NCBI GenBank assembly: GCA_016218925.1
Contig: JACRCR010000160.1
Span: 25,718-89,717 of the forward strand
Reading direction: 5' to 3'
DNA: 64,000 nucleotides
Origin: Deltaproteobacteria bacterium
GTDB taxonomy: Bacteria > Desulfobacterota > Binatia > UBA1149 > CAITLU01
Below are positions 1 to 64,000 of this stretch, one piece after another (the stretch's first letter is position 1; every line of letters begins with the position of its first letter). The position numbers and the translations under genes were made by a program. Under the pieces are notes generated by a model. It worked only from the letters and a program-made list of their open reading frames with translations, had not been told where the DNA came from and ran no database searches.

Positions 1-80
1 TCCCACGACTCGGACAGCACACGCAGGAGGTGCTGAGGGCCGCGGGTTTCAGCGACGAAGAAATCGACAGGCTCCACTGA
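1..80 (+). CDS. CaiB/BaiF-type CoA-transferase, C-terminal fragment
   Basis: Only the last 25 codons of a gene that begins before the window are visible, read in frame 3 and ending at TGA 78-80. The tail contains G-Q-H-T-Q-E-V-L and G-F-S-D-E-E-I, which matches the usual end of family III CoA-transferases (G-x-H-T-x-E-V-L...G-x-S-x-E-E-I). Such enzymes move CoA between organic acids, which fits the many acyl-CoA genes downstream. The identification rests on this short tail only, so the substrate is unknown. Confidence 0.6.
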   Translation, partial: PRLGQHTQEVLRAAGFSDEEIDRLH

Positions 81-213
81 CCGCCGCGCCGCGCGCTGCG
101 ACGTTCGACGCGCCGGCCAGTGGCGTCGCACGTTGCGTGCGCGGGTTCGGGGCGTGGCGGGGACCGCCCCGGTGGTGGAACAGCGACGCCTGCGCCGCTA
201 CCATTGCACCAGG

Positions 214-837
214 ATGTGGGGTGGAGGAGGAAGCGCACGCGGCTTTGCGGTGGCCGTGGTGGCGTCGTGGCTCGTTGCGTGCAGCACCGCGGCGCCGCGC
301 CAGGTGGACGATGCCTGCGCCATCTTCTCGGAGCGCGAAGGGTGGTACGACGACGCGCTGGACGCCAACAAACGATGGGGCGTGCCGATCTCGATCCAGC
401 TCGCCTTCATACGCCAGGAATCGTCTTTCGAGAGCGACGCCAAGCCGCCCCGCAAGAAATACCTGGGCTTCATACCGGGCCGGCGTCCCTCCAACGCATT
501 CGGTTATGCGCAGGCGCTGGATTCGACCTGGGACGAGTACCGGAAGGCGACCGGCGAACGTGGCGCCGACCGCGACGAGTTCGCCGACGCCGTCGACTTC
601 ATCGGCTGGTACAATGCCCGCAGTGCCAGACTCTGTGGTCTTCGCAAGGACGACGCCTACGGTCTCTACCTCGCCTATCACGAAGGGCCGCATGGTTATC
701 GGCGTGGCAGCTACCGTCACAAGCAATGGCTGATGGCCGCAGCCACGCGCGTTGCCAAGAAGGCCGAGCGCTACCGCAGCCAGCTCCAGCGCTGCGCCAA
801 GGACCTGGAGCGCAAGAAGTTCCTCTGGTTCTTCTGA
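214..837 (+). CDS. Lytic transglycosylase-like lipoprotein (SLT fold)
   Basis: A 207-residue protein. I start it at ATG 214 rather than upstream in-frame codons because this places a hydrophobic segment and a lipobox (L-V-A-C, Cys23) at the N-terminus, so it is probably a lipoprotein. Residues 54-80 contain a W-G-V-P-x-x-x-Q-L-A-F-I-R-Q-E-S-S-F stretch typical of soluble lytic transglycosylases, with Glu69 as the likely catalytic acid, followed by G-Y-A-Q-A as in the SLT 'GxxQ' motif. The family cleaves peptidoglycan glycan strands with formation of 1,6-anhydromuramic acid. It stands alone between the CoA-transferase end and an esterase. Family fairly sure; exact role unknown. Confidence 0.75.
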   Translation: MWGGGGSARGFAVAVVASWLVACSTAAPRQVDDACAIFSEREGWYDDALDANKRWGVPISIQLAFIRQESSFESDAKPPRKKYLGFIPGRRPSNAFGYAQALDSTWDEYRKATGERGADRDEFADAVDFIGWYNARSARLCGLRKDDAYGLYLAYHEGPHGYRRGSYRHKQWLMAAATRVAKKAERYRSQLQRCAKDLERKKFLWFF

Positions 838-891
838 AACCGCTCGCGACGACCGATCGATGCGCGAAACCGCCACCGAAATGATGCCGGC

Positions 892-1944
892 GTGATCGAG
901 CGACTGCGCAATACCTTGGTTGTCTCGCTACTGGGACTTCCGCGTCCGGCTCTGTCGCTGCTGGCGGGGCGCCCCATCGTGCGCGACGACGCGCCGCTGG
1001 ACGTACAGGTTCAGACGATGCTGAGGCTGGTTGCCGCCGCCGGCATTCCGTCGGTCGAAACGCTCAGTGCTGCCGATGCGCGCAAGGTCTTCGCGGCGTC
1101 GGCCGGACTTCTGGCCGGTCGTGCGCCGGTGATGTCGCGTGTCGAGAATCGGTGCATCGCAGGGCCGGCCGGTCAGATTGCGCTACGCATCTACGTCCCG
1201 CGCACCGGCAAGGCGCCACATCCGGTGCTGGTGTACTACCATGGAGGGGGGTGGGTGATCGGGAGTCCGGACACTCACGATGTTCCAGCCCGCTGCCTGG
1301 CCGAGCGCAGCGCGTGTATCGTGATCTCGGTCGACTATCGTCTGGCGCCCGAGCACAAGTTCCCCGGGCCTTTCGAAGATGCGATGGCGTCGTTTGCGTG
1401 GGCGGCGGCCAACGCCGCCTCTTTCGGCGGCGATCCCTCGCGCATCGCGGTGGGAGGCGACAGCGCCGGCGGCAATCTCGCGGCAGCGGTCGCACAGCAA
1501 ACGAGCCTGACCGGTCGGCGCGTCCCGGACTTCCAGCTTCTGGTCTATCCGGTGACCGATCTGGGCGCCGAGTCGCGCTCCTACGAACTGTTCGCCGATG
1601 GCTTCTACTTGACGCGGCCGCTGATGCGCTGGTTTCGAGATCACTATCTGCCCGATTCCACGCCGGCATCGGCGTGGGGCGAGGATCCGCGCGTCTCACC
1701 GCTTCGAGCGCCGAACCTGGCGGGTCTGCCGCCGGCTTGCGTAATGACGGCCGGCTTCGATCCGCTTCGCAATGAGGGCAAGGCTTACGCCGAGCGGTTG
1801 CTCGAAGCCGGAGTCGCCGTCGACTACCGCAACTACCCCACGCTCATCCACGGTTTCTTGTCGATGGCAGGTGTGATCGGGCCGGCGCGAAGCGCGTTCG
1901 CCGACGCGGTGTCGGCGCTGCGTGCCGGGCTCCGCACCGGCTAG
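892..1944 (+). CDS. Alpha/beta hydrolase, hormone-sensitive-lipase type esterase
   Basis: A 350-residue protein starting at GTG 892. It carries the HSL-family oxyanion motif H-G-G-G (117-120), the nucleophile elbow G-D-S-A-G (Ser191), an Asp in the D-P-L-R-N-E-G block and a C-terminal I-H-G-F with the catalytic His. These residues define the GDSAG subfamily of carboxylesterases that hydrolyse short to medium acyl esters. No signal peptide is evident, so it is probably cytoplasmic. The neighbours are unrelated (lipoprotein upstream, convergent peroxiredoxin downstream), so the natural substrate cannot be inferred. Confidence 0.85.
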   Translation: MIERLRNTLVVSLLGLPRPALSLLAGRPIVRDDAPLDVQVQTMLRLVAAAGIPSVETLSAADARKVFAASAGLLAGRAPVMSRVENRCIAGPAGQIALRIYVPRTGKAPHPVLVYYHGGGWVIGSPDTHDVPARCLAERSACIVISVDYRLAPEHKFPGPFEDAMASFAWAAANAASFGGDPSRIAVGGDSAGGNLAAAVAQQTSLTGRRVPDFQLLVYPVTDLGAESRSYELFADGFYLTRPLMRWFRDHYLPDSTPASAWGEDPRVSPLRAPNLAGLPPACVMTAGFDPLRNEGKAYAERLLEAGVAVDYRNYPTLIHGFLSMAGVIGPARSAFADAVSALRAGLRTG

Positions 1945-2004
1945 TCGCCGGGTCCGGCAGCGTCTTTCGCAGTGCGCGAACGAATCGCGTCCGCGCCGAC
2001 TTGC

Positions 2005-2472
2005 TCATCTCTCGGCAGCGAGCTCGCGTACGACCTGCAGCGCCTCGTCGACGTGCTTGGTTGCCTGGAGCTGAGAGTTGAAAACGTGTCGCACCACGCC
2101 CTTCTTGTCGATCACGTAGGTGACGCGTCCGGGAAGGATCCACATCGTGGCCGGTACGCCGTAGGCTTTGCGCACTGTATTGCCTTCGTCGGCCAGCAGC
2201 GTGAATGGGAGACGGTGGTGTTTGGCGAAGCCCTCGTGCGCAGAGATCGAATCGCCACTGATGCCGATCACCTCGGCTCCGGCGCTCGCGAAATCCTCAT
2301 ACGAGTCGCGGAAGCTGCACGCCTCCTTGGTGCACCCCGGGGTTTCGTCCTTCGGGTAGAAGTACAGCACTACGGCGCTCTTGCCGCGGAAGTCGGCGAG
2401 CGACACTCGTGTGCCGTCCTGGCTTCGAAGCCGGAAATCGGGCGCTATCTCGCCCACGCTCACGCTGCCCAT
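2005..2472 (-). CDS. bcp: Thioredoxin-dependent peroxiredoxin, BCP type
   Basis: 155 residues, the normal length for bacterioferritin comigratory protein. The block Y-P-K-D-E-T-P-G-C-T-K-E-A-C holds the peroxidatic Cys47 and a second Cys52 five residues later, the arrangement of atypical two-Cys BCP/PrxQ enzymes, which reduce hydroperoxides with electrons from thioredoxin. No signal peptide, so cytoplasmic. It lies about 70 bp downstream of the methyltransferase on the same strand and may be cotranscribed. Family very sure. Confidence 0.92.
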   Translation of the reverse strand: MGSVSVGEIAPDFRLRSQDGTRVSLADFRGKSAVVLYFYPKDETPGCTKEACSFRDSYEDFASAGAEVIGISGDSISAHEGFAKHHRLPFTLLADEGNTVRKAYGVPATMWILPGRVTYVIDKKGVVRHVFNSQLQATKHVDEALQVVRELAAER

Positions 2473-2539
2473 TGCATCACTCCTCGACGGGTGTTCCGAC
2501 TGCTGGCGGTAACGGTCTCGGCGGCGCGACGTCGAGCGC

Positions 2540-3157
2540 TCACGCGAGCGTCGCCGAGCCCCAATAGTTGAACATCAGTGGCCGGATCCCCGGCAGATAT
2601 ATCGTCTGCAGGTCGTCGACACGGAAGCCGGCGTCTTTGAGCAGCGTCGGTATGTTCCGGTTCATGTTGCAGCCGCCCGACATGAACTTCCAGACGGGAT
2701 TGAGGCGGTTCTGCCACTTGCTCACGGATTCATCCGGGGCAAGTCCGTGCTCGGAGTAGTACATCGAGCCGCCGCTCTTGAGCACCCGGCGCATCTCGAG
2801 CAGGGCCGCGTGCACGTCCGGAATCGTGCACAGCGTGTAGGTGATGACGATGCTGTCGACGGTCGCGTCGGCGAGCGGAATCTTCTCGCTCGACAGCGTA
2901 ACCCAATCCACGTCGATACCGGCCTGCTCGGCGCGCTTTCGCGCCATCACCTGGAGCTCCGGGGAGGGATCGAGTCCGATTACCCTGTCGACTCTGGTCT
3001 TGTCGTAGAAGGAAAGGTTGAGTCCCGATCCTATTCCGATTTCCAGAACCCTGCCGTGCGCGAGAGGCACGACCTTGGCACGCTGGCGCATGATGGGGCG
3101 GACCCGCATGGTGGCGTCGAGGAGCGGCGCGGCGATGTACTTCTTGTAGATACCCAC
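2540..3157 (-). CDS. Class I SAM-dependent methyltransferase (UbiE/METTL7-like)
   Basis: 205 residues with a Rossmann-type SAM site: V-L-E-I-G-I-G-S-G (motif I, about residues 37-45), an acidic L-D-P-S at the end of strand 2, and S-E-K-I-P-L-A-D followed by V-D-S-I-V-I-T-Y-T-L-C (motifs II/III). The C-terminal C-N-M-N-R and G-F-R-V-D-D segments resemble small UbiE/METTL7-type methyltransferases. The acceptor is unknown. Upstream on the same strand is a cytochrome c, downstream a peroxiredoxin. Confidence 0.8.
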   Translation of the reverse strand: MGIYKKYIAAPLLDATMRVRPIMRQRAKVVPLAHGRVLEIGIGSGLNLSFYDKTRVDRVIGLDPSPELQVMARKRAEQAGIDVDWVTLSSEKIPLADATVDSIVITYTLCTIPDVHAALLEMRRVLKSGGSMYYSEHGLAPDESVSKWQNRLNPVWKFMSGGCNMNRNIPTLLKDAGFRVDDLQTIYLPGIRPLMFNYWGSATLA

Positions 3158-3298
3158 GCCGTATGTATGGAGCGCGGGTGCGGGACAGGCAAGTCGAGCG
3201 GCGGCGTTGTGTTCGAGGAGGAAGCGCCCGGTCCCTCCGGCGCGCTGGGAGGAGATGCGCGCGTCGGAGGGACCCTATCCGGTTGTCGGTTCCGGACT

Positions 3299-3700
3299 CT
3301 ACTTCAGGGACAGGGTGTAGTCGGTCAGCGCTTGGATCTCGGCCGCGGAGAGCTTCTCCGTGTACGGCTTCATGACCAACTTGTCACCTTCTTTGGCCTT
3401 CACCCCCTTGGTCATCGAATCGGACACCTTGGCAGCGGTGAGGCCGGCCTTGACGGCGGCGGCTGTCAGATCCTGAACGCCCATCTTCTCGCCGGCCTTC
3501 GAGCCCTTGCCGTCCTTGCCGTGGCAGGAGGCGCAGTTCTTGGCCCACAGCGCTGCGGCATCCGGAGCCGCGCCTTCGGCCTGCGCCGAGGTGGCTGCGA
3601 AGGCCAGCAACGCAACGACTGCAAGCGCCGACACGGTGCCCAGCGCCAAGCGGCGCTCGATCTTCGAACCCGAGACTGTCTGTGATGCGATGGAAATCAT
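3299..3700 (-). CDS. Secreted mono-haem c-type cytochrome
   Basis: 133 residues: a signal peptide ending near A-Q-A (about residue 40), then one haem site C-A-S-C-H and a distal M-K-P-Y as probable axial Met. This is a class I cytochrome c domain of about 90 residues with spacing as in cytochrome c551/c6-like electron carriers. It should act in the periplasm as a one-electron shuttle. A good Shine-Dalgarno (AGGGAGG on the minus strand) precedes the start. The partner oxidoreductase is not evident nearby. Confidence 0.88.
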   Translation of the reverse strand: MISIASQTVSGSKIERRLALGTVSALAVVALLAFAATSAQAEGAAPDAAALWAKNCASCHGKDGKGSKAGEKMGVQDLTAAAVKAGLTAAKVSDSMTKGVKAKEGDKLVMKPYTEKLSAAEIQALTDYTLSLK

Positions 3701-3814
3701 GGCTCTCGTTCCCTCCTAGCTGGCTTTTGCCGTTGTCCAAGGACCGCTACGCAGAGCCGGCCTCGGAGTCATCGTCGATCCGCGGTTTTTCAAAGCGGGC
3801 CGACACGGTGCTGT

Positions 3815-4033
3815 TCAGGCGCGGCGTTGTTCGAATGCGAGGGTGCCCGGCTGCGTTGCGGCCAGCGCGTGCCCGTATCCGCCAGACAGGGTCTGACTCG
3901 AGCGAGTCTCGGTCCTGGCCTTTGCGTCCCCGGTTGCGAGCGCAACGATCGTTGCGAGCGCGGCCAGGACTGCGGCCGCCATTCCGAGGCGCTGCCGCTG
4001 GCGGTCGGCAAGCGCAGCTTCTGTAACACCCAT
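3815..4033 (-). CDS. Small single-membrane-span protein of unknown function
   Basis: A 72-residue reading frame. The start ATG 4033 is preceded by a strong GGAGG six bases upstream, the main reason to believe it is a gene. Residues 17-34 are hydrophobic (M-A-A-A-V-L-A-A-L-A-T-I-V-A-L-A) with a possible A-x-A signal cleavage shortly after; the rest is polar and low in complexity. It could be a small exported or anchored protein. I do not recognise a family. A longer overlapping frame on the same strand lacks a comparable start signal. Confidence 0.45.
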   Translation of the reverse strand: MGVTEAALADRQRQRLGMAAAVLAALATIVALATGDAKARTETRSSQTLSGGYGHALAATQPGTLAFEQRRA

Positions 4034-4472
4034 TGGGAACCTCCAGGCCGAACCATGATTAGTCGATCAGATGGTTTGGCGGTCGACGTTGTGGCGTTGC
4101 TAACGCAAACCCCGTGCCACGTTCCGCCGCCGCGGTGCTGGTTCGTCCCGGCCGCCACGCGGGTGCGCAGCAGGGTCGCCGGAAGCTTCGGGACTCGATG
4201 TTGCAGCCGATTCGCGCCGTCCCTGCGCCGTCGGGGCGCATCGCGCCGGCCCTCGAGGTCGCCCGCGCTTTGTCAGGCCTGTGAACGAAAAAGGCGAGGT
4301 TCTTCAAAGCTGCGAACGCGGGCTTCGGCCCGGTCCCGGGCATAGCGCCGGGTGGGCCAGACGCCGCGCCGCGGGGCCCGCCCGGGCCGGCCGAGTTGGC
4401 GGGAATGGGGGGCCGGGCGGCTGCGGCGCGGGGCGTGGTTCGACTCCGCTGCGCGCCGCAGGGCGCCCGAAC
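4034..4472. other. Intergenic region, 439 bp, no gene seen
   Basis: No convincing coding region. Near the small gene at 3815-4033 there is an inverted repeat AACCAT (4051-4056) and ATGGTT (4071-4076), 18-43 bases upstream of its start codon, which could be an operator. Near the other end a GC hairpin GGCCCG/CGGGCC (4375-4388) lies downstream of the FGGY kinase stop and might help terminate that transcript, but it lacks a T tract. Confidence 0.4.
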
Positions 4473-6080
4473 TCAACGCCGGGGGTTGCCCGCAGCGGTC
4501 GGTTCGGTTCGGTTCAAGCGGCGATAGATCCGGCGGTTGGCTCTGTGGATCCGCAGGAACGAGTCGTACATCTCGTCATAGATCGACCGCAGGCGCGGAT
4601 CCGGCCGGTAGGTCCGCTCGACCGCGACGGCCGAGGGGATGTCTTCGAGTCGCATCCACCCGAGTCCGATCGCGGCGACGAATGCGGCGCCGCGGGCGTT
4701 GGCGTGGATCGGGTCCGCGACGGCGTGGATCTCGCGTTCGAGAACGTCGGCGAAGATGCGACACCACAGCGCGGACCTGGCACCTCCACCGATGATGCGG
4801 ATGGGGTCGAGCCGGCGGCGCAGGAATTTCTCGACGTACCCGAGACTCCAGCGCGTGTTGTAGGCCACCCCCTCCAGGACGGCGCGCGCCATGTGGTCGA
4901 GCGTCGTGCGTGGCGAGATGTTGTGAAACGCGCCGCGCAGGTGATGATCGTCGACAGGCGTGCGTTCGCCGTTGAGCCACGGCGTGAACAGCAGCTTGTC
5001 GCTGCCGGCCGGGACCGACGCGGCGATCCGATCGACCAGTTCGTAGCGCGCATCCGGGATCGAGATCCCGAGCAGTTCGTTGCGGCGGAACACGATGTTG
5101 TCGGCGAGGAATCCGAGCGCGCCGCCGGCGAGATCCTGTTCGTTGACGCACTGGTACTTGCCGGGGATGGAGGTCGGAAAGCACGCGATGGAGTGCAGAA
5201 GATCGGTCTTCTTGAACGGCACGAGGCACTCGATCCACGAGGAAGTTCCGATGTAGAGATGTCCCTCATAGTCGCGCACCGCACCCGAGCCGTACAGCGC
5301 GCACTGGTGGTCCGGAGAACCGACCACCACGCGCACCCCGGGGCGCAGTCCGATCGCCTCGGCGACCCGCGGGCGCACTGCACCGAGCACATCGGTCGAC
5401 GCACGCAACGGCGGGAGTTTGTCCCGGTCGATGCCGATCATCGCGATGAGTCCGGTGTCGTAGTGCACGTCGTTCGGATCCCGCGTATCGGTGACCCAGA
5501 AGAGCTGCATCGAATCGTACGATGCGGCGAACTCGCCGGTGAGCTGCAGGTTGAGATAATCCTTGCTCGGCAAGAAACGATGCGTTTGCCGGTAGATCTG
5601 CGGGAACTCGTGTTTCACCAGCAGCGCGTGCGCAGCGTCGTCCTTGCCGGACAGCGACGGGGCGCCGCCGGTCTTGGACACCCACCTCCAGCAGCGCAGC
5701 AGATTGTAACCGAAGATGCTCGGGTAACCGCCCACCACGCGGCGAACGTACGGAGCGCCACGCGAGTCCATCCACGTGAGCGACGGCATCAGTGCATCGC
5801 CGTTGCGATCGACCGCGACCGTGCTCGAGAAGGTGCTCGACACGCACATCGCTTCGATCGCTTCGGGTGCGACTGCTGCGCGCCGAACCAGGCGCGAGGA
5901 GGCGGCGATCAGCGCCCTCCACCAGTCGTTCGGGTCCTGCTCGGCGCCTCCACCGTCGATGAAGTTCATCGGCGTCTTCTCGAACTCGCTGTCGACGACC
6001 TCTCCGCCGGCGCGGACGAGCGCGGCTTTGATGCCGGAGGTTCCGTGGTCTATCGCCAGAACGCAGGGGTCGCCGCTCAC
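4473..6080 (-). CDS. FGGY-family carbohydrate kinase
   Basis: 535 residues. The N-terminus L-A-I-D-H-G-T-S-G-I-K is the phosphate-binding loop of FGGY kinases, with Q-D-P-N-D-W-W in the usual 'EQDPxxWW' position; the C-terminal half has G-G-G-A-R-S-A-L-W (adenine-binding) and A-R-G-A-A-F-V-A-A. The family phosphorylates sugars and polyols such as xylulose, glycerol or gluconate with ATP. The start overlaps the stop of the upstream gene on this strand by 4 bp, so the two are translationally coupled. Substrate is not decidable from sequence; the partner enzyme suggests a non-standard polyol or amino-sugar-like substrate. Confidence 0.88.
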   Translation of the reverse strand: MSGDPCVLAIDHGTSGIKAALVRAGGEVVDSEFEKTPMNFIDGGGAEQDPNDWWRALIAASSRLVRRAAVAPEAIEAMCVSSTFSSTVAVDRNGDALMPSLTWMDSRGAPYVRRVVGGYPSIFGYNLLRCWRWVSKTGGAPSLSGKDDAAHALLVKHEFPQIYRQTHRFLPSKDYLNLQLTGEFAASYDSMQLFWVTDTRDPNDVHYDTGLIAMIGIDRDKLPPLRASTDVLGAVRPRVAEAIGLRPGVRVVVGSPDHQCALYGSGAVRDYEGHLYIGTSSWIECLVPFKKTDLLHSIACFPTSIPGKYQCVNEQDLAGGALGFLADNIVFRRNELLGISIPDARYELVDRIAASVPAGSDKLLFTPWLNGERTPVDDHHLRGAFHNISPRTTLDHMARAVLEGVAYNTRWSLGYVEKFLRRRLDPIRIIGGGARSALWCRIFADVLEREIHAVADPIHANARGAAFVAAIGLGWMRLEDIPSAVAVERTYRPDPRLRSIYDEMYDSFLRIHRANRRIYRRLNRTEPTAAGNPRR

Positions 6081-7300
6081 AACTCCATTCTCGTCATCGA
6101 GCCATCCGCCGCGATCGTCTCGAATATCAGCAGCGGGGGACGCTTGCCGTCGCCTGCGCGCGGCGTGCCGGCCATGACCTCGGTGGCCAGGCCGATGAAT
6201 TCCATCGGATCCAGACAGGCTTCGGGCGGCAACACCCCTTTGGCGGTGATGCTCCCGCGCTGCATCAGCATCACGCCGATCGCGGCCGGGATTCCGGTGC
6301 CCTCGCCGAGCGCGCTTTCGTCGGAGCCCATGTGGACGCGCACCTCACGCGGGTCGCCGTTCTTGCGGCCCTTCACCACCACGGACATGCAACCGCGCTG
6401 CTTGCCGAAGGCAGTTTCTTTCAGGATCCGTTCGCGCTGCTGGAGCAGGAACGCGATCGAGAAATCGTACGGGACCACGTCGTGTCCGCCGACGTCGATC
6501 GGTTCCTTGCTGGTGAGTCCGAGGCGGCACAGCTCACCGGTCAGATTGTAGTACTCGAGCGGCAGTACCGATCCTCTGTTGGTCACCTGCCGCACCCGCA
6601 GGTGCTGCGGCATCGTCACCTGTTCGGGGTGAGGGTACGGATAGGTCGGCGTGGGTCCGAGGACCGGGAAGTCGAATGTCTGCCGCAGCGCGATGCCGTC
6701 CTCGCCGAAATATCTGACGGTTTTCAGCCGGCCCTCCAGAAACATCGGGATGTCGATGCTCATGCAGTGGAAGCGATGTCCGATCACTCCGGGACCCTCG
6801 GTCGGTTCGCCGCCGTGGCAGTGGAAGATGTCGATCGAGTCGGTCTCGTCCATCTGCGAGTCGGCTATGTACTTCGCGAGCAGATTGGTAGCACCGGGGG
6901 ACGCGCCCATGCCGATCAGTGCGGTGATCCCCGCGCGGCTGGCCGCGTCGTTCATCGCGAGGACGTCGAGCGTCACGTCGACGTCATCGCAAATGTCGAC
7001 GTAGTCGATCGCGGCGTCGATCACTGCGGCGAGGATCGTCTTTACCGTCTTGTAGAACGGGCCTACGCAGTTGAGTACGATGTCTGCACCGTCGATCGCC
7101 CTGCGAACGCTGGCCGCGTCGCCGGCGTCGGTCGCCACGAAGCGGACTCGGTCGGCTCCCAGGCCCTCGACGAGCTGGCGGGCGCGGGCCGCGTTCTGGT
7201 CACCGATCACCACCTGCGAAAATTCCGGTCGCTGCGCGAGTGTCCTCACCGCGACGCTGCCAACTGCCCCACAACCACCCAGTACGACAACCTTGCTCAT
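6077..7300 (-). CDS. Saccharopine dehydrogenase-like NAD(P)-dependent oxidoreductase
   Basis: 407 residues beginning with V-V-V-L-G-G-C-G-A-V-G, a Rossmann nucleotide loop, followed by the D-x-V-L-N-C-V-G-P-F-Y block and Y-V-D-I-C-D-D characteristic of the saccharopine dehydrogenase superfamily; G-M-G-A-S-P-G-A-T-N is also typical. Members oxidise or reduce amino/hydroxy acids and polyamine-type substrates. It is the first gene of a two-gene unit with the FGGY kinase (4-bp overlap), so its product may feed the kinase or the reverse. The TetR gene at 7429-8082 lies just upstream on the same strand. Confidence 0.82.
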   Translation of the reverse strand: MSKVVVLGGCGAVGSVAVRTLAQRPEFSQVVIGDQNAARARQLVEGLGADRVRFVATDAGDAASVRRAIDGADIVLNCVGPFYKTVKTILAAVIDAAIDYVDICDDVDVTLDVLAMNDAASRAGITALIGMGASPGATNLLAKYIADSQMDETDSIDIFHCHGGEPTEGPGVIGHRFHCMSIDIPMFLEGRLKTVRYFGEDGIALRQTFDFPVLGPTPTYPYPHPEQVTMPQHLRVRQVTNRGSVLPLEYYNLTGELCRLGLTSKEPIDVGGHDVVPYDFSIAFLLQQRERILKETAFGKQRGCMSVVVKGRKNGDPREVRVHMGSDESALGEGTGIPAAIGVMLMQRGSITAKGVLPPEACLDPMEFIGLATEVMAGTPRAGDGKRPPLLIFETIAADGSMTRMEL

Positions 7301-7428
7301 GACTTTCTCGACCTCCTTGTGTTCCCGGGCGCCGCGGCGCCCGCGGTGTCATCGTCTCGTGTGCGCGTCGCAGGCTCGCGGCCGCCCCGTTTCGTTGCCC
7401 ACTGGCTCGCGACGCGTCGCCGCCGTTC

Positions 7429-8082
7429 TCATCGCGTTTGTTTCAAGGCCAGACGGGCCAGCGCATCGAACGCGGCCAGGCGCCGCCGGTCGGTGCGCTT
7501 GTCTTGCAGTGCCACCGAGTCAATCGCGGCCGCCTGCATCGCCAGAATCAACACGTCGAACGCGTCGTCGAAGTGGGGCGGAGCGTTGGCGCCGTAGAGT
7601 TCTCGTGCCCGCCGCAGCAGGTTGGCCTGGTGCCGCAGCGCCATCGGTCGCAGCGCGGCTCCCAGCGCGCCGTCCGAGCGTGCCGCGAGATAGACTTCGT
7701 TGGTCATCAGGTATTCGGGAGTCGTCATCACCTTCCACAGCGCCTCAACTGAGGCGGCGGCGACGTCGTCCTTCTTTCCGGCCCGCTCGATCGAACGCCT
7801 GTAGCGCGACTCGAGATCTGCGAACACCTGCTCGATCGCCGCGACGATCAGGTCGGCCTTGGTGGGATAGTGGCGGAACAGGGCTCCCTCCGACACCTGT
7901 GCCTCGCGCGCGATCGCTGCCGTGGTGAGCCGCGCGTAGCCCGAATCGACCAGGCATCGGGCAGTGGCGGCGAGCAGCCTGCGCTGCGTCTCCACGCTGC
8001 GATCCTGCTGCGCGACGCGGCGCCGGCCGAGCGCGACCGGGGCTGTGCCGGGCGAAGAGGGACGGGGGACGGGCTTGCGCAC
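7429..8082 (-). CDS. TetR/AcrR-family transcriptional regulator
   Basis: 217 residues. Residues 28-75 form a TetR N-terminal helix-turn-helix: L-L-A-A-T-A-R-C-L-V-D-S-G-Y-A, then I-A-R-E-A-Q-V-S-E-G-A-L-F-R-H-Y. The remaining 140 residues would be the ligand-binding and dimer domain. It is divergent from the acyl-CoA catabolic operon starting at 8365, with a palindrome (8111-8132) in between, the usual layout for a repressor of fatty-acid or acyl-CoA genes. It is also cotranscribable with the saccharopine-dehydrogenase/FGGY pair downstream on its own strand, so it may control both. Confidence 0.88.
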   Translation of the reverse strand: MRKPVPRPSSPGTAPVALGRRRVAQQDRSVETQRRLLAATARCLVDSGYARLTTAAIAREAQVSEGALFRHYPTKADLIVAAIEQVFADLESRYRRSIERAGKKDDVAAASVEALWKVMTTPEYLMTNEVYLAARSDGALGAALRPMALRHQANLLRRARELYGANAPPHFDDAFDVLILAMQAAAIDSVALQDKRTDRRRLAAFDALARLALKQTR

Positions 8083-8110
8083 GCGGACTTCTTACCCGGA
8101 CGGCCGGGTG

Positions 8111-8132
8111 AATGCAAGTGAGCACTCGCATT
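8111..8132. promoter_or_regulatory. Probable TetR operator palindrome
   Basis: An imperfect 22-bp palindrome with outer arms AATGC (8111-8115) and GCATT (8128-8132) and inner arms AGTG/CACT; 9 of 11 base pairs match by eye. It lies 29 bp upstream of the TetR start and about 230 bp upstream of the acyl-CoA operon start. Size and AGTG...CACT core resemble operators of TetR-type acyl-CoA regulators. Binding is inferred. Confidence 0.55.
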
Positions 8133-8364
8133 TTATCCGCTTCGCCGCGGTCGGCGCGGCCAGACGGCGCGGTGAGCCGCGCAGCGGCCGGCGCGCAGCT
8201 GTCGCGCGCGTCCGTCTCGTCTTGACGGAGCGGTGGTTCGGACGGAAGATCCGCGCCGCAACTGCGAAGAATCACCAGCATCTACCACGATTCCGCGTCA
8301 GCGCCGGCGCGCAGTAGCGCGACCCGGGCGGCACACGGAAGCCCGAACCTGTCAGGGGGCCTCG

Positions 8365-9231
8365 ATGGAACTGAAAGAAGCAATTGGTCGCCGGCGCTCG
8401 ATGCGCTTTCTCGCGCCGTATCGTCCGGTGGAAAGAGAGAAGATCCAGAAGATGCTCGAAGCCGCCCGGCAGTGTTCGTTCTGGGGCAACGTCAGAGCGC
8501 TGCGGGCCACGGTGATCGAGAAAGCATCGGCGCCGCAGGAGATCCTCGACGCGATCCCGGAAGGATCGGCGCTGGGCGGATTCCAACTGCGACTGGCGCC
8601 GGTGATCATCGTCTGGTGGCTCGACTGGCACGCGATCAAGGTGCAAGGCGACCGGCTGCACGAACTGGTGGAAGCAGGTGCTGCGGGAATCGACAAGGCC
8701 GACAGTCATCGCTACCTCGACGAGAAACTCATCCCGTTCTTCGCCGCTGCCGGCGACAGCCTGAAGACCGGCGGAATGACCGAGATGGACTGCGGTCAAG
8801 GAATCGCCCATGCCACGCTGGTGGCCTTCGAGGAAGGACTCGGCACCTGCCTGCTCGGCTTGCCGGCCCACAAGAAGCTGAAGAAAGCGCTCGGGCTTCC
8901 CGAAGACTCGAAGTTCCTGTGCGTGCAGACGGTGGGCTATCCGGCCGAGCAGCCCGAGGCCGGCGGCCAGCGCCCGCGGCTCCCGTTCGAAGAGATGTTC
9001 ACGCTCAACGTCGCCGCCAACCCGTTCCCGCGTGAGCAGAAGGTCGTCGACGAACTCGTGCAAGCCAAACTGATCCAGGCGCAGGCTCCGCTGCCGTGGC
9101 GCTTCGAGGAACTCCAGTACCTCGCCAAGGCTCTCGACATCGCACCGATTTTCGGCGAGGAGTCCGACGGCATCGCGGTTGCGATGATGCAGGAGATGCA
9201 AGAGGCGATGGAGAAGGGCGGCAAGTCCTGA
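8365..9231 (+). CDS. Nitroreductase-family protein
   Basis: 288 residues from ATG 8365, chosen because AGGGGG lies just upstream; the frame is open further 5' but without a start signal. The N-terminus M-E-L-K-E-A-I-G-R-R-R-S-M-R-F fits the nitroreductase flavin-binding opening (I-x-x-R-R-S-x-R), and M-D-C-G-Q-G-I-A-H-A-T-L-V-A-F-E-E-G-L-G-T-C-L-L-G matches the second conserved block. FMN-dependent NAD(P)H oxidoreductase is the family role. It carries about 80 extra C-terminal residues compared with short nitroreductases. First gene of the acyl-CoA operon, so it may act as an enoyl/ring reductase there (inference). Confidence 0.75.
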   Translation: MELKEAIGRRRSMRFLAPYRPVEREKIQKMLEAARQCSFWGNVRALRATVIEKASAPQEILDAIPEGSALGGFQLRLAPVIIVWWLDWHAIKVQGDRLHELVEAGAAGIDKADSHRYLDEKLIPFFAAAGDSLKTGGMTEMDCGQGIAHATLVAFEEGLGTCLLGLPAHKKLKKALGLPEDSKFLCVQTVGYPAEQPEAGGQRPRLPFEEMFTLNVAANPFPREQKVVDELVQAKLIQAQAPLPWRFEELQYLAKALDIAPIFGEESDGIAVAMMQEMQEAMEKGGKS

Positions 9232-9275
9232 TCGAGGCCGGGCAGCGAACCCAGGATCAGATAGGAGAGGCGACA

Positions 9276-10409
9276 ATGGGCGATCCGTTCCCGCGCGAGG
9301 TTTTCGTGGTCGGCGTCGGCATGACGGCGTTCGGCCGGCATGAAGGCAAGACCATCCAGGATCTGGGACCCGAGGCTGTGCGAGCGGCGCTGGCCGATGC
9401 CGGTCTCGGCTACGAGGCGATCGAGACCGCCTACTGCGGCCACGTGCTGCAAGGCTCGACAGCGGGGCAAAGGGTGCTGTACGAGCTCGGGATGACCGGC
9501 ATCCCGATCTTCAACGTGGAGAACGCGTGCGCCAGCGGCACCTCGGCGCTGCGTGCTGCGGCGCTGGCCGTCGGTCATGGAATCGCCGACGTCGCGCTGG
9601 CCTGCGGCTTCGAAGTGATGGGGCGCGGTGCCATCCCCACCGGAGGGGACGCGCGCCTGGAGCGCGGCGCCCCGGCCGGAGTCGCTCCGCTTCCCGCGCT
9701 GTTCTCGGCGGTCTTCCGCGCTCACGCCGAGCGCTACGGCACCACCCTCGAACAACTGGCCGCGGTCACCGTCAAGAACCGCGCGTACGGAGCCAAGAAC
9801 CCGCGTGCCCAGTTCCACGAGGCTGTCACCCTCGACGAAGTGATGGCTTCGCGCGAGGTGGCGCCGCCGCTGCGGCTGCTCATGTGCTGCCCGACCACCT
9901 CCGGCGCCGCGGCGGTGGTGGTGGCCAGCGCCGATGTCGCGCGCGGGACCCGCAAGCCGATCCGGATCGTGGCGTCCGTGCTGCGCTCAGACCCGGCGAT
10001 CGACCGAGGGGACGCGCTGGCGGGAATCACCGAGATCAACTCCGCGGCGATGCGCGCCGCGTTCGAGCAGGCCGGCGTGCGACCCGACCAGCTCGATACC
10101 GCCGAAGTCCACGACTGCTTCTCGATTGCCGAGATCATCCACTACGAGAACCTCGGCCTGTGCGCGCGCGGCGAAGGCGGCCGCTTCGCCGAGCAGGGCA
10201 TCAAAGACGCCCGCGTGAAGGTGAGCACGAGTGGCGGCCTGCTCGCCAAGGGCCATCCGCTCGGCGCCACCGGCGTCGCTCAGACCGTCGAGGCCGTCGA
10301 GCAGCTTCGCGGCGAGTCGGGCGAGCGACAGGTCCAGGGCGCGCGTCTGGCGCTGGCGCACTGCCAGGGGTTCGGCGGCGCCGCCGGCGTGCACATCTTC
10401 GCGAAATGA
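9276..10409 (+). CDS. Thiolase, SCP2/nondecarboxylating lipid-transfer type
   Basis: 377 residues from ATG 9276, preceded by AGGAGAGG. The acyl-accepting Cys85 lies in N-A-C-A-S-G; the C-terminal half has E-V-H-D-C-F-S-I-A-E and G-G-L-L-A-K-G-H-P-L-G-A-T-G with the catalytic His. This set, with H-D-C rather than a second C-x-G near the end, is that of SCPx-type thiolases, which cleave 3-ketoacyl-CoA, often of branched or steroid substrates. No DUF35 partner is seen beside it. In the operon it would supply the last beta-oxidation step. Confidence 0.85.
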   Translation: MGDPFPREVFVVGVGMTAFGRHEGKTIQDLGPEAVRAALADAGLGYEAIETAYCGHVLQGSTAGQRVLYELGMTGIPIFNVENACASGTSALRAAALAVGHGIADVALACGFEVMGRGAIPTGGDARLERGAPAGVAPLPALFSAVFRAHAERYGTTLEQLAAVTVKNRAYGAKNPRAQFHEAVTLDEVMASREVAPPLRLLMCCPTTSGAAAVVVASADVARGTRKPIRIVASVLRSDPAIDRGDALAGITEINSAAMRAAFEQAGVRPDQLDTAEVHDCFSIAEIIHYENLGLCARGEGGRFAEQGIKDARVKVSTSGGLLAKGHPLGATGVAQTVEAVEQLRGESGERQVQGARLALAHCQGFGGAAGVHIFAK

Positions 10410-10508
10410 GAGAAGTCGGCGCCGGTTGCTGACCCGACCCCCGGCGGCGGTGTTCACGGCGCCGCGCCCGCTGCGGGCGCTGCCGGAGCCGATTGTGGAG
10501 AAGCTACC

Positions 10509-12107
10509 GTGACGAACGATTTCGAGACCTTCGCGCGAGTGCTCGAGCAGCAGGCGGTTGCCAAGGGCGACGAGACTTTCCTGCTGTTCGAAGGCGAATG
10601 CATCGGCTACGCCGAACTCGACCGCCGCGCCAATCGCATCGCAGCGGCACTGGCGAGGCGCGGCGTCGGGCAAGGCTCGGGCGTGGCGATCATGATGAAC
10701 AACTCGCCGGCCTGGCTGGAGGTTTTCTTCGGCACGCAGAAGCTCGGCGCCTACGCGGTGCCGATCAACGTTGCACTGCGCGGCGAGGGTCTCGGCTATA
10801 TCATCGACCATTCTGAAGCCGCCACGCTGGTGGTCGACGCCGACCTGCTCGATGCAGTGCTGCCGATCCGCGCCGAGCGCAGCGGTCTGAGCCGCCTGAT
10901 CGTCAACACTTCCTATCTGGTGGATCCCGCCACCGCGCCGCCGGTGCCTGCCGACGCTGTCACGCTGGCCGATCTGGCGGCCGAAGGCTCACCCGAGCCT
11001 CGCGATCGCGACCTGACGCCGGGAGGCAAAGCGGTGCTGCTCTACACGTCTGGCACTACCGGGCTTCCCAAGGCGGTGGTGGTACAGCGCGGGGGCTTCA
11101 GTTGGGCGGGCGTCACCGCTCTGGCGCAGGCCGCCTACGGTCCCGGCGAAGTTCTCTACACCTGCCTGCCGCTCTTCCACGCCAACGCGCTGTTCCTGAG
11201 CGTCATGCAGGCGCTGCGCTGCGCACTGCCGATCGCGATCGGACGCCGTTTCAGTGCCAGCCGTTTCTGGGATGATCTTCGCAGATACGATGCGAGCACG
11301 TTCAACGCGCTCGGAGCGATGATCCCGATCCTGCTCAAACAACCTCCCAGGCCCAGCGACCGGCAGCACCGCGTACACGTCGTGTTCAGCGCCGCCGCGC
11401 CCAAGTGGGCGTGGGAGCAGTTCGAAGAACGGTTCGGAACCAAGATATGGGAGGCCTACGGCGCAGTCGACGGCGGTGGGTTCATGCTCTTCAACATGGG
11501 CAACGGACCGAAGGGCTCGATGGGCGTGCCGCCGCCCGGCGTGGACGCGCGAGTCTTTCGCGAGGATGGCACCGAGGCCGAGCCCGGCGAAGTCGGCGAG
11601 CTGGTCTTCAAGGTGGACGACCCGGTGGCGCGGCGCGTGGACTACTTCAAGAACGAGAAGGCTTCGGCCGCCAAGATCCGCGACGGGTGGTTCCACACGG
11701 GCGATCTCGCCTCGCGTGACGATGAGGGGTGGTTCTACTTCGCCGACCGAGCCACCGATTCGCTGCGCCGGCGCGGCGAGAACATCTCCTCGTTCGAGAT
11801 CGAGAAGATCGTCAATCAACACCCGAGCGTTCTGGAATCGGGGGCGTACGGTGTGCCCTCCGAGCTCGGCGAAGACGACGTCATGCTCGCGGTAGTGAAG
11901 AAACCCGGCATGGAAGTCACGCCCCAGGAGCTCGTCGCGTTCTGCGAGCAGCGCATGGCCAAGTTCATGGTTCCCCGTTACATCGATTTTCGCGACTCGC
12001 TGCCCAAGACCGAGACTCACCGCGTGCAGAAGGCCAATCTCAAGAAGGAAGGCGTGACGGCGACCACCTGGGACCGGGAGAAGACCGCGCCGCCGCGTCC
12101 CGCGTAG
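10509..12107 (+). CDS. AMP-dependent acyl-CoA synthetase/ligase
   Basis: 532 residues starting at GTG 10509. The P-loop-like motif L-L-Y-T-S-G-T-T-G-L-P-K-A is at about 177-190, followed by W-E-A-Y-G-A-V-D-G and the hinge W-F-H-T-G-D-L-A-S-R-D-D-E-G-W-F-Y-F-A-D-R; the C-terminal domain has the conserved K-T-E-T-H-R-V-Q-K, where the expected catalytic Lys region lies. The ANL superfamily activates carboxylic acids to acyl-AMP and then acyl-CoA. Upstream gap 99 bp; same strand as its operon neighbours. It probably activates the substrate of this pathway. Confidence 0.9.
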   Translation: MTNDFETFARVLEQQAVAKGDETFLLFEGECIGYAELDRRANRIAAALARRGVGQGSGVAIMMNNSPAWLEVFFGTQKLGAYAVPINVALRGEGLGYIIDHSEAATLVVDADLLDAVLPIRAERSGLSRLIVNTSYLVDPATAPPVPADAVTLADLAAEGSPEPRDRDLTPGGKAVLLYTSGTTGLPKAVVVQRGGFSWAGVTALAQAAYGPGEVLYTCLPLFHANALFLSVMQALRCALPIAIGRRFSASRFWDDLRRYDASTFNALGAMIPILLKQPPRPSDRQHRVHVVFSAAAPKWAWEQFEERFGTKIWEAYGAVDGGGFMLFNMGNGPKGSMGVPPPGVDARVFREDGTEAEPGEVGELVFKVDDPVARRVDYFKNEKASAAKIRDGWFHTGDLASRDDEGWFYFADRATDSLRRRGENISSFEIEKIVNQHPSVLESGAYGVPSELGEDDVMLAVVKKPGMEVTPQELVAFCEQRMAKFMVPRYIDFRDSLPKTETHRVQKANLKKEGVTATTWDREKTAPPRPA

Positions 12108-12147
12108 CCGATCGGACGCCGGTGCGCCGGCGAGCAAGGAGACCGCG

Positions 12148-13395
12148 ATGCAATATCTGGATCTGGACCTCGACCTGACCGATCGCGAACGCGAGCTTCG
12201 CGCGGCCGCGCACCAGTTTGCGGCCGACGTTCTGCGTCCGGCCGCAAAGGCACTCGATGAGATGCCCGCCGACCGGGTCGTCGAGAAGAACTCGCCGCTT
12301 TACGAGGTGCTGCGCAAAGCCTATCGGCTCGGATACCACACCATCGGTATTCCCGAAGAGCTCGGCGGGCAGGGGCTCTCGCCGCGCGAGCGCCACATAG
12401 TCTCGGAGGAACTCGCCTGGGGCTGCTCGGGGCTGGCGATCGCGATCGGGGTGGCGTCGTTCCCGTCGCTGGCCGCCGCGATGTCGGGCAACCCCGATCT
12501 GATCAAGACCTACGTCACGCCGTTCCTCAGCGACACCGAAGCCAGGATGATCGGCTGCTGGGGCGGCACCGAGCCCAACCACGGCTCCGATTTCGTCGCT
12601 CTGGGAGCGGCCGAGAACAGCAATCCGGCGATCGTTCCGGACGTGCGCGCCAGGCTGGTCGGCGACGAGTGGGTCATCAGCGGCCAGAAGTCGCAGTGGG
12701 TGAGCCTCGGCACCATCGCCACCCACACGCTCGCCTTCCTGTCGGTAGACCCGAGCAAAGGCATGTCGGGCAACGGCGTGTGCATCATTCCGCTCGAGCA
12801 ACCCGGCGTTTCCAAGGGGCCCGCGCTCAACAAGCTCGGCCAGCGCCCGCTCAACCAGGGCGAGCTGTTCTTCGACGACGCGCGCGCTCCGCAAGACCAC
12901 ATGCTGGTGGGCCCCGAGATGTACGACATGTACGTCGACGGCATTTTGGCGATGGCCAATGCGCTGATGAGCGCGACCTTCACCGGCGTGGCGCGCGCGG
13001 CCTTCGAGGAGGCGCTGGCCTACAGCAAGACGCGCATTCAGGGCGGCAAACCGTTGTGCGAGCATCAGCTCATCCAGCGGATGCTCTTCGAGATGTTCAT
13101 GAAGGTGGAGGCGTGTCGCCGGCTCTCGCGCGCTGCCTACTGTTACAACGCGGTGACGATGCCGCCGGCCGTCGAGTATTCGATCGCGGCGAAGGTGTTC
13201 TGCACGCAGGCGTCTTTTGACGTGGCGTCGATGGCTCTGCAGATCCACGGTGGCTACGGCCTCAGCAAGGACTACGTCGTCGAGAAGCTGTTCCGCGACG
13301 CGCGCGCGTCGCTGATCGAAGACGGTACCAACGAAGTGCTCGGACTCGCCGCCGCGCGCAAACTGGTCGAGCGCTACGGGAACGCGGTGAGCTGA
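12148..13395 (+). CDS. Acyl-CoA dehydrogenase (first of two in the operon)
   Basis: 415 residues. Recognisable ACAD blocks: I-P-E-E-L-G-G-Q-G-L-S in the N-terminal helical domain, C-W-G-G-T-E-P-N-H-G-S-D-F and K-S-Q-W-V-S in the beta domain, and I-H-G-G-Y-G-L-S-K-D-Y...E-D-G-T-N-E-V-L near the C-terminus. FAD enzyme that introduces an alpha-beta double bond into acyl-CoA. It begins 40 bp after the synthetase, and a REP-like tandem repeat follows its stop codon directly. Substrate chain type unknown. Confidence 0.9.
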   Translation: MQYLDLDLDLTDRERELRAAAHQFAADVLRPAAKALDEMPADRVVEKNSPLYEVLRKAYRLGYHTIGIPEELGGQGLSPRERHIVSEELAWGCSGLAIAIGVASFPSLAAAMSGNPDLIKTYVTPFLSDTEARMIGCWGGTEPNHGSDFVALGAAENSNPAIVPDVRARLVGDEWVISGQKSQWVSLGTIATHTLAFLSVDPSKGMSGNGVCIIPLEQPGVSKGPALNKLGQRPLNQGELFFDDARAPQDHMLVGPEMYDMYVDGILAMANALMSATFTGVARAAFEEALAYSKTRIQGGKPLCEHQLIQRMLFEMFMKVEACRRLSRAAYCYNAVTMPPAVEYSIAAKVFCTQASFDVASMALQIHGGYGLSKDYVVEKLFRDARASLIEDGTNEVLGLAAARKLVERYGNAVS

Positions 13396-13403
13396 AAGCT
13401 GGA

Positions 13404-13514
13404 GGGGTCAAGTCGCGCCTTTCGATTTGCCGTCGCGACCGGTCGGAGCTGAGAGGGTAGGGGGGTCAAGTCGCGGCTTTCGATATGTCGTCGCGACCGG
13501 TCGGAGTTGAGAGG
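13404..13514. repeat. Two-unit tandem, REP-like repeat between operon genes
   Basis: Two 53-bp copies at 13404-13456 and 13462-13514 (period 58 bp) with only four mismatches by eye. Each begins GGGGTCAAGTCGCG and contains the overlapping palindromes GTCGCGAC and CGACCGGTCG. The element lies between the acyl-CoA dehydrogenase stop and the ribosome site of the enoyl-CoA hydratase. It looks like a repetitive extragenic palindromic element of the kind mobilised by RAYT transposases; no transposase is present in the window. Confidence 0.8.
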
Positions 13515-13528
13515 AAGGCGCAGGTGCC

Positions 13529-14284
13529 ATGGGCAACGTAACGATCGAACGCGAAGGTGCGGTGGCAGTCTTGCGACTGGCCCGTGCACCGGTCAATGCG
13601 CTGGAACTCGAGTTCGCCCGCGAGTTCGAAACGGCGCTGCTCGAGCTGACGCCCGCGCAAGGGGTAGGTGCCATCGTGCTGGCGGGCAGCGGCGGTTGCT
13701 TCTCGGCAGGCCTCGATCTGAAACGGGTGCCCTTCTACAGCTTCGAACAGCAGCGCGAGATGGTCGCGACGGCCAACCGGATTCTCGCCTGGCTCTACGG
13801 GTGTCCGCTCCCGGTGGTGGCGGCGGTGACCGGACATGCGATCGCCGGCGGTCTGATCTTCGTGCTGGCTTGCGATTATCGCGTAGGCAGCGGCGCGCCG
13901 TGCAAGATCGGTCTCACCGAGGCGCAGGTCGGGATCCCGGTCCCGGCGGTGGCGATGGAGGTGCTGCGGGCGGAGGTCGCGCCGCACGTGGCACGCGTGC
14001 TGGCGCTGCGCGCGCGCAACATCGGACCGCAGGCCGCTCTCGCGTTCGGTGTTCTCGACGAGTTGCAGCCACCCGACCGCGTCCTGCCGGTGGCGATCGA
14101 ACGGGCGCATGAAATGGCGGCGATGCCCGTGCAGGGGTACGCGAAGATCAAACGCCAGCTGCGCTCCGAAGCGTTGGCCCGGATCGAGGAAATCCTCGCG
14201 GGCGGTACCGATCCGATGCTTCGGTCGTGGGTTACAGAGGGCGCCGGAGAGGCCGCCGCCGCACTGTTGCGTGGAGCGAAGTAG
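13529..14284 (+). CDS. Enoyl-CoA hydratase/isomerase family protein
   Basis: 251 residues from ATG 13529 after a GAGGAAGG site. The crotonase fold is shown by A-P-V-N-A-L-E-L-E-F, the oxyanion-hole segment G-S-G-G-C-F-S-A-G-L-D-L-K and a G-H-A-I-A-G-G block; L-T-E-A-Q-V-G-I-P-V-P follows. The G-I-P-V-P motif in place of the hydratase Glu resembles Delta3,Delta2-enoyl-CoA isomerases, so the enzyme may shift a double bond rather than hydrate one. It sits between two acyl-CoA dehydrogenases in the same operon. Confidence 0.83.
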   Translation: MGNVTIEREGAVAVLRLARAPVNALELEFAREFETALLELTPAQGVGAIVLAGSGGCFSAGLDLKRVPFYSFEQQREMVATANRILAWLYGCPLPVVAAVTGHAIAGGLIFVLACDYRVGSGAPCKIGLTEAQVGIPVPAVAMEVLRAEVAPHVARVLALRARNIGPQAALAFGVLDELQPPDRVLPVAIERAHEMAAMPVQGYAKIKRQLRSEALARIEEILAGGTDPMLRSWVTEGAGEAAAALLRGAK

Positions 14285-14320
14285 CACGCCGGCCCGCGGC
14301 GGCACAGAGGAGACGAAGCG

Positions 14321-15592
14321 ATGAACGAATTCATGTTGGATGAACGTGCGCGAGCGGCGCAGGACAAGACCCGCGAGTTCGTCAAGAATGAGGTCGATCC
14401 CGAGTATCTGCGGCGCATGGATCGCGACGAGATCCGCTTTCCGCGCGAATTGTACGAGAACTACGCCCGGCACAACCTGCTCGGGCTCAGGTTCCCGAAG
14501 CAGTACGGCGGGCAGGGAATGGACTGGGTCGCCGAATGCGCCGCGATGGGCGAGATCGGCGTGCTCGGCATGGCAGCCGGCTGCGCCTTCGTGATGCCGT
14601 CGATCGTCGGCGAGGCGCTGAACACCTTCGGCACCGAAGAGCAGAAGCAGAAGTATCTGAAGCCGATGCTCGAGGGCAGGCTGGTGTCGGCAGAGGCCCT
14701 GACCGAGCCGCGCGGTGGATCCGATTTCTTCGGTGCCAGCAGCCGCGCCGAAGACCGCGGCGACCATTTCGTCGTTCGCGGCATGAAGCGCTTCATCGTC
14801 GGAGCCGAAGGCGCGGATTTCTTCCTGGTCTACGTCCGCACCAACACCGCCGACGACGCGCCGCCGCACATGCGCATCAGCGCGATGATCATCGAGCGAG
14901 GCCCCGGCGTCGAGGTGAAGTACCTCTACGGTCTGATGGGAACCCGCGGCGGCGGCACCGGTCGCGTCGTGTTCCGCGACGTCGTGGTACCCAAGGCCAA
15001 TCTGGTCGGTCCGTTGCACGGCGGGGCGCTGGTCTTCAACACCATGATGATCCCGGAGCGCCTGTGCAGCGCCGCGCCGGCGCCGGGCGGCATGCGTGCG
15101 TCGCTCGAGGTGGCGATGAACTACGCCGACCGGCGGCGCGCGTTCGGCAAGCCGATCAGGAAATACCAGGCGGTGAGTTTCATGATCGCCAAGGCGCAGA
15201 CATTGCTGGACGCGAGCCACGCGATGATCTTTCAGGCGGCGCGCGCGGCCGATGTCGGTGCTCCCACGGTGCGGCGTATCGTCTCGGAGACCAAGAAGTT
15301 CGTCACCGAGGCGGCCTGGGATGTGGCCAACCTGGCGATGCAGGTGACCGGAGGCATCGGCTACACCGACGTCTATCCGATCGAGCGCGCGGTGCGCGAC
15401 ACGCGCCTGGCGCAGATCTGGACCGGCACCAACGAGATCATGAGCGGGATGATCCAGCACGACCTCTACGAGGAGTTCCACGCGCAGCGCGGCCGCTATC
15501 GAGACTTCGAGCGCGACGCGATGCACCCGGACGACACCGAGAAGATCTTCGACGACGACGACATGTGGAAGGTCTTCGACAAGCAGCAGTGA
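14321..15592 (+). CDS. Acyl-CoA dehydrogenase (second of two in the operon)
   Basis: 423 residues from ATG 14321. Typical ACAD segments: L-G-L-R-F-P-K-Q-Y-G-G-Q-G-M, A-L-T-E-P-R-G-G-S-D-F in the FAD-binding beta domain, R-R-A-F-G-K-P-I-R-K-Y-Q-A and V-T-G-G-I-G-Y-T-D-V...W-T-G-T-N-E-I-M. The sequence is quite different from the ACAD at 12148, so the two probably act on different intermediates of one pathway. It starts 36 bp after the hydratase/isomerase and appears to be the last enzyme of the operon. Confidence 0.9.
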   Translation: MNEFMLDERARAAQDKTREFVKNEVDPEYLRRMDRDEIRFPRELYENYARHNLLGLRFPKQYGGQGMDWVAECAAMGEIGVLGMAAGCAFVMPSIVGEALNTFGTEEQKQKYLKPMLEGRLVSAEALTEPRGGSDFFGASSRAEDRGDHFVVRGMKRFIVGAEGADFFLVYVRTNTADDAPPHMRISAMIIERGPGVEVKYLYGLMGTRGGGTGRVVFRDVVVPKANLVGPLHGGALVFNTMMIPERLCSAAPAPGGMRASLEVAMNYADRRRAFGKPIRKYQAVSFMIAKAQTLLDASHAMIFQAARAADVGAPTVRRIVSETKKFVTEAAWDVANLAMQVTGGIGYTDVYPIERAVRDTRLAQIWTGTNEIMSGMIQHDLYEEFHAQRGRYRDFERDAMHPDDTEKIFDDDDMWKVFDKQQ

Positions 15593-15645
15593 GCGAGCGC
15601 TGCCAACCCAGTGCAGGACAGAGAACCGCACACAGGGAGGCCACA

Positions 15646-16005
15646 ATGAACAAGTCAGTGATGATCGCCGCCGTCTTCGTCGCCGTCAGTGCCGGATCGG
15701 CGCTTGCCCAGCTACCGGCTGCTCCGGGCGCGGTGATGCCCTCGCCCAAGGCTGTCGTCGAGGGCGCCAAGCAAGGCGCGACCGATGCGGCCGGCGCGCA
15801 GGTTCAGGGCGCCAAAGACGCCGCCGCTGCCAAGGCCGCGGGCGCGGCGAACCAGGCCACCGGCGGCGCTGCCGCGGCGGCAGCGGACAAGGCGGCCGCT
15901 GCGCAGCAGACGGCCGATCAGGCCAAGCAGGCAGCCGACAGCGCCAAGCAGGCCGGCCAGGCCGCAGAGGGCATGGGCAACATGATGAAAGGCGTCGGTC
16001 ACTGA
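15646..16005 (+). CDS. Alanine-rich secreted protein of unknown function
   Basis: 119 residues from ATG 15646, preceded by AGGGAGG. The first 22 residues are a clear signal peptide ending A-L-A. The mature part is almost all Ala, Lys, Gln, Gly and Asp in heptad-like runs (A-D-K-A-A-A-A-Q-Q-T-A-D-Q-A-K-Q), predicted by eye as one long amphipathic helix or coiled coil, ending with a Met/Gly-rich tail. This resembles small periplasmic Ala/Lys-rich envelope proteins. I assign no function. It lies 53 bp after the acyl-CoA operon and may be cotranscribed with it. Confidence 0.7.
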   Translation: MNKSVMIAAVFVAVSAGSALAQLPAAPGAVMPSPKAVVEGAKQGATDAAGAQVQGAKDAAAAKAAGAANQATGGAAAAAADKAAAAQQTADQAKQAADSAKQAGQAAEGMGNMMKGVGH

Positions 16006-16042
16006 CCGGGCCTCGTTGCTGGCGTCGCGCGGCCCTTCAGCT

Positions 16043-17059
16043 TCAACGCGACCGGCCGGATGGCGCTTCTTGCCGCGCGTCGGCGGGTGCGTACATGCTT
16101 TCCCAACCGCGCTGCTGCCAGCCAAAACCGCCGGCGGCTTTGACGCGCTGATACTCGCGCGTGCCGTGCGCGTTCTGGAACGCCCACATCGCGCGCGCCC
16201 AGGCGGGCAGATCGGGTATCCAGAAGCGCTGTGGCAGCGGCTCGGCCGGGTGCTCGGCGCCGAGCCGCACGCGCGCCAGGATCACGCCTTCGCCTTCTTC
16301 GTGCAGCCGCCGCGCCAGCAGCGACCCGTCGGCGGCGACGATCTGCGCCTCCCCCAGATAGTGCGAGCTGTATCGCAGGAACGGTGCTCCGGGAGTCTGG
16401 CACTCGAAATGGGCGCAATGCGCCGCGTGGATTACCGGAGCTCCGACCAGACGCGCGAACCGCGCCGGGGTCGAACGCATGATCTCACGGTTTTGCGCGT
16501 CCCAGCCCGACCACAGTGTGCGTAGCAGCGGCGCCTGCGGCAGCGTCCACCAGCACGACCCGCCGACGATCATGCGCGCGCGTCCGCGCAGCCGCGCGAC
16601 CGTGCGTGTCCGCACCAGTTCCCAGCATACCGCCGCACCTACCGGTCCGAGCGGGCTCTGGATCAGTCCGTCATCGTGGCCGCCTATGTAGTATGCGTTC
16701 TCCCACATCGTCGGTTGGTCTTTGTCGTGCTGTCCGAGCACGCCATCGGGTCCGGCCAGGACGAAGCGGTTGGTTGCATCGCCGCCGTGAGCCGTGATGA
16801 ACGATCCGCCGACCACGCCGTGGTACTCGCGTGCGAGGTCGCACAGCAGGCGGGTGGCCGGCCCGTCAGGGGGCAGCGCGACGTGGCGCAGCGCGAAGTG
16901 ATAGCCCACCGGGCTGGTGAAGAACTCCGGCAGCACGACCCATTGCGCGCCGCGTCGAAACGCTTCGCGCACCAGCAGCTCCGCGCGCGCCAGATTGCCC
17001 GCCACATCGCCCAGGCGCGCGTCCATCTGGATCGCCGCCGCGGTGATCGTCTGGTCCAT
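16043..17059 (-). CDS. Carbon-nitrogen hydrolase (nitrilase superfamily)
   Basis: 338 residues from ATG 17059; another in-frame ATG nine codons upstream is possible. The catalytic triad is visible: Glu45 in V-L-P-E-F-F, Lys113 in H-D-K-D-Q-P and Cys145 in A-A-V-C-W-E-L-V-R. The family hydrolyses nitriles or amides (amidase, N-carbamoylase, formamidase). The C-W-E-L after the nucleophile and H-D-K-D are not those of the best-known branches, so the substrate is open. It is convergent with the Ala-rich gene and divergent from the histidine kinase. Confidence 0.85.
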   Translation of the reverse strand: MDQTITAAAIQMDARLGDVAGNLARAELLVREAFRRGAQWVVLPEFFTSPVGYHFALRHVALPPDGPATRLLCDLAREYHGVVGGSFITAHGGDATNRFVLAGPDGVLGQHDKDQPTMWENAYYIGGHDDGLIQSPLGPVGAAVCWELVRTRTVARLRGRARMIVGGSCWWTLPQAPLLRTLWSGWDAQNREIMRSTPARFARLVGAPVIHAAHCAHFECQTPGAPFLRYSSHYLGEAQIVAADGSLLARRLHEEGEGVILARVRLGAEHPAEPLPQRFWIPDLPAWARAMWAFQNAHGTREYQRVKAAGGFGWQQRGWESMYAPADARQEAPSGRSR

Positions 17060-17214
17060 TCGAGTGGTCCCCGGCCGCTGCATAGCACGACGCTTCACGA
17101 AGGCGGAACCTCCGCGGTGCGGCGCGGCGCCGGTCGGGACGACGTCGCCGGTGTGGGCAGTGTGCCGCCGCTGCGGAGGTCGCTTCGACCCCGCTCCCGG
17201 CATAATCAATAGGT

Positions 17215-18636
17215 GTGGTCGCATCGCGCGCTGATCAACCAACCGCTTCGCGGAGTGCGGCGCGCGCGGCCGCGCCGGTGGAGGGCGTCGCTGGTCCGCG
17301 ACCCGAACAGATCGAAGACCACATGCGTGCTCGGATGCGAGACGTTCTCGCCTCGCGCTCGACCGCTGCGGCGTTGGTAGTCCTGACCGGAACCGGCGCA
17401 TTCTGCGCGATCAAACTCTGGTTGACGCCGGGCGCGGCGCTGTCGGGGTATGCGCCGCTGCTCGGGCTCGCGTTGTTTCAGGTCGTGGTGCTGATGTGCG
17501 TGCAGCGCGGCGCGACGACCTCGCTGCTGGAGCGGGTGCTGGTTGCGGACATGGCGGCGGTCTGCGCGGCGATCGCTTGGGCAGGAGTAGTACCGGGCCG
17601 CGCCACGGGTTCGGACTTTTTCCTGATGGGCCTGGCGATGCTCGGCGCCGCGCTGGTGCCGTGGAGACCGCGATCTCAGGCGACGCTCGCCGTGGTGGCC
17701 GCCATTGCGATCCTCGCCAACGCTTATGGTGCCAACGCAGCGATGACGGGCACGGTGGACTTCCGCACCTTCGTGCCCGCGGCGGTGCTGCTCGGCGCGT
17801 CGGTGTACACCAGTTACACGTTGCAGGCGGCCGAGCTGCAGAGCGCGCGCGCCGACCTGCTGCGGCGAAGCGCCGAAGCGGAGACCAGGGAGCAGAGCAT
17901 GATGCTCGAACGCAATGTCCTGGAGCGCACCGCGGAATTCCAGGCGGCCAACGACGAGCTCGAAGCTTTCAGCTACTCGGTATCGCACGATCTGCGTGCA
18001 CCGCTGCGTGCGATGGACGCTCTGAGTCAGGCGCTGCTCGAGGACTACGGGGCCAGTCTCGACATCGATGCCAGGGACTACCTGCAGCGCATCCGCGGGG
18101 AGACGGGCCGCCTGGGAGATCTGATCGACGATCTCCTGCGTCTCTCCCGGGTGACCAGATCGATCATGACGCGAGAAGTGGTCGATTTGAGCGCCGTCGC
18201 GTCGATCGAGGCGGCGAGGCTGCGCAGTTCGTGCCCGCAGCGCGACGTGCAATTCGTGATCGCGCCCGGCATGCACGCGAGTTGTGACGGCGCCCTGGTT
18301 CGGGTGCTGCTCGAGAACCTGCTCGGGAACGCGTTCAAGTTCACTCGCAAGACGGCGCGTGCACGCATCGAGTTCGGTTTCGAGCAGCACGACTCCGGCC
18401 GCGTCTACGTGGTCAGGGACAACGGAGTCGGCTTCGACATGGCGCACGTCAGCAAGGTCTTCGAGGCGTTCGAGCGTCTGCACAGCGCAGACGATTTCGA
18501 AGGAACAGGAATCGGGCTGACCACCGCCGACCGGATCGTCCGCCGGCATGGCGGTACCATCACGGCACATGCGCAACCCGGCGAGGGAGCCACGCTGCGC
18601 TTCACGCTGGGGCCCGCGGGGGAGGAGATTTCATGA
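17215..18636 (+). CDS. Membrane histidine kinase with 5-6 transmembrane sensor domain
   Basis: 473 residues from GTG 17215 (ATG 17323 is an alternative start). Residues 50-205 hold five or six hydrophobic segments, a membrane-embedded sensor like MASE-type domains. A short coiled linker (205-250) leads to the H-box S-Y-S-V-S-H-D-L-R-A-P-L with His258, then N, G1 (R-D-N-G-V-G-F-D) and G2 (G-T-G-I-G-L) ATP-binding motifs. The H-box type is that of phytochrome-like kinases. The stop codon overlaps the next gene, a single-domain response regulator, by 4 bp: a two-component pair. Confidence 0.9.
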   Translation: MVASRADQPTASRSAARAAAPVEGVAGPRPEQIEDHMRARMRDVLASRSTAAALVVLTGTGAFCAIKLWLTPGAALSGYAPLLGLALFQVVVLMCVQRGATTSLLERVLVADMAAVCAAIAWAGVVPGRATGSDFFLMGLAMLGAALVPWRPRSQATLAVVAAIAILANAYGANAAMTGTVDFRTFVPAAVLLGASVYTSYTLQAAELQSARADLLRRSAEAETREQSMMLERNVLERTAEFQAANDELEAFSYSVSHDLRAPLRAMDALSQALLEDYGASLDIDARDYLQRIRGETGRLGDLIDDLLRLSRVTRSIMTREVVDLSAVASIEAARLRSSCPQRDVQFVIAPGMHASCDGALVRVLLENLLGNAFKFTRKTARARIEFGFEQHDSGRVYVVRDNGVGFDMAHVSKVFEAFERLHSADDFEGTGIGLTTADRIVRRHGGTITAHAQPGEGATLRFTLGPAGEEIS

Positions 18637-19073
18637 ACGACCCGATCGTACTGTTGGTCGAAGACAACCCCAACGACGAACTGCTGACGATTCGCGCGCT
18701 GCGCAAGGAGAACATCGCCAACAACATAGTCGTTGCTCGCGATGGCCAGGAGGCGCTCGATTATCTCTTCGGCAACGGAGCGTACGCCGGGCGCGATTTG
18801 TCGGTCCTGCCGCAGGTGATGCTGCTCGACCTCAAGTTGCCCAAGGTCAGCGGGCTGGAGGTGCTCGCGCGCGTGCGCGCCGACGAGAGGCTGAAGGCTC
18901 TTCCTGTGGTCATCCTGACGTCGTCGGCAATGGACCGCGACATCGTCGACGGCTATCGCCTCGGCGCCAACAGCTACGTTCAGAAATCGGTCAGCGCGGA
19001 GGATTTCAGGCAGGCAGTGCAGCGGCTCGGGCTGTTCTGGCTCCTGGTGAACAAGGTGCCGAGCACGTTCTGA
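18633..19073 (+). CDS. Single-domain response regulator (Rcp1/CheY-like)
   Basis: 146 residues: L-L-V-E-D-N-P-N-D-E at the N-terminus (acidic pocket), phosphoacceptor Asp in M-L-L-D-L-K-L-P-K-V-S-G and the Thr/Ser-Lys end block (I-L-T-S-S-A...Y-V-Q-K). No output domain, as in the Rcp1 family paired with phytochrome-type kinases. It overlaps the kinase stop by 4 bp and is the likely phosphotransfer partner. It may act through protein-protein contact or as a relay to another kinase. Confidence 0.92.
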   Translation: MNDPIVLLVEDNPNDELLTIRALRKENIANNIVVARDGQEALDYLFGNGAYAGRDLSVLPQVMLLDLKLPKVSGLEVLARVRADERLKALPVVILTSSAMDRDIVDGYRLGANSYVQKSVSAEDFRQAVQRLGLFWLLVNKVPSTF

Positions 19074-19179
19074 CCTCCCTGACCGATTCGAAGCCGCCCG
19101 AGGGACTGCGAGTCCGGATCGCGGCGCGCGGACGCGGCGGCCGCGCATCGATCGAAGGCACGACGAGGAGGACGGCGAT

Positions 19180-19839
19180 ATGGCGCCAGTTGACGTCTAC
19201 GAAGCGATGCGCACCACGCGAGCGGTGCGCAGACTGAGGTCCGATCCGATTCCCGACGATGTGCTGCGGCGGGTGCTCGAGGCCGCGACCTGGGGGCCGA
19301 CCGGCGGTAACCGTCAGCCGTGGCGCGTGATCGCAGTGCGCGACGCCGCCAAGAAGAGCCGCCTGCAGCAACTCTACGAAGCACCCTGGCGTGCCTACTC
19401 AGCCGCTCACCGAGAGGCACTGGCGGCGGCGCCGTCCGACGTCAACGAGCGCGATGCGCGGATGCTCGCGGCAGCCGACCACCTCGCATCGCACCTGGGC
19501 GAGGCTCCGGTGATCCTGGTCTTCTGCTTCAACGCCAGGTTGATGGCGATCACCGACTCGGTGCTCGACCGTCCCTCGGTGGTTGGTGGAGCATCCGTGT
19601 ACCCGTCGGTGCAGAACACGCTGCTCGCGTGTCGCGCCGAAGGCCTCGGTTGCACGCTGACGACGTTGCTGTGCATCGCTGAGCCGCAGGTCAAGGAACT
19701 GCTCGAGATTCCACAGGAATGGGGCACCTGCGCATTCGTTCCGATCGGCTATCCGGTCGGTCGCGGTCACGGCCCGGTCAGCCGTCGCCCGCTCGAGACC
19801 ATGGCGTACGCCGACGCGTGGGGAGAACCGCTTCGTTGA
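19180..19839 (+). CDS. Nitroreductase family protein
   Basis: 219 residues starting at ATG 19180 after GAGGAGGA. It has the family opening V-Y-E-A-M-R-T-T-R-A-V-R-R-L, the W-G-P-T-G-G-N-R-Q-P-W-R flavin/phosphate region and a C-terminal A-E-G-L-G-C-T-L-T-T-L. Role: FMN-dependent NAD(P)H oxidoreductase; substrate unknown. Its TGA overlaps the probable TTG start of the LolA-like gene (TTGA), so it may be the first gene of the envelope operon, although functionally it looks unrelated. Confidence 0.85.
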   Translation: MAPVDVYEAMRTTRAVRRLRSDPIPDDVLRRVLEAATWGPTGGNRQPWRVIAVRDAAKKSRLQQLYEAPWRAYSAAHREALAAAPSDVNERDARMLAAADHLASHLGEAPVILVFCFNARLMAITDSVLDRPSVVGGASVYPSVQNTLLACRAEGLGCTLTTLLCIAEPQVKELLEIPQEWGTCAFVPIGYPVGRGHGPVSRRPLETMAYADAWGEPLR

Positions 19840-20705
19840 GACCGGGCGGCCGACATCACCGCGGATGGCGACTGGCCGCCCGGTGCGTCGCGACCGTCGT
19901 GCTCGCGCGGCTGGGTGTGGCGACGCTGGCGCTTGTGGATGTCGTTGCGCTCGCGTCGCTGGACATCGGTGCGCTCGCACAGACGGAGCCGCCCCGGAGC
20001 GCCGCGGCCGATGCGCGCGCCGGCGCGCTGGCACGCGAGATTCTCGATCACGTCGACGACCTGTTTCGCGGGCAGGCCAGTCACGGGCGTGCGCGCATGA
20101 GCGTCACCACCGAGCACTGGCAGCGCAGCCTCGAGCTGGAGTTCTGGAGCAAGGGCAAGGAGCGATCGCTGATCCGCATCACTGCGCCGAAGAAGGAGCA
20201 GGACACCGCCACTTTGCGTTCGGGAAACGACCTGTGGAACTTCCTTCCCAAGGTGAAGCGCGTCGTCAAGCTACCCTCCTCGATGCTCGGTGCGTCGTGG
20301 ATGGGCTCGCACTTCAGCAACGACGATCTGGTCAAAGACAGTCGCATGGCCGACGACTACGCGCTTTCGATCAGTTTTCGTGGCGTTCGCGACGGCGCCG
20401 AGGTGATCGAGGTCACCGGTATCCCGCACCCCGACGCCGCAGTGGTGTGGGGCAAGGTGGTCGTGGAGGTACTGGCCGCCGACCGGATGCCGCGGGCTAT
20501 CGGCTACTACGACGAACAGATGAAACTGGCGCGGACACTGACATACCACGACGTCGCCGCCTTGGGCGGGCGCCGCCTGCCGACGCGGATGTCGATGCAG
20601 CCGGCCGACGAGACCGCCGAGTCCACCGAGGTGCTCTGGCTCGAGATCGCCTTCGACGTCGATCTGCCGGACGAGATGTTCTCGCTGCGCAGCCTGCAGC
20701 AGTGA
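19836..20705 (+). CDS. LolA-like outer membrane lipoprotein-sorting protein
   Basis: About 289 residues if started at TTG 19836, which overlaps the previous stop codon and gives a signal peptide (hydrophobic stretch ending A-L-A-Q). The frame is open further upstream, but that part reads as a shadow of the nitroreductase. The mature protein has the LolA-like block A-R-M-S-V-T-T-E-H-W, then W-N-F-L-P-K-V-K-R-V-V-K-L-P and S-W-M-G-S-H-F-S-N-D-D-L-V-K, typical of the 'outer membrane lipoprotein-sorting protein' family. Periplasmic carrier of lipid or lipoprotein is the family role. Followed seven bases later by an FtsX permease. Confidence 0.8.
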   Translation: MRPGGRHHRGWRLAARCVATVVLARLGVATLALVDVVALASLDIGALAQTEPPRSAAADARAGALAREILDHVDDLFRGQASHGRARMSVTTEHWQRSLELEFWSKGKERSLIRITAPKKEQDTATLRSGNDLWNFLPKVKRVVKLPSSMLGASWMGSHFSNDDLVKDSRMADDYALSISFRGVRDGAEVIEVTGIPHPDAAVVWGKVVVEVLAADRMPRAIGYYDEQMKLARTLTYHDVAALGGRRLPTRMSMQPADETAESTEVLWLEIAFDVDLPDEMFSLRSLQQ

Positions 20706-20711
20706 CGTGCG

Positions 20712-21923
20712 ATGATACGGATGGGCTGGCGAAATCTGTGGCGCAACCGGCGGCGCACCGCATTGACGATGACCACGGTGGGTTTTGCCACCGCGATCCT
20801 GGTGCTCACGCAGGCGCTGATGCACGGGATGGTAGAAGGTACCGCGCGCAACGCCACCGACACTTTCGTCGGTGAGGTACAGGTTCACGCGCCTGGCTGG
20901 GTCACCGACCGTTCCTTCTACAATTCGCTGGCGGCGCCGCGTCCGGTTCTGGCCGCGCTCGCCGAGGCTGGCCTGCCCGCGGCTCCCAGAGCGTACGGCT
21001 TCGGCCTGACCGCGCGCGCCAACAAATCGGCAGGCGCGATGTTCTGGGGCGTCGACCCGGCCGCCGAGGCCGGTGCGTTCGATCTGCCCGCGAGTCTGGA
21101 ACGCGGCAGCTTCCTGACGGCGGCGGCCAGCCGCGAGGTGGTGCTGGGGCGCAAGCTGGCGCGCTCGCTCGAAGCTGACGTCGGCAGCGAAGTCATAGCG
21201 GTGGTCGAAGCCGGCGACGGGTCGATAGGCAACGAGCTGTTCACCGTGGTCGGCATTCTGCAGGGACTCGGCGAGACCGCCGATCGCAGCGCGGCGATCC
21301 TGCACAGCGACGACTTCAACGCTCTCTTCGTAGCCGGCGGGCGCATCCATGAGATCGCCGTCAATACACGCGGCGCGGTCGCGCCGGATCGGCTCGAAGC
21401 TCGTGTGGTCGCGCTCGCCCGCGACGCCGACGTCCGCACCTGGCGCGAACTGCTGCCGATGGTTTCCGACATGCTCGGCGTGCTCGACGCGAGCCTGTGG
21501 ATCTTCTCGTCGGTGTTCCTGCTGGCGGCGGGCCTCGGAGTGACCAACACGATGTTGATGGCCGTCTACGAGCGCACCCACGAGTTCGGCGTGCTCAAGG
21601 CGCTCGGAACGCCGCCGCTGCGCATCGCCGCCGATGTCGCCGTCGAGGCGCTGCTGCTGGCGGTGGTCGCCACGGGTATCGGTGCCGGCGCAGGGACGGC
21701 CGGCGCGCTGGCGCTGCAACGCTGGGGAATCGACACCGCTGCCTGGGCAGGTTCGACTTCGCTGGCCGGTGTCGCGTTCGATCCGATCTGGCGTGCGAGC
21801 TTCTCGCTCGGCGCGCTGACGACGCCGGTGCTGACCATGTGGCTCGTCTGTGTGTTGGCGGCCGTGTATCCGGCCGCCTCGGTGGCCAGGCTGCGGGCTG
21901 TCGAAGCCATCGGCCGCACCTGA
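20712..21923 (+). CDS. ABC transporter permease, FtsX/LolE type (first)
   Basis: 403 residues. N-terminal M-G-W-R-N-L-W-R-N-R-R-R-T-A-L-T precedes the first membrane span; a large periplasmic MacB-like domain (about 45-250) follows, and three more spans lie in the C-terminal third with the L-K-A-L-G-T-P-P-L-R coupling segment. This is the topology of LolC/LolE/MacB permeases, which extract lipoproteins or other lipid-linked substrates from the inner membrane. It forms a pair with the next gene. Confidence 0.88.
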   Translation: MIRMGWRNLWRNRRRTALTMTTVGFATAILVLTQALMHGMVEGTARNATDTFVGEVQVHAPGWVTDRSFYNSLAAPRPVLAALAEAGLPAAPRAYGFGLTARANKSAGAMFWGVDPAAEAGAFDLPASLERGSFLTAAASREVVLGRKLARSLEADVGSEVIAVVEAGDGSIGNELFTVVGILQGLGETADRSAAILHSDDFNALFVAGGRIHEIAVNTRGAVAPDRLEARVVALARDADVRTWRELLPMVSDMLGVLDASLWIFSSVFLLAAGLGVTNTMLMAVYERTHEFGVLKALGTPPLRIAADVAVEALLLAVVATGIGAGAGTAGALALQRWGIDTAAWAGSTSLAGVAFDPIWRASFSLGALTTPVLTMWLVCVLAAVYPAASVARLRAVEAIGRT

Positions 21924-21931
21924 GGAAGGCG

Positions 21932-23173
21932 ATGATCGCACGCATGGCATGGCGCAATCTGTGGCGCCGCAAACGACGGACGCTGATCACGGTGGCTTCG
22001 ATCTCTCTGGGTCTGGCGTGCGTGGTGTTCTTCCTTTCGCTCGCTGAAGGTGTCTACGCGCAGCTGGTCGACGACGCGGTGCGGATGCTGGCCGGCCACG
22101 TGACGGTCGAGCACGAGTCGTACCGCGACGCACCGGCGGTCGACCTGGTGGTCGCCGATGCCTCGTCGCTGCGACGCCGCATCGAAGGCGTGGAGGCGGT
22201 AGCAGCGACGAAGCTGCTGATCGCCGGCCAGGGAATCGCCCGAAGCGGACGCGGAGCGGTCGGCGTTTCGATAGTCGGCGTCGAACCGCAGGTCGAGGCG
22301 AAGACCTCGCCGCTGGCGCGCAAGATGATTGCGGGGCGTTATCTCGAGTCCGGCGACGAGAGTCTGGCGGTGATCGGCAGCGCACTGGCCGAGCGGCTCG
22401 GACTGACCCCGGGCAACAAGCTCGTGATTGCGAGCAACGATCGCGACGGCAACCTGGTCGAGCGACTTTTTCGTGTCAGCGGGATCTTCAAGACCGGTGC
22501 CGAAGAGATCGACGGCTATCTGGTGGAAGTGCGCCTGGCCGACTCGCGCGGGCTGTTCGGCCTGGGCGCGGACGACGTGACCCAACTCGGCGTGCTGGTC
22601 CGCCCCGGCTACGACCCCGCGCGTCTGCGCGAGCAATTGGCCGCGGCGATCGGCGACGCAGAGATCGGCCGCCTGAACCTGGCGGTGCGTCCGTGGCAGG
22701 AGGTGATTCCCGAACTCGCCGCCTTCATACGTCTCGACCGCGTGTCCGACCACACCTTTCAGGCCCTGCTGGTGGTGCTGGTGCTGTCGACGATCCTGAA
22801 CACGCTGGTGATGGCGGTGCTCGAGCGCGAGCGCGAACTGGGCGTGATGCTGGCTCTGGGGACCTCGCGCGGGCGGCTGGCGACGCTGGTACTGGTGGAG
22901 GCCGCGATTCTGGCCGCGATCGGTTGCACGGCCGGACTCGCGCTCGGCGGCGCCGTTTCGGGTCTCGTACAGGTGTACGGATGGGATCTGAGCAGCCTGT
23001 ATCCCAACGGGATGACTCTTTCGGGACTGGCCTTGTCGACGACGATCCATGCGCGCGTGAGCGCGCACAAACTCTTCGTCATCGGCGCGCTGGTCTTCGC
23101 CGCGACGGTGATCCTGGCGCTGTTCCCGGCCTTTCGCGCGGCCCGGGTCAGCGCCCTCGAGGGTGCGCGATGA
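21932..23173 (+). CDS. ABC transporter permease, FtsX/LolC type (second)
   Basis: 413 residues from ATG 21932, after TGAGGAAGG. The same architecture as its neighbour: M-A-W-R-N-L-W-R-R-K-R-R-T-L-I-T, one span, a long extracytoplasmic domain, then three spans with G-V-M-L-A-L-G-T-S-R-G-R as coupling helix. The two permeases are clearly paralogous at their N-termini but diverged elsewhere, so they probably form a heterodimer. Its stop overlaps the start of the ATPase by 4 bp. Confidence 0.88.
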   Translation: MIARMAWRNLWRRKRRTLITVASISLGLACVVFFLSLAEGVYAQLVDDAVRMLAGHVTVEHESYRDAPAVDLVVADASSLRRRIEGVEAVAATKLLIAGQGIARSGRGAVGVSIVGVEPQVEAKTSPLARKMIAGRYLESGDESLAVIGSALAERLGLTPGNKLVIASNDRDGNLVERLFRVSGIFKTGAEEIDGYLVEVRLADSRGLFGLGADDVTQLGVLVRPGYDPARLREQLAAAIGDAEIGRLNLAVRPWQEVIPELAAFIRLDRVSDHTFQALLVVLVLSTILNTLVMAVLERERELGVMLALGTSRGRLATLVLVEAAILAAIGCTAGLALGGAVSGLVQVYGWDLSSLYPNGMTLSGLALSTTIHARVSAHKLFVIGALVFAATVILALFPAFRAARVSALEGAR

Positions 23174-23919
23174 TTTCGCAGTCGAGTTGCCGAGGCGCCG
23201 GTGGATCCGGCCGCGTGATGCTGCGGCTGGCGTCGGTGACGAAGGAGTATCGCGACGGCGAAGTCGTCGTCCGGGCGCTACGCGGCGTCGATCTGGAGAT
23301 CGGCGCGGGCGAATTCGTGGCGATGGCGGGACCTTCAGGCTCGGGCAAGAGTACGCTGCTGCACATCGCCGGAGCGCTCGACCGGCCGACGGCGGGAAGC
23401 GTCGAAGTGGACGGCCACGATCTCGCCACGCTCAGCGAGCGCGAGCTGGCGCGCCTGCGGCGCGACCGCATCGGCTTCGTGTTCCAGAGTTACAATCTGA
23501 TCCCGGTGCTGACTGCAGCCGAGAACGCCGAATACATACTGATGCTCCAGGGAGTCGCCGCAGCGGCGCGTCGCCAGCGCGTGCGTGAGCTGCTGGCGGA
23601 GGTGGGTCTGACGGGCCTCGAAGACCGCTACCCGCGCGAACTCTCGGGAGGACAACAGCAGCGCGTCGCGATCGCGCGCTCGCTGGCTTCGGGTCCGGCT
23701 CTGGTGCTGGCCGATGAGCCCACCGCCAACGTCGACACGGCCACGGCCGATTCGCTGCTCGATTTGATGGAAAGGATGCACCACCAGCGCGGCGTCACGT
23801 TTCTGTTCTCGACTCACGATCCGCGCGTGATGCGCCGCTCTCACCGCTTGCTGGGACTCGTAGACGGACGCATCGAAGGCGACGGTGCGCCAGCCGATCT
23901 GCTCGATGGCAGGCTCTGA
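23170..23919 (+). CDS. ABC transporter ATP-binding protein, LolD/MacB type
   Basis: 249 residues from ATG 23170 (ATGA overlap); a second in-frame ATG at residue 16 would give the usual length of about 230. Walker A G-P-S-G-S-G-K-S-T-L-L, Q-loop F-V-F-Q-S-Y-N-L-I-P, signature L-S-G-G-Q-Q-Q-R-V-A-I-A-R, Walker B V-L-A-D-E-P-T-A-N-V-D and the H-loop T-H-D are all intact. It belongs to the LolD/MacB branch that powers FtsX-type permeases. It should energise the two permeases upstream. Confidence 0.93.
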   Translation: MISQSSCRGAGGSGRVMLRLASVTKEYRDGEVVVRALRGVDLEIGAGEFVAMAGPSGSGKSTLLHIAGALDRPTAGSVEVDGHDLATLSERELARLRRDRIGFVFQSYNLIPVLTAAENAEYILMLQGVAAAARRQRVRELLAEVGLTGLEDRYPRELSGGQQQRVAIARSLASGPALVLADEPTANVDTATADSLLDLMERMHHQRGVTFLFSTHDPRVMRRSHRLLGLVDGRIEGDGAPADLLDGRL

Positions 23920-25255
23920 CCCGAGCGTTACCGCCGCTCGCCGCTGCGCGTCGCTGGTCGTAGCGGGGCTGTGGCTGGCGGCGGCGACGCCCGTCGCGGC
24001 GCTGCTCGGTGACGTCGAGGGCAGCGGCGGCCTCGACGCGAACCTGCGCACGACGGTGCTGGGCATCGACAACTACCATGCACCTGCGCTGCTGGGCGAC
24101 CACGACTTCGACATGGCCTCGCAGACCCTGCTGCGCGCCGTCATCGCCGGACGCCCGAGCGACAGCCTGCGCTACGAAGTGCACGCCGTGCAGTCACTGG
24201 AGCAATCGACCGCGACCGGCGGCGCGGCCGCCGGTCTGGCGTCGCCGGTTGGCCCGTCGTCGTCGAACCGTGAACTGCGATATCGCGCGCTCGACTTCAC
24301 CTGGGCGCAGGACGACCGTGGTCAGTGGCGCAGCGGCCTGGTGCTGGACCGTGCCAACGCGACGTTGCGGCTAGGGGCTTTCGACGTGACCGCGGGCCGT
24401 CAGGCCATCACTTTCGGCCACACCTTCTTCTGGAGCCCGCTCGACGTGTTCTCGCCGTTCGACGCGCAGCAGTTCGACCGAGACTACAAACCCGGTGTCG
24501 ATGCGTTGCGGGTGGACGGCGATCTCGGCGCTCTCAGCGGCGTCACCTTGGTGGCCAGTGCGGGGCGCAGCATCGACGCGGCAGGCCAGGCTGCGCACGG
24601 CGGCTTTGCCGACGCGTCGTGGACAGGGTCGGCGCTGCTCGCGCGTGCATTCACGAACGTGGCGGGCTGGGACCTGGAGATCCAGGCGGGCAAGGTGTAC
24701 GCCGGCTGGCAAGTCGGGCTGGGCGCCACCGGTGAATGGCTCGGAGTGGACCTGCGGGTCGAGATGGCGGCGTTGCGCGCCGATTCCAGCCCGCCGCTGG
24801 TCATCGACTTGCCGGCGCCGATGCCGGATCTGGTGCGCGATGCCGAGACTCTCGTCGTCGGGGCGGGGCGTCGCTTCGATAACTCTCTGGATCTGCACGC
24901 GGAATATTTCCTGAACGGCAGCGGCGACGCCGATGATCTGGCGACCTCGCTCGCGCGCGTGTCGGGCGGTGCGTTGCTCGCCGCCAGCCGTCATCTGATC
25001 GGTGTTACCGCGGCCTACGAGCTGCTGCCGATCCTGGTCGCGCGACTGTCGTGGATCGTCTCGCTGGAAGACGGCTCGGGGCAGGTGCAGCCGGGTCTGA
25101 CCTGGTCGGCCGCCGACAACGTCGAAGTGTTGCTGGGCGCCTTCGTCTCGCACGGGCAGCGTCCCGATACGCCGGACTCGGGATCGGTAGATTTCCGCAG
25201 CGAGTTCGGCAGTTATCCGAGCGTGCTGTATCTGCAGCCGAAGATCTACTTCTGA
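23906..25255 (+). CDS. Outer membrane beta-barrel protein of the export operon
   Basis: 449 residues from ATG 23906; a start at 23885 is also possible. It overlaps the ATPase end. A signal peptide (about 30 residues, ending V-A-A) is followed by alternating polar/hydrophobic beta-strands; G-R-Q-A-I-T-F-G-H-T-F-F-W-S-P-L-D-V and F-D-R-D-Y-K-P-G-V-D-A are conserved-looking porin/DUF1302-like segments, and the protein ends in an aromatic residue (Y-F), usual for BAM-assembled barrels. As last gene of the LolA/FtsX/ABC operon it may be the outer-membrane end of the same route. Specific family uncertain. Confidence 0.7.
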   Translation: MAGSDPSVTAARRCASLVVAGLWLAAATPVAALLGDVEGSGGLDANLRTTVLGIDNYHAPALLGDHDFDMASQTLLRAVIAGRPSDSLRYEVHAVQSLEQSTATGGAAAGLASPVGPSSSNRELRYRALDFTWAQDDRGQWRSGLVLDRANATLRLGAFDVTAGRQAITFGHTFFWSPLDVFSPFDAQQFDRDYKPGVDALRVDGDLGALSGVTLVASAGRSIDAAGQAAHGGFADASWTGSALLARAFTNVAGWDLEIQAGKVYAGWQVGLGATGEWLGVDLRVEMAALRADSSPPLVIDLPAPMPDLVRDAETLVVGAGRRFDNSLDLHAEYFLNGSGDADDLATSLARVSGGALLAASRHLIGVTAAYELLPILVARLSWIVSLEDGSGQVQPGLTWSAADNVEVLLGAFVSHGQRPDTPDSGSVDFRSEFGSYPSVLYLQPKIYF

Positions 25256-25295
25256 GCGCCTCGGCGCTATCTCGTGGCAGGCGCGGAACGCGAGC

Positions 25296-26495
25296 CTACA
25301 GCATCGCAATCGCCTTGATCGCCATCACCTCGTTGGTGGCGTCCATGATCTGCAGCAGCTTGGCGTCGCGCATGTACTTCTCCAGACCGTACTCCTTGGA
25401 GATGCCGTATCCGCCGAGTACCTGAACCATCTCTACCGTGTGCTTCATCGCCATGTTGGTCGCGAAGACCCGCGCCGCCGCCGACAGCTTGAGGTCTCCG
25501 AGCGCGCTCTGCGCCAGAGTCCACGACGCTTTCCACAGCAGCCCGCGCGCCGCCTCGATCGCCTGGAAGCACTCGAAGAAGCGAAACCCTATCGCTTCGT
25601 GCTCGACGATCGGCCTGCCGAACTGCACCCGCTGCTTGGCGTAGCCGAGCGCTTCTTCGTACGCCGCCCTCATCAAACCGACGGCGAGATAGCCGACTCC
25701 GATGTTGCCGACGGTCTTTATGGCATTGTGGATCATCGGATAGTTCTCGCTCGGCGGTACCAGCATGTAATCGGCGGGAATGCGTGCGCCGTCGAAAGCG
25801 ACCGCCGCCTGGTTGAGCGCTCTCATGCCGATCTTGTCGAGCGCGTTGCCGCGCTGTACTTTCTCGCCGAGCGGCACCAGGAACACACCGGAGCCTGGAA
25901 TCCCCTTTGACGGGTCGACGCACGCGAAAACCAGAAAGAGGTCGGCGATGCCGCCGTTGCTGACGAAGCTCGACTTCTCGCCGTCGATCCGCCAATGGCC
26001 GCCGTCGCTGGTAGCGCGAGTGGCGTGGTGCACTGAGGGATCGTGATAGTTGCTGCCGTCCGAGCCGATGTTCCCTTCCGAGCTGCCCCACGCGGTGATG
26101 AGAGCACCGGTGTCGTCTTCGCAGTAGGGCCGCACGAACCTTTCGATCATGTCCTTGCGGTCGGGCGCCAGCACGCTGACGAACAACGGTGCCACCGGTG
26201 CGGCGAGCAACGTGGCGGTGATGCCGATCCCTCCCACGGCCAGTTCTTCCCACACGAGTGCGGTGGTCAGCGGGTCCAGCCCCATTCCGCCGAACTCTTC
26301 GCGGATTCCCATCTTGCCGAATCCGAGCTCGAAGGCCTGAGCGAGGACGTCTCTGAAAATCGCGCTGGTGAACACTTCGTCGGGGTTGGCGATCCTGTCG
26401 AGCGCGATCTCGGCCGGGCGCAGGACTTCGCGCGCGAATCTTCGCGCGAGTCCCTGGATTTCGAGCTGCTGGCGGGTTGGCGAGAAGTCGATCAT
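25296..26495 (-). CDS. Acyl-CoA dehydrogenase family protein
   Basis: 399 residues from ATG 26495, which overlaps the stop of the upstream gene by 4 bp. ACAD signatures: M-G-I-R-E-E-F-G-G-M-G-L-D, A-W-G-S-S-E-G-N-I-G-S-D, G-E-K-S-S-F-V-S-N-G, G-R-P-I-V-E-H-E-A-I and L-G-G-Y-G-I-S-K-E-Y-G. The C-terminal D-A-T-N-E-V replaces the usual G-T-N-E, keeping the Glu. Closely similar in style to the ACAD at 12148, so probably acting on a comparable CoA ester. Confidence 0.88.
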   Translation of the reverse strand: MIDFSPTRQQLEIQGLARRFAREVLRPAEIALDRIANPDEVFTSAIFRDVLAQAFELGFGKMGIREEFGGMGLDPLTTALVWEELAVGGIGITATLLAAPVAPLFVSVLAPDRKDMIERFVRPYCEDDTGALITAWGSSEGNIGSDGSNYHDPSVHHATRATSDGGHWRIDGEKSSFVSNGGIADLFLVFACVDPSKGIPGSGVFLVPLGEKVQRGNALDKIGMRALNQAAVAFDGARIPADYMLVPPSENYPMIHNAIKTVGNIGVGYLAVGLMRAAYEEALGYAKQRVQFGRPIVEHEAIGFRFFECFQAIEAARGLLWKASWTLAQSALGDLKLSAAARVFATNMAMKHTVEMVQVLGGYGISKEYGLEKYMRDAKLLQIMDATNEVMAIKAIAML

Positions 26496-27262
26496 CTCTC
26501 GAATCCCCAGTCGGTGCGTGCGAAGCAGTGCGGAAGGAACGCCGACGAGTCGGCCTCGCCGACGATCTCTCCGGGAAGCATGCGGTTGGTGCTGGTGAAA
26601 TAGTACGAAGTGATCGGCTGAACGCATTCGATCTCGTTCCACGGATCGAACGGCGAGGGCTGGAAGGCGATCTCGCCGGGACCCATCTCGAATGCGTGGT
26701 ACTCGACCTCGGTCTTTTGTCTGACCACCAGCACCGGGCCTTCGAACCCCGGCTTCAGGTCGGCCCTCGGCATGAACTTGAACAGAAAACTCGGGCCGAC
26801 TTTGAGAGGCGGCTGATCCATCTTCACCTCGAGGTTGGCCGTCACCGTGACGAACCGGACTCCCTTCCTCTCGATCCAGCCGGTCGCGACATCGCCCTGG
26901 CGTGACAGGTGAATGTTGCCGGTCTTCTTGGGAAAACCGTAGATCTCCCTGCCGTTGAAGATCCGATCGTCGCTGCCGTCCAGAGGCATCGAAAGACAGT
27001 AGTTGCCGATCTCTCCGCGGTACTGGCAGCGCACGAAGATCGCGCCCTCGCGATATCCCGGCCCGAGGTTGGTCTCGGGGAATCTGCAGATGTAGACCAG
27101 CGCCCACGGCTCGGCGGCGGGCTCGAGCGGCGGCGGAAGCAGCCGCGAGACGATCTGCGGCCGTGTCTCGTAGAGCAGCCCGAGCATCTCGGCCCCCGGA
27201 AACTCACGCACCGCGTGCCGGTAGTAACTGTCGATTTCCTCGCTCGACTTTACGAATCCCAC
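26492..27262 (-). CDS. Acetoacetate decarboxylase family protein
   Basis: 256 residues. The block G-R-E-I-Y-G-F-P-K-K-T-G-N-I contains the Lys-Lys pair, one of which forms the Schiff base in acetoacetate decarboxylase, with upstream E-T-N-L-G-P-G-Y-R-E-G as in the family. ADC-like proteins also catalyse aldol or hydration steps, so true decarboxylase activity is not certain. It is translationally coupled (4-bp overlap) to an acyl-CoA dehydrogenase, which suggests a role in breaking down a keto-acid or branched acyl intermediate. Confidence 0.8.
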   Translation of the reverse strand: MGFVKSSEEIDSYYRHAVREFPGAEMLGLLYETRPQIVSRLLPPPLEPAAEPWALVYICRFPETNLGPGYREGAIFVRCQYRGEIGNYCLSMPLDGSDDRIFNGREIYGFPKKTGNIHLSRQGDVATGWIERKGVRFVTVTANLEVKMDQPPLKVGPSFLFKFMPRADLKPGFEGPVLVVRQKTEVEYHAFEMGPGEIAFQPSPFDPWNEIECVQPITSYYFTSTNRMLPGEIVGEADSSAFLPHCFARTDWGFER

Positions 27263-27342
27263 TGTCGTCTCCTGGTCCGGAATCTGCGTGCAGCGGCTTG
27301 CACGAAGGCTATCCGGCGGCGGCTGGTTCGCCGTTGGTTACG

Positions 27343-29385
27343 CTACGGATTCGGCTCGCCCGCGGCGCGGAGCCGGACCCGTGGCAGCGCGAAGAAGAAG
27401 GTGCTCCCCTTCGCGAGTTGGCTGTGTGCCCATATTCTTCCGCCGTGGCCCTCGACGATTCCCTTGCAGATGGGGAGCCCGAGACCGGCGCCATGGCGGT
27501 CGTCACGCGTGGCTTGCCAGTATCTATCGAAGACGTGAATCAGATGTTCGGGCGCGATTCCGCTCCCGCTGTCACTGACCCAGAACAGCACTTCACCGTC
27601 CTGGCTGCTGGTTCCCACTTCGATGCGGCCTCCGGCTGGCGTGAACTTGATCGCGTTGCCGATCAGGTTGGCGAAGACCTGCTGGATCCGGCGCCGGTCG
27701 ACCAGTACGCAGGCGTCATCGGTGCGGACCGCCGCCGTGAGCTCCACGTCCAGCGCTATCGCCCGCGCCGCTTCGACCGCGGCGCCGACCAGATCCGCGC
27801 AGGGGTGGGGCTGCCGGTCGTGAACCATCTGCCCGGCTGCCAGCAGCTTCTCGTCGAGCAGGTCGTCGATCAGGCGGTTCATCTCGTCGATCGATTCGTT
27901 GATCAGACGCGCCGCGCGTCTCTCGGACTCGGTCGCGGCGCGAGCTCCGAGCGTGTGGGCGGAGAAGAGTATCGCGGTGAGCGGACTGCGAAGCTCGTGG
28001 GCCACCACCTGGAGCACGTCGTCGCGCGCCGCGGTGGCATGCTGGGCGGCCTGGAACAGCCGCGCATTGTCGATGGCCATGGCGGCCTGCCGTCCGAGCG
28101 CCTCGGCGAGTTGGAGGTCTTCTTCCCCGAAGCGAACGCCTCCGCGGCATCCGAGAAAGACGATGGCGCCGAGCATCCGGTGATGCACCGCCAGCGGGAT
28201 CGTGATCGACCAGGTCGGGTCGAGTCGTTCCAGAAGCCTGCGGTCCTCGCCTTCGATCCCGAGCGCGCCGGCGAAGTCGGGCGGCAACTCCGCGCAGGAC
28301 TCGGCCCGGCGCGTCTCGAACACGCGACGCACCATCGGCGGCGGTTCCCCTGGTTCGAGCGACCGTTGCAGGGCCTTGGCGATCTCTGCCTTGGCCGGAT
28401 CGGAGGTCGCGACCTCGAGGCGGCGCACCTGTCCTCGTTCGTCGACGACGTCGACGATGACGAAGTCGGCGACCGAGGCCGAGGCGAGCCGCGCGATGCT
28501 GGCGAGGGTCTTCTCGTGGTCCAGTGACGAAGCGAGCAGCGCCGCGGCTTCGACGAGAAAGCGCTGTCTGGTCTCGCGGCGCCGGCGTTTTGAAACGTCA
28601 CGCAATACCGCCGCGGAGATTCGCTGTCCTCCCACCGTGAACGACGAGATCGCGATCTCGGCGGGGAACTGCTCGCCGTCGCTGCGCCGTCCGACGACCG
28701 CACGCTGCTCTCCCGAGGTTCGTGATCCGGGCTGTCGCTCGATGAATCGTTCGATGTGCCGGCGATGGGCGGGACCCGAGCCCGGCGGGAGCAAGTCATC
28801 GAGAGGCCGCCCGAGCATCTCTGCGCTCGAGCGGCCGAATATGCGCTCGGCACCTTGATTGAAAACCGTGACATTCTGGTCGCCGTCGACGGCGATGATC
28901 GCGTCGGTGGCGAGCGTGACGATGCCGGACAATTTTTCTTCCGAAACGCGCAGTCCGTCTTCAGCTACTTTGCGCGGCGTGATGTCGAAGCCGGTGCAGA
29001 AAACGAGGTCGGTGGCGGGGCTCTCTTCTATCCGCGTCGTGCACCGCCACAGGATTTCGCGGCGCTCGCCACCCTTGGTCATCCATGAGTTCTCCAGGGT
29101 GATCGGGTCGTGACCGGCGGCCAGCGCGGTCATGTGCGCCTCCTGGATCTCCGGGCGGTAGTGCCGCAGCAACTCCGCGCGCTTGATCGGGTCGCGGACC
29201 TCGTCGAGCGTGTAGCCGGAAAGTTCCTCGCAGGCCCGGTTCCAGTACACGACCTCCAGATCGCGATCGAGCACGACGACGAGCGAACCGACCATGTCGA
29301 AGAGGTGAAAATCGTGGCCGATCGCCGGGGTGGCTCCGGGTCCCGGAGCCGCGCTGCCGCGGCTGCGATGTCGCGGGATGCTCAC
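27343..29385 (-). CDS. PAS-PAS-GAF sensor histidine kinase, soluble
   Basis: 680 residues starting at GTG 29385. Order: PAS1 (about 28-140), PAS2 (about 150-270), GAF (about 290-445), then the H-box V-V-A-H-E-L-R-S-P-L-T with His463, and an HATPase domain with F-W-V-S-D-S-G-S-G-I and G-L-G-L-P-I-C. No membrane segment, so a cytoplasmic sensor. It is 51 bp downstream of the large hybrid kinase and may belong to the same transcript. No response regulator of its own is adjacent; the hybrid kinase's C-terminal receiver is a possible target. Confidence 0.9.
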   Translation of the reverse strand: MSIPRHRSRGSAAPGPGATPAIGHDFHLFDMVGSLVVVLDRDLEVVYWNRACEELSGYTLDEVRDPIKRAELLRHYRPEIQEAHMTALAAGHDPITLENSWMTKGGERREILWRCTTRIEESPATDLVFCTGFDITPRKVAEDGLRVSEEKLSGIVTLATDAIIAVDGDQNVTVFNQGAERIFGRSSAEMLGRPLDDLLPPGSGPAHRRHIERFIERQPGSRTSGEQRAVVGRRSDGEQFPAEIAISSFTVGGQRISAAVLRDVSKRRRRETRQRFLVEAAALLASSLDHEKTLASIARLASASVADFVIVDVVDERGQVRRLEVATSDPAKAEIAKALQRSLEPGEPPPMVRRVFETRRAESCAELPPDFAGALGIEGEDRRLLERLDPTWSITIPLAVHHRMLGAIVFLGCRGGVRFGEEDLQLAEALGRQAAMAIDNARLFQAAQHATAARDDVLQVVAHELRSPLTAILFSAHTLGARAATESERRAARLINESIDEMNRLIDDLLDEKLLAAGQMVHDRQPHPCADLVGAAVEAARAIALDVELTAAVRTDDACVLVDRRRIQQVFANLIGNAIKFTPAGGRIEVGTSSQDGEVLFWVSDSGSGIAPEHLIHVFDRYWQATRDDRHGAGLGLPICKGIVEGHGGRIWAHSQLAKGSTFFFALPRVRLRAAGEPNP

Positions 29386-29436
29386 GCGCCCGTGACTACG
29401 CCGTCGCGGCTGCTAACGGAAACCGGACCTGAAACG

Positions 29437-32400
29437 CTACAGTCCGGCAAGGACGTCGAGCAGGCGTTGCTGGTCGGTCCTGCCCTTGTCCAGGCACGCG
29501 GTGGCTCCAGCGGCGCGACTGCGTTCGAGTTCGTCCTGGGTGCACGCACCGGTGAGGATGATCACCGGCAGCCGCTGCCACCGCGTCGAACGCCGGATCG
29601 CATCGGTGAGTCCGAACCCGTCCATGCCAGTCATGTTCACGTCGGTGATGACGGCGTCGACGGTTTCGCGCTCGAGCAGGGCCAGCGCTTCTTCGCCGGA
29701 GGCCGCTTCGATCACTTGATAACCGGCTCTCGACAGCAGCCGCGCTTCCAGGACCCGCTCGTCGCGCGAATCGTCGACGATCAGGACTCGCCCCGCTCGT
29801 TCCCTACTCCGGCGTGTCTCGAGCAACTCGCGCACCTTGCGCAGCAACACGTCGGTCGGGCACGGCTTGGGCACGAATTCGCTCCCGGGTTCGAGCAGAC
29901 CATGGCGCACGATGGCGTCGTCGGCGTACCCCGACATGTAGAGGATCCGTGTGCTGGGGCGCAGCGCGATCAACCGCTCGGCCAGTTGCGGTCCGCTGAT
30001 CCCCGGCATCACGACGTCGGTGAGCAGCAGATCGATGTTTCCCTGGAATCGTCGAGCGATCTCCAGGCCCTGCTCCCCATCGGCGGCGGGAAGCGTCCGG
30101 TAGCCGTGACTCTCGAGTATCCGGCGGACCACATCGCGAACCGCCGCCTCGTCTTCCACCAGCAGGATGGTCTCCGTGCCTCCGATCGCCGTGGACGAGG
30201 ACGTACGCTCGGCGGTCTCCACCGGAGCGTCGACGCGTGGAAGGTAGATGTTGAACGTCGTTCCTTGCCCTGGTTCGCTGTAGACGGCGATGTGCCCTCC
30301 GCTCTGCTTCACTATCCCGTGCACGGTGGCCAGCCCGAGCCCGGTACCCTTTCCGGGTTCCTTGGTCGTGAAGAACGGTTCGAAGATGCGCGCGAGGGTC
30401 TGCTTGTCCATGCCCTGACCGGTATCGGATATCGAGAACGACACGTACTTTCCCGGGCTGACATCGACGTGCGATCGCGCATACGCTTCGTCGAGCTCGG
30501 CTTCGCCGGTTTCGATAGTCAGCTTGCCGCCGTCCGGCATCGCGTCGAGTGCATTCAGCACCAGATTCATCACGATCTGGTGCAATTGGTTGGGATCTAC
30601 GCGAACGTGCCCGGACGGCGTTTTCGACACGATCGTCAGGTGGACATCCTCGGTGATCAGACTCGTGAGCATGCTCTCGATTCCGCGCAACTCGGTGTCG
30701 AGATCGAGCACCTTGGGTTGGAGGACCTGCTTGCGGCCGAAGGCGAGCAGCTGCGCGGTCAGCGCCGCCGAACGTCGAGCGGCATTGTGGATCTCACCGA
30801 TGGGCCCCAGCATGGCAGGCTGGCCGCCGGCAGCGTCGGCAAGCAGGTCGCAGTACCCGTTGATCACGAAGAGCTGGTTGTTGAAGTCGTGCGCGATTCC
30901 CCCCGCCAGCCGTCCCACCGCCTCCATCTTCTCCGCCTGACGGAACCGTTCTTCGAGGCGCAGCCGCTCGGTGACGTCTTCCTTGATGGCGATGAAATGG
31001 CTGATGTGGCCTTCGTCATTGCGAACCGGAGTGATCGTCTGTCGCTCGGTGTACAGGCTACCGTTCTTGCGGCGGTTGACGAGCTCTCCTTCCCAGATGT
31101 TTCCGGCCAGGATCGTGTCCCACAGGACTTTGTAGACGGAAACGTCCTGCAGGTCCGACTTGAGAAGCTCGCGCGGGTTGCGGCCGATGGCCTCAGCCCA
31201 GCTATAGCCGCTGAGAGCGGTGAAGGCGGGGTTGACCCACTGGATCGCACCGTCGCGGTCGGTGATGACGATCGCGTTGCCCGCCGACTCCAGAGCGGAG
31301 CTCTGCAGGTGCAGCCGCTCCTCGGCCTGTTTGCGCTCGGTGGTGTCCGAGCGGATCGCGACGTATTGAAACGGCTTGCCATCGGCACCGAGAAACGGGA
31401 CTACGGTGGTGTCTCCCCAGTTGATGGTTCCATCCCGGGCGCGGTTGGCGAGTTCGCCTTTCCACACCCGTCCGGCGCGCGTCGTAGCGCGTATCGAGCG
31501 CACGAACTCGGGTGAGTAAGTTCCGGGATCGATCAGGCGATAATCTTCACCGACGAGCTGCTCGCGAGCATACTTCGAGATCGCACAGAAGTTGTCGTTG
31601 ACGTAGGTGATCTTACCCTTCGCGTCGGTTATCGCGACTATGGCGTGCTGGTCGAGAGCGAATTTCTGATCCCTCAGCTCGCGGACCACCGAGTCGGTGC
31701 GCGTCAGCGCGTCGTCGAGCGTGCGCGAGAGCGCACCGATCTCGTCATCTCCGGCGATCTCGCTCCAGTTCTCAGGAGCGTTCTCGTGGCGATGTTCGAT
31801 GAGTTTCCCGATCTTCGCTATCGGGGCGAGGACCAGGCGGTTGAGCATCGCGTATCCGAGAGCGGACAGCAGCAGCAACGCCGAGAGCAGGGCGAGCGAG
31901 AACTCGACGGTCAGACGCCGGATCGCGGCCTGAGAGGGACGCAGATCGAGATGAACGATTACCGCTCCATCGACCAGCGGTCCGGCCGCCAGTTCCGGCT
32001 GGCTGAGAAGCAGCGGCGACGTGAAGTCGAAACGACCGGTACCGCCGTGATAGTGGCTGGAGCTGTGCCTGGTGCGGACAGCTCTCGCGAAATCGTCTGC
32101 GGCATTGTCTACCGGCAATGTGTCAAGAGGTTCGCCGAGCCACGCCACACGCGTCGAGGCCATGATGCGAGCCGGATGGCCGCCGGCCACGATGATGAGG
32201 CTGACCTCCTTTTCCGCGCCGAGCGCGGTGACCACGCGCTGCAACTCACCCTGGCGCGAAATGCTCTCGGCCGCGTAGTTGAGCGAATTCGCCAGCAATT
32301 CGGCGCGTAGACGTACCTTGCTGATGACCAGGTTGCGCGACACCACGTAGGTACCCCACACACCGGCAAGCGACAGGGCAACGCCGACCACGATCAACGG

Positions 32401-32454
32401 TTGCAGGATCTTGCGCCTGAGCGAGCGCGCGACCGGGGTTGGTGCGGCCCTCAT
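29437..32454 (-). CDS. Membrane hybrid sensor kinase with two receiver domains
   Basis: 1005 residues. Transmembrane segments at about 16-38 and 183-206 enclose a periplasmic sensor of about 145 residues; a HAMP-like region, PAS1 (about 265-375) and PAS2 (about 385-500) follow. H-box G-G-I-A-H-D-F-N-N with His522 and an HATPase domain (G-K-G-T-G-L-G-L-A) come next, then REC1 (I-L-L-V-E-D-E, Asp in L-L-T-D-V-V-M-P) and REC2 (V-L-I-V-D-D-S, Asp in V-I-T-D-V-N-M-T). The start codon overlaps the stop of a substrate-binding lipoprotein gene by 4 bp, suggesting that protein presents the signal. Confidence 0.93.
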   Translation of the reverse strand: MRAAPTPVARSLRRKILQPLIVVGVALSLAGVWGTYVVSRNLVISKVRLRAELLANSLNYAAESISRQGELQRVVTALGAEKEVSLIIVAGGHPARIMASTRVAWLGEPLDTLPVDNAADDFARAVRTRHSSSHYHGGTGRFDFTSPLLLSQPELAAGPLVDGAVIVHLDLRPSQAAIRRLTVEFSLALLSALLLLSALGYAMLNRLVLAPIAKIGKLIEHRHENAPENWSEIAGDDEIGALSRTLDDALTRTDSVVRELRDQKFALDQHAIVAITDAKGKITYVNDNFCAISKYAREQLVGEDYRLIDPGTYSPEFVRSIRATTRAGRVWKGELANRARDGTINWGDTTVVPFLGADGKPFQYVAIRSDTTERKQAEERLHLQSSALESAGNAIVITDRDGAIQWVNPAFTALSGYSWAEAIGRNPRELLKSDLQDVSVYKVLWDTILAGNIWEGELVNRRKNGSLYTERQTITPVRNDEGHISHFIAIKEDVTERLRLEERFRQAEKMEAVGRLAGGIAHDFNNQLFVINGYCDLLADAAGGQPAMLGPIGEIHNAARRSAALTAQLLAFGRKQVLQPKVLDLDTELRGIESMLTSLITEDVHLTIVSKTPSGHVRVDPNQLHQIVMNLVLNALDAMPDGGKLTIETGEAELDEAYARSHVDVSPGKYVSFSISDTGQGMDKQTLARIFEPFFTTKEPGKGTGLGLATVHGIVKQSGGHIAVYSEPGQGTTFNIYLPRVDAPVETAERTSSSTAIGGTETILLVEDEAAVRDVVRRILESHGYRTLPAADGEQGLEIARRFQGNIDLLLTDVVMPGISGPQLAERLIALRPSTRILYMSGYADDAIVRHGLLEPGSEFVPKPCPTDVLLRKVRELLETRRSRERAGRVLIVDDSRDERVLEARLLSRAGYQVIEAASGEEALALLERETVDAVITDVNMTGMDGFGLTDAIRRSTRWQRLPVIILTGACTQDELERSRAAGATACLDKGRTDQQRLLDVLAGL

Positions 32455-33449
32455 AGCGGCGGCTCTTTACCGACGAAGATCGCGGTGAAAGCGTCACTGC
32501 GGCGATCGGCTCCTTTGATTTGTCCGCTCTGGCGCATCAGCCGGTCACAGGTGTCGATTGCGGCTGTGAGTTTTCCGCCCGGTCGCAGATAGTCGGCCTG
32601 ATCGGACTCGAAGAGGCGTTTGGTGCCGCCCGTCAAAGCCTCGCGAAATTCCGCGGGCGTGATGTTCTCGCGGCCGGCCATTATCCGGTCGGCATCGTCC
32701 GGATAATGGTCTCGGTACGCGACAGCGCGATGATATGCGCGCAGCAGCTTGGCGATGTCAGCCGGGCGCCGGGCGTTGATCTCGGCCTCCACTGCGATGA
32801 CGTCGAGCACTTCGCCGGGGATATCTGCAGTGGAGAAGATTTTGTGGGCCGCGCCGTCGCGCAGCAACCTGATCGAAGTTGGAGGGTAGGACACCACCGC
32901 GTCAGCTTCCCCTTTGCGAAAAACGTCGAGCATCGAGACTTGGTCCATCGGTACCGGCCTGACGTCGGCCAGCGTGAGTCCGTTTTTCTCGAGGGCGCGC
33001 CCGAGCACGTATCCGCCGAGCGACGCCGGTTCGATGGCAATGCGCGCTCCGCGCAAACCGACACCATCGGCGATGCCCGCGCGGGCCAGGATGACGTCCG
33101 CACCGTCGGAGTAGTCGACGACCTGTACGATCTGGGGCGAACGGTCGCAGTTGTCGCGGATCTGCAGCACATCGATCACCGTCGTCGCGATGACGTCGAT
33201 CTGGCCGCGTTCGTAACTACGCCGGGCATCGGACAGGCACGAAAACTCGACGATTCGCAGATCCAGCCCTTCGTCGCGGTAGAAGCCCTTCTCCTGGGCC
33301 AGATACAGGAACTCGTAGCCGGGCCACGGATTGATGCCCAGTCGCAGAGAAGGGGCGGCTTCCGGAGAACACCCGATGACGAACGAGAGTGCGGCGGTTG
33401 TCACCAACGGGCGAAGGTAGCGGGCGATCGGGTTGCGGGTCACCGGCAT
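32451..33449 (-). CDS. Substrate-binding lipoprotein (NMT1/SsuA-like) linked to sensor kinase
   Basis: 332 residues with a signal peptide and lipobox-like V-I-G-C (Cys27). The mature start L-R-L-G-I-N-P-W-P-G-Y-E-F-L-Y-L-A and Y-R-D-E-G-L-D are typical of NMT1/SsuA/ThiY-type periplasmic binding proteins for sulfonates, nitrate, taurine or thiamine precursors. No ABC permease or ATPase is beside it. Instead it is translationally coupled to the hybrid kinase. I infer a periplasmic ligand sensor feeding the kinase rather than an importer; the ligand is unknown. Confidence 0.8.
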   Translation of the reverse strand: MPVTRNPIARYLRPLVTTAALSFVIGCSPEAAPSLRLGINPWPGYEFLYLAQEKGFYRDEGLDLRIVEFSCLSDARRSYERGQIDVIATTVIDVLQIRDNCDRSPQIVQVVDYSDGADVILARAGIADGVGLRGARIAIEPASLGGYVLGRALEKNGLTLADVRPVPMDQVSMLDVFRKGEADAVVSYPPTSIRLLRDGAAHKIFSTADIPGEVLDVIAVEAEINARRPADIAKLLRAYHRAVAYRDHYPDDADRIMAGRENITPAEFREALTGGTKRLFESDQADYLRPGGKLTAAIDTCDRLMRQSGQIKGADRRSDAFTAIFVGKEPPL

Positions 33450-33758
33450 TCTCCACGGCTCTCGCGCGCTGCCGCGACGGCGCGTCGATGAAGTTCACGC
33501 TGCTCGTGTCTGAGCGTCCGGCATATGCCCCAGCCGGGCGCGTGCCCCACGCATGTCGAGCCGCGGTCACTATAGTCTTCCTGAGGCGGATAATTGCAAC
33601 GCTGTTCATCAAGCCGGCGCCGGACTTCCCTCACCTCGCTCGAGAGCCTATCGTTGTCTGCGTGGCAAGAGGCGAAGCGCGATCCGAGGGATACGAGAGG
33701 CGGTTATTGCAACGGAAGATCCAACGCTGATGGCCGCCGTTCCTGGGTGGGGCTAGAA
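33450..33758. other. Divergent promoter region, 309 bp, with duplicated motif
   Basis: Non-coding region between the substrate-binding lipoprotein (minus) and the DUF1329 gene (plus). A direct duplication is visible: GAGGCGGATAATTGCAACG at 33583-33601 and GAGGCGGTTATTGCAACG at 33697-33714, 114 bp apart. A TATAGT hexamer at 33571-33576 could be a -10 element but has no good -35. The duplicated motif may be a regulator site. Confidence 0.45.
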
Positions 33759-35612
33759 ATGAAAGACGACCAAAGTATCAGCGGGTCTGTATCGGCGGTC
33801 CGACGTCGATTGATCGCGGATCGGAGCGGATTTCTTGTTCTGCACGTTGTCGTGCTGCTGCTTCTCGCGGCCCCCTCCGGCATCGCGCAGGAAGCGAGTC
33901 CATCTGCAAACGACGCGGGAGGCGCCGGCGCGCCGGCCGCGACGCCCGGTGCGCCGGTCGGCGCCGACATCGAAACGCTGCGAAAGCTGCTCGGAGTAGC
34001 GCCAGCCCCCAAGCCGCAGCCGGTGGTCGAGCCTGAAACGAAGCCGGAGCCTGCGGCGCCTGTTCCCGAGGCCGTGGAGCAGAAGCAAGAGGAGCCGGCC
34101 GCGGCGCCTGTGGCGGTGGAGCCTCCAGCCAAACCCGCCGAGGCCGAGGTGCAGGTGAAGGAGCCGGCCAAGGCGAAGCCCTCCAAGCCGGCGCCGTCGC
34201 GCCAACCGGCGCGGCCCGCAACCGTCAAGACCAAGCGACCGGCCCCGAAACCGGCTCCCGTTCGTCGTGTCGAGCCGGCCACGCCGAAGACAGTAGAGAA
34301 GCCGCCCGCCGAAGCGGCGGGCGGCGAAGCCGGACAACCGCAGGCCGAAGGCGCGAAGACCGATCAGCAAGCAGCGCCGGCCCCCGCGCCGGTCGCCGCT
34401 GCGACCCCCGCTGAAGACCTGCCGTCCGAGGGGACGTTGGTGACCGGCAAGGATCTCGAGCGCTGGCGCCATCTGCTGGTGCCGGGACAGCAGTGGGCGC
34501 TGTCTCGCGGGGCGACCATGCGGGTGGTCAAGCGCGAAGTGATTCCGATGGAGCGTGCGCGCACCGAGGCCACAGAGCGCTATCACGCCCAGGTCAGCCT
34601 ATCGGCGGATAGATTGCACGCAGAGAACTACGTGGCCGGCCTGCCGTTCCCGGTCGTCGATCCGGAGGACCCCGACGCCGGCATCAAGCTGATGCTCGAT
34701 TACGAGGCGCGAATCATCATTGACGACGTAGACGTGCGCAACTTCGCGTGCATGACCGGTGGGCTGGATCCGAAGCTGGGACTGCGCATCGAACGCGACT
34801 TCCGCAACGGGCACCTGCGGCGCCTCTCCTACGTCGGCCGCAACTACGTGCAGCCCAAACCGACCTGGCACACTCCCGATGCGCTTCGCTCGCGAGAGGT
34901 GCTGCATCCGATAACGGAACCGTTCGACCTGAAAGGCGCCGGCTTCAGCTACACCCGCTTCCTGGATACCAGCCGTCCCGACGACTCGTGGTTGTACTAT
35001 CCTCAGACCAAGCGGGTTCGTCGTTTGAGCACCGCGCAGCGTTCCGAGGGCGTGTTCGGACAGGACATCGATCTGGACAGCTACGCCGGTTTTTCGGGTT
35101 CTCCGGCCTGGAGCGAGTGGCGCTTCCTCGGCGTCAAGACCGTCCTGGCCGTCATGCACGCCGAGAATCTGCCACCGAAGTGGCTGTCGCCGCCGGCCGA
35201 TTTCATGTTCGACGACGTCTGGGAGCCTCGCGAGGTGTACGTTCTGGAAGGCCGCTCGCGTCTGGCCGGGTACGCGTTCAGCCGCCGCATCATCTACCTG
35301 GACCGCGAGTCGTTCCTGATCCCGATGAACGAGATCTACGATCTCAAGGGCAACCTGTGGAAGTCCGAGATCCAATCCTGGAGGTTCGCGACCAAGCCGC
35401 GGCCGGAGGCGGTGCGGGCCGTTTACGACGACGTGCAGGGATTCATCCCGGGGATCACGATGTTCGACATGCAGTTCAATCACGCGACTCGCTGTGAACT
35501 GCCGGCGCACGACGCGCCCGGCGAGGAAGGCTGGTACTACAACTTCGGCGACGCCGAAGGCACCACGGAGGAAGTCTTCATGGTGTCGGCTTTCATCGGT
35601 TCGGGACGTTGA
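33759..35612 (+). CDS. DUF1329 outer-membrane-associated protein with Pro/Ala/Lys arm
   Basis: 617 residues from ATG 33759. A hydrophobic segment (about 24-44, ending I-A-Q) acts as signal peptide or anchor. Residues about 80-225 are extremely rich in Pro, Ala, Lys and Glu (for example P-K-P-Q-P-V-V-E-P-E-T-K-P-E-P). The remainder is a DUF1329 domain: V-L-H-P-I-T-E-P-F-D-L-K-G-A-G-F, D-D-S-W-L-Y-Y-P-Q-T-K-R-V-R-R-L-S and F-G-Q-D-I-D-L-D-S-Y. DUF1329 proteins are LolA-like and linked to export of hydrophobic compounds. Usual members are about 450 residues; the arm explains the excess and could span the peptidoglycan. Confidence 0.82.
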   Translation: MKDDQSISGSVSAVRRRLIADRSGFLVLHVVVLLLLAAPSGIAQEASPSANDAGGAGAPAATPGAPVGADIETLRKLLGVAPAPKPQPVVEPETKPEPAAPVPEAVEQKQEEPAAAPVAVEPPAKPAEAEVQVKEPAKAKPSKPAPSRQPARPATVKTKRPAPKPAPVRRVEPATPKTVEKPPAEAAGGEAGQPQAEGAKTDQQAAPAPAPVAAATPAEDLPSEGTLVTGKDLERWRHLLVPGQQWALSRGATMRVVKREVIPMERARTEATERYHAQVSLSADRLHAENYVAGLPFPVVDPEDPDAGIKLMLDYEARIIIDDVDVRNFACMTGGLDPKLGLRIERDFRNGHLRRLSYVGRNYVQPKPTWHTPDALRSREVLHPITEPFDLKGAGFSYTRFLDTSRPDDSWLYYPQTKRVRRLSTAQRSEGVFGQDIDLDSYAGFSGSPAWSEWRFLGVKTVLAVMHAENLPPKWLSPPADFMFDDVWEPREVYVLEGRSRLAGYAFSRRIIYLDRESFLIPMNEIYDLKGNLWKSEIQSWRFATKPRPEAVRAVYDDVQGFIPGITMFDMQFNHATRCELPAHDAPGEEGWYYNFGDAEGTTEEVFMVSAFIGSGR

Positions 35613-35725
35613 GACGATGACGACTCAGGCCCCGGCGCGGGCGGTGTGGCCACGGCGGCCGGCGTCACGTAGACTCGCCGCCGCATCGTCTGGGTCGACC
35701 GGACCCCGGCGCACCGGAGGCAGCC

Positions 35726-38287
35726 ATGGCCACACAGAGCGCACCGCGACCCCACCACGCCTTCAAGGAGCCGCACGGACTCTCGCCGCGCATCCAGTGG
35801 CTGCGCGACCACTACTTTCGCGGCCTGGGCCGTAGCTGGAACAACGAATTCACCTGCTGGACGACCGGTACGGCGTGGGACGTCGTCTACGACGAACTCG
35901 CCTACTACATCGTTCCCGAGACCTACGCCTTCTTTCAGACCTTCCGGTCCTCGACTCTGCAGGCGGCGCGTCCGGTTCCTCTCGAGGCCGACTTCTGGAA
36001 TTGGAGTCTGCCCGAGCGGCGCGCGTGGCTGATCCGCAAGGTGATGGTCGACTGCGTGCCGCAGGAGGTGCTGCCCGGCGACCTGATAGCCGGAGCTCGG
36101 TTCAACATTCTGGTCTCGCGCGCCTGGACCAAGCGTGAGAGTGCGCGCCGCGATCGACTGGTCAACGGGCCGCACGCAATCCGCGCGGCGGTCAAGTGGT
36201 TCCACGAGCACGGCTACGGGAACAGCGGCGCCACTTCGGGTCATCTGATCCCGGGCCACGCGCGCGCGTTGGAAATCGGCTGGAAGGGGATCCACGACGA
36301 GATCGAGAGCGCCTACGAGGCGCTGCCTGCGCGTGACAAGCGCGGCGCGAAAGGTGCCGAGCTGCGTGCGATGAAGACGGCCGCGACGATGTCTCGCGAT
36401 GTCGCGGCGAAATATGCCGCGCTGTGCAGTCGCCTCGCCGATGAAGAAGCCGACCCGCTGCGCAAGTCCGAGTTGGTGGCGATGGCCGCCAACCTCGAGC
36501 GGGTTCCATGGCTGCCGCCGCGCAATTTCTGGGAGGCGCTGCAGGCACTGTGGATCAACCACATGCTGATCATGAGCGACGAGAACTATCCGGGACCGGG
36601 CGTGAGCTTCGGCCGCATGGACCAGTACCTGCTTCCGTACTGGCAGCGCTCGCTCGCCGAAGGCATGGACCGCGAGTTCGGCAAGGAACTCCTCGAGTGT
36701 TTCTGGGTGCACGCCAACACCGCCTATGACGCGATGATCAGGATGGGCGGCAACCAGGGCATCACCGCGGGCTTCGGGCAGTTGATCAGTCTGTCCGGAC
36801 TCGGCGCCGATGGGCGCGACATGACCAACGACCTCACCTACGCGATCCTCGAGGTCGTCGACGCGATGTCGCCGATCCTCGAACCCAAGCCCAACGTGCG
36901 GCTGCACCGCGGCACACCCGAAGTGCTGCTCGACAAGGTAGTCGAGATGATAGCCGCGAGTCAGGGCGCACCGTTTCTGCTCAACTTCGACGAACGCTCG
37001 ATGGCCGGTATGCTGCGCGAGGCCAGGATGGCCGGCTGCGAGCACCTCATCCACGAAGGCAACGTACACGAGTACGCGTCGGTGGGTTGTCTGGAGAACA
37101 CGATGGTCGGCAACGACCGATCGGGGACCGTCGATAGCAATCTCAACCTGCTGAAAGCCGTCGAACTGGCGCTGACCGGTGGCTGCGATCTGGTCCCGGC
37201 CGTGGATCCGCTCACCGGCAAGGCGGCGCGGATTACGCGCGACGGCGCGCATACGCCGCAGGCCGCTGACTTTGCCGGTTGGGAGGACTTCTGGGCGGCC
37301 TACGTCGAGCAGACCCGCGCGATCGTGCGGCGCTGTGTGGACCTCTACGAGCGCAGCGAGGCCGCGCGTGCGCAGTTCAGCCCGACGCCGTATCTGTCGT
37401 GTCTGGTCGGCGGATGCATCGAGCGCGGACTCGATATCACGCGGGGAGGCGCGGAGCTGAGCTTCACGACTATCGAGGCGGTCACGTTTGCGACCACGGT
37501 CGATTCGTTGCTGGCGATCAAGTACCTGGTGTTCGACGCCAAGAAAGCGACCATGATCGAACTGGTGCGGGCTCTGCGCGACAACTGGGAGGGGCACGAG
37601 ACGCTGCAGGCGTGGGCCAAGTTCCGCGCGCCCAAGTACGGGCGCGACGACGACAGCGCCGACGCGATGGCACGCGACGTGATGACGGTGTGGACCGAGG
37701 AGACCTGGCGGCATCGCACCCGCTCTACCGGGCGCCAGTTCCGTCCGGGCATGCTGAGCTGGAACTACTGGGTGGGCGACGGCTACGTAATGGCCGCCAG
37801 CGCCGACGGACGGCCCAAAGGACGCTTCCTGTCCAACGCGATATGTCCTTCCAACGGAGCAGATACCAACGGCCCCACCGCCAACGCGAACTCGGTCGGC
37901 AAGGCGCTCGGTGGCAGGGCGCCCGCCGCCCGCGTTTCGGGCAGCGCCAAGGCCGGCGCGAAGCCCGGGGACTTCGGCGACTGGCAGGACTACGTCAACA
38001 TGCTGCCCAACGGCGCCAGCCACACGATGACGTTCAGCCCGGCGCTGCTCCGGGACGCCGAGCACCGCGAGAAATTCAAGGCTTTTCTGCGCGGCTACTG
38101 CGAGAATGGCGGCACCGCCTTGCAGGTAAACGTGCTCGACGTCGAGACGCTCAAGGACGCGCAGAAACATCCCGAGGATTACCGTCACCTGCTGGTGCGC
38201 GTGACGGGCTACAATGCTTACTTCACGAGCATCGGCCGCGAGCTGCAAGACGAGATAATCGCGCGCGAGATGCACCAGCAGATGTAA
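35726..38287 (+). CDS. Glycyl radical enzyme (pyruvate formate-lyase family)
   Basis: 853 residues. The glycyl radical site R-V-T-G-Y-N-A-Y-F is near the C-terminus with Gly828 as radical carrier; the thiyl Cys455 sits in S-V-G-C-L-E-N. The G-C-x-E pattern (Glu457) is shared by the eliminase/decarboxylase branch (diol dehydratase, choline lyase, hydroxyphenylacetate decarboxylase) rather than by benzylsuccinate synthase or PFL proper (C-C). Start ATG follows GGAGG. The adjacent activase makes the pair self-sufficient. The chemistry implies anaerobic operation. Substrate not determinable; neighbours include a sulfatase maturase and a sulfatase. Confidence 0.9.
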   Translation: MATQSAPRPHHAFKEPHGLSPRIQWLRDHYFRGLGRSWNNEFTCWTTGTAWDVVYDELAYYIVPETYAFFQTFRSSTLQAARPVPLEADFWNWSLPERRAWLIRKVMVDCVPQEVLPGDLIAGARFNILVSRAWTKRESARRDRLVNGPHAIRAAVKWFHEHGYGNSGATSGHLIPGHARALEIGWKGIHDEIESAYEALPARDKRGAKGAELRAMKTAATMSRDVAAKYAALCSRLADEEADPLRKSELVAMAANLERVPWLPPRNFWEALQALWINHMLIMSDENYPGPGVSFGRMDQYLLPYWQRSLAEGMDREFGKELLECFWVHANTAYDAMIRMGGNQGITAGFGQLISLSGLGADGRDMTNDLTYAILEVVDAMSPILEPKPNVRLHRGTPEVLLDKVVEMIAASQGAPFLLNFDERSMAGMLREARMAGCEHLIHEGNVHEYASVGCLENTMVGNDRSGTVDSNLNLLKAVELALTGGCDLVPAVDPLTGKAARITRDGAHTPQAADFAGWEDFWAAYVEQTRAIVRRCVDLYERSEAARAQFSPTPYLSCLVGGCIERGLDITRGGAELSFTTIEAVTFATTVDSLLAIKYLVFDAKKATMIELVRALRDNWEGHETLQAWAKFRAPKYGRDDDSADAMARDVMTVWTEETWRHRTRSTGRQFRPGMLSWNYWVGDGYVMAASADGRPKGRFLSNAICPSNGADTNGPTANANSVGKALGGRAPAARVSGSAKAGAKPGDFGDWQDYVNMLPNGASHTMTFSPALLRDAEHREKFKAFLRGYCENGGTALQVNVLDVETLKDAQKHPEDYRHLLVRVTGYNAYFTSIGRELQDEIIAREMHQQM

Positions 38288-38304
38288 GGGTCGTCGGGTC
38301 GAAC

Positions 38305-39297
38305 GTGACGGGATCTGACTGCTCCGCGCCGCTCGTCAGGACGGCAACCGTCCTGAACATCCAGAGGATGTCGACCGAAGACGGCCCCGGCCTGCGCACG
38401 ACGGTGTTCTTGAAAGGCTGCAGCCTGCAGTGTTCGTGGTGCCACAATCCAGAAGCGATGTGCATGGGCCCGCAACTGGTCTGGCACTCGAGCAAGTGTA
38501 TCGGCGCGGGAGCCTGCGAAGCCGTCTGTCCTGAAGATGCGATCGTGCGACGCGATGGCACCATCATCGTCGATTCGGCTCGGTGCACGTTGTGCGGCGA
38601 CTGCGTGGAGGGATGTCCGTCGGCGGCGATGGAGATCCTCGGGACCGTCTGGGAGCTGGATGCGCTGGTCGCGGAGGTCGCCAAGGATCGCAGCTATTTC
38701 GACATCTCGGGCGGCGGAGTCACGATCTCGGGCGGCGAACCGGGGCTGCAGGCGCCGTTCGTCGGCGCGTTCCTCGATCGCTGCCGCGCGCTCGGGCTCG
38801 GCACTGCGGTCGACACGGCAGGGCTGATCTCGCGCACTGCGCTGGTCGAACTGGCCCGGCGCAGCGATGTCGTGCTCTACGACCTCAAGGAAATCGATTC
38901 GGGTCGGCACGCCTGCGTGACCGGTCAGCCTAACGAGCGCATTCTGGGCAATGTGATCGCACTGGGAGAACTGATGCGCGCCGAGGGATGTCCACGCGAC
39001 CTGTGGATCCGAACGCCGCTGATCCCCGGCGTGACCGCGACCGAAGAGAACCTGCGAGGCATCGGCGCGTTTCTCGCCGAGCACCTGGCCGGGGTCGTCT
39101 CGCGCTGGGAACTGTGCGCGTTCAACAACCTCGCGGCAGACAAGTACGGACGTCTGGGTCTGGAGTGGCCGTTTCAGGGCGTACCGTTGCTGACCCGGCA
39201 GCAACTGCGCGACGCCGAGAATGTCGCGCGTGACTCGGGCGTGGATCCCGCCATCGTCATCGCCACCGGACGCACCCGTGTCGGAGAAGGCGAGTGA
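38305..39297 (+). CDS. Glycyl radical enzyme activating enzyme (radical SAM)
   Basis: 330 residues if started at GTG 38305; the only later ATG (38368) would cut into the conserved I-Q-R-M-S-T-E-D-G-P-G-L-R-T segment. The radical SAM cluster C-x3-C-x2-C is at Cys39, Cys43 and Cys46 (G-C-S-L-Q-C-S-W-C). Two ferredoxin-type clusters follow (C-I-G-A-G-A-C-E-A-V-C-P and C-T-L-C-G-D-C-V-E-G-C-P), as in activases of glycerol dehydratase and benzylsuccinate synthase type. It abstracts the Gly828 hydrogen of the partner enzyme. It overlaps the next gene by 4 bp (GTGA). Confidence 0.92.
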   Translation: MTGSDCSAPLVRTATVLNIQRMSTEDGPGLRTTVFLKGCSLQCSWCHNPEAMCMGPQLVWHSSKCIGAGACEAVCPEDAIVRRDGTIIVDSARCTLCGDCVEGCPSAAMEILGTVWELDALVAEVAKDRSYFDISGGGVTISGGEPGLQAPFVGAFLDRCRALGLGTAVDTAGLISRTALVELARRSDVVLYDLKEIDSGRHACVTGQPNERILGNVIALGELMRAEGCPRDLWIRTPLIPGVTATEENLRGIGAFLAEHLAGVVSRWELCAFNNLAADKYGRLGLEWPFQGVPLLTRQQLRDAENVARDSGVDPAIVIATGRTRVGEGE

Positions 39298-40214
39298 GCG
39301 TCGAGACGGCGACAGCACGGGAGGTGGATAGCGTGACAGCCAGCGCAGCTCTAGGCGAAGACGCCGTGCGCGCGTTCGAGAACGACGCCAAGATCGCGTT
39401 GCTCGCCACTCTCGACGCCGATGGCAAACCCCACCTCAGCCTCATCACGTCGCTGCAGGCGCGAACTCCCGGCGAACTGATGTTCGGCCAGTTCAGCGAG
39501 GGACTGAGCAAGCAGCATCTTCGCGCGGATCCGCGCGCCGGCTTCCTGGTGATGAGCAAGGACCGCCGAATATGGCGCGGGAGCGCACGGTGGACCCACG
39601 CCGCCAAGCACGGTGACGAATACGAACTCTACAACCAGAAACCGATGTTCCGCTACAACGCGTACTTCGGCATCCACACCGTGCATTATCTCGACCTCGT
39701 CGCACTCGGTGGCGAGGAAAAGTTCGATGCGGGGTCGTTCGTGCGTGGACTGCTGACCACCTCGCTGGTGCGCCGCCTGGTCGGCGGCAGCGCTGGCGAG
39801 CGCATCTTGACGCCGTGGGCCGAGCGGCACATCGGCCGCGCGCGCACGCTGAAGTTCCTCGCTTACGTGGGCGGCGACGGGTACCCGGCGATCATCCCGC
39901 TGGTGCCGTGTCTGCCGGCTGACAGCGCCCGCCTGGTCGTCGCCGGCTCGGTGCACCCCGGCGAGTTCGATGCGCTCGGCCGCGGGACCACTTGCGCGCT
40001 CTACGCACTGAACCTCGAAATGGAGAGCGTGCTCGTGCGCGGGCGCTGGTCGGGGGTCGGCCGCTACGCCGGTCTGCGAGCCGCGACGCTCGACATCGAC
40101 TGGGTCTACAACTCGATGCCTCCGAGCCACGGCGTGATCTATCCTCCTACCGTGCTCTCTCCCGTCACCGAGTCGGACTACACAGCGGCTGATCCTCAAT
40201 CCTCCGGCATATGA
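39294..40214 (+). CDS. Pyridoxamine 5'-phosphate oxidase-like flavin protein
   Basis: 306 residues starting at GTG 39294 inside the activase stop. Residues 20-100 (K-I-A-L-L-A-T-L-D-A-D-G-K-P-H-L-S and R-A-G-F-L-V-M-S-K-D) match the split-barrel FMN-binding fold of PPOX-like proteins; the C-terminal half (about 170-300) looks like a second, diverged copy (G-Y-P-A-I-I-P-L-V-P). Such proteins bind FMN, haem or F420, so the activity is open. Location between two radical SAM genes in one coupled operon suggests an accessory redox role or a modification of the pathway product. Confidence 0.72.
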   Translation: MSVETATAREVDSVTASAALGEDAVRAFENDAKIALLATLDADGKPHLSLITSLQARTPGELMFGQFSEGLSKQHLRADPRAGFLVMSKDRRIWRGSARWTHAAKHGDEYELYNQKPMFRYNAYFGIHTVHYLDLVALGGEEKFDAGSFVRGLLTTSLVRRLVGGSAGERILTPWAERHIGRARTLKFLAYVGGDGYPAIIPLVPCLPADSARLVVAGSVHPGEFDALGRGTTCALYALNLEMESVLVRGRWSGVGRYAGLRAATLDIDWVYNSMPPSHGVIYPPTVLSPVTESDYTAADPQSSGI

Positions 40215-41536
40215 CCGAGGTTCCGTCCGACCACACGTTGCCGCCGCGGGCGTTCCACTTGCTCGCCAAGCCGACCGGTGCGATCTGCAATCTCGACTGC
40301 GACTACTGCTTCTTCCTCTCCAAGGAGTCGCTCTATCCCGGCAGCCGCTTCCGGATGGCGGACGAGCTGCTCGACTCCTACATCCGCCAGCTGATCGGGG
40401 CTCAGCAGTGCCAGGAGGTGTCGGTGGCGTGGCAGGGCGGAGAACCGATGCTGATGGGTTTGGACTTCTTCCGCCGGTCCATCCAGTACCAGAACAAGTA
40501 TCGCCGGCCCGGGATGACGATCTCGAACACCATCCAGACCAACGGCACGCTGATCGACGACGAGTGGGCCGCGTTCTTCGCCGAGAACGACTTCCTGGTC
40601 GGCATCAGCATCGACGGTCCACGCGGGATGCACGATGCCTACCGGCGCGACAAGGCCGGCGAGCCGACCTTCGATCGCGTCGTTCGCGGTCTCGACCTTC
40701 TTCGCGATCACGGCGTGGAGTTCAACGCGCTGGTGACGCTGCACCGCGCCAACGCCGACCATCCGCTCGAGGTCTACCGCTTCCTGCGAGATGACCTGGG
40801 CATACGGCACATCCAACTCATCCCGATCGTGGAACGCGTGGCCGAGAGCGAAACCGGCGAAGCGGCGGCGGGAGAGCACGGCGAGCGAGGCGCTGACACG
40901 TACGGGAGCGATCGGCCGCCGCGCACCCAACGCGGCGATGCGGTCACCGAGCGCTCGATCACGGCAGAGCAGTACGGTCGCTTCCTGATCGCGATCTTCG
41001 AGGAGTGGGTCCGCCGCGACGTAGCGGAAGTCTACGTCGATCTGTTCGATGTCGCGCTCGCCAATTGGATGGGAGAACCGTCCGGTTCCTGCGTCTTCTC
41101 GCCGACCTGCGGGCTCGCTCTGGCGATGGAACACAACGGTGACGTGTATTCGTGCGACCACTTCGTGGAGCCCGAGTACTTGCTTGGCAACATCGCCGAC
41201 ACACCGATGAGCGAGCTGGTCGCATCGACCAGGCAGCGCAGGTTCGGCCACGACAAACTCGACACGCTGCCAGACTACTGCCGTCGCTGCTCGGTGCGCT
41301 TTGCCTGTCATGGCGGCTGCCCCAAAGACCGGTTCGTCCTCACTCCGGACGGCGAGCCGGGACTGAACTACCTGTGCGCCGGATACATGGCGTTCTTCGA
41401 GCACGTCGACAGGCCGATGCGCATCATGACCGAGCTGGCGCGCCGAAGACGCGCGCCGGCCGAGATCATGCAGCTATATGCCGCCGAGGACGCCGAACGC
41501 GATGCCGCGCGCATTGCTCCCTCGACGCGCTGTTAG
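40211..41536 (+). CDS. Anaerobic sulfatase-maturating enzyme (radical SAM, SPASM)
   Basis: 441 residues, ATG overlapping the previous stop. Radical SAM motif Cys26, Cys30, Cys33 in C-N-L-D-C-D-Y-C-F-F, preceded by A-K-P-T-G-A-I, as in anSME. The C-terminal SPASM domain has C-G-L-A-L-A-M-E-H-N-G-D-V-Y-S-C-D and C-R-R-C-S-V-R-F-A-C-H-G-G-C-P-K-D-R. anSME oxidises a Cys or Ser of sulfatases to formylglycine without oxygen. Its end overlaps the end of the convergent sulfatase gene, which carries the C-S-P-T-R target motif. Confidence 0.93.
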   Translation: MTEVPSDHTLPPRAFHLLAKPTGAICNLDCDYCFFLSKESLYPGSRFRMADELLDSYIRQLIGAQQCQEVSVAWQGGEPMLMGLDFFRRSIQYQNKYRRPGMTISNTIQTNGTLIDDEWAAFFAENDFLVGISIDGPRGMHDAYRRDKAGEPTFDRVVRGLDLLRDHGVEFNALVTLHRANADHPLEVYRFLRDDLGIRHIQLIPIVERVAESETGEAAAGEHGERGADTYGSDRPPRTQRGDAVTERSITAEQYGRFLIAIFEEWVRRDVAEVYVDLFDVALANWMGEPSGSCVFSPTCGLALAMEHNGDVYSCDHFVEPEYLLGNIADTPMSELVASTRQRRFGHDKLDTLPDYCRRCSVRFACHGGCPKDRFVLTPDGEPGLNYLCAGYMAFFEHVDRPMRIMTELARRRRAPAEIMQLYAAEDAERDAARIAPSTRC

Positions 41537-43926
41537 ACGCGGATCCCGAGCGCTTGCAGGAAGCGCATGCTTTCGAGCGGCGTGAAGGGCGCCGGGTCGA
41601 TGTCGAAGCGCGCGCGCAGCAGCTTTCCCTGGAACGGATTGGCGCCCTTGTACAGCGTGGAGACCTGGTTGCCGAGGTCGGCCCCGAGCGAGAAGCCGTC
41701 GTAGGAAGTCACCAGCAGCACCCGATTGAAGGTGTGTTCGGCCACCTTGCGGTCGCCGATGTACAGCGAGCCCGTGCCCTCGAATGGCCGCGCCGTCATC
41801 TTCTGCACGTACCGCACGGTGAGCGGTCCGTCCGGCAGCGTTTCGCTCGACTCGATGCGTTCGACGAACGGGACCGCGCTCTGCTCGTAGCGCAGCTTGC
41901 CGCCGTGGATGAAGAACGTGTAGCCCGCGTGCTTGGAGCCGCAGGCCAGCAGCACGCCGTCGCCGCGGCCGGGCGCGCGCTCGATGTCGACCGTGATCGT
42001 GTGGTCGCAGCCGGCGATGTACGGCGAGGTGTGCGCGGACAGCCGCTCCACCGGAGGGTGGAACTCCCACACCTTGCGCGTGCCGCGGCGCTGGCGGTCC
42101 TGCGCCATCTTGATGATCAGGTTGCGATCGTCGAGCGGGAAGGCCCCGTACTTCTCGGCGTCCTTCGTCCACCTGGCGACCATCTCGCTGACTTTGTCGG
42201 GCATCTTCGCGGCGAGGTCGTGGAGTTCGTTGGGATCCTTGGACAGGTCGTAGAGCTCCCAGACATCGTCCTCAAACGGCTTGCCGCGCTCGTGGCGGGT
42301 TACCAGGCGCCAGTTGCCGTCGAGGTAGGCGCGCTGGCCGCCCAGTTCGAAGTACTGCGAGGTGCGCGTCGGCGCCGCCGCGTCCGTGAAGGTCGCGACG
42401 ATGCTCGCGCCTTCCAGCGGCTTCAGCCTGCGGCCACGGTAGACGTCGGGCCTCTTCACTCCCACCGCCTCCAGGATCGTCGGGTACAGGTCGATCACGT
42501 GGACGAAGTTGCGGCGGACCTGTCCGCGTGCCGCGATCTGTTTCGGCCACGAGATGATCAGCGGGTCGGCCACTCCGCCGAGGTGCGTGTACTGCTTGTA
42601 CATGCGAAAAGGCGTGTTCGACGCGCACGACCAGCCGATCGGGTAGTGGGGGAAGGTCTCGTCCTGTCCCATCGTGTCGTAGAACTCGGCGGCTTTCTCG
42701 ACCGGGATCGGATAACCGAGCGCTGAGGCCAGTACATTCGGCGTTCCGGTCGGCGTGCCCTCGGCCGAAGCGCCGTTGTCGGAGAGCAGTACGACGAGCG
42801 TGTTCTCGCGCTCGCGGATCTCTTCGAGCGAAGTGAGCAACCGGCCGATGTTGGCGTCGAGACTGGAGACCAGGCCGGCGTAGACTTCCATGTAGCGGCT
42901 GTAGACGCGCCTTTCGATGTCAGTGAGCGTGTCCCAGGGCTCGGCGCCGGGCGACAGCGGCGGCAGCTCGCTGGTTTCGGGCACGACACCGAGTTTGCGC
43001 TGGCGCTCGAGCCTCGCCTTGCGCACTACGTCCCAGCCCTGGTCGTACATCCCGTGGTAGGCATCGCGATCGCGCGCGCGCACCTGCAGCGGCGAGTGCG
43101 CGGCGGGGTAGGCCACCTGGAGGAAGAACGGCTTGTTGGGGGTGAGCGTCTTCTGCGTGCGAACGTAAGCGATCGCGCGGTCGGTGAGGTCGTCGAGTGC
43201 GTAGTAATCGTCCTTCTCGGCATGCTCGACGGGGCTGACTCCGTCGATCAATTCGGAAGGCTTGAAGTAGTCGGTGGAGTGCCCCTGGAACCAGAATGCG
43301 CGTTCGAAGCCGCGGTTGGTCGGCCAGTTGTGGTACGGACCGACCGCGCTGCACGAGGCCGCCACGTTCATGTGCCACTTGCCGACGTGCAGCGTGGACC
43401 AGCCGGCGTCGCGCAGGACTTCCGCCGTGGTGGCCGCCTCCAAGGTGAGGTCGCCGCGGTATCCGGGGTAGCCGCTGTCGAGGTCGGCGAGCCAGCCCAT
43501 GCCGGCCGAGTGATGGTTGAGGCCGGTGTTGAGCGCCGCCCGCGTGGGCGAGCACATCGCGCAGGTGCGGAAGTTCGTGTACTGCAGGCCGTCCTTGGCC
43601 AGTGCGTCCATGTTCGGAGTGCGGATCTCGCTGCCGTAGACGCCCAGGTCCGAGAAGCCGACGTCGTCGATGACGATCACCACGATGTTGGGGGCACCGG
43701 CCGGGGCCTCCAACTCGCCCGCGTAGGCTGGACGCGAGTCCGCGAACGATTCGGCGACCTCGGCGGCCTGGCCCGCGCCAACCGCCTCGGGCGTGCGCAG
43801 TTTGCGGGTCTTCTCCTGCACGGTGAGCAGGCCCTTTGCGCCGAGGGCTGTCACCACCGCGCCTCCGGTGGCGCCGATCAGGAAAGAGCGCCGGTCGATC
43901 CGTTTGCTGTTGCCGTCGTCCGCCAT
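41533..43926 (-). CDS. Tat-exported sulfatase (formylglycine-dependent)
   Basis: 797 residues from ATG 43926; an upstream in-frame ATG (43968) would add 14 residues. The N-terminus D-R-R-S-F-L-I-G-A-T-G is a twin-arginine signal, so the enzyme is folded before export. The metal/active site begins with V-I-D-D-V-G-F-S-D (Asp87, Asp88); the formylglycine precursor is Cys125 in C-S-P-T-R. The region L-L-S-D-N-G-A-S-A-E-G supplies further metal ligands. Length matches large arylsulfatases. It is probably matured by the convergent radical SAM enzyme. Substrate unknown. Confidence 0.92.
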   Translation of the reverse strand: MADDGNSKRIDRRSFLIGATGGAVVTALGAKGLLTVQEKTRKLRTPEAVGAGQAAEVAESFADSRPAYAGELEAPAGAPNIVVIVIDDVGFSDLGVYGSEIRTPNMDALAKDGLQYTNFRTCAMCSPTRAALNTGLNHHSAGMGWLADLDSGYPGYRGDLTLEAATTAEVLRDAGWSTLHVGKWHMNVAASCSAVGPYHNWPTNRGFERAFWFQGHSTDYFKPSELIDGVSPVEHAEKDDYYALDDLTDRAIAYVRTQKTLTPNKPFFLQVAYPAAHSPLQVRARDRDAYHGMYDQGWDVVRKARLERQRKLGVVPETSELPPLSPGAEPWDTLTDIERRVYSRYMEVYAGLVSSLDANIGRLLTSLEEIRERENTLVVLLSDNGASAEGTPTGTPNVLASALGYPIPVEKAAEFYDTMGQDETFPHYPIGWSCASNTPFRMYKQYTHLGGVADPLIISWPKQIAARGQVRRNFVHVIDLYPTILEAVGVKRPDVYRGRRLKPLEGASIVATFTDAAAPTRTSQYFELGGQRAYLDGNWRLVTRHERGKPFEDDVWELYDLSKDPNELHDLAAKMPDKVSEMVARWTKDAEKYGAFPLDDRNLIIKMAQDRQRRGTRKVWEFHPPVERLSAHTSPYIAGCDHTITVDIERAPGRGDGVLLACGSKHAGYTFFIHGGKLRYEQSAVPFVERIESSETLPDGPLTVRYVQKMTARPFEGTGSLYIGDRKVAEHTFNRVLLVTSYDGFSLGADLGNQVSTLYKGANPFQGKLLRARFDIDPAPFTPLESMRFLQALGIRV

Positions 43927-44330
43927 GTCGATTCCTCGGGCGGACGGCCTGACAGGCGGCGTCCGCATTGCTGGTTGAGAAAGTGAAAAATTTGCCCGGG
44001 TGGCGGTCAGAGCCTGGGCTGCGTCGAGTTGCCCGAGTCCGACGCGCCCTTCCGAGGCGGCCCACCATGCCTGCGTTCCGATCGCGTGACAACGCTTCGT
44101 CGCCCGGTAGGGCGAGACCTCGATCATCCGACCCACTCGAGGTCCGTCTCGGGAGCTTGCTGCGACATCGCTCCGTGCGGTGGTTCTGCGAAGACGCCTG
44201 CCGCGGCGAGCCGGTGGCGCAGGGGCATCGCCCTCAGCCGCGACAAGCGCTCGCAAGACAACCTCTCTCCCTGACATCGCCACCGCACCGGGATAGGATC
44301 CGAGCGAAAACGTTGGAGCGGGGTGTCGCC
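43927..44330. other. Divergent intergenic region, 404 bp, no gene seen
   Basis: Lies between the start of the sulfatase (minus) and the start of the cysteine-rich protein (plus). I see an AT-rich patch GAAAAATTTG near 43985 that could be part of the sulfatase promoter, and no convincing gene, hairpin or repeat. Open frames passing through it are upstream extensions of the two flanking genes without good start signals. Confidence 0.4.
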
Positions 44331-47300
44331 ATGAGGGGATTTCGGTGTCACGCGCACGGGGAACGTGCGAACACGTCTCGGGCCTTCGGCCGCGTGCGCC
44401 TGTTGTGGGGCGGACTGCTGTTGCTCGGTGTTCTCGCCGCGCCGGCGACCGCCGCCGCGGTTTGCGGCGACGCGATACTAGACCCTAGCGAAGAGTGTGA
44501 TCCGGGCGGCGGCACCTACGTCGACGGCGACCCGGCCAACGGTTCGTGTAGTACCGGCGGCGACTGCTTCTACGAATTCAGTTGCTGCAAGTTCAACTGT
44601 CAGTTCGTCGGCGAGGGTGCGACCTGCTTCGACGACAATCCGTGCACGACCGCCGATCAATGCGACCAGGTCGGCAACTGCGGCGGCAACAACGTACCTG
44701 ACGGCGGGCTCTGCGATGACGGATTGTTCTGCACGGTCGGCGACCAGTGCACCGCCGGGGTCTGCTCGGGGCCGGCCTACGATTGCAGTGACTCCAACGT
44801 GTGTACCGACGACTCGTGCAACGAAGCCGCCGATTCGTGCTCGAACGTGCCGAACGCCGTGGCGTGCGACGATGGCCTGTTTTGCTCGACCGGCGATCAG
44901 TGTTCGGGCGGCGCCTGCTCGGGGACGGCGCTCAGTTGCGACGATTCGAACGCCTGTACGGACGACTCGTGCGACGAGGTGGGCGACGCCTGCATCAACG
45001 CGAACAACGCCAATGCCTGCGACGACGGCCTGTTCTGTACGGTGAGCGATGCCTGCACCGGCGGCCTCTGCACCGGCCCGGCCCGCGACTGCGGCGACTC
45101 CAACGCGTGCACCGACGACTCGTGCAACGAAGCGGGGGACGTCTGCATCAACGCCGACAACGCCGACCCGTGCGACGACGGCCTGTTCTGCACGGTGAGC
45201 GACGCGTGCGCGGGCGGCGTCTGCACCGGCGCGGCGCGAGACTGCGGCGATGCCAACGTCTGTACCGACGACGTGTGCGATGAAGGCACAGCCGCGTGCA
45301 GCAACCCGAACAATACCGCCGCTTGCGATGATGGTCTGTTCTGCACGGCCACCGATAGCTGCTCGGCCGGCGCATGCGTGGGAAGCGGCAACGGCTGCGA
45401 CGATGCCAATGCCTGCACCGACGATACCTGCATCGAGGTCGGGGCTCTGTGCCTGTACGCGAACAACGCGGCGGCGTGCGACGATTCCGACGCTTGCACG
45501 ACGCTCGATACCTGCTCGGGCGGCGTGTGCGTGGGCGGTCCGGCGCTGGTGTGCGACGACGCCAACATCTGCACCGACGACTCGTGCAGCCCCTCGCTCG
45601 GGTGCGTCTTCGACGGCAACGGGATTTCGTGCGACGATGGGCTCTTCTGCACGCTGAACGACCGTTGCCGCGCCACCGTGTGCTCGGGCGCCGCGCGCGA
45701 CTGCGGCGACGGGAACATCTGTACCAGCGATTTCTGCGACGAGGCCGGCTCGGCCTGCGGCAGCGCGTTCAATACCGTCGAGTGCGACGACGGCGACGCC
45801 TGCACGGTCGACGACCGCTGCAGCGGCGGCTCGTGCGTGCCTGGCGCGGCCATGACGTGCGACGATTTCAACGTCTGCACCGACGAGGCTTGCGATCCGA
45901 GCGTTGGATGCCAGTTCTTCTCCAACTCCCTGGCGTGCGACGACGCCGATCCTTGCACGCCGGCCGATACCTGCGTGGCGGGCGCCTGCCAGGGCAGCGG
46001 CTCGCTTTGCGGCAACGGGATCGGCGACGGCGGCTGCGGTGAGACCTGCGACGACGGCAACATCGCCGACGGCGACGGCTGCTCCGGCGCGTGTCAGCTC
46101 GAGCTTCGCGCGGAGCTGTCGCTGGCCAAGGTGGACGATTTCGACCCGGTTCTTCCGGGCGGCCTCCTCACATACACGCTGGCGTACTCGAACAGCGGCG
46201 AGGCCCCGCTGACGGGCGTTGTGGTGTCCGATCTGGTCGATCCCAGTACTACGTTCTTTGCGGCGCAGCCGGCGCCCGACGATGGCACGCAGGATCGCTG
46301 GACGATCGGCGCGCTCACACCCGGACAGAGCGGTAGCATCCAAGTCACGGTGGTCGCCGGCGCCGATCTCGGCGACGGCGACATCCTGCTCAACGCAGCC
46401 GAGATCGCTGCCGACGACGGCACGCTCGCACAAGCTACCGAGTCGACAGCGGTGTCGGCGAGCGTGAGCACGGCGCTGCTTCGGGTCGACGTCGCTCCGT
46501 ATCTTGCGTCGTCGCGCGCGCCGGGATCGCTGATCTACGCGGTGTTCTATCGAAACGAGGGCTCGGACACGGCGGTGGCGGCAACGCTCGCGTTGGAGTT
46601 CCCCGCCGGCATGACTTTCGGTGGCGCCACGTTGGCGCCGGCGTCGCAATCGCAGGCGACTGCGTCGTGGTCGCTCGGGGACCTCGAGCCGGGCGCGCGC
46701 GGGGGCTTCGTAGTTGCGGCGCGCGTGACCTCGGGTCTCGCCGCTGGCACCTCGCTGGCGGCGTGCGCGCAGCTCAGCGGTCTTGCGCCGGAGGGGGCCC
46801 TGGACGGGCCGGGTCTGCATGGCGGTTCCTGTGCGACCGCGAACGTCATCGGGCAGTGCGATCTGTGGTTCGCCAAGACGCACGAGCCGGTCGCGACCCT
46901 GCCCGGCGTAACCGGCGCGGTGTTGTCGCCGGCGGCGACCGCTCCGGTTGGTGCCGGCGGCGATGCGCTGGCGCGAGCTTCCGTCCGGGTGCTGGCGTCG
47001 CGTCTGTCGGGTAAGCAGCGGGCGCTGGTGATGCGTGCCGTCGATCCGCCGCACACGGCGACCGTCGCAGGCAACCGCAACGCGCGCGCCGGCGGCGGTG
47101 TGAGCTACTCGATCCGTTACAAGAACATCACGGTCACCAATTCTCTCGACGTCACGGTTGCGGATGCCGTCACGCTGACGCTGATCGCTCCGGCGCCGGC
47201 GTCGAGGGTGGGAAACTCGCTTCATTGGGACAACCTGGTGTCGCCGAGCGGCGCGGTGGCGCTTCGCGGCGTGGTCGATCCTGCAGCCGCGCCAGGAACG

Positions 47301-48806
47301 CTGCTGGAGGTGGCTGCGCAGCTCACCGACGATGCGGCCGCGATCGCCAGCGGCTCGTTCTCGACGCTGGTGCTCGACGATACCACGCCGGCTGCCGGCG
47401 ACGGCGCGCCGCTGGTCAGCGTCGCGGGAGTGCGCAACGCCAGGGCCGCGGCGGCGGTTTCGTTCAGTGTGCGCTATAGCCACGCCGGCGATTCCAACGC
47501 GCTGGTACTCGATCTGCCGGCGGGTCTCTCCGTCTCGTCGACATCGCCGCCGGCCGACGCGACCGGCGATGCAACGCTTGCCTGGAACGACCTGCACGCG
47601 CCGTCGGGGAGCATCGCCATACGCGGCGAACTCGCTCCCGATCTCGCGCCGGGCACCGCTCTGACGCTTTCCGCCACGCTGACCAACGACGGCGGCGAGT
47701 CCGCCACTGGCGGTTTCACGACCACGGTGCTGGAGCCGCGGCCCGACACGGTCGATGCGCCGCCGACGCTGGTAGGGACCGACATCACTTACGAGCTCCG
47801 CTGGCTGGCGCCGTGCCAGGACGGCGCGACGCTCGAAGTGCGCGACAGGCTTCCAGCGGATCTCGAACTGGTGACGGCTTCTGCCCAGCGCGGGTTCGTC
47901 AGTCGCGAAGCGGCCGGCGTCGCGATGGCGTTTCCGAGCACGCCGGCGGGTGCGCCGCAGGTCGCCCGCCTCTTCTCGCGGGTAGCTGCCGATCCGGCGC
48001 CCGGCACCCTCGTGGTCAACGAAGGTGAGGCCACTTTCGCCGCAGGCGTCAGCCGAGACGCGGACCTGTTCGAAGTGCCCGACCTCGGTGGCGTCGATGC
48101 GACGCCCAGGATCGACATCCTCGGTCGTACGACGGTTCGTGATGGCCGTGCGATCACACTCAGCGTTCGCGCCGCTGGACTCGCGCCCGGCGCGCGTGTG
48201 GTGGTCGCAGTTCCGGCCGAACTGGTTCCGACGTCGATCCAGCCGGAGCCGAGCGAGGTGGCCGGGAACGTCTTTACCTGGACGAATCTGCAAGAGACGG
48301 CGGTCTCGCTCCGCGTGCGAGGCGATATCGTGCTCGGCGACACGCCGGCGCTCGCGGCCTACGTTACGACTACCGCTGCCGTGCGAAACCCCGACGGCAA
48401 GCAAGCCACCACCGAGTTGCACACGCTGGCCACGATTCTTCGCAAGCCGCCCAAACCGCCGGTGGTACGCCCGGCGAGGTTCTCGCTGAGCGGCCAGCGG
48501 TGGGTCACCGACGGTGGGCGCGTCACTCTCGTTGCGCGCTACCACAACGTGGCCGGCAGCGCGGCGATCGAGATGGCGCTGCCCGAGCAGTTCGTCGCCG
48601 ACGCCGTCTACCCGGAAACCGGTACCGTCAACGGCAACATCATCCGCTGGCCGGCTACCAGCGGCGCCTCCGGCAAGGTCTCCGCGCTCGTGCACGTCGA
48701 TTTCGCCGGGGACTCTTCGGAGATCGACGTGGTGACGTCCACCGCGACGCTGACGCTCGAGAGCGGCGAGGTTCTGAGCCGCTCCCGCGGCTTCCTGGTG
48801 CGTTGA
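44331..48806 (+). CDS. Giant cysteine-rich repeat surface protein
   Basis: 1491 residues from ATG 44331. Signal peptide (hydrophobic about 24-43, ending A-A-A). Residues about 45-590 are Cys/Asp-rich: a C-G-D-A-I-L-D-P-S-E-E-C-D start, then repeats of C-D-D-G-L-F-C-T...D-x-C...G-x-C...C-D-D-x-N-x-C-T-D-D-x-C, closed by C-G-N-G-I-G-D-G-G-C-G-E-T-C-D-D-G-N, the usual myxococcal-type Cys-rich block. The rest (about 590-1491) consists of beta-sandwich repeats of DUF11/Ig-like type without Cys. Presumably a disulfide-hardened, secreted or surface-bound stalk or adhesin. No sorting signal such as MYXO-CTERM or PEP-CTERM is seen at the C-terminus. Confidence 0.85.
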   Translation: MRGFRCHAHGERANTSRAFGRVRLLWGGLLLLGVLAAPATAAAVCGDAILDPSEECDPGGGTYVDGDPANGSCSTGGDCFYEFSCCKFNCQFVGEGATCFDDNPCTTADQCDQVGNCGGNNVPDGGLCDDGLFCTVGDQCTAGVCSGPAYDCSDSNVCTDDSCNEAADSCSNVPNAVACDDGLFCSTGDQCSGGACSGTALSCDDSNACTDDSCDEVGDACINANNANACDDGLFCTVSDACTGGLCTGPARDCGDSNACTDDSCNEAGDVCINADNADPCDDGLFCTVSDACAGGVCTGAARDCGDANVCTDDVCDEGTAACSNPNNTAACDDGLFCTATDSCSAGACVGSGNGCDDANACTDDTCIEVGALCLYANNAAACDDSDACTTLDTCSGGVCVGGPALVCDDANICTDDSCSPSLGCVFDGNGISCDDGLFCTLNDRCRATVCSGAARDCGDGNICTSDFCDEAGSACGSAFNTVECDDGDACTVDDRCSGGSCVPGAAMTCDDFNVCTDEACDPSVGCQFFSNSLACDDADPCTPADTCVAGACQGSGSLCGNGIGDGGCGETCDDGNIADGDGCSGACQLELRAELSLAKVDDFDPVLPGGLLTYTLAYSNSGEAPLTGVVVSDLVDPSTTFFAAQPAPDDGTQDRWTIGALTPGQSGSIQVTVVAGADLGDGDILLNAAEIAADDGTLAQATESTAVSASVSTALLRVDVAPYLASSRAPGSLIYAVFYRNEGSDTAVAATLALEFPAGMTFGGATLAPASQSQATASWSLGDLEPGARGGFVVAARVTSGLAAGTSLAACAQLSGLAPEGALDGPGLHGGSCATANVIGQCDLWFAKTHEPVATLPGVTGAVLSPAATAPVGAGGDALARASVRVLASRLSGKQRALVMRAVDPPHTATVAGNRNARAGGGVSYSIRYKNITVTNSLDVTVADAVTLTLIAPAPASRVGNSLHWDNLVSPSGAVALRGVVDPAAAPGTLLEVAAQLTDDAAAIASGSFSTLVLDDTTPAAGDGAPLVSVAGVRNARAAAAVSFSVRYSHAGDSNALVLDLPAGLSVSSTSPPADATGDATLAWNDLHAPSGSIAIRGELAPDLAPGTALTLSATLTNDGGESATGGFTTTVLEPRPDTVDAPPTLVGTDITYELRWLAPCQDGATLEVRDRLPADLELVTASAQRGFVSREAAGVAMAFPSTPAGAPQVARLFSRVAADPAPGTLVVNEGEATFAAGVSRDADLFEVPDLGGVDATPRIDILGRTTVRDGRAITLSVRAAGLAPGARVVVAVPAELVPTSIQPEPSEVAGNVFTWTNLQETAVSLRVRGDIVLGDTPALAAYVTTTAAVRNPDGKQATTELHTLATILRKPPKPPVVRPARFSLSGQRWVTDGGRVTLVARYHNVAGSAAIEMALPEQFVADAVYPETGTVNGNIIRWPATSGASGKVSALVHVDFAGDSSEIDVVTSTATLTLESGEVLSRSRGFLVR
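44712..46088 (+). repeat. Nine tandem 153-bp (51-residue) cysteine-rich units
   Basis: The codon for the first Cys of the C-D-D block recurs at 44712, 44865, 45018, 45171, 45324, 45477, 45630, 45783 and 45936, an exact 153-bp period over nine units although the units differ in sequence. No insertion or deletion interrupts the phase. This indicates a fixed 51-residue disulfide module, expanded by duplication within the gene. Confidence 0.9.
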
Positions 48807-48985
48807 CCGCCACGAAGAGTCGCAGCGCGTGAGGGCGCCTCCGCGCCACGACGTTCACCGTTCTGGAGCAGTGCCCGCAGACTGGGGCGGCCTGCCGGCA
48901 GAGGGCGGCCTCGACGCCGGCACTCCGGTCAGGCCAGGCTCGCCGCGCCCGGTTTGACGCCAGCCATCGGCTCGCGCTAAAAGAG

Positions 48986-48999
48986 AACGAATGTTCGTT
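48986..48999. promoter_or_regulatory. Palindrome over start codon, probable TetR operator
   Basis: A perfect inverted repeat AACGAA-TG-TTCGTT that contains the ATG (48991) of the methyltransferase. The second gene of the same operon encodes a TetR protein, and AACGAA/TTCGTT arms resemble TetR-family sites. A binding protein here would block transcription or ribosome access. A weak TTGACG lies at 48954. Inference from position and symmetry only. Confidence 0.5.
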
Positions 49000-49944
49000 T
49001 TGCATAGCGTGGCGCCGCGGGCGAGCCGCACGGCGCAGTTCATGGCCCTGTTCCGGGCGCTCGAATCCTGCCGGCCGGCCACCCAGCGTCTGTTCTGCGA
49101 CCCGTACGCAACCCTCTTCTTGCCGCCGTCGCTGAGGCTGGCGGTGTGGGTCGCAAGCCTTCCGCTGGTCGGCGCGCTGGTCCCGTGGTTCATCGACCGC
49201 CGCTGGCCGGGCGCCAGATCCTCGGGTGCGGCGCGTACGCGATTGATCGACGACGAGGTAGGCGCGGCTTTGCGGCGCGGCATCGCTCAGGTCGTACTGC
49301 TCGGCGCCGGTTTCGACGCACGCGCCCATCGACTACCCGGCATCGAGCGCGCCCGCGTCTTCGAGGTCGATCGTTCAGCGACCATGGGCGCGAAGCTCGC
49401 GGCTCTGCGTTCACGCATGGAGCGGCTGCCCGACCACGTCGTGCCGGTCGAAGTGGACTTCGAGCGTAACGACCTGCAGCAGGCGCTGGCGGCGGCGGGC
49501 TTTCGCCGCGAGGTACCCGCGATGGTCGTCTGGGAGGGAGTGACTAACTATCTGACCGCCGAGGCGGTTGACGCCACGCTGCGGGCGATCGCCGAGCTGA
49601 CCGCACGGGGAAGCAGGCTGCTCTTCACTTACGTTCATCGCGGCGTGCTGGACGGCTCGACGTCTTTTGATCAGACACGGCGTCTGTCGGCGACACTGCG
49701 CAGGGTTGGTGAGCCGTGGAGATTCGGCCTGGATCCCGCCGAGGTCGGCGCCTACCTGGCGGCGCGCGGTTTTGAGTTGCTGGCGGACCAGGGCGCGCGG
49801 GAATACCGAGCCAGGTATTTCGGCGAGCCCGGGCAAGGCTACGAGTTCTATCGCGCGGCGCTGGCCGAGCGGGATCACCGCGGCGCCGGCGCAGCGAGCG
49901 AGCGCGAGGACGACTCGAGGACCAGACAGCCATGCCCAAAGTAA
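48991..49944 (+). CDS. SAM-dependent methyltransferase, LCM/PpmA-like
   Basis: 317 residues. The opening S-R-T-A-Q-F-M-A-L-F-R-A-L-E-S and F-C-D-P-Y-A are those of the leucine carboxyl methyltransferase-like (PF04072-type) family, followed by the SAM motif V-L-L-G-A-G-F-D-A-R-A-H-R-L and F-E-V-D. The conserved block begins close to ATG 48991, supporting that start despite a poor ribosome site. Members methylate carboxyl or hydroxyl groups of small molecules. It overlaps the TetR gene by 13 bp and a DedA-like membrane protein follows. Confidence 0.85.
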   Translation: MFVLHSVAPRASRTAQFMALFRALESCRPATQRLFCDPYATLFLPPSLRLAVWVASLPLVGALVPWFIDRRWPGARSSGAARTRLIDDEVGAALRRGIAQVVLLGAGFDARAHRLPGIERARVFEVDRSATMGAKLAALRSRMERLPDHVVPVEVDFERNDLQQALAAAGFRREVPAMVVWEGVTNYLTAEAVDATLRAIAELTARGSRLLFTYVHRGVLDGSTSFDQTRRLSATLRRVGEPWRFGLDPAEVGAYLAARGFELLADQGAREYRARYFGEPGQGYEFYRAALAERDHRGAGAASEREDDSRTRQPCPK

Positions 49945-50555
49945 GCGATACGCATCGCGCCGCGCGGCGCCGGCAAGTCCTGGACGCGGCCACCGAATGC
50001 TTCGCGCGGCAGGGATTCCACCGCACGACGATGCAGGACATCGTGCGCGAGGCCGGACTCAGTGCCGGCGCGGTCTACGGATACTTCGCCGGCAAAGACG
50101 ACATCATCGAAGCGATCTCCGCCGAGCGGCACGAGCGCGAACGAGAACTCATCCGCCAGGCACGCGGCCTGCCCGCGGCGGAGGTCCTGCGGCGACTGGC
50201 GCGCGACTTCCTGGGAAGCCTGACCGAGCGCGACGAACAGAAGAGGCGCCGGGTAGGCGTGCAGGTCTGGGCCGAGGCGCTACGCGAGCCGCGAGTGATG
50301 CGCCTGGTTCGCCGCGGCATCGACGAGCCACTGCGCTTGCTGACGCAGGTGATCGAGCAGGCACAGGCGCGCGGCGAGATCGCGCCGGGGCTCGACGCGC
50401 AGGCGGTCTCGCGCGCGATCGTCGCGCTCTTTCACGGTTTCGTGCTGCAGCAGAGCTGGGATCCGCGCGTCAAAGTCGCGCCGTACCTGGCCGCTATCGA
50501 GGCGGTGATCGACGCCTTGCTCGCGCATCGAGGCGCCGCGGGCAAGAAAGCGTGA
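49932..50555 (+). CDS. TetR/AcrR-family transcriptional regulator
   Basis: 207 residues. N-terminal helix-turn-helix: R-R-R-Q-V-L-D-A-A-T-E-C-F-A-R-Q-G-F, then D-I-V-R-E-A-G-L-S-A-G-A-V-Y-G-Y-F, the textbook TetR pattern. The C-terminal domain is of the usual ligand-binding length. It lies inside a three-gene unit with 13-bp and 4-bp overlaps to its neighbours, so it is likely autoregulatory, with the palindrome at 48986-48999 as candidate site. Confidence 0.92.
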   Translation: MPKVSDTHRAARRRQVLDAATECFARQGFHRTTMQDIVREAGLSAGAVYGYFAGKDDIIEAISAERHERERELIRQARGLPAAEVLRRLARDFLGSLTERDEQKRRRVGVQVWAEALREPRVMRLVRRGIDEPLRLLTQVIEQAQARGEIAPGLDAQAVSRAIVALFHGFVLQQSWDPRVKVAPYLAAIEAVIDALLAHRGAAGKKA

Positions 50556-51220
50556 CGCGCTCGGGCGTCCTGTTCGCACTGCTCGCGGCCGCCGTGGTGC
50601 TGGCAGTCCTGGTGTTCGGTTCGGCACTGCGCGAGATCGATGCCGAGGCTGTAGCTGTCCGCGTGCGCGCCGCAGGTCCGCTCGGACCCGCCGCGTTGCT
50701 GCTGCTGCTGGTGCTCCAGTGCGTGGTCGCCCCGCTCCCGTCGGAGCCGGTGATGGTCGCGGCCGGGTTCGTCTACGGCCCGGTGTTCGGCTTCGCGATC
50801 TCCTGGCTGGGTGTCGTGCTGGGGGCCGGCGTCTGTTTCGGTCTCGCGCGTCGTTTCGGGCGCCCGCTCGTGTTGCGCTTCGTTCATGCCAGGCACCTCG
50901 ATGCGCTCGATGCCTATGTCGCCGATCGCGGCGTGGGTGCGGCCTTCGCGTTGGTGCTGTCGATCCGCCTGCTCGCGTTCATGTCGTTCGACATCGTCAG
51001 CTATGGCTGCGGGCTGACCGGCTTCCCGCTGCGCTGGTTCGTGCTGGCCAGCGGCCTCGGCGTCGTGCCTAAGGCTTTCGCGTTCACGTACGCGGGTGCC
51101 AGTGCCGCGTCGCGGCCCGGTTGGCTCGACGCCGTGATCCTCGCCGGCAGCTTCGGAGTGGTGTTTGCGGTCCCGTGGTTGGCGCGGCGCCTGTCGCGGC
51201 GCCGCGCGACCGGCGACTAA
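50552..51220 (+). CDS. TVP38/TMEM64 (DedA-like) membrane protein
   Basis: 222 residues from GTG 50552 overlapping the TetR stop (GTGA). Several hydrophobic segments; the block P-S-E-P-V-M-V-A-A-G-F-V-Y-G-P-V-F-G with G-V-V-L-G-A-G-V-C-F is the conserved re-entrant region of VTT/SNARE-associated domain proteins. DedA/TVP38 proteins are linked to lipid scrambling and membrane homeostasis. Third gene of the methyltransferase-TetR operon. Confidence 0.85.
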   Translation: MTRSGVLFALLAAAVVLAVLVFGSALREIDAEAVAVRVRAAGPLGPAALLLLLVLQCVVAPLPSEPVMVAAGFVYGPVFGFAISWLGVVLGAGVCFGLARRFGRPLVLRFVHARHLDALDAYVADRGVGAAFALVLSIRLLAFMSFDIVSYGCGLTGFPLRWFVLASGLGVVPKAFAFTYAGASAASRPGWLDAVILAGSFGVVFAVPWLARRLSRRRATGD

Positions 51221-51717
51221 CGCCGTGCAGCAAGACGCCCGCTGCGCGCGGCCAGCGCGAGTTGCAGAACTCGGCCGGCGGCGCGCGGCGACGCAGGCCG
51301 GCACGGTGGCGCTGGGGATGAGTCGATCTGCGGAGCCGGCCAAATGGCCATTCTCTCCTTGCCAGGATCCGGCCATGAGGGGTAGATTGCGGCCGCACTG
51401 CGTCGGCTGATCATCCGTCTTTGTCGGCAACAAGGAGGGGTCCGATGGCGGGATGATCCCAACTGCGGTTGCTCAGCGGCCCGAGTGGCCGCGCCGTTCA
51501 GCGGAGAAGGCGCGGTCGCTCGCGACGGCTGCATCTTGCTGCTCCTGGTAACTCCGAGTTCAAGTTGGCCGGCTTCGTCTCGTCGGAACCGTGACCGTGC
51601 TGTTGGTGCAATGCACGATCGGCGTCGCCGCGGCGCCGAACCAGCTCAGTGCGGGTGGTCGATCGTGACGGGGTCGGCGTGATCGCAACCAAGCAAACCG
51701 AGAAAGGGAGGTGTCTC
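51221..51717. other. Intergenic region, 497 bp, with possible gene remnant
   Basis: No intact gene. A strong AAGGAGG precedes ATG 51445, but the frame closes after three codons (M-A-G-stop). Between about 51550 and 51660 two reading frames give protein-like sequence (F-K-L-A-G-F-V-S-S-E in one, then V-T-V-L-L-V-Q-C-T-I-G-V-A-A-A in the next), compatible with a decayed or frameshifted small secreted-protein gene like its neighbours. Weak evidence. Confidence 0.3.
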
Positions 51718-52200
51718 ATGCCAAGAGTCGGGTCAGGGAAAGTGGCTGTCGCTCTGGGTGCGGTGCTGCTTTTCGCCAGTCAGGGCTGGGCGTTCAATCC
51801 TCAGCCCGAACCGCCGGGGATATTCGGCGTGGTGAGTAGTCAGAGCATCGGTGTGAACATCGTGAACGTCGGCGGCAAGCGCAACGAGACCTGTGACGTC
51901 AAGCTTCAGCTGCTGGATAGCGCCGGCGCGGTCGTGGAAGAACTTCAAGTCCGCGATCTTCAGGTGGCACGGTCCAGTTTGCTGGTGGTCGACGCCGGCC
52001 GGTTCGGTCTCGCGCCGGGGCAGCGCAAGCAGCTTCGTGCGGTGGTCGTGCCGCTCATTTCGCCGGCGCTGGGCCGTAGCTGCAACAGCCTGATGCTGCC
52101 TACTGTCGAGATCTTCGACACCACGACAGGAGAGTCCGGGTTGATCTTGAGTCCGGCGGTCTTGAAGGGATTCAATCCGCAGCCGGAACCTCCGGGGTGA
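51718..52200 (+). CDS. Small secreted protein bracketed by FNPQPEPPG motifs
   Basis: 160 residues from ATG 51718, preceded by AAAGGGAGG. Signal peptide of about 24 residues (V-A-V-A-L-G-A-V-L-L-F-A-S-Q-G-W-A). The mature protein begins F-N-P-Q-P-E-P-P-G and ends with exactly the same F-N-P-Q-P-E-P-P-G at its C-terminus. In between is a roughly 120-residue domain predicted by eye to be beta-rich, with two Cys. The repeated Pro-rich nonapeptide may be a recognition or attachment tag. I know no function for it. Confidence 0.75.
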   Translation: MPRVGSGKVAVALGAVLLFASQGWAFNPQPEPPGIFGVVSSQSIGVNIVNVGGKRNETCDVKLQLLDSAGAVVEELQVRDLQVARSSLLVVDAGRFGLAPGQRKQLRAVVVPLISPALGRSCNSLMLPTVEIFDTTTGESGLILSPAVLKGFNPQPEPPG

Positions 52201-52393
52201 TGCCTGGCGGCGCGGGCGCCGGCGAGGCCGGCGGATGCCATCCCATGCCGTTGACAGCCTCGAGACAGAAGGAAGAAAGTGGCGCGCCAAGCTCGCGGTG
52301 CCGGTGCCGCTCGCCGTGCGCGATCGTCGCCACACGTTCCGGTGTTTGACTGGAGGGGAGGCTCTCGAAGGTGTGACGTCTTCATCGACAACC

Positions 52394-52425
52394 GGCAGCC
52401 CCACGCGAGATCGCGCGTGGCTGCC
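52394..52425 (+). promoter_or_regulatory. Leader hairpin next to ribosome site
   Basis: A strong imperfect hairpin: GGCAG, a two-base bulge, CCACGCG, a six-base loop, then CGCGTGG and CTGCC, 12 bp of stem. It ends directly before AAGGGG, the probable ribosome site of the gene at 52440. It may control translation or mRNA stability of that gene. Confidence 0.45.
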
Positions 52426-52439
52426 AAGGGGAACCAGCA

Positions 52440-52925
52440 ATGAGAACGGTGAGTGTGGGTTTGTTGATCCTGCTGTTTGCGGCCACCACCGCGAATGCGG
52501 CAGGCTTGGGGCCGCGCAAAGCCAGTGACCTCGTGATGATCACCGCTTCGAACACCGATTGTCCCTTCGGCGGAGAGGCGATCGACCTGAGGTTCGCCGC
52601 CGATGGAACCACCAGCGCGCTCGTGATTCCGGCAGGGCAGGCGCTGGTGGTACAGAGCGTCCAGTGGCGGACGTTCGGTATCGTGGCGTACGAACATATC
52701 GAGCTTCTGCTGAGTCTGCAGACCGCCACCGGAGTCGCCACCGCAGTGGCCGGTGACGGCAGCATCTCGGATAGTCTGGGCGGCAACGCGGGGAGTATCC
52801 AGATCACTCCTGGGGTGATCGTTCGTCCCGGTCAGACACTGTGCACTACCTGCACGTCCGCGTTTTCCTCTCAGACGGTTCAATGCCTCGGCACTGCGCA
52901 GGGTTTTCTTACCAAGGACAAGTAG
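52440..52925 (+). CDS. Small secreted protein of unknown function
   Basis: 161 residues from ATG 52440, preceded by AAGGGG. A clean signal peptide of 20 residues ends A-N-A. The mature protein is Ser/Thr/Val/Gly-rich with alternating hydrophobic pattern, probably a small beta-sandwich, and has four Cys (C-P-F-G-G near the N-terminus; C-T-T-C-T and Q-C-L near the end) that could form two disulfides. It follows another small secreted protein by 240 bp; the two may belong to one extracellular structure. No family recognised. Confidence 0.7.
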   Translation: MRTVSVGLLILLFAATTANAAGLGPRKASDLVMITASNTDCPFGGEAIDLRFAADGTTSALVIPAGQALVVQSVQWRTFGIVAYEHIELLLSLQTATGVATAVAGDGSISDSLGGNAGSIQITPGVIVRPGQTLCTTCTSAFSSQTVQCLGTAQGFLTKDK

Positions 52926-52978
52926 CCGGCGGCCTGAGCCCGAGTAATGCCTCGCAGTTCCAGTCCGGCGAGAGCCTC

Positions 52979-52994
52979 GGCCCGGCGGCGGGCC
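52979..52994. terminator. Possible bidirectional terminator hairpin
   Basis: Perfect hairpin GGCCCG-GCGG-CGGGCC lying between the converging ends of the small secreted protein gene (52925) and the UbiB-like gene (52999). It has no T tract, so the call rests on position and stem strength alone. Confidence 0.35.
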
Positions 52995-52998
52995 GCGG

Positions 52999-54696
52999 TT
53001 ACTTGCCGGAACCGGTAAGGAAGTAGCGGACCGCGAGCAACGCGGCGATGGCGTAGAAGCACGACGAAACGACCGGGAATCCCACCACCGTCCAGGTCTG
53101 GAAGTCCAACGCGAGCGTCCCGCACAGCGCGGCTGCGGCGATCATCAGCGCCAGCCGGTTGCGCTCGTTCACGCGCGCGTAGCTGCGCTGGATTTCCTCG
53201 ATGTGGTTGATCTCGACGCCGAACTGAGCGCGGCCTGCACGTACGTCCTCGAGGATGGCACGCGAGGTATCGGGCAGGCCGCTGAGGGTGTCGGACAGGT
53301 CGCGGATCGCGTCGTAGGCGCTTCGCGCGAGCCGGCGCGGGCTGTAGCGCTCGGCCAGCAGCGCCGCGACGTAAGGCTGTACGGCCGCGGTGATGTCCAT
53401 GTCGGGGATCAACTGCTTGGCCACGCCTTCCATCGTGATCACGGCCTTGAACGTCATCGTGTAGTCGGCCGGCATCCGGATGCGATGCTTCAGCGCCATC
53501 GCCACCAGATCGGTGAAGAACGCGCTGAACTCGATCTCGCTGATCTTCTTTCCGCCGAAGCGATGTTCCATGCACTCGACCACGTCGGCCTCGAAAGGCT
53601 CGTACAGGCGAGTCGACTCCTTGCCGTGTACGCCGATCTTCCAGAACGTGCGCGCGACGGCGGGGAAGTCCTGGCTCACAAGCGCCGTCAGCAGATCGGC
53701 GAGGTGGTCGCGCTGGCGCATCGAGAGACTTCCGACCAGCCCGAAGTCGATGAAGCACAGCGTGTTGTCGTCGCGGACGAAGAGATTGCCTGGATGCAGA
53801 TCGCCGTGGAAGAAGCCGTCGGCGTGGATCATCTGAAGGACCGCGTTCAGCGCGGTGCGGACCACGCGATCGACGTCGAAACGATCCGGCGTGATCGACG
53901 AGATCTTGGTGCCGTCGATGAATTCCATCGTCAGCACGCAGGCGGCGCAGCGGTCGCGGTACGGGATCGGGAAGTGGACGCCGGGCTGGTCGCTGAAGTT
54001 GCGACGGAAGCGCTCGATGTGATCGAGTTCGTTGCCGAAGTCGATCTCGCGGCGGATCGCCCGCTCGAACTCGGATACGACGCCGACCGCCGAGTAAAGG
54101 CGCGCGTCGGGAAAATTGGCTTCCAGCGCGCGGGCGAGGAAGCCCATGATCTCCACGTCGGCTTCGATCTGCTTCTTGATGCCGGCGCGCTGGACCTTCA
54201 CCACGACCTCGACGTCGCGGCCGCGCAGGCGGGCGCGGTGAACCTGGGCTATCGACGCACTGGCCAGGGGTTCGGGACGGAAATCGTCGAAGAGATCCTC
54301 GATCGTGCCGCCCAGTTCCGCCTCGACGATCTTGCGGACGTCGTCGAACGGCATCGGCGGGACCGCGTCCTGCAGCGTCTTCAGTTCGTCGATCCACTCG
54401 GGCGGGAGCAGGTCGGGCCGGGTGGACAGGATCTGTCCGAGCTTGACGAATGTCGGCCCCAGTTCGTGGATGGCCAGCAACACGCGCCGCTGGATCGGGA
54501 GGTGTTCGTCGTCGCCGGCGCGCAGCTCGAACAGTTTCTTGACCAGCCACTCGTCGCGCAGGCTCAGTTGCTGCAGGAACGCGCCGAACCCGTGCCGTGC
54601 CAGTACGGCGACGATCTGGCGGAAGCGGCCTACGTCGCGGAACACGGCTTCGCCGCTGCGCAGATTCTCGTAGGCTCGCTGTAGGGTCGTTGACAT
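52999..54696 (-). CDS. ubiB: ABC1/UbiB-family atypical kinase-like protein
   Basis: 565 residues. The KxGQ-containing segment F-V-K-L-G-Q-I-L-S-T-R-P-D-L-L-P (about 52-67) defines the UbiB/ADCK family, followed by A-S-A-S-I-A-Q-V-H-R-A (Ala-rich nucleotide loop), M-E-F-I-D-G and H-G-D-L-H-P-G-N with F-I-D-F-G-L-V-G. Two hydrophobic segments at the C-terminus anchor it in the membrane. UbiB proteins support quinone biosynthesis or lipid handling through ATPase activity. No ubi/men genes are adjacent. The symbol is by family, not proven orthology. Confidence 0.88.
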   Translation of the reverse strand: MSTTLQRAYENLRSGEAVFRDVGRFRQIVAVLARHGFGAFLQQLSLRDEWLVKKLFELRAGDDEHLPIQRRVLLAIHELGPTFVKLGQILSTRPDLLPPEWIDELKTLQDAVPPMPFDDVRKIVEAELGGTIEDLFDDFRPEPLASASIAQVHRARLRGRDVEVVVKVQRAGIKKQIEADVEIMGFLARALEANFPDARLYSAVGVVSEFERAIRREIDFGNELDHIERFRRNFSDQPGVHFPIPYRDRCAACVLTMEFIDGTKISSITPDRFDVDRVVRTALNAVLQMIHADGFFHGDLHPGNLFVRDDNTLCFIDFGLVGSLSMRQRDHLADLLTALVSQDFPAVARTFWKIGVHGKESTRLYEPFEADVVECMEHRFGGKKISEIEFSAFFTDLVAMALKHRIRMPADYTMTFKAVITMEGVAKQLIPDMDITAAVQPYVAALLAERYSPRRLARSAYDAIRDLSDTLSGLPDTSRAILEDVRAGRAQFGVEINHIEEIQRSYARVNERNRLALMIAAAALCGTLALDFQTWTVVGFPVVSSCFYAIAALLAVRYFLTGSGK

Positions 54697-54756
54697 CCGG
54701 AACGAGTACTCACCGACACAGTAACGGCGGAAGCGGTTCGCGTCTACCGCGCTTGA

Positions 54757-55653
54757 TCATGGCGACGGCTTCTGCGTGGCGTTCCTGACCATCGAAAGGA
54801 ACACCCCGGCCGCTGCGCTGAGACGTACGTCTTTGCGATAAAGCACGAACAGTTCTCGCGAGATCTGCATGTTCTGCGCTTTCACTACGGCGAGGCGGCC
54901 CGCCTGCACTTCCCAGTCGACCGCGATACGCGAGACTGCGGCGATGCCCAGGCCCGCGGCGACGGTGTGCTTGACCGCTTCGACGGAATCCAGCTCGAGA
55001 TAGGGCTGCCAGCTCGCGCCTCGTCGAACGAGCCACTGATCGAAAGCTCGCCTGGTTGCGGAGCCCTCCTCCCGGGCGATGTACTGGTCGTCGAGGATCT
55101 CCTGGATGGGCACCGCCCGCCGGCGCGCGAGGCGATGCGTCGGTGCAGCGATGAGACAGATGGCATCGTTCGCGAATACCTCGGTCGTCGTATGGTTCGT
55201 GTCGACGCGCTCTCCCACAAAGCCGAGATCGAGCTCGCCACGAACCACTTTGCCTTCGATCGCGCGCGAGTTGGCGATCTCGTAGCGAAGGTCCACGCCA
55301 GGATACTCGCCATGAAACGCGGCGAGCGTTGGCGGAAGCATGTACGTCCCGGGCGTGGAGCTGGCGCCCACGCGGATCTCGCCGCGGCGCAGTTGGCCCA
55401 GATCCTCGAGCGCGGCGCGCACGCTGCGGACCTGCCCGATCAGCCGCGCGCCCTCCTCGAGCAGCAGTTCTCCCTGGGCGGTCAGCCGCACGCGACGCCC
55501 AGCCTGCTGGAACAGCTTCACCCCGAGGTCTTCTTCGAGGCGCTGTACCTGCCGCGAGACGGCGGGCTGCGTGAGATGACGGACGGCGGCGGCCTCGGTG
55601 AAGCTGGCGGCGCGGGCCACGGCGAGAAAGGTCTCCAGATAATCTATATCCAT
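54757..55653 (-). CDS. LysR-family transcriptional regulator, selenium locus
   Basis: 298 residues. The N-terminal winged helix (Y-L-E-T-F-L-A-V-A-R-A-A-S-F-T-E-A-A, then L-T-Q-P-A-V-S-R-Q-V-Q-R-L-E-E-D-L-G) is standard LysR, and the effector domain opens G-A-S-S-T-P-G-T-Y-M-L-P, as in the CysL/CbbR/YeiE branch. It is divergent from the TSUP-selD-mddA genes with 73 bp between, so it probably regulates them, perhaps in response to a selenium or sulfur compound. Sites of form T-N11-A are possible in the intergenic region. Confidence 0.9.
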   Translation of the reverse strand: MDIDYLETFLAVARAASFTEAAAVRHLTQPAVSRQVQRLEEDLGVKLFQQAGRRVRLTAQGELLLEEGARLIGQVRSVRAALEDLGQLRRGEIRVGASSTPGTYMLPPTLAAFHGEYPGVDLRYEIANSRAIEGKVVRGELDLGFVGERVDTNHTTTEVFANDAICLIAAPTHRLARRRAVPIQEILDDQYIAREEGSATRRAFDQWLVRRGASWQPYLELDSVEAVKHTVAAGLGIAAVSRIAVDWEVQAGRLAVVKAQNMQISRELFVLYRKDVRLSAAAGVFLSMVRNATQKPSP

Positions 55654-55679
55654 GCCGGTTTGTCATCCGAAGGATAGAA

Positions 55680-55692
55680 ACAATTCATTTGT
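55680..55692. promoter_or_regulatory. Possible LysR-type operator
   Basis: A short inverted repeat ACAA-TTCAT-TTGT in the 73-bp space between the divergent LysR and TSUP genes. It lies in the only AT-rich stretch of that region and fits the loose LysR box. Position supports it more than sequence does. Confidence 0.35.
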
Positions 55693-55726
55693 AGCATAGT
55701 GCCCTGAGCCCGTATGGTGCAAGCGG

Positions 55727-56539
55727 ATGCACGTCATGGATGGAAGCGCACCCGCGAGCCTCTTGATGTTGGTCGCCGGACTCGGATTCGGAGGCGGCGT
55801 GCTCTCGGGCCTGCTCGGCATCGGCGGCGGCATCCTGATGACCCCGCTGCTGCTCTTCGTCCCGGTGGCTTGCCGACTACCCGCGTTGGACATGCAGACG
55901 GTAGCCGGCCTGACGATCGTGCAGAGCCTGTTCGCCGGCCTGTCAGGACTCGCTTCGCACCGCGAACGCGGGAACGTCCATTTCGGCCTGGCCCTGTGGC
56001 TCGGCGGCACGATGGTGGTCACGGCGTTCGGTGGCGCGTGGTGGTCGAGGGACGTCAGCTCGGAAACGTTGCTCGCGCTCTTTGCGGGTCTTGCAGTAGC
56101 CGCTGCCTGCTTGATGCTCGTCCCGGCCGCCCACGCCGACGAAGAGCGCGGCGCGGATCGCGTCTCGTTCGGCAGAGCGCGCGCTGTCGCAGTCGGGATC
56201 GTGATCGGCTTCACCGGCGGTATGGTCGGCCAGAGCGGGGCTTTCATGGTGGTGCCCGCGACGATCCACTTCCTGCGGGTCCCCGTGCGAACGGCGATCG
56301 GCACCACGCTCGCCGTGGTAGTGCTGGCGGCGCTGGCGGGAACCGCAGGCAAACTTTCAACCGGGCAGGTCGTTCTGCCGCTGGTGCTGGCGCTCGTGCC
56401 TCCGACGATGATCGGTGCACGCATCGGCGCGCGGTGGAGCGGACGTCTGCGGCCGGATGTTCTGCGACGTGTGCTCGCGCTCGTCATCGCGGCTGCCGCG
56501 ATGCGGATCTGCTACGAACTTCTCACTCGCGCGACGTGA
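55727..56539 (+). CDS. TSUP (TauE/SafE) family anion transporter
   Basis: 270 residues, about eight hydrophobic segments. The first repeat has G-G-G-V-L-S-G-L-L-G-I-G-G-G-I-L-M-T-P-L-L, the TSUP signature, with a second G-F-T-G-G-M-V-G-Q-S-G-A-F in the other half. TSUP proteins carry sulfite, sulfonates and other sulfur oxyanions; by its place directly before selD (17 bp) it could move selenite or a sulfur compound here (inference). Confidence 0.88.
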   Translation: MHVMDGSAPASLLMLVAGLGFGGGVLSGLLGIGGGILMTPLLLFVPVACRLPALDMQTVAGLTIVQSLFAGLSGLASHRERGNVHFGLALWLGGTMVVTAFGGAWWSRDVSSETLLALFAGLAVAAACLMLVPAAHADEERGADRVSFGRARAVAVGIVIGFTGGMVGQSGAFMVVPATIHFLRVPVRTAIGTTLAVVVLAALAGTAGKLSTGQVVLPLVLALVPPTMIGARIGARWSGRLRPDVLRRVLALVIAAAAMRICYELLTRAT

Positions 56540-56556
56540 CGAACAGGAGGACTGTG

Positions 56557-57651
56557 ATGAGCACCGAAGACAACCTCGACACGAAGACGATGACCGCCGC
56601 CGATGCGCCCGCAGCGTGCAGGCTCACGGAGATGAGCCACGGCGGTGGTTGAGGGTGCAAGATAGGGCCGGCGGCCCTACACGAAGCACTCAGCCATCTA
56701 CCGCTCATCACCGATCCGCGCGTGCTGGTGGGAATAAATACGGGCGACGACGCAGCGGTGATCCGCCTGCGTGATGACCTCGCGCTCGTCCTGACGGTGG
56801 ATTTTTTCACGCCGGTGGTGGACGACCCCTACGATTTCGGTCAGGTCGCGGCGGCGAATTCACTCAGCGACGTCTACGCGATGGGAGGAGTTCCACTCTC
56901 CGCGCTTTCGATCATCGGTTTCCCCGCTACGAGCACACCGCTCGACGTGATGGGACGCATTCTTCGGGGCGCGGCCGACAAGGCCAAGGAGGCCGGCATC
57001 GAGATCGTCGGCGGCCACTCGGTAGAGGATCCGGAGCCCAAGTTCGGTCTGGCTGTGACGGGGACGATCCATCCGGACCGGATACTAGCCAACCACGGGG
57101 CGCGGCCGGGCGACGCGTTGTTTCTCACCAAGCCTCTCGGATCCGGCGTTCTGACGACAGCGATCAAGCGCGGCCTGCTCGACCATGCCGAGATCGCTGA
57201 GGTCACGCGCGTGATGGCGACGCTGAACGCGGCAGCTTCCGAAGCAGCGCTCGGCGCGCAGGCGCACGCGTGTACCGACGTGACCGGCTTCGGGTTGCTC
57301 GGACACGTGCGTGGCATGCTCCAGGGTCGTGGTCTCGGTGTCAGCCTCGGCGCCGGCGCGATCCCGCGGCTCGGACGCGTCTCCGATCTCTTGCGCGACG
57401 GCGTGTGGCCCGGCGGAACGCAGCGCAATCTCGACTACTACGGCCCTTGGTTGCGGCTCGAACCCGGTGCGCCGCAGGACACGAGGCTCCTCGTCGCCGA
57501 CCCGCAAACTTCCGGCGGGCTGCTGATCGCGGTCGCACCGGATCGGGCCGGCGAGCTGGCCGATCGTTTGCGAGACCTCGGTGTCGAGGGTTGGGCCGAG
57601 ATCGGCCGGGTCACCGAAGAAGCCGGCGAAACGATATCGATCACAGCGTGA
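56557..57651 (+). CDS. selD: Selenide, water dikinase SelD, selenocysteine-containing
   Basis: 364 residues if the in-frame TGA at 56650-56652 is read as selenocysteine (residue 32). The start ATG 56557 follows an AGGAGG. The active site reads S-H-G-G-G-U-G-C-K, matching the Cys17/Lys20 pair of E. coli SelD as Sec32/Lys35. After the TGA the frame continues without break: G-D-D-A-A-V-I, A-N-S-L-S-D-V-Y-A-M-G-G and T-D-V-T-G-F-G-L-L-G-H are all SelD blocks. It makes selenophosphate from ATP and selenide for Sec-tRNA. An ordinary gene caller would truncate it at the TGA or start it late. Confidence 0.93.
56663..56679 (+). promoter_or_regulatory. Bacterial SECIS-like hairpin in selD
   Basis: Perfect hairpin TAGGGCC-GGC-GGCCCTA that begins 10 bases after the in-frame TGA and places a G-containing loop 17-19 bases from it, the geometry known for bacterial SECIS elements bound by SelB. 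It is inside the coding region, as bSECIS must be. Identified by eye. Confidence 0.7.
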
Positions 57652-57662
57652 CGGAGGAATCC

Positions 57663-58472
57663 ATGGCAAGAATCGCGGTATTGGCGTATGGGACGAGCGC
57701 GTATGCGCTGTTTCTCGGGACGTTTCTTTACCTGATCGGTTTCGTCGGGAACCTCGTAGTGCCCAAGTCCATCGACTCCGGCGCCGGCGCAGGCACGCTC
57801 GCCGCGTGGATCGTCGACGCCGGATTGCTGGGTCTGTTTGCTCTGCAGCACAGCGTGATGGCGCGTCCGGGCTTCAAGCGACGGTGGCTGCGCATCATTC
57901 CGATTGCCATCGAGCGAAGTACCTTCGTACTGCTCACCAATGTCATCCTCTGGTTGCTGTTCTGGCAGTGGCGGCCGATCGCGACGACCTTGTGGCAAGT
58001 ACCGGGCGGCTTGGGGACAGCAGCCGTCCAGTCGATCTTCGTCGTTGCCTGGATCGTCGTCCTGCTCGGCACATTCATGACGAACCATTTCGAATTGTTC
58101 GGACTGCGACAGGTCTGGCTCCATTTCCGGGGAACCCCGTACGCGCCCATCGCGTTCACCACGCGCGGGTTCTATCGCTACGTCAGGCATCCGCTCATGG
58201 TCGGGTTCCTGCTCGCGTTCTGGGCAACACCCCGGATGACGGCTGGCCACTTGATGTTCGCGTTCACGATGACCGCGTATGTTCTGTTCGGCATCCGCCT
58301 GGAAGAGCGCGATCTCGCCAAGGTCCTCGGGAAGTCGTACGAAGCCTATCGAGCTTCGACCCCGGCTCTTCTTCCGCGCGGTCGATCGACGCGCGACGGT
58401 GCTCGAAGACCGCGTTCGAGTCGTCAACGACACGGCCGCATCCGGACCGAGCCGGTCGGACGAGGAATCTAG
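57663..58472 (+). CDS. mddA: Methanethiol S-methyltransferase-like (MddA/NnrU family)
   Basis: 269 residues from ATG 57663 with GGAGG just before it, 11 bp after selD. It is a five- to six-span membrane protein. F-V-G-N-L-V-V-P-K-S-I-D-S-G, L-G-L-F-A-L-Q-H-S-V-M-A-R-P, N-H-F-E-L-F-G-L-R-Q-V and Y-R-Y-V-R-H-P-L-M-V-G-F-L-L-A-F-W-A-T-P are the conserved blocks of MddA, which methylates methanethiol to dimethyl sulfide with SAM. The last 30 residues are Arg-rich and unlike the family, and overlap the convergent helicase end by 4 bp. Methylselenol would be a chemically reasonable alternative substrate. Confidence 0.8.
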   Translation: MARIAVLAYGTSAYALFLGTFLYLIGFVGNLVVPKSIDSGAGAGTLAAWIVDAGLLGLFALQHSVMARPGFKRRWLRIIPIAIERSTFVLLTNVILWLLFWQWRPIATTLWQVPGGLGTAAVQSIFVVAWIVVLLGTFMTNHFELFGLRQVWLHFRGTPYAPIAFTTRGFYRYVRHPLMVGFLLAFWATPRMTAGHLMFAFTMTAYVLFGIRLEERDLAKVLGKSYEAYRASTPALLPRGRSTRDGARRPRSSRQRHGRIRTEPVGRGI

Positions 58473-60511
58473 CTCCACATCGCACGTAGCCGGGCGCCGA
58501 CGTCCACCCGCACGCTGCCTCGAGCAGTACCCGAACGATCCACGTCTCGGTTGCCGCAATGCGTGCGCCGTTCGAAGCGGTCGAGGATCGAATCCGGGAT
58601 GAAGCGTGTGCGCGGCGCGTAGACGTGGCGATCACCGTAGCGGTGCTGCTCGCGGGTGAAGAAACGCTGCGGGTGGATCAGGTACAGGTGATCGCGCGCG
58701 CGGGTCATCGCGACGTAGAGCAGGCGCCGCTCTTCCTCTATCTGGTCGCGGCTTCCGGTCGACATGTCGGATGGAATGCAGCCGTCGACGGCGTTGAGCA
58801 GGTAGACGACATCCCATTCCCTGCCCTTGGCCGAGTGGATCGTCGAGAGGATCAGGTAGTCCTCATCCAGGTGCGGAGACCCCGCCTCGTCTCCGCTCGC
58901 GCTCGGCGGGTCCAGTGTCAGCTCGGTCAGAAAGCGCTCGCGCGACGGATAGCCGGCTGCAATCTGTTCGAGCTGATCGAGGTCGCCGCCGCGCGCGTGC
59001 GCCGCATCGTAAAGCCGCTCGAGGTGCGGCTGATACCACTCGCGCACGGCGCCCATCTGTCCGTGCCACGTAGCGGCTCGGTGCAAGCCGGTGAGCAGGT
59101 TGCAGAGCGAGGGCCACTCTTCGGCCGCGGCCGGCGGGGCGCGGAATCCGTGCAGCGCGCCGAAGTCGAAACCCTGCGCGTCCAGCACCGCGATCGCGCG
59201 CCGCGCGTTACCCGGCCCCATGCCGGGCAGCAACTGCAACACACGAAACGCCGCGAGCGAGTCGTGAGGGTTCTCGACCCAGCGCAGGATGCACAGCAGA
59301 TCCTTGACGTGCGCGGCTTCGAGGAACTTGAGGCCGCCGTACTTGATGAAAGGGATGTTGCGTCTCGCCAGCTCTACTTCGAGCTGATCGCTGTGGTGCG
59401 CGGTTCTGAAAAGGACCGCCTGCCGCTGTAGCGCTATGCCGGCCTCGCGATGCTCGAGGATCCGTTCGACGACGTAGTCGACCTGTGCTGTCTCGTCCTC
59501 TGCGGTGACCAGTATCGGCCGTTGCTGTGATCCCCTGGTCGAGAACAGGTTCTTCGCGAAACGCTCGCTCGCCAGTGCGATCACCGCGTTGCAGGCGTCG
59601 AGGATCGGCACCGACGAGCGGTAGTTCTGCTCGAGCGTGATCACCGTGGCGGGCGGAACGAAGCGGCTGGGGAAGTCCAGGATGTTGCGCACCGTCGCGG
59701 CGCGAAACGAGAAGATCGACTGGGCATCGTCGCCGACTACGGTCAGTCCCAGCCCATCGGGCCGCAGGCCGAGCAATACCGCGGCCTGCAGCGCGTTGGT
59801 GTCCTGATACTCGTCGACCAGCACGTGGTCGAAGCGTTCCCGTACCGCCTCGGCCAGCGCCGGTTCTTCCATCATCTGGTGCCAGTAGAGCAGCAGGTCG
59901 TCGTAGTCGAGCACGTTGCGCGTCTGCTTGGCCTCGACGTAGGCGCGAAACAACGCGCGAAGCTCATCGCTCCACGACTGGCACCACGGGAAGGCTGCGG
60001 CCAGCACTTGTTCCACCGAGCTCTGCGCGTTGACCGCGTGTGAGTAGATGGCCAGGCAGGTCGCCTTTTTCGGAAAGCGTCGCGTCTTGCGCGAGAGCCC
60101 CAGCTCGTCGCGCAGCAGGTTGATCAGATCCTCCGCGTCGGGGCGGTCCAGCACGGTGAACGACGGTGCCAGGCCCACCGACTCGGCGTGCAGCCGCAGC
60201 AGGCGGTTGGCGATGCTGTGAAACGTTCCCGCCCAGCGCAGCGGTTGCGTGCGTGTCTGCGCGCAGATGCGCTGTGCGCGACGGGTCATCTCCTGCGCCG
60301 CGCGCCTGGTGAACGTCAGCAGCAGGACCCTGTCCGGGTCGGCCCCAGCGGCGATCAAGTGCGCGACCCGATGTGCCAGCGTCTTGGTCTTTCCGGCTCC
60401 GGCGCCGGCGATGATCAGCAGCGGCGGTGCGGCGGTGGCGCTGCCGTGCTCGACCGCGGCGCGCTGCGCCGGGTTCAGTTCCTCTACCAGCCTGCTCGGT
60501 TCCACCGCCAC
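58469..60511 (-). CDS. UvrD/Rep-family ATP-dependent DNA helicase (superfamily I)
   Basis: 680 residues with all helicase motifs: Q motif L-N-P-A-Q-R-A-A-V, Walker A A-G-A-G-A-G-K-T-K-T, Ia L-T-F-T-R-R-A-A-Q-E-M, II D-E-Y-Q-D-T-N, III V-G-D-D-A-Q-S-I-F-S-F-R, IV L-E-Q-N-Y-R-S, V S-T-I-H-S-A-K-G-R-E-W and VI Y-V-A-M-T-R-A-R. A 3'-5' translocase involved in DNA repair or replication restart. It is shorter than UvrD/PcrA (about 720) and lacks an obvious RNA-polymerase-binding Tudor tail, so which branch it belongs to is open. Confidence 0.93.
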   Translation of the reverse strand: MAVEPSRLVEELNPAQRAAVEHGSATAAPPLLIIAGAGAGKTKTLAHRVAHLIAAGADPDRVLLLTFTRRAAQEMTRRAQRICAQTRTQPLRWAGTFHSIANRLLRLHAESVGLAPSFTVLDRPDAEDLINLLRDELGLSRKTRRFPKKATCLAIYSHAVNAQSSVEQVLAAAFPWCQSWSDELRALFRAYVEAKQTRNVLDYDDLLLYWHQMMEEPALAEAVRERFDHVLVDEYQDTNALQAAVLLGLRPDGLGLTVVGDDAQSIFSFRAATVRNILDFPSRFVPPATVITLEQNYRSSVPILDACNAVIALASERFAKNLFSTRGSQQRPILVTAEDETAQVDYVVERILEHREAGIALQRQAVLFRTAHHSDQLEVELARRNIPFIKYGGLKFLEAAHVKDLLCILRWVENPHDSLAAFRVLQLLPGMGPGNARRAIAVLDAQGFDFGALHGFRAPPAAAEEWPSLCNLLTGLHRAATWHGQMGAVREWYQPHLERLYDAAHARGGDLDQLEQIAAGYPSRERFLTELTLDPPSASGDEAGSPHLDEDYLILSTIHSAKGREWDVVYLLNAVDGCIPSDMSTGSRDQIEEERRLLYVAMTRARDHLYLIHPQRFFTREQHRYGDRHVYAPRTRFIPDSILDRFERRTHCGNRDVDRSGTARGSVRVDVGARLRAMWS

Positions 60512-60829
60512 TCCCGGTCTCCTGTGCGCGCCTGTGCCGTGCGATCCGAAACGCGAGGGTGCACCGTACCATCGGCGAAGGAATGGCGAAAGTCAGAGGC
60601 GAAAGCGCCCGGCGGCGATCGCGACGAGCGCCGGCTGGCGAGCCGCCAGCCCCGCAAAACCGGCCTTTATCATGTCGATGCGTGCCGAGTGCCACTTTCT
60701 CCCATCCGACCGTTCGGTAGACTCGGCGCCCAACGGAATAACAAGACTATCGACAGCCGATGACGCGCGGCGTTTCGCAGCGGCAGCGGGCGAGGTCGAG
60801 TGACACGAGTGACACGGAGGAGCGCACAA
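60512..60829. other. Leader region of the molybdoenzyme, 318 bp, with hairpins
   Basis: Divergent non-coding space between the helicase and the molybdopterin enzyme. It contains a perfect hairpin GGCTGGCG-AGC-CGCCAGCC (60633-60651) and, further down, a nested fold: outer arms GCCGAGT (60684-60690) and ACTCGGC (60721-60727) around an inner CCGA-CCGT-TCGG (60706-60717). These could be a regulatory leader or protein sites. I cannot match them to a known riboswitch by eye. Confidence 0.4.
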
Positions 60830-63595
60830 ATGACGCAGACCAAGGGCAAGTGGGCCGACGCGTATCGAGGCAAGTGGACCTGGGACAAGGTGACTTGGGG
60901 CAGCCACTCGGTCGACTGCTACCCGGGCGGTTGTTCGTGGCACGTCTACACCAAGGACGGCAGGATCGTCCGCGAAGAACAGGCGGCAGTGCTTCCGCCG
61001 ATCGAAGCCGGCATCCCCGACATGAACCCGATGGGCTGCCAGAAGGGTGCATCGTGGAGTCACTGCCACTACTCGCCCGACCGCATCACCCAGCCGATGA
61101 AGCGCGTGGGCGAGCGCGGTGAAGGCAAGTTCGAGCCCGTCTCATGGGACGACGCACTGACCGACATCGCCGACTCGATGCTCGATGCGATCGCCGACCA
61201 GGGCGGCGAATCGATCCTGACGCTGCTCACTCCCGAAGTCGGAGCGATCCCGGCACGCATGTTCGCGTACCTGCTCGGCACCGCATCTACCGACGGCAAC
61301 GCCGAGTTCCAGGATTTCAGCCCCGGTTGGCACATCACCTGGGGCCTGTTCAATCCGACCTCGACGATGGACGACTGGTTCCTGGCCGAGCTCACGCTGA
61401 TCTGGCACGCCAATCCCGTCTACACCAACATTCACTGGTACCACTACCTGGCCGAGTCCCGCTACAACGGCGGCGAAGTGGTGACGATCGCGCCCGATTT
61501 CAGTCCTTCGGCGATTCACGCCGACCACCACCAGCCCATTCGCATCGGCACCGACGCGGCGCTGGCACTGGCGATGTGCAAGGTGATCATCGATGCCGGG
61601 CTCTACAAGAAGCAGTTCGTGCAGGAGCAGACCGACCTGCCGTTGCTGATCCGTACCGACAATGGGCGTTTCCTGCGCGGTAGCGACGTGTACGAAGGCG
61701 ACCGCGAAGACCAGTTCTTCTGGTGGGATCGCCTGACCAACCTGCTCACTCCGGCGCCGCGCCACACGCTGGCTACGACCGGCGTCGACCCGGTGCTCGA
61801 CGGAACTTACAAAGTCACGCTGCTCGACGGCACGACCGTCGAAGTAGAGCCGGTGTTCGCGAAGTTGCAGCGGCACCTCGAGGACTACACGCCGGAAAAA
61901 GCCGGCAAGATCTGCCAGATCCATCCCGACAACATTCGCAGCCTGGCGCGCAAGGTCGCCACCCACCGCACCAAGATCTTCATCGGCTGGAACTCTGGCA
62001 AGTACTACCACGGCGATCTGATGGAGCGCGCAATGGCTCTGCTGCTCGGGCTCACCGGCAACTGGGGCAAGAAGGGCACCGGCACGCGTTCGTGGGCCAT
62101 CATGGCGATGGACGGCGGATCGTTCATGCACCGCAAGGCGGGTCCGGGACAGGAAGAGGCGCAGAAGCTGATCGGTCAGATGATCGCGATGCGCCGCATG
62201 GTCACGGCCGAAGATCCGTCGATGACGTCGGAGATGGCCCAGAACCGCGGTGCGGAAATGGCCGGTGAGATGGGCGGCTTCGGCAACACGATCCCGCCCG
62301 CGTTCCTGTGGTACTACCAGTACGGTTACAAGGAGCGCTGGGACGATCCCGAGAATCACGACCCGTCGATGAAGAAGACCTTCGGCGAGTACATGAACGA
62401 AGCTGTCGACAAAGGGTGGTGGAATGCTGCTGCCACCGGCGTCTACAAGACCGTCGAGCCGCGTGTGCTGTTCGAGTCCGGCGGCAACATGCTGCGCCGC
62501 CAGCGCGGCGGGCAGAAAATCCTGCTCGAGGGCCTGTGGCCGAAACTGAAGATGATCGTCTCGGTGGATTACCGCATCACGACCACCGGGCTCTATTCCG
62601 ACTACATCCTGCCGGCCGCGCAGCACTACGAGAAGCTCGGCACCAGCATGCCGTCGGTCCATCATCTGAACTACGTGCTGTGCGATCGCGCCACGCCTCC
62701 GGCCGGCGATTCGCTGGCCGACGTCGAGATCGGCACGCGGCTGGTCGAGAAGATCGAGCAGCGCGCCGCGGCACGTGGCGTGAAAGGCTTCACCGACCGC
62801 AACGGCAACTACCGCAGCTTCGAGGGACTGATGGCGCGTGCCACGTTGGGCGGCGCGATTCGTGACGAGGAGAAGCGCTTCGCGGAGATCGTCAAGGACA
62901 ACGTGGTCTACGGGATTCTTCCCAAAGGCACGACGCTCGAGAAGTTGCGCGAGAAGGGCTCGGTTCGCTTCGAGGGCTGGGGCATGGTCGGACACGGTGT
63001 GTCGCAAGGGTCCACGATCAAGCCCGACGAGGTTCACAACCCGCTGCGCTGGCACACCGAAGACAAGGTCCCGTACGACACGCTGGTGCGCCGCGCGCAG
63101 TTCTACATCGATCACGAGTGGTTCCTGGAGGCCGGCGAAGAACTCGCCACCCACAAGGAGCCGCCTCCGCAGGGCGGGAAGGGCCGTCGCTTCGAGATGA
63201 CCAGCGGCCACAACCGCTGGAGCATCCACTCGATGAACATGACCAACAACGTGATCCTGAACACCCACCGCGGCGAGCCGTTCGTGTTCATCAACGACAA
63301 GGACGCCGCCAGTCTGGGCATCGAGAACGGCGAGAAAATCAAGCTGGTGAACAACGTCGGCGAGTCGATCCTGGCCGCCAAGGTTACGCCGTCGTGCCGC
63401 CCCGGTCAGGTGATTCTCTACAACGGTTTCGAACCGTATATGCACGAGAACTGGTACGGCAACGCGGAACTGGAGCCCGGCCACATCAAGCACCTGGGCC
63501 TGGTCGGCAACTACGGACAACTCAAGTACCGGTTGTTCTCGTGGCAGCCCATCCCCGCCGACCGCGCCGTGCGTGTCGACGTCCAGAAGATCTGA
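60830..63595 (+). CDS. Molybdopterin oxidoreductase, type II DMSO reductase family, catalytic subunit
   Basis: 921 residues from ATG 60830, preceded by GGAGGAG. N-terminal FeS ligands H26-x3-C30-x4-C35 and C70 (G-S-H-S-V-D-C-Y-P-G-G-C) are of the His-first type II group (ethylbenzene dehydrogenase, steroid C25 and alkane C2 hydroxylases, selenate/perchlorate reductases). The W-D-D-A-L and G-W-N-S-G-K-Y-Y-H-G-D pterin regions and the C-terminal T-S-G-H-N-R-W-S-I-H-S block are present. No twin-arginine signal is seen, unlike most of the group, so it may work in the cytoplasm or travel with a partner. The iron-sulfur subunit follows after 27 bp. Confidence 0.87.
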   Translation: MTQTKGKWADAYRGKWTWDKVTWGSHSVDCYPGGCSWHVYTKDGRIVREEQAAVLPPIEAGIPDMNPMGCQKGASWSHCHYSPDRITQPMKRVGERGEGKFEPVSWDDALTDIADSMLDAIADQGGESILTLLTPEVGAIPARMFAYLLGTASTDGNAEFQDFSPGWHITWGLFNPTSTMDDWFLAELTLIWHANPVYTNIHWYHYLAESRYNGGEVVTIAPDFSPSAIHADHHQPIRIGTDAALALAMCKVIIDAGLYKKQFVQEQTDLPLLIRTDNGRFLRGSDVYEGDREDQFFWWDRLTNLLTPAPRHTLATTGVDPVLDGTYKVTLLDGTTVEVEPVFAKLQRHLEDYTPEKAGKICQIHPDNIRSLARKVATHRTKIFIGWNSGKYYHGDLMERAMALLLGLTGNWGKKGTGTRSWAIMAMDGGSFMHRKAGPGQEEAQKLIGQMIAMRRMVTAEDPSMTSEMAQNRGAEMAGEMGGFGNTIPPAFLWYYQYGYKERWDDPENHDPSMKKTFGEYMNEAVDKGWWNAAATGVYKTVEPRVLFESGGNMLRRQRGGQKILLEGLWPKLKMIVSVDYRITTTGLYSDYILPAAQHYEKLGTSMPSVHHLNYVLCDRATPPAGDSLADVEIGTRLVEKIEQRAAARGVKGFTDRNGNYRSFEGLMARATLGGAIRDEEKRFAEIVKDNVVYGILPKGTTLEKLREKGSVRFEGWGMVGHGVSQGSTIKPDEVHNPLRWHTEDKVPYDTLVRRAQFYIDHEWFLEAGEELATHKEPPPQGGKGRRFEMTSGHNRWSIHSMNMTNNVILNTHRGEPFVFINDKDAASLGIENGEKIKLVNNVGESILAAKVTPSCRPGQVILYNGFEPYMHENWYGNAELEPGHIKHLGLVGNYGQLKYRLFSWQPIPADRAVRVDVQKI

Positions 63596-63622
63596 CGCCA
63601 GGAAACAGAGGAAGACGACGTC

Positions 63623-64000
63623 ATGGGAACCATTACCAAATCGAAGCGCCAACTGGCTTGGGTGTTCGACCTCAACAAGTGCATCGGCTGCCAGACCTGC
63701 TCGGTCGCCTGCAAGGTGCTGTGGCCCCAGGAGGACCCCGGCACCGAGCAGCAATGGTGGATGACGGTGAACACCCAGCCGGGCCGCGGCACTCCGCGCG
63801 ACTGGGAGACGATGGGCGGCGGCTACGACGCCGATGGCAAGTTGCAGCTCGGGCACATTGCCACCGACGAAGAGATCGGCGGCGGCTGGAACTTCAACTA
63901 CGACGAAGTGCTGCGCGGCGGCGGCGGGCGCTCCAAGCACCTTCACAAGATCTCGGGGAGCAAGACCTGGGGCATGAACTGGGACGAGGACGAAGGCGGC
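63623..64000 (+). CDS. Iron-sulfur subunit of the molybdoenzyme, 5' part
   Basis: Partial, 126 codons from ATG 63623 to the window end, frame still open. The beginning Q-L-A-W-V-F-D-L-N-K-C-I-G-C-Q-T-C-S-V-A-C-K has four Cys (20, 23, 26, 30) for a [4Fe-4S] cluster, and Q-Q-W-W-M-T-V-N-T-Q-P-G resembles the beta subunits of ethylbenzene dehydrogenase and dimethylsulfide dehydrogenase. It would carry electrons from the molybdenum subunit to a gamma cytochrome b or a quinone pool. Further clusters and the gamma and chaperone genes would lie beyond the window. Confidence 0.9.
   Translation, partial: MGTITKSKRQLAWVFDLNKCIGCQTCSVACKVLWPQEDPGTEQQWWMTVNTQPGRGTPRDWETMGGGYDADGKLQLGHIATDEEIGGGWNFNYDEVLRGGGGRSKHLHKISGSKTWGMNWDEDEGG

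What the first reader, a model, noticed from the sequence alone, without database searches (positions are those of the whole stretch)
44712..46088. Nine exactly phased 153-bp cysteine modules in a 1491-residue protein
The C-D-D anchor recurs every 153 bp nine times without a single indel, although the units have diverged, which implies selection on the 51-residue module length (disulfide spacing). The array is joined to about 900 residues of Cys-free DUF11-like repeats, so the protein looks like a rigid disulfide rod on a beta-sandwich stalk.
Basis: partly seen in the sequence, partly recalled or inferred. Interest (0 to 1): 0.55.

Follow-up and report, generated by a model that had tools for sequence, protein, structure and literature searches.

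The report
Disulfide-chained repeat arm, secreted bacterial protein
A secreted protein of an uncultured bacterium carries a long arm of small cysteine-rich repeats, most like a slime-mould matrix repeat by sequence and an amoeba adhesin arm by predicted shape; the exact 153-base spacing is an inherited trait of this gene, not a general rule of the repeat.

Summary
The 153-bp phase is real: nine C-D-D anchors, 51 residues apart. But the building block is a half-module of 24-30 residues with four cysteines. Modules 6 and 8 hide a +1/-1 shift, module 9 has a foreign second half, and the tail has four conserved cysteines. An ortholog in another genus of the family keeps nine 51-residue units without a gap. 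Elsewhere the period is 50-60, 70-72, 77, 91 or 107 residues, typical of each array, and a paralog in the same genome mixes 51 and 52. So 51 is not a structural constant. The array is a Pfam Dicty_CTDC (PF00526) repeat array joined to a DUF11 (CLIPPER) Ig-like tail. AlphaFold2 folds three modules at pLDDT 97. The only significant solved-structure match is the cysteine-rich arm of the Entamoeba Gal/GalNAc lectin. Paired loss of cysteines 5 and 8, and odd cysteine counts in both end caps, fit that arm's published bonding: first-last within a half, middle ones to the neighbours. Best reading: an extracellular, covalently chained spacer arm of a fibrillar or adhesin-like protein. Known kind of parts; the bacterial link to the lectin arm is the new point.

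The parts
44331..48806 (+). whole gene, 1491 aa secreted protein (ATG start)
   Evidence: full-length ortholog G004:C31
44331..44459 (+). probable Sec signal peptide (RVRLLWGGLLLLGVLAAPATAAA), by inspection only
   Evidence: no signal-peptide program available
44460..44624 (+). N-terminal cap, residues 44-98, seven Cys (odd)
44625..44711 (+). extra four-Cys half-module A' (Cys 99, 105, 111, 117)
44712..45935 (+). eight full 51-residue modules (A half C5C5C4C, B half C5C4C5/6C); B halves match PF00526 Dicty_CTDC
45936..46007 (+). ninth anchor: A half only
46008..46100 (+). C-terminal cap with five Cys (odd), resembling the myxococcal disulfide repeat / DUF4215; not a second half of the module
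   Evidence: resemblance by eye, those models did not score on this protein
46116..46418 (+). DUF11 (CLIPPER) Ig-like domain with the isopeptide triad Lys600-Asp634-Asn688, shared with the ortholog
   Evidence: spacing +34/+88 against +33/+91 in PDB 9IFR as given in PMC12617251
46419..48803 (+). rest of the tail: divergent Ig-like repeats, four conserved Cys, no recognised sorting tag

Best explanation
This is a secreted, multidomain extracellular protein of a Candidatus Binatota bacterium. Its N-terminal part is an arm of 18 successive four-cysteine half-modules. Each half is a small beta hairpin closed by a bond between its first and last Cys; its two middle Cys bond to the halves before and after, so the arm is one covalent chain capped at both ends. 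The arm is joined to an Ig-like DUF11 (CLIPPER) stalk whose first domain is likely locked by an isopeptide bond. The arm most likely acts as a protease-resistant spacer or scaffold in a fibrillar adhesin or matrix protein. Shown here: secretion-type layout, module anatomy, family memberships, first-last Cys pairing by co-loss in relatives, and the fold match of the model. Inferred: inter-half bonds, surface location, adhesin or matrix role.
For: Module anatomy. PF00526 over its cut-off in this protein and matched by 51 of 73 family triplets. DUF11 at E 2e-20. AlphaFold2 triple at pLDDT 97 with one hairpin per half. Foldseek: only the Entamoeba Gal/GalNAc lectin heavy chain is significant, E 1.1e-5, prob 0.89-0.95; TNFR and EGF-like proteins lie at E above 2. 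That arm is published as 20-35-residue pseudo-domains with four Cys, first-last bonded within, second and third to the neighbours (PMC12948311). Cys5 and Cys8 are lost together in 24 of 948 units (expected 1.1), in 6 loci; no other pair is lost together more than once. By gap patterns: C1+C4 of one half 35 times, C2+C3 of one half never. VKOR and DsbA-type oxidases present. TraA of Myxococcus is a tested precedent for such stalks: up to three Cys repeats can be deleted (PMC6372800).
Against: No sequence match to the lectin in PDB even with profiles, so the fold link rests on Foldseek of a predicted model, with uninformative global TM (about 0.1) because long arms bend. No coordinates were returned, so bonds were not measured. 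Parity and co-loss counts are not phylogenetically independent, and single Cys losses occur. No surface anchor or sorting signal was found, no operon partner is conserved, and ligand or adhesion is untested.
Confidence: 0.6

Rival explanations
1. Independent mini-domains: each half closes on itself with bonds C1-C4 and C2-C3 and the array is beads on a string, not a covalent chain.
For: C1-C4 pairing within a half is supported; single losses of Cys exist; pTM of the full array is only 0.37.
Confidence: 0.25
2. One reading: selection directly on a 51-residue module because the rod needs a fixed rise.
For: Ortholog has nine 51-residue units and no gap in 459 aligned residues against six gap events in 891 tail residues; among close relatives 24+27 and 25+26 splits dominate, giving 51 more often (69%) than shuffled loops do (48%).
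Against: Own-genome paralog 51/52; array-specific periods of 50-60 and up to 107; with the wider set the loop 4/loop 7 correlation vanishes (-0.02), so the two 51 splits look like two inherited subtypes; 0 gaps against 3.1 expected is only about p 0.045.
Confidence: 0.1
3. Signalling or recognition factor rather than a spacer, like the Dictyostelium CTDC proteins PsiA, PsiF, PsiN and PdiA, with the modules binding a ligand or metal through their acidic residues.
For: CTDC proteins include secreted signals (PMC4931340); modules are rich in Asp.
Against: No PA14 or other binding domain in this protein; family members are joined to propellers and Ig-like domains, which fits a scaffold as well.
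Confidence: 0.15

Closest known systems
Dicty_CTDC repeat, Pfam PF00526 (Dictyostelium ecmA/ecmB, psiA, pdiA matrix and signal proteins)
   Same: B halves score over the curated cut-off (28 bits, cut-off 27; 32.9 bits on units 5-7); tandem arrays in secreted proteins
   Different: bacterial, two alternating half types in a 51-residue period, DUF11 tail and no PA14 domain
Cysteine-rich arm of Entamoeba histolytica Gal/GalNAc lectin heavy chain (PDB 9GJA-9GJG)
   Same: only significant Foldseek match of the array model; four-Cys pseudo-domains of 20-35 residues; first-last bonding agrees with the co-loss seen here
   Different: no detectable sequence similarity; lectin has no DUF11 tail; inter-half bonds not shown here
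TraA of Myxococcus xanthus (TIGR04201 Cys-rich repeats)
   Same: secreted bacterial protein with a tandem Cys-rich stalk; authors noted the likeness to PF00526 (PMC3325183)
   Different: TIGR04201 gave no match; no PA14, no MYXO-CTERM
DUF11 / CLIPPER fibrillar adhesin stalks (PF01345, PDB 9IFR)
   Same: domain match and Lys-Asp-Asn triad in the first tail domain
   Different: later tail domains lack the triad; no anchor domain found

Membership tests
Dicty_CTDC (PF00526) | score over Pfam's gathering cut-off | tested here: met
   28.0 bits against 27 for the whole protein; 32.9 for units 5-7
Dicty_CTDC (PF00526) | tandem copies in a secreted protein | tested here: met
   four stretches pass; signal peptide by inspection only
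DUF11 / CLIPPER | PF01345 match over cut-off | tested here: met
   73.6 bits, cut-off 24.6
DUF11 / CLIPPER | intramolecular isopeptide triad Lys-Asp-Asn | tested here: met
   K600, D634, N688 align with the own-genome DUF11 repeats and are shared with the ortholog; the bond itself is not testable here
DUF11 / CLIPPER | tandem DUF11 over the whole tail | tested here: not met
   only two to three stretches score; the rest are divergent Ig-like repeats
Entamoeba lectin arm fold | structural similarity | tested here: met
   Foldseek E 1.1e-5 on the 459-residue model, 1.5e-3 on the three-module model
Entamoeba lectin arm fold | sequence homology | tested here: not met
   profile searches of PDB sequences gave no hit
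Entamoeba lectin arm fold | C3 of one half bonded to C2 of the next | tested here: inconclusive
   cap parity and absence of C2+C3 co-loss agree; no direct bond evidence
TraA Cys repeat TIGR04201 | NCBIfam model match | tested here: not met
   no match up to E 1 on the protein or 0.1 on 73 relatives
Fibrillar adhesin | surface anchor and adhesive domain | tested here: not met
   no sorting tag or known adhesive domain in Pfam or NCBIfam

The most novel reading that the evidence does not exclude
The bacterial CTDC-type arrays, the Dictyostelium matrix repeats and the cysteine-rich arm of the Entamoeba Gal/GalNAc lectin share one fold: a covalent daisy chain of four-Cys hairpins. The lectin arm, published as a novel fold, would then have a large bacterial and archaeal family behind it.
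Probability: 0.45. Interest if true: 0.6.

Novelty: new member of a known kind. Interest (0 to 1): 0.4.

Why it matters
If the daisy-chain reading holds, a very common but unstudied class of bacterial secreted proteins (58 of 145 related genomes; also Myxococcota, Planctomycetota, Acidobacteriota and some archaeal genome bins) gets a structural model and a testable bond pattern, and an amoeba adhesin arm described as a novel fold gets relatives. It also corrects the idea that exact 153-bp phasing implies a functional length rule.

Tried and rejected
Viral contigs with the array: no match. Genome scan with the tail: no named relative. PDB sequence searches with the protein and two profiles: nothing; DUF11 domain alone: only chance hits. 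PHROGs: nothing. The first alignment of the tail used the wrong strand of L059 and was redone. Conserved neighbourhood with the ortholog: none. An operon link with the divergent sulfatase and its radical SAM neighbour was considered and dropped because they are absent beside the ortholog. Regex counts of single Cys losses and of C3(n)+C2(n+1) co-loss suffer from frame slips and were not used. Apparent length compensation was dropped as evidence for selection after the wider set removed the loop correlation.

Full report
Observation. The gene is window 44331-48806 on the + strand, 1491 aa. Nine CDD anchors lie exactly 153 bp apart from 44712 to 46088, and Cys autocorrelation peaks at 51 and 102 residues. 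The phase is real.

Anatomy. The repeat unit proper is a half-module with four Cys. The protein has 18 halves in a row: one at residues 99-127, sixteen in units 1-8 and one at 536-559. Among 131 units of close relatives the loops 5-5 of half A and 5-4 of half B do not vary (the search pattern fixed some of these); the linkers between halves and the last loop of half B do. With a profile search and no such pattern, 620 units still show loops 1, 2 and 6 almost fixed. The N-terminal cap has seven Cys and the C-terminal cap five.

Evolution. G004, another genus of the same family, has a full-length ortholog: 67% identity and no gap in the array, 53% and six gap events in the tail. Units 1 and 4-9 match their own counterparts best (unit 8 only narrowly), units 2 and 3 do not, so the nine-unit layout is older than the split of the two genera. 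dN/dS of the array is about 0.28 (dN 0.24, dS 0.84): purifying selection. Elsewhere period length is a property of each array: 51, 53, 54, 55, 60, 70-72, 77, 91 or 107 residues; of 59 arrays with at least four units, modal length is 51 in 18 and 55 in 12. A paralog in the same genome has 51 and 52.

Family. Pfam gives DUF11 and Dicty_CTDC over their cut-offs, and 51 of 73 relatives match Dicty_CTDC. The own genome has at least 20 reading frames with such modules, some joined to RCC1, NHL or Rax2-type propellers or a disintegrin-like domain. Fifty-eight of 145 related genomes have them. Named hits include Myxococcota, Phycisphaerae and other Planctomycetota, Thermoanaerobaculia and two archaeal genome bins. 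The window's genome is of the same family as Candidatus Binatota isolate Dive96_bin2.95, shown by identical sequence of L049 (G003, same family) and L115.

Structure and bonding. AlphaFold2 gives pLDDT 97 for three modules, with a hairpin in each half, and about 90 for units 1-8 of the whole array. Foldseek against PDB finds one significant protein, the heavy chain of the Entamoeba Gal/GalNAc lectin (E 1.1e-5). Its paper describes pseudo-domains of 20-35 residues with four Cys, first-last bonded within, second and third bonded to the previous and next pseudo-domain (PMC12948311). Independent sequence signals agree. Cys5 and Cys8, the first and last of half B, are lost together in 24 of 948 units against 1.1 expected, in six loci of five genomes. 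Middle Cys of one half are never lost together. A chain leaves one unpaired Cys at each end, so caps must be odd; here they are 7 and 5, and over the arrays odd caps prevail at both ends. These counts are not independent of ancestry.

Mechanism. Sec-type signal peptide by inspection; VKOR and DsbA-type oxidases are encoded in the genome, DsbB is not found. The first DUF11 domain carries Lys600, Asp634 and Asn688 at the spacing of the solved CLIPPER domain, so it likely holds an isopeptide bond. Arm and stalk together look like a covalently reinforced spacer. The Myxococcus TraA precedent, in which up to three Cys repeats can be removed without loss of function, supports a spacer role for such arrays in general (PMC6372800). 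What this protein binds, and how it is held on the cell, is unknown.

Verdict.

Noticed in passing
L089 (G000:C76) 5500-13100: A 3331-aa frame in the same genome has about 16 DUF11 domains at a nearly constant 357-bp period, with the isopeptide triad conserved in the seven copies aligned.
   Followed up: partly
L082 (G000:C222) residues 1375-1427: Disintegrin (PF00200) match over the curated cut-off (47.8 bits) in a Binatota protein that also has CTDC-type modules.
   Followed up: no
window 40211-44283: Radical SAM/SPASM protein next to a sulfatase on the other strand, like a sulfatase and its maturase.
   Followed up: no
window 44478-48695, - strand: A 1405-codon open frame lies antisense to the gene, as is common in GC-rich coding sequence; taken as an artefact.
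   Followed up: no
G000:C149:3866-4975: VKOR and DsbA-like domains in one 435-aa frame, while DsbB is not found in the genome.
   Followed up: partly
L101, L107, L161: Runs of modules in which B halves have lost exactly the first and last Cys.
   Followed up: yes
L105 residues 560-1010: Array with a 70-71-residue period whose unit is three four-Cys halves in a row.
   Followed up: partly
window 13404-13514: 58-bp tandem duplication (1.9 copies, 92% match).
   Followed up: no
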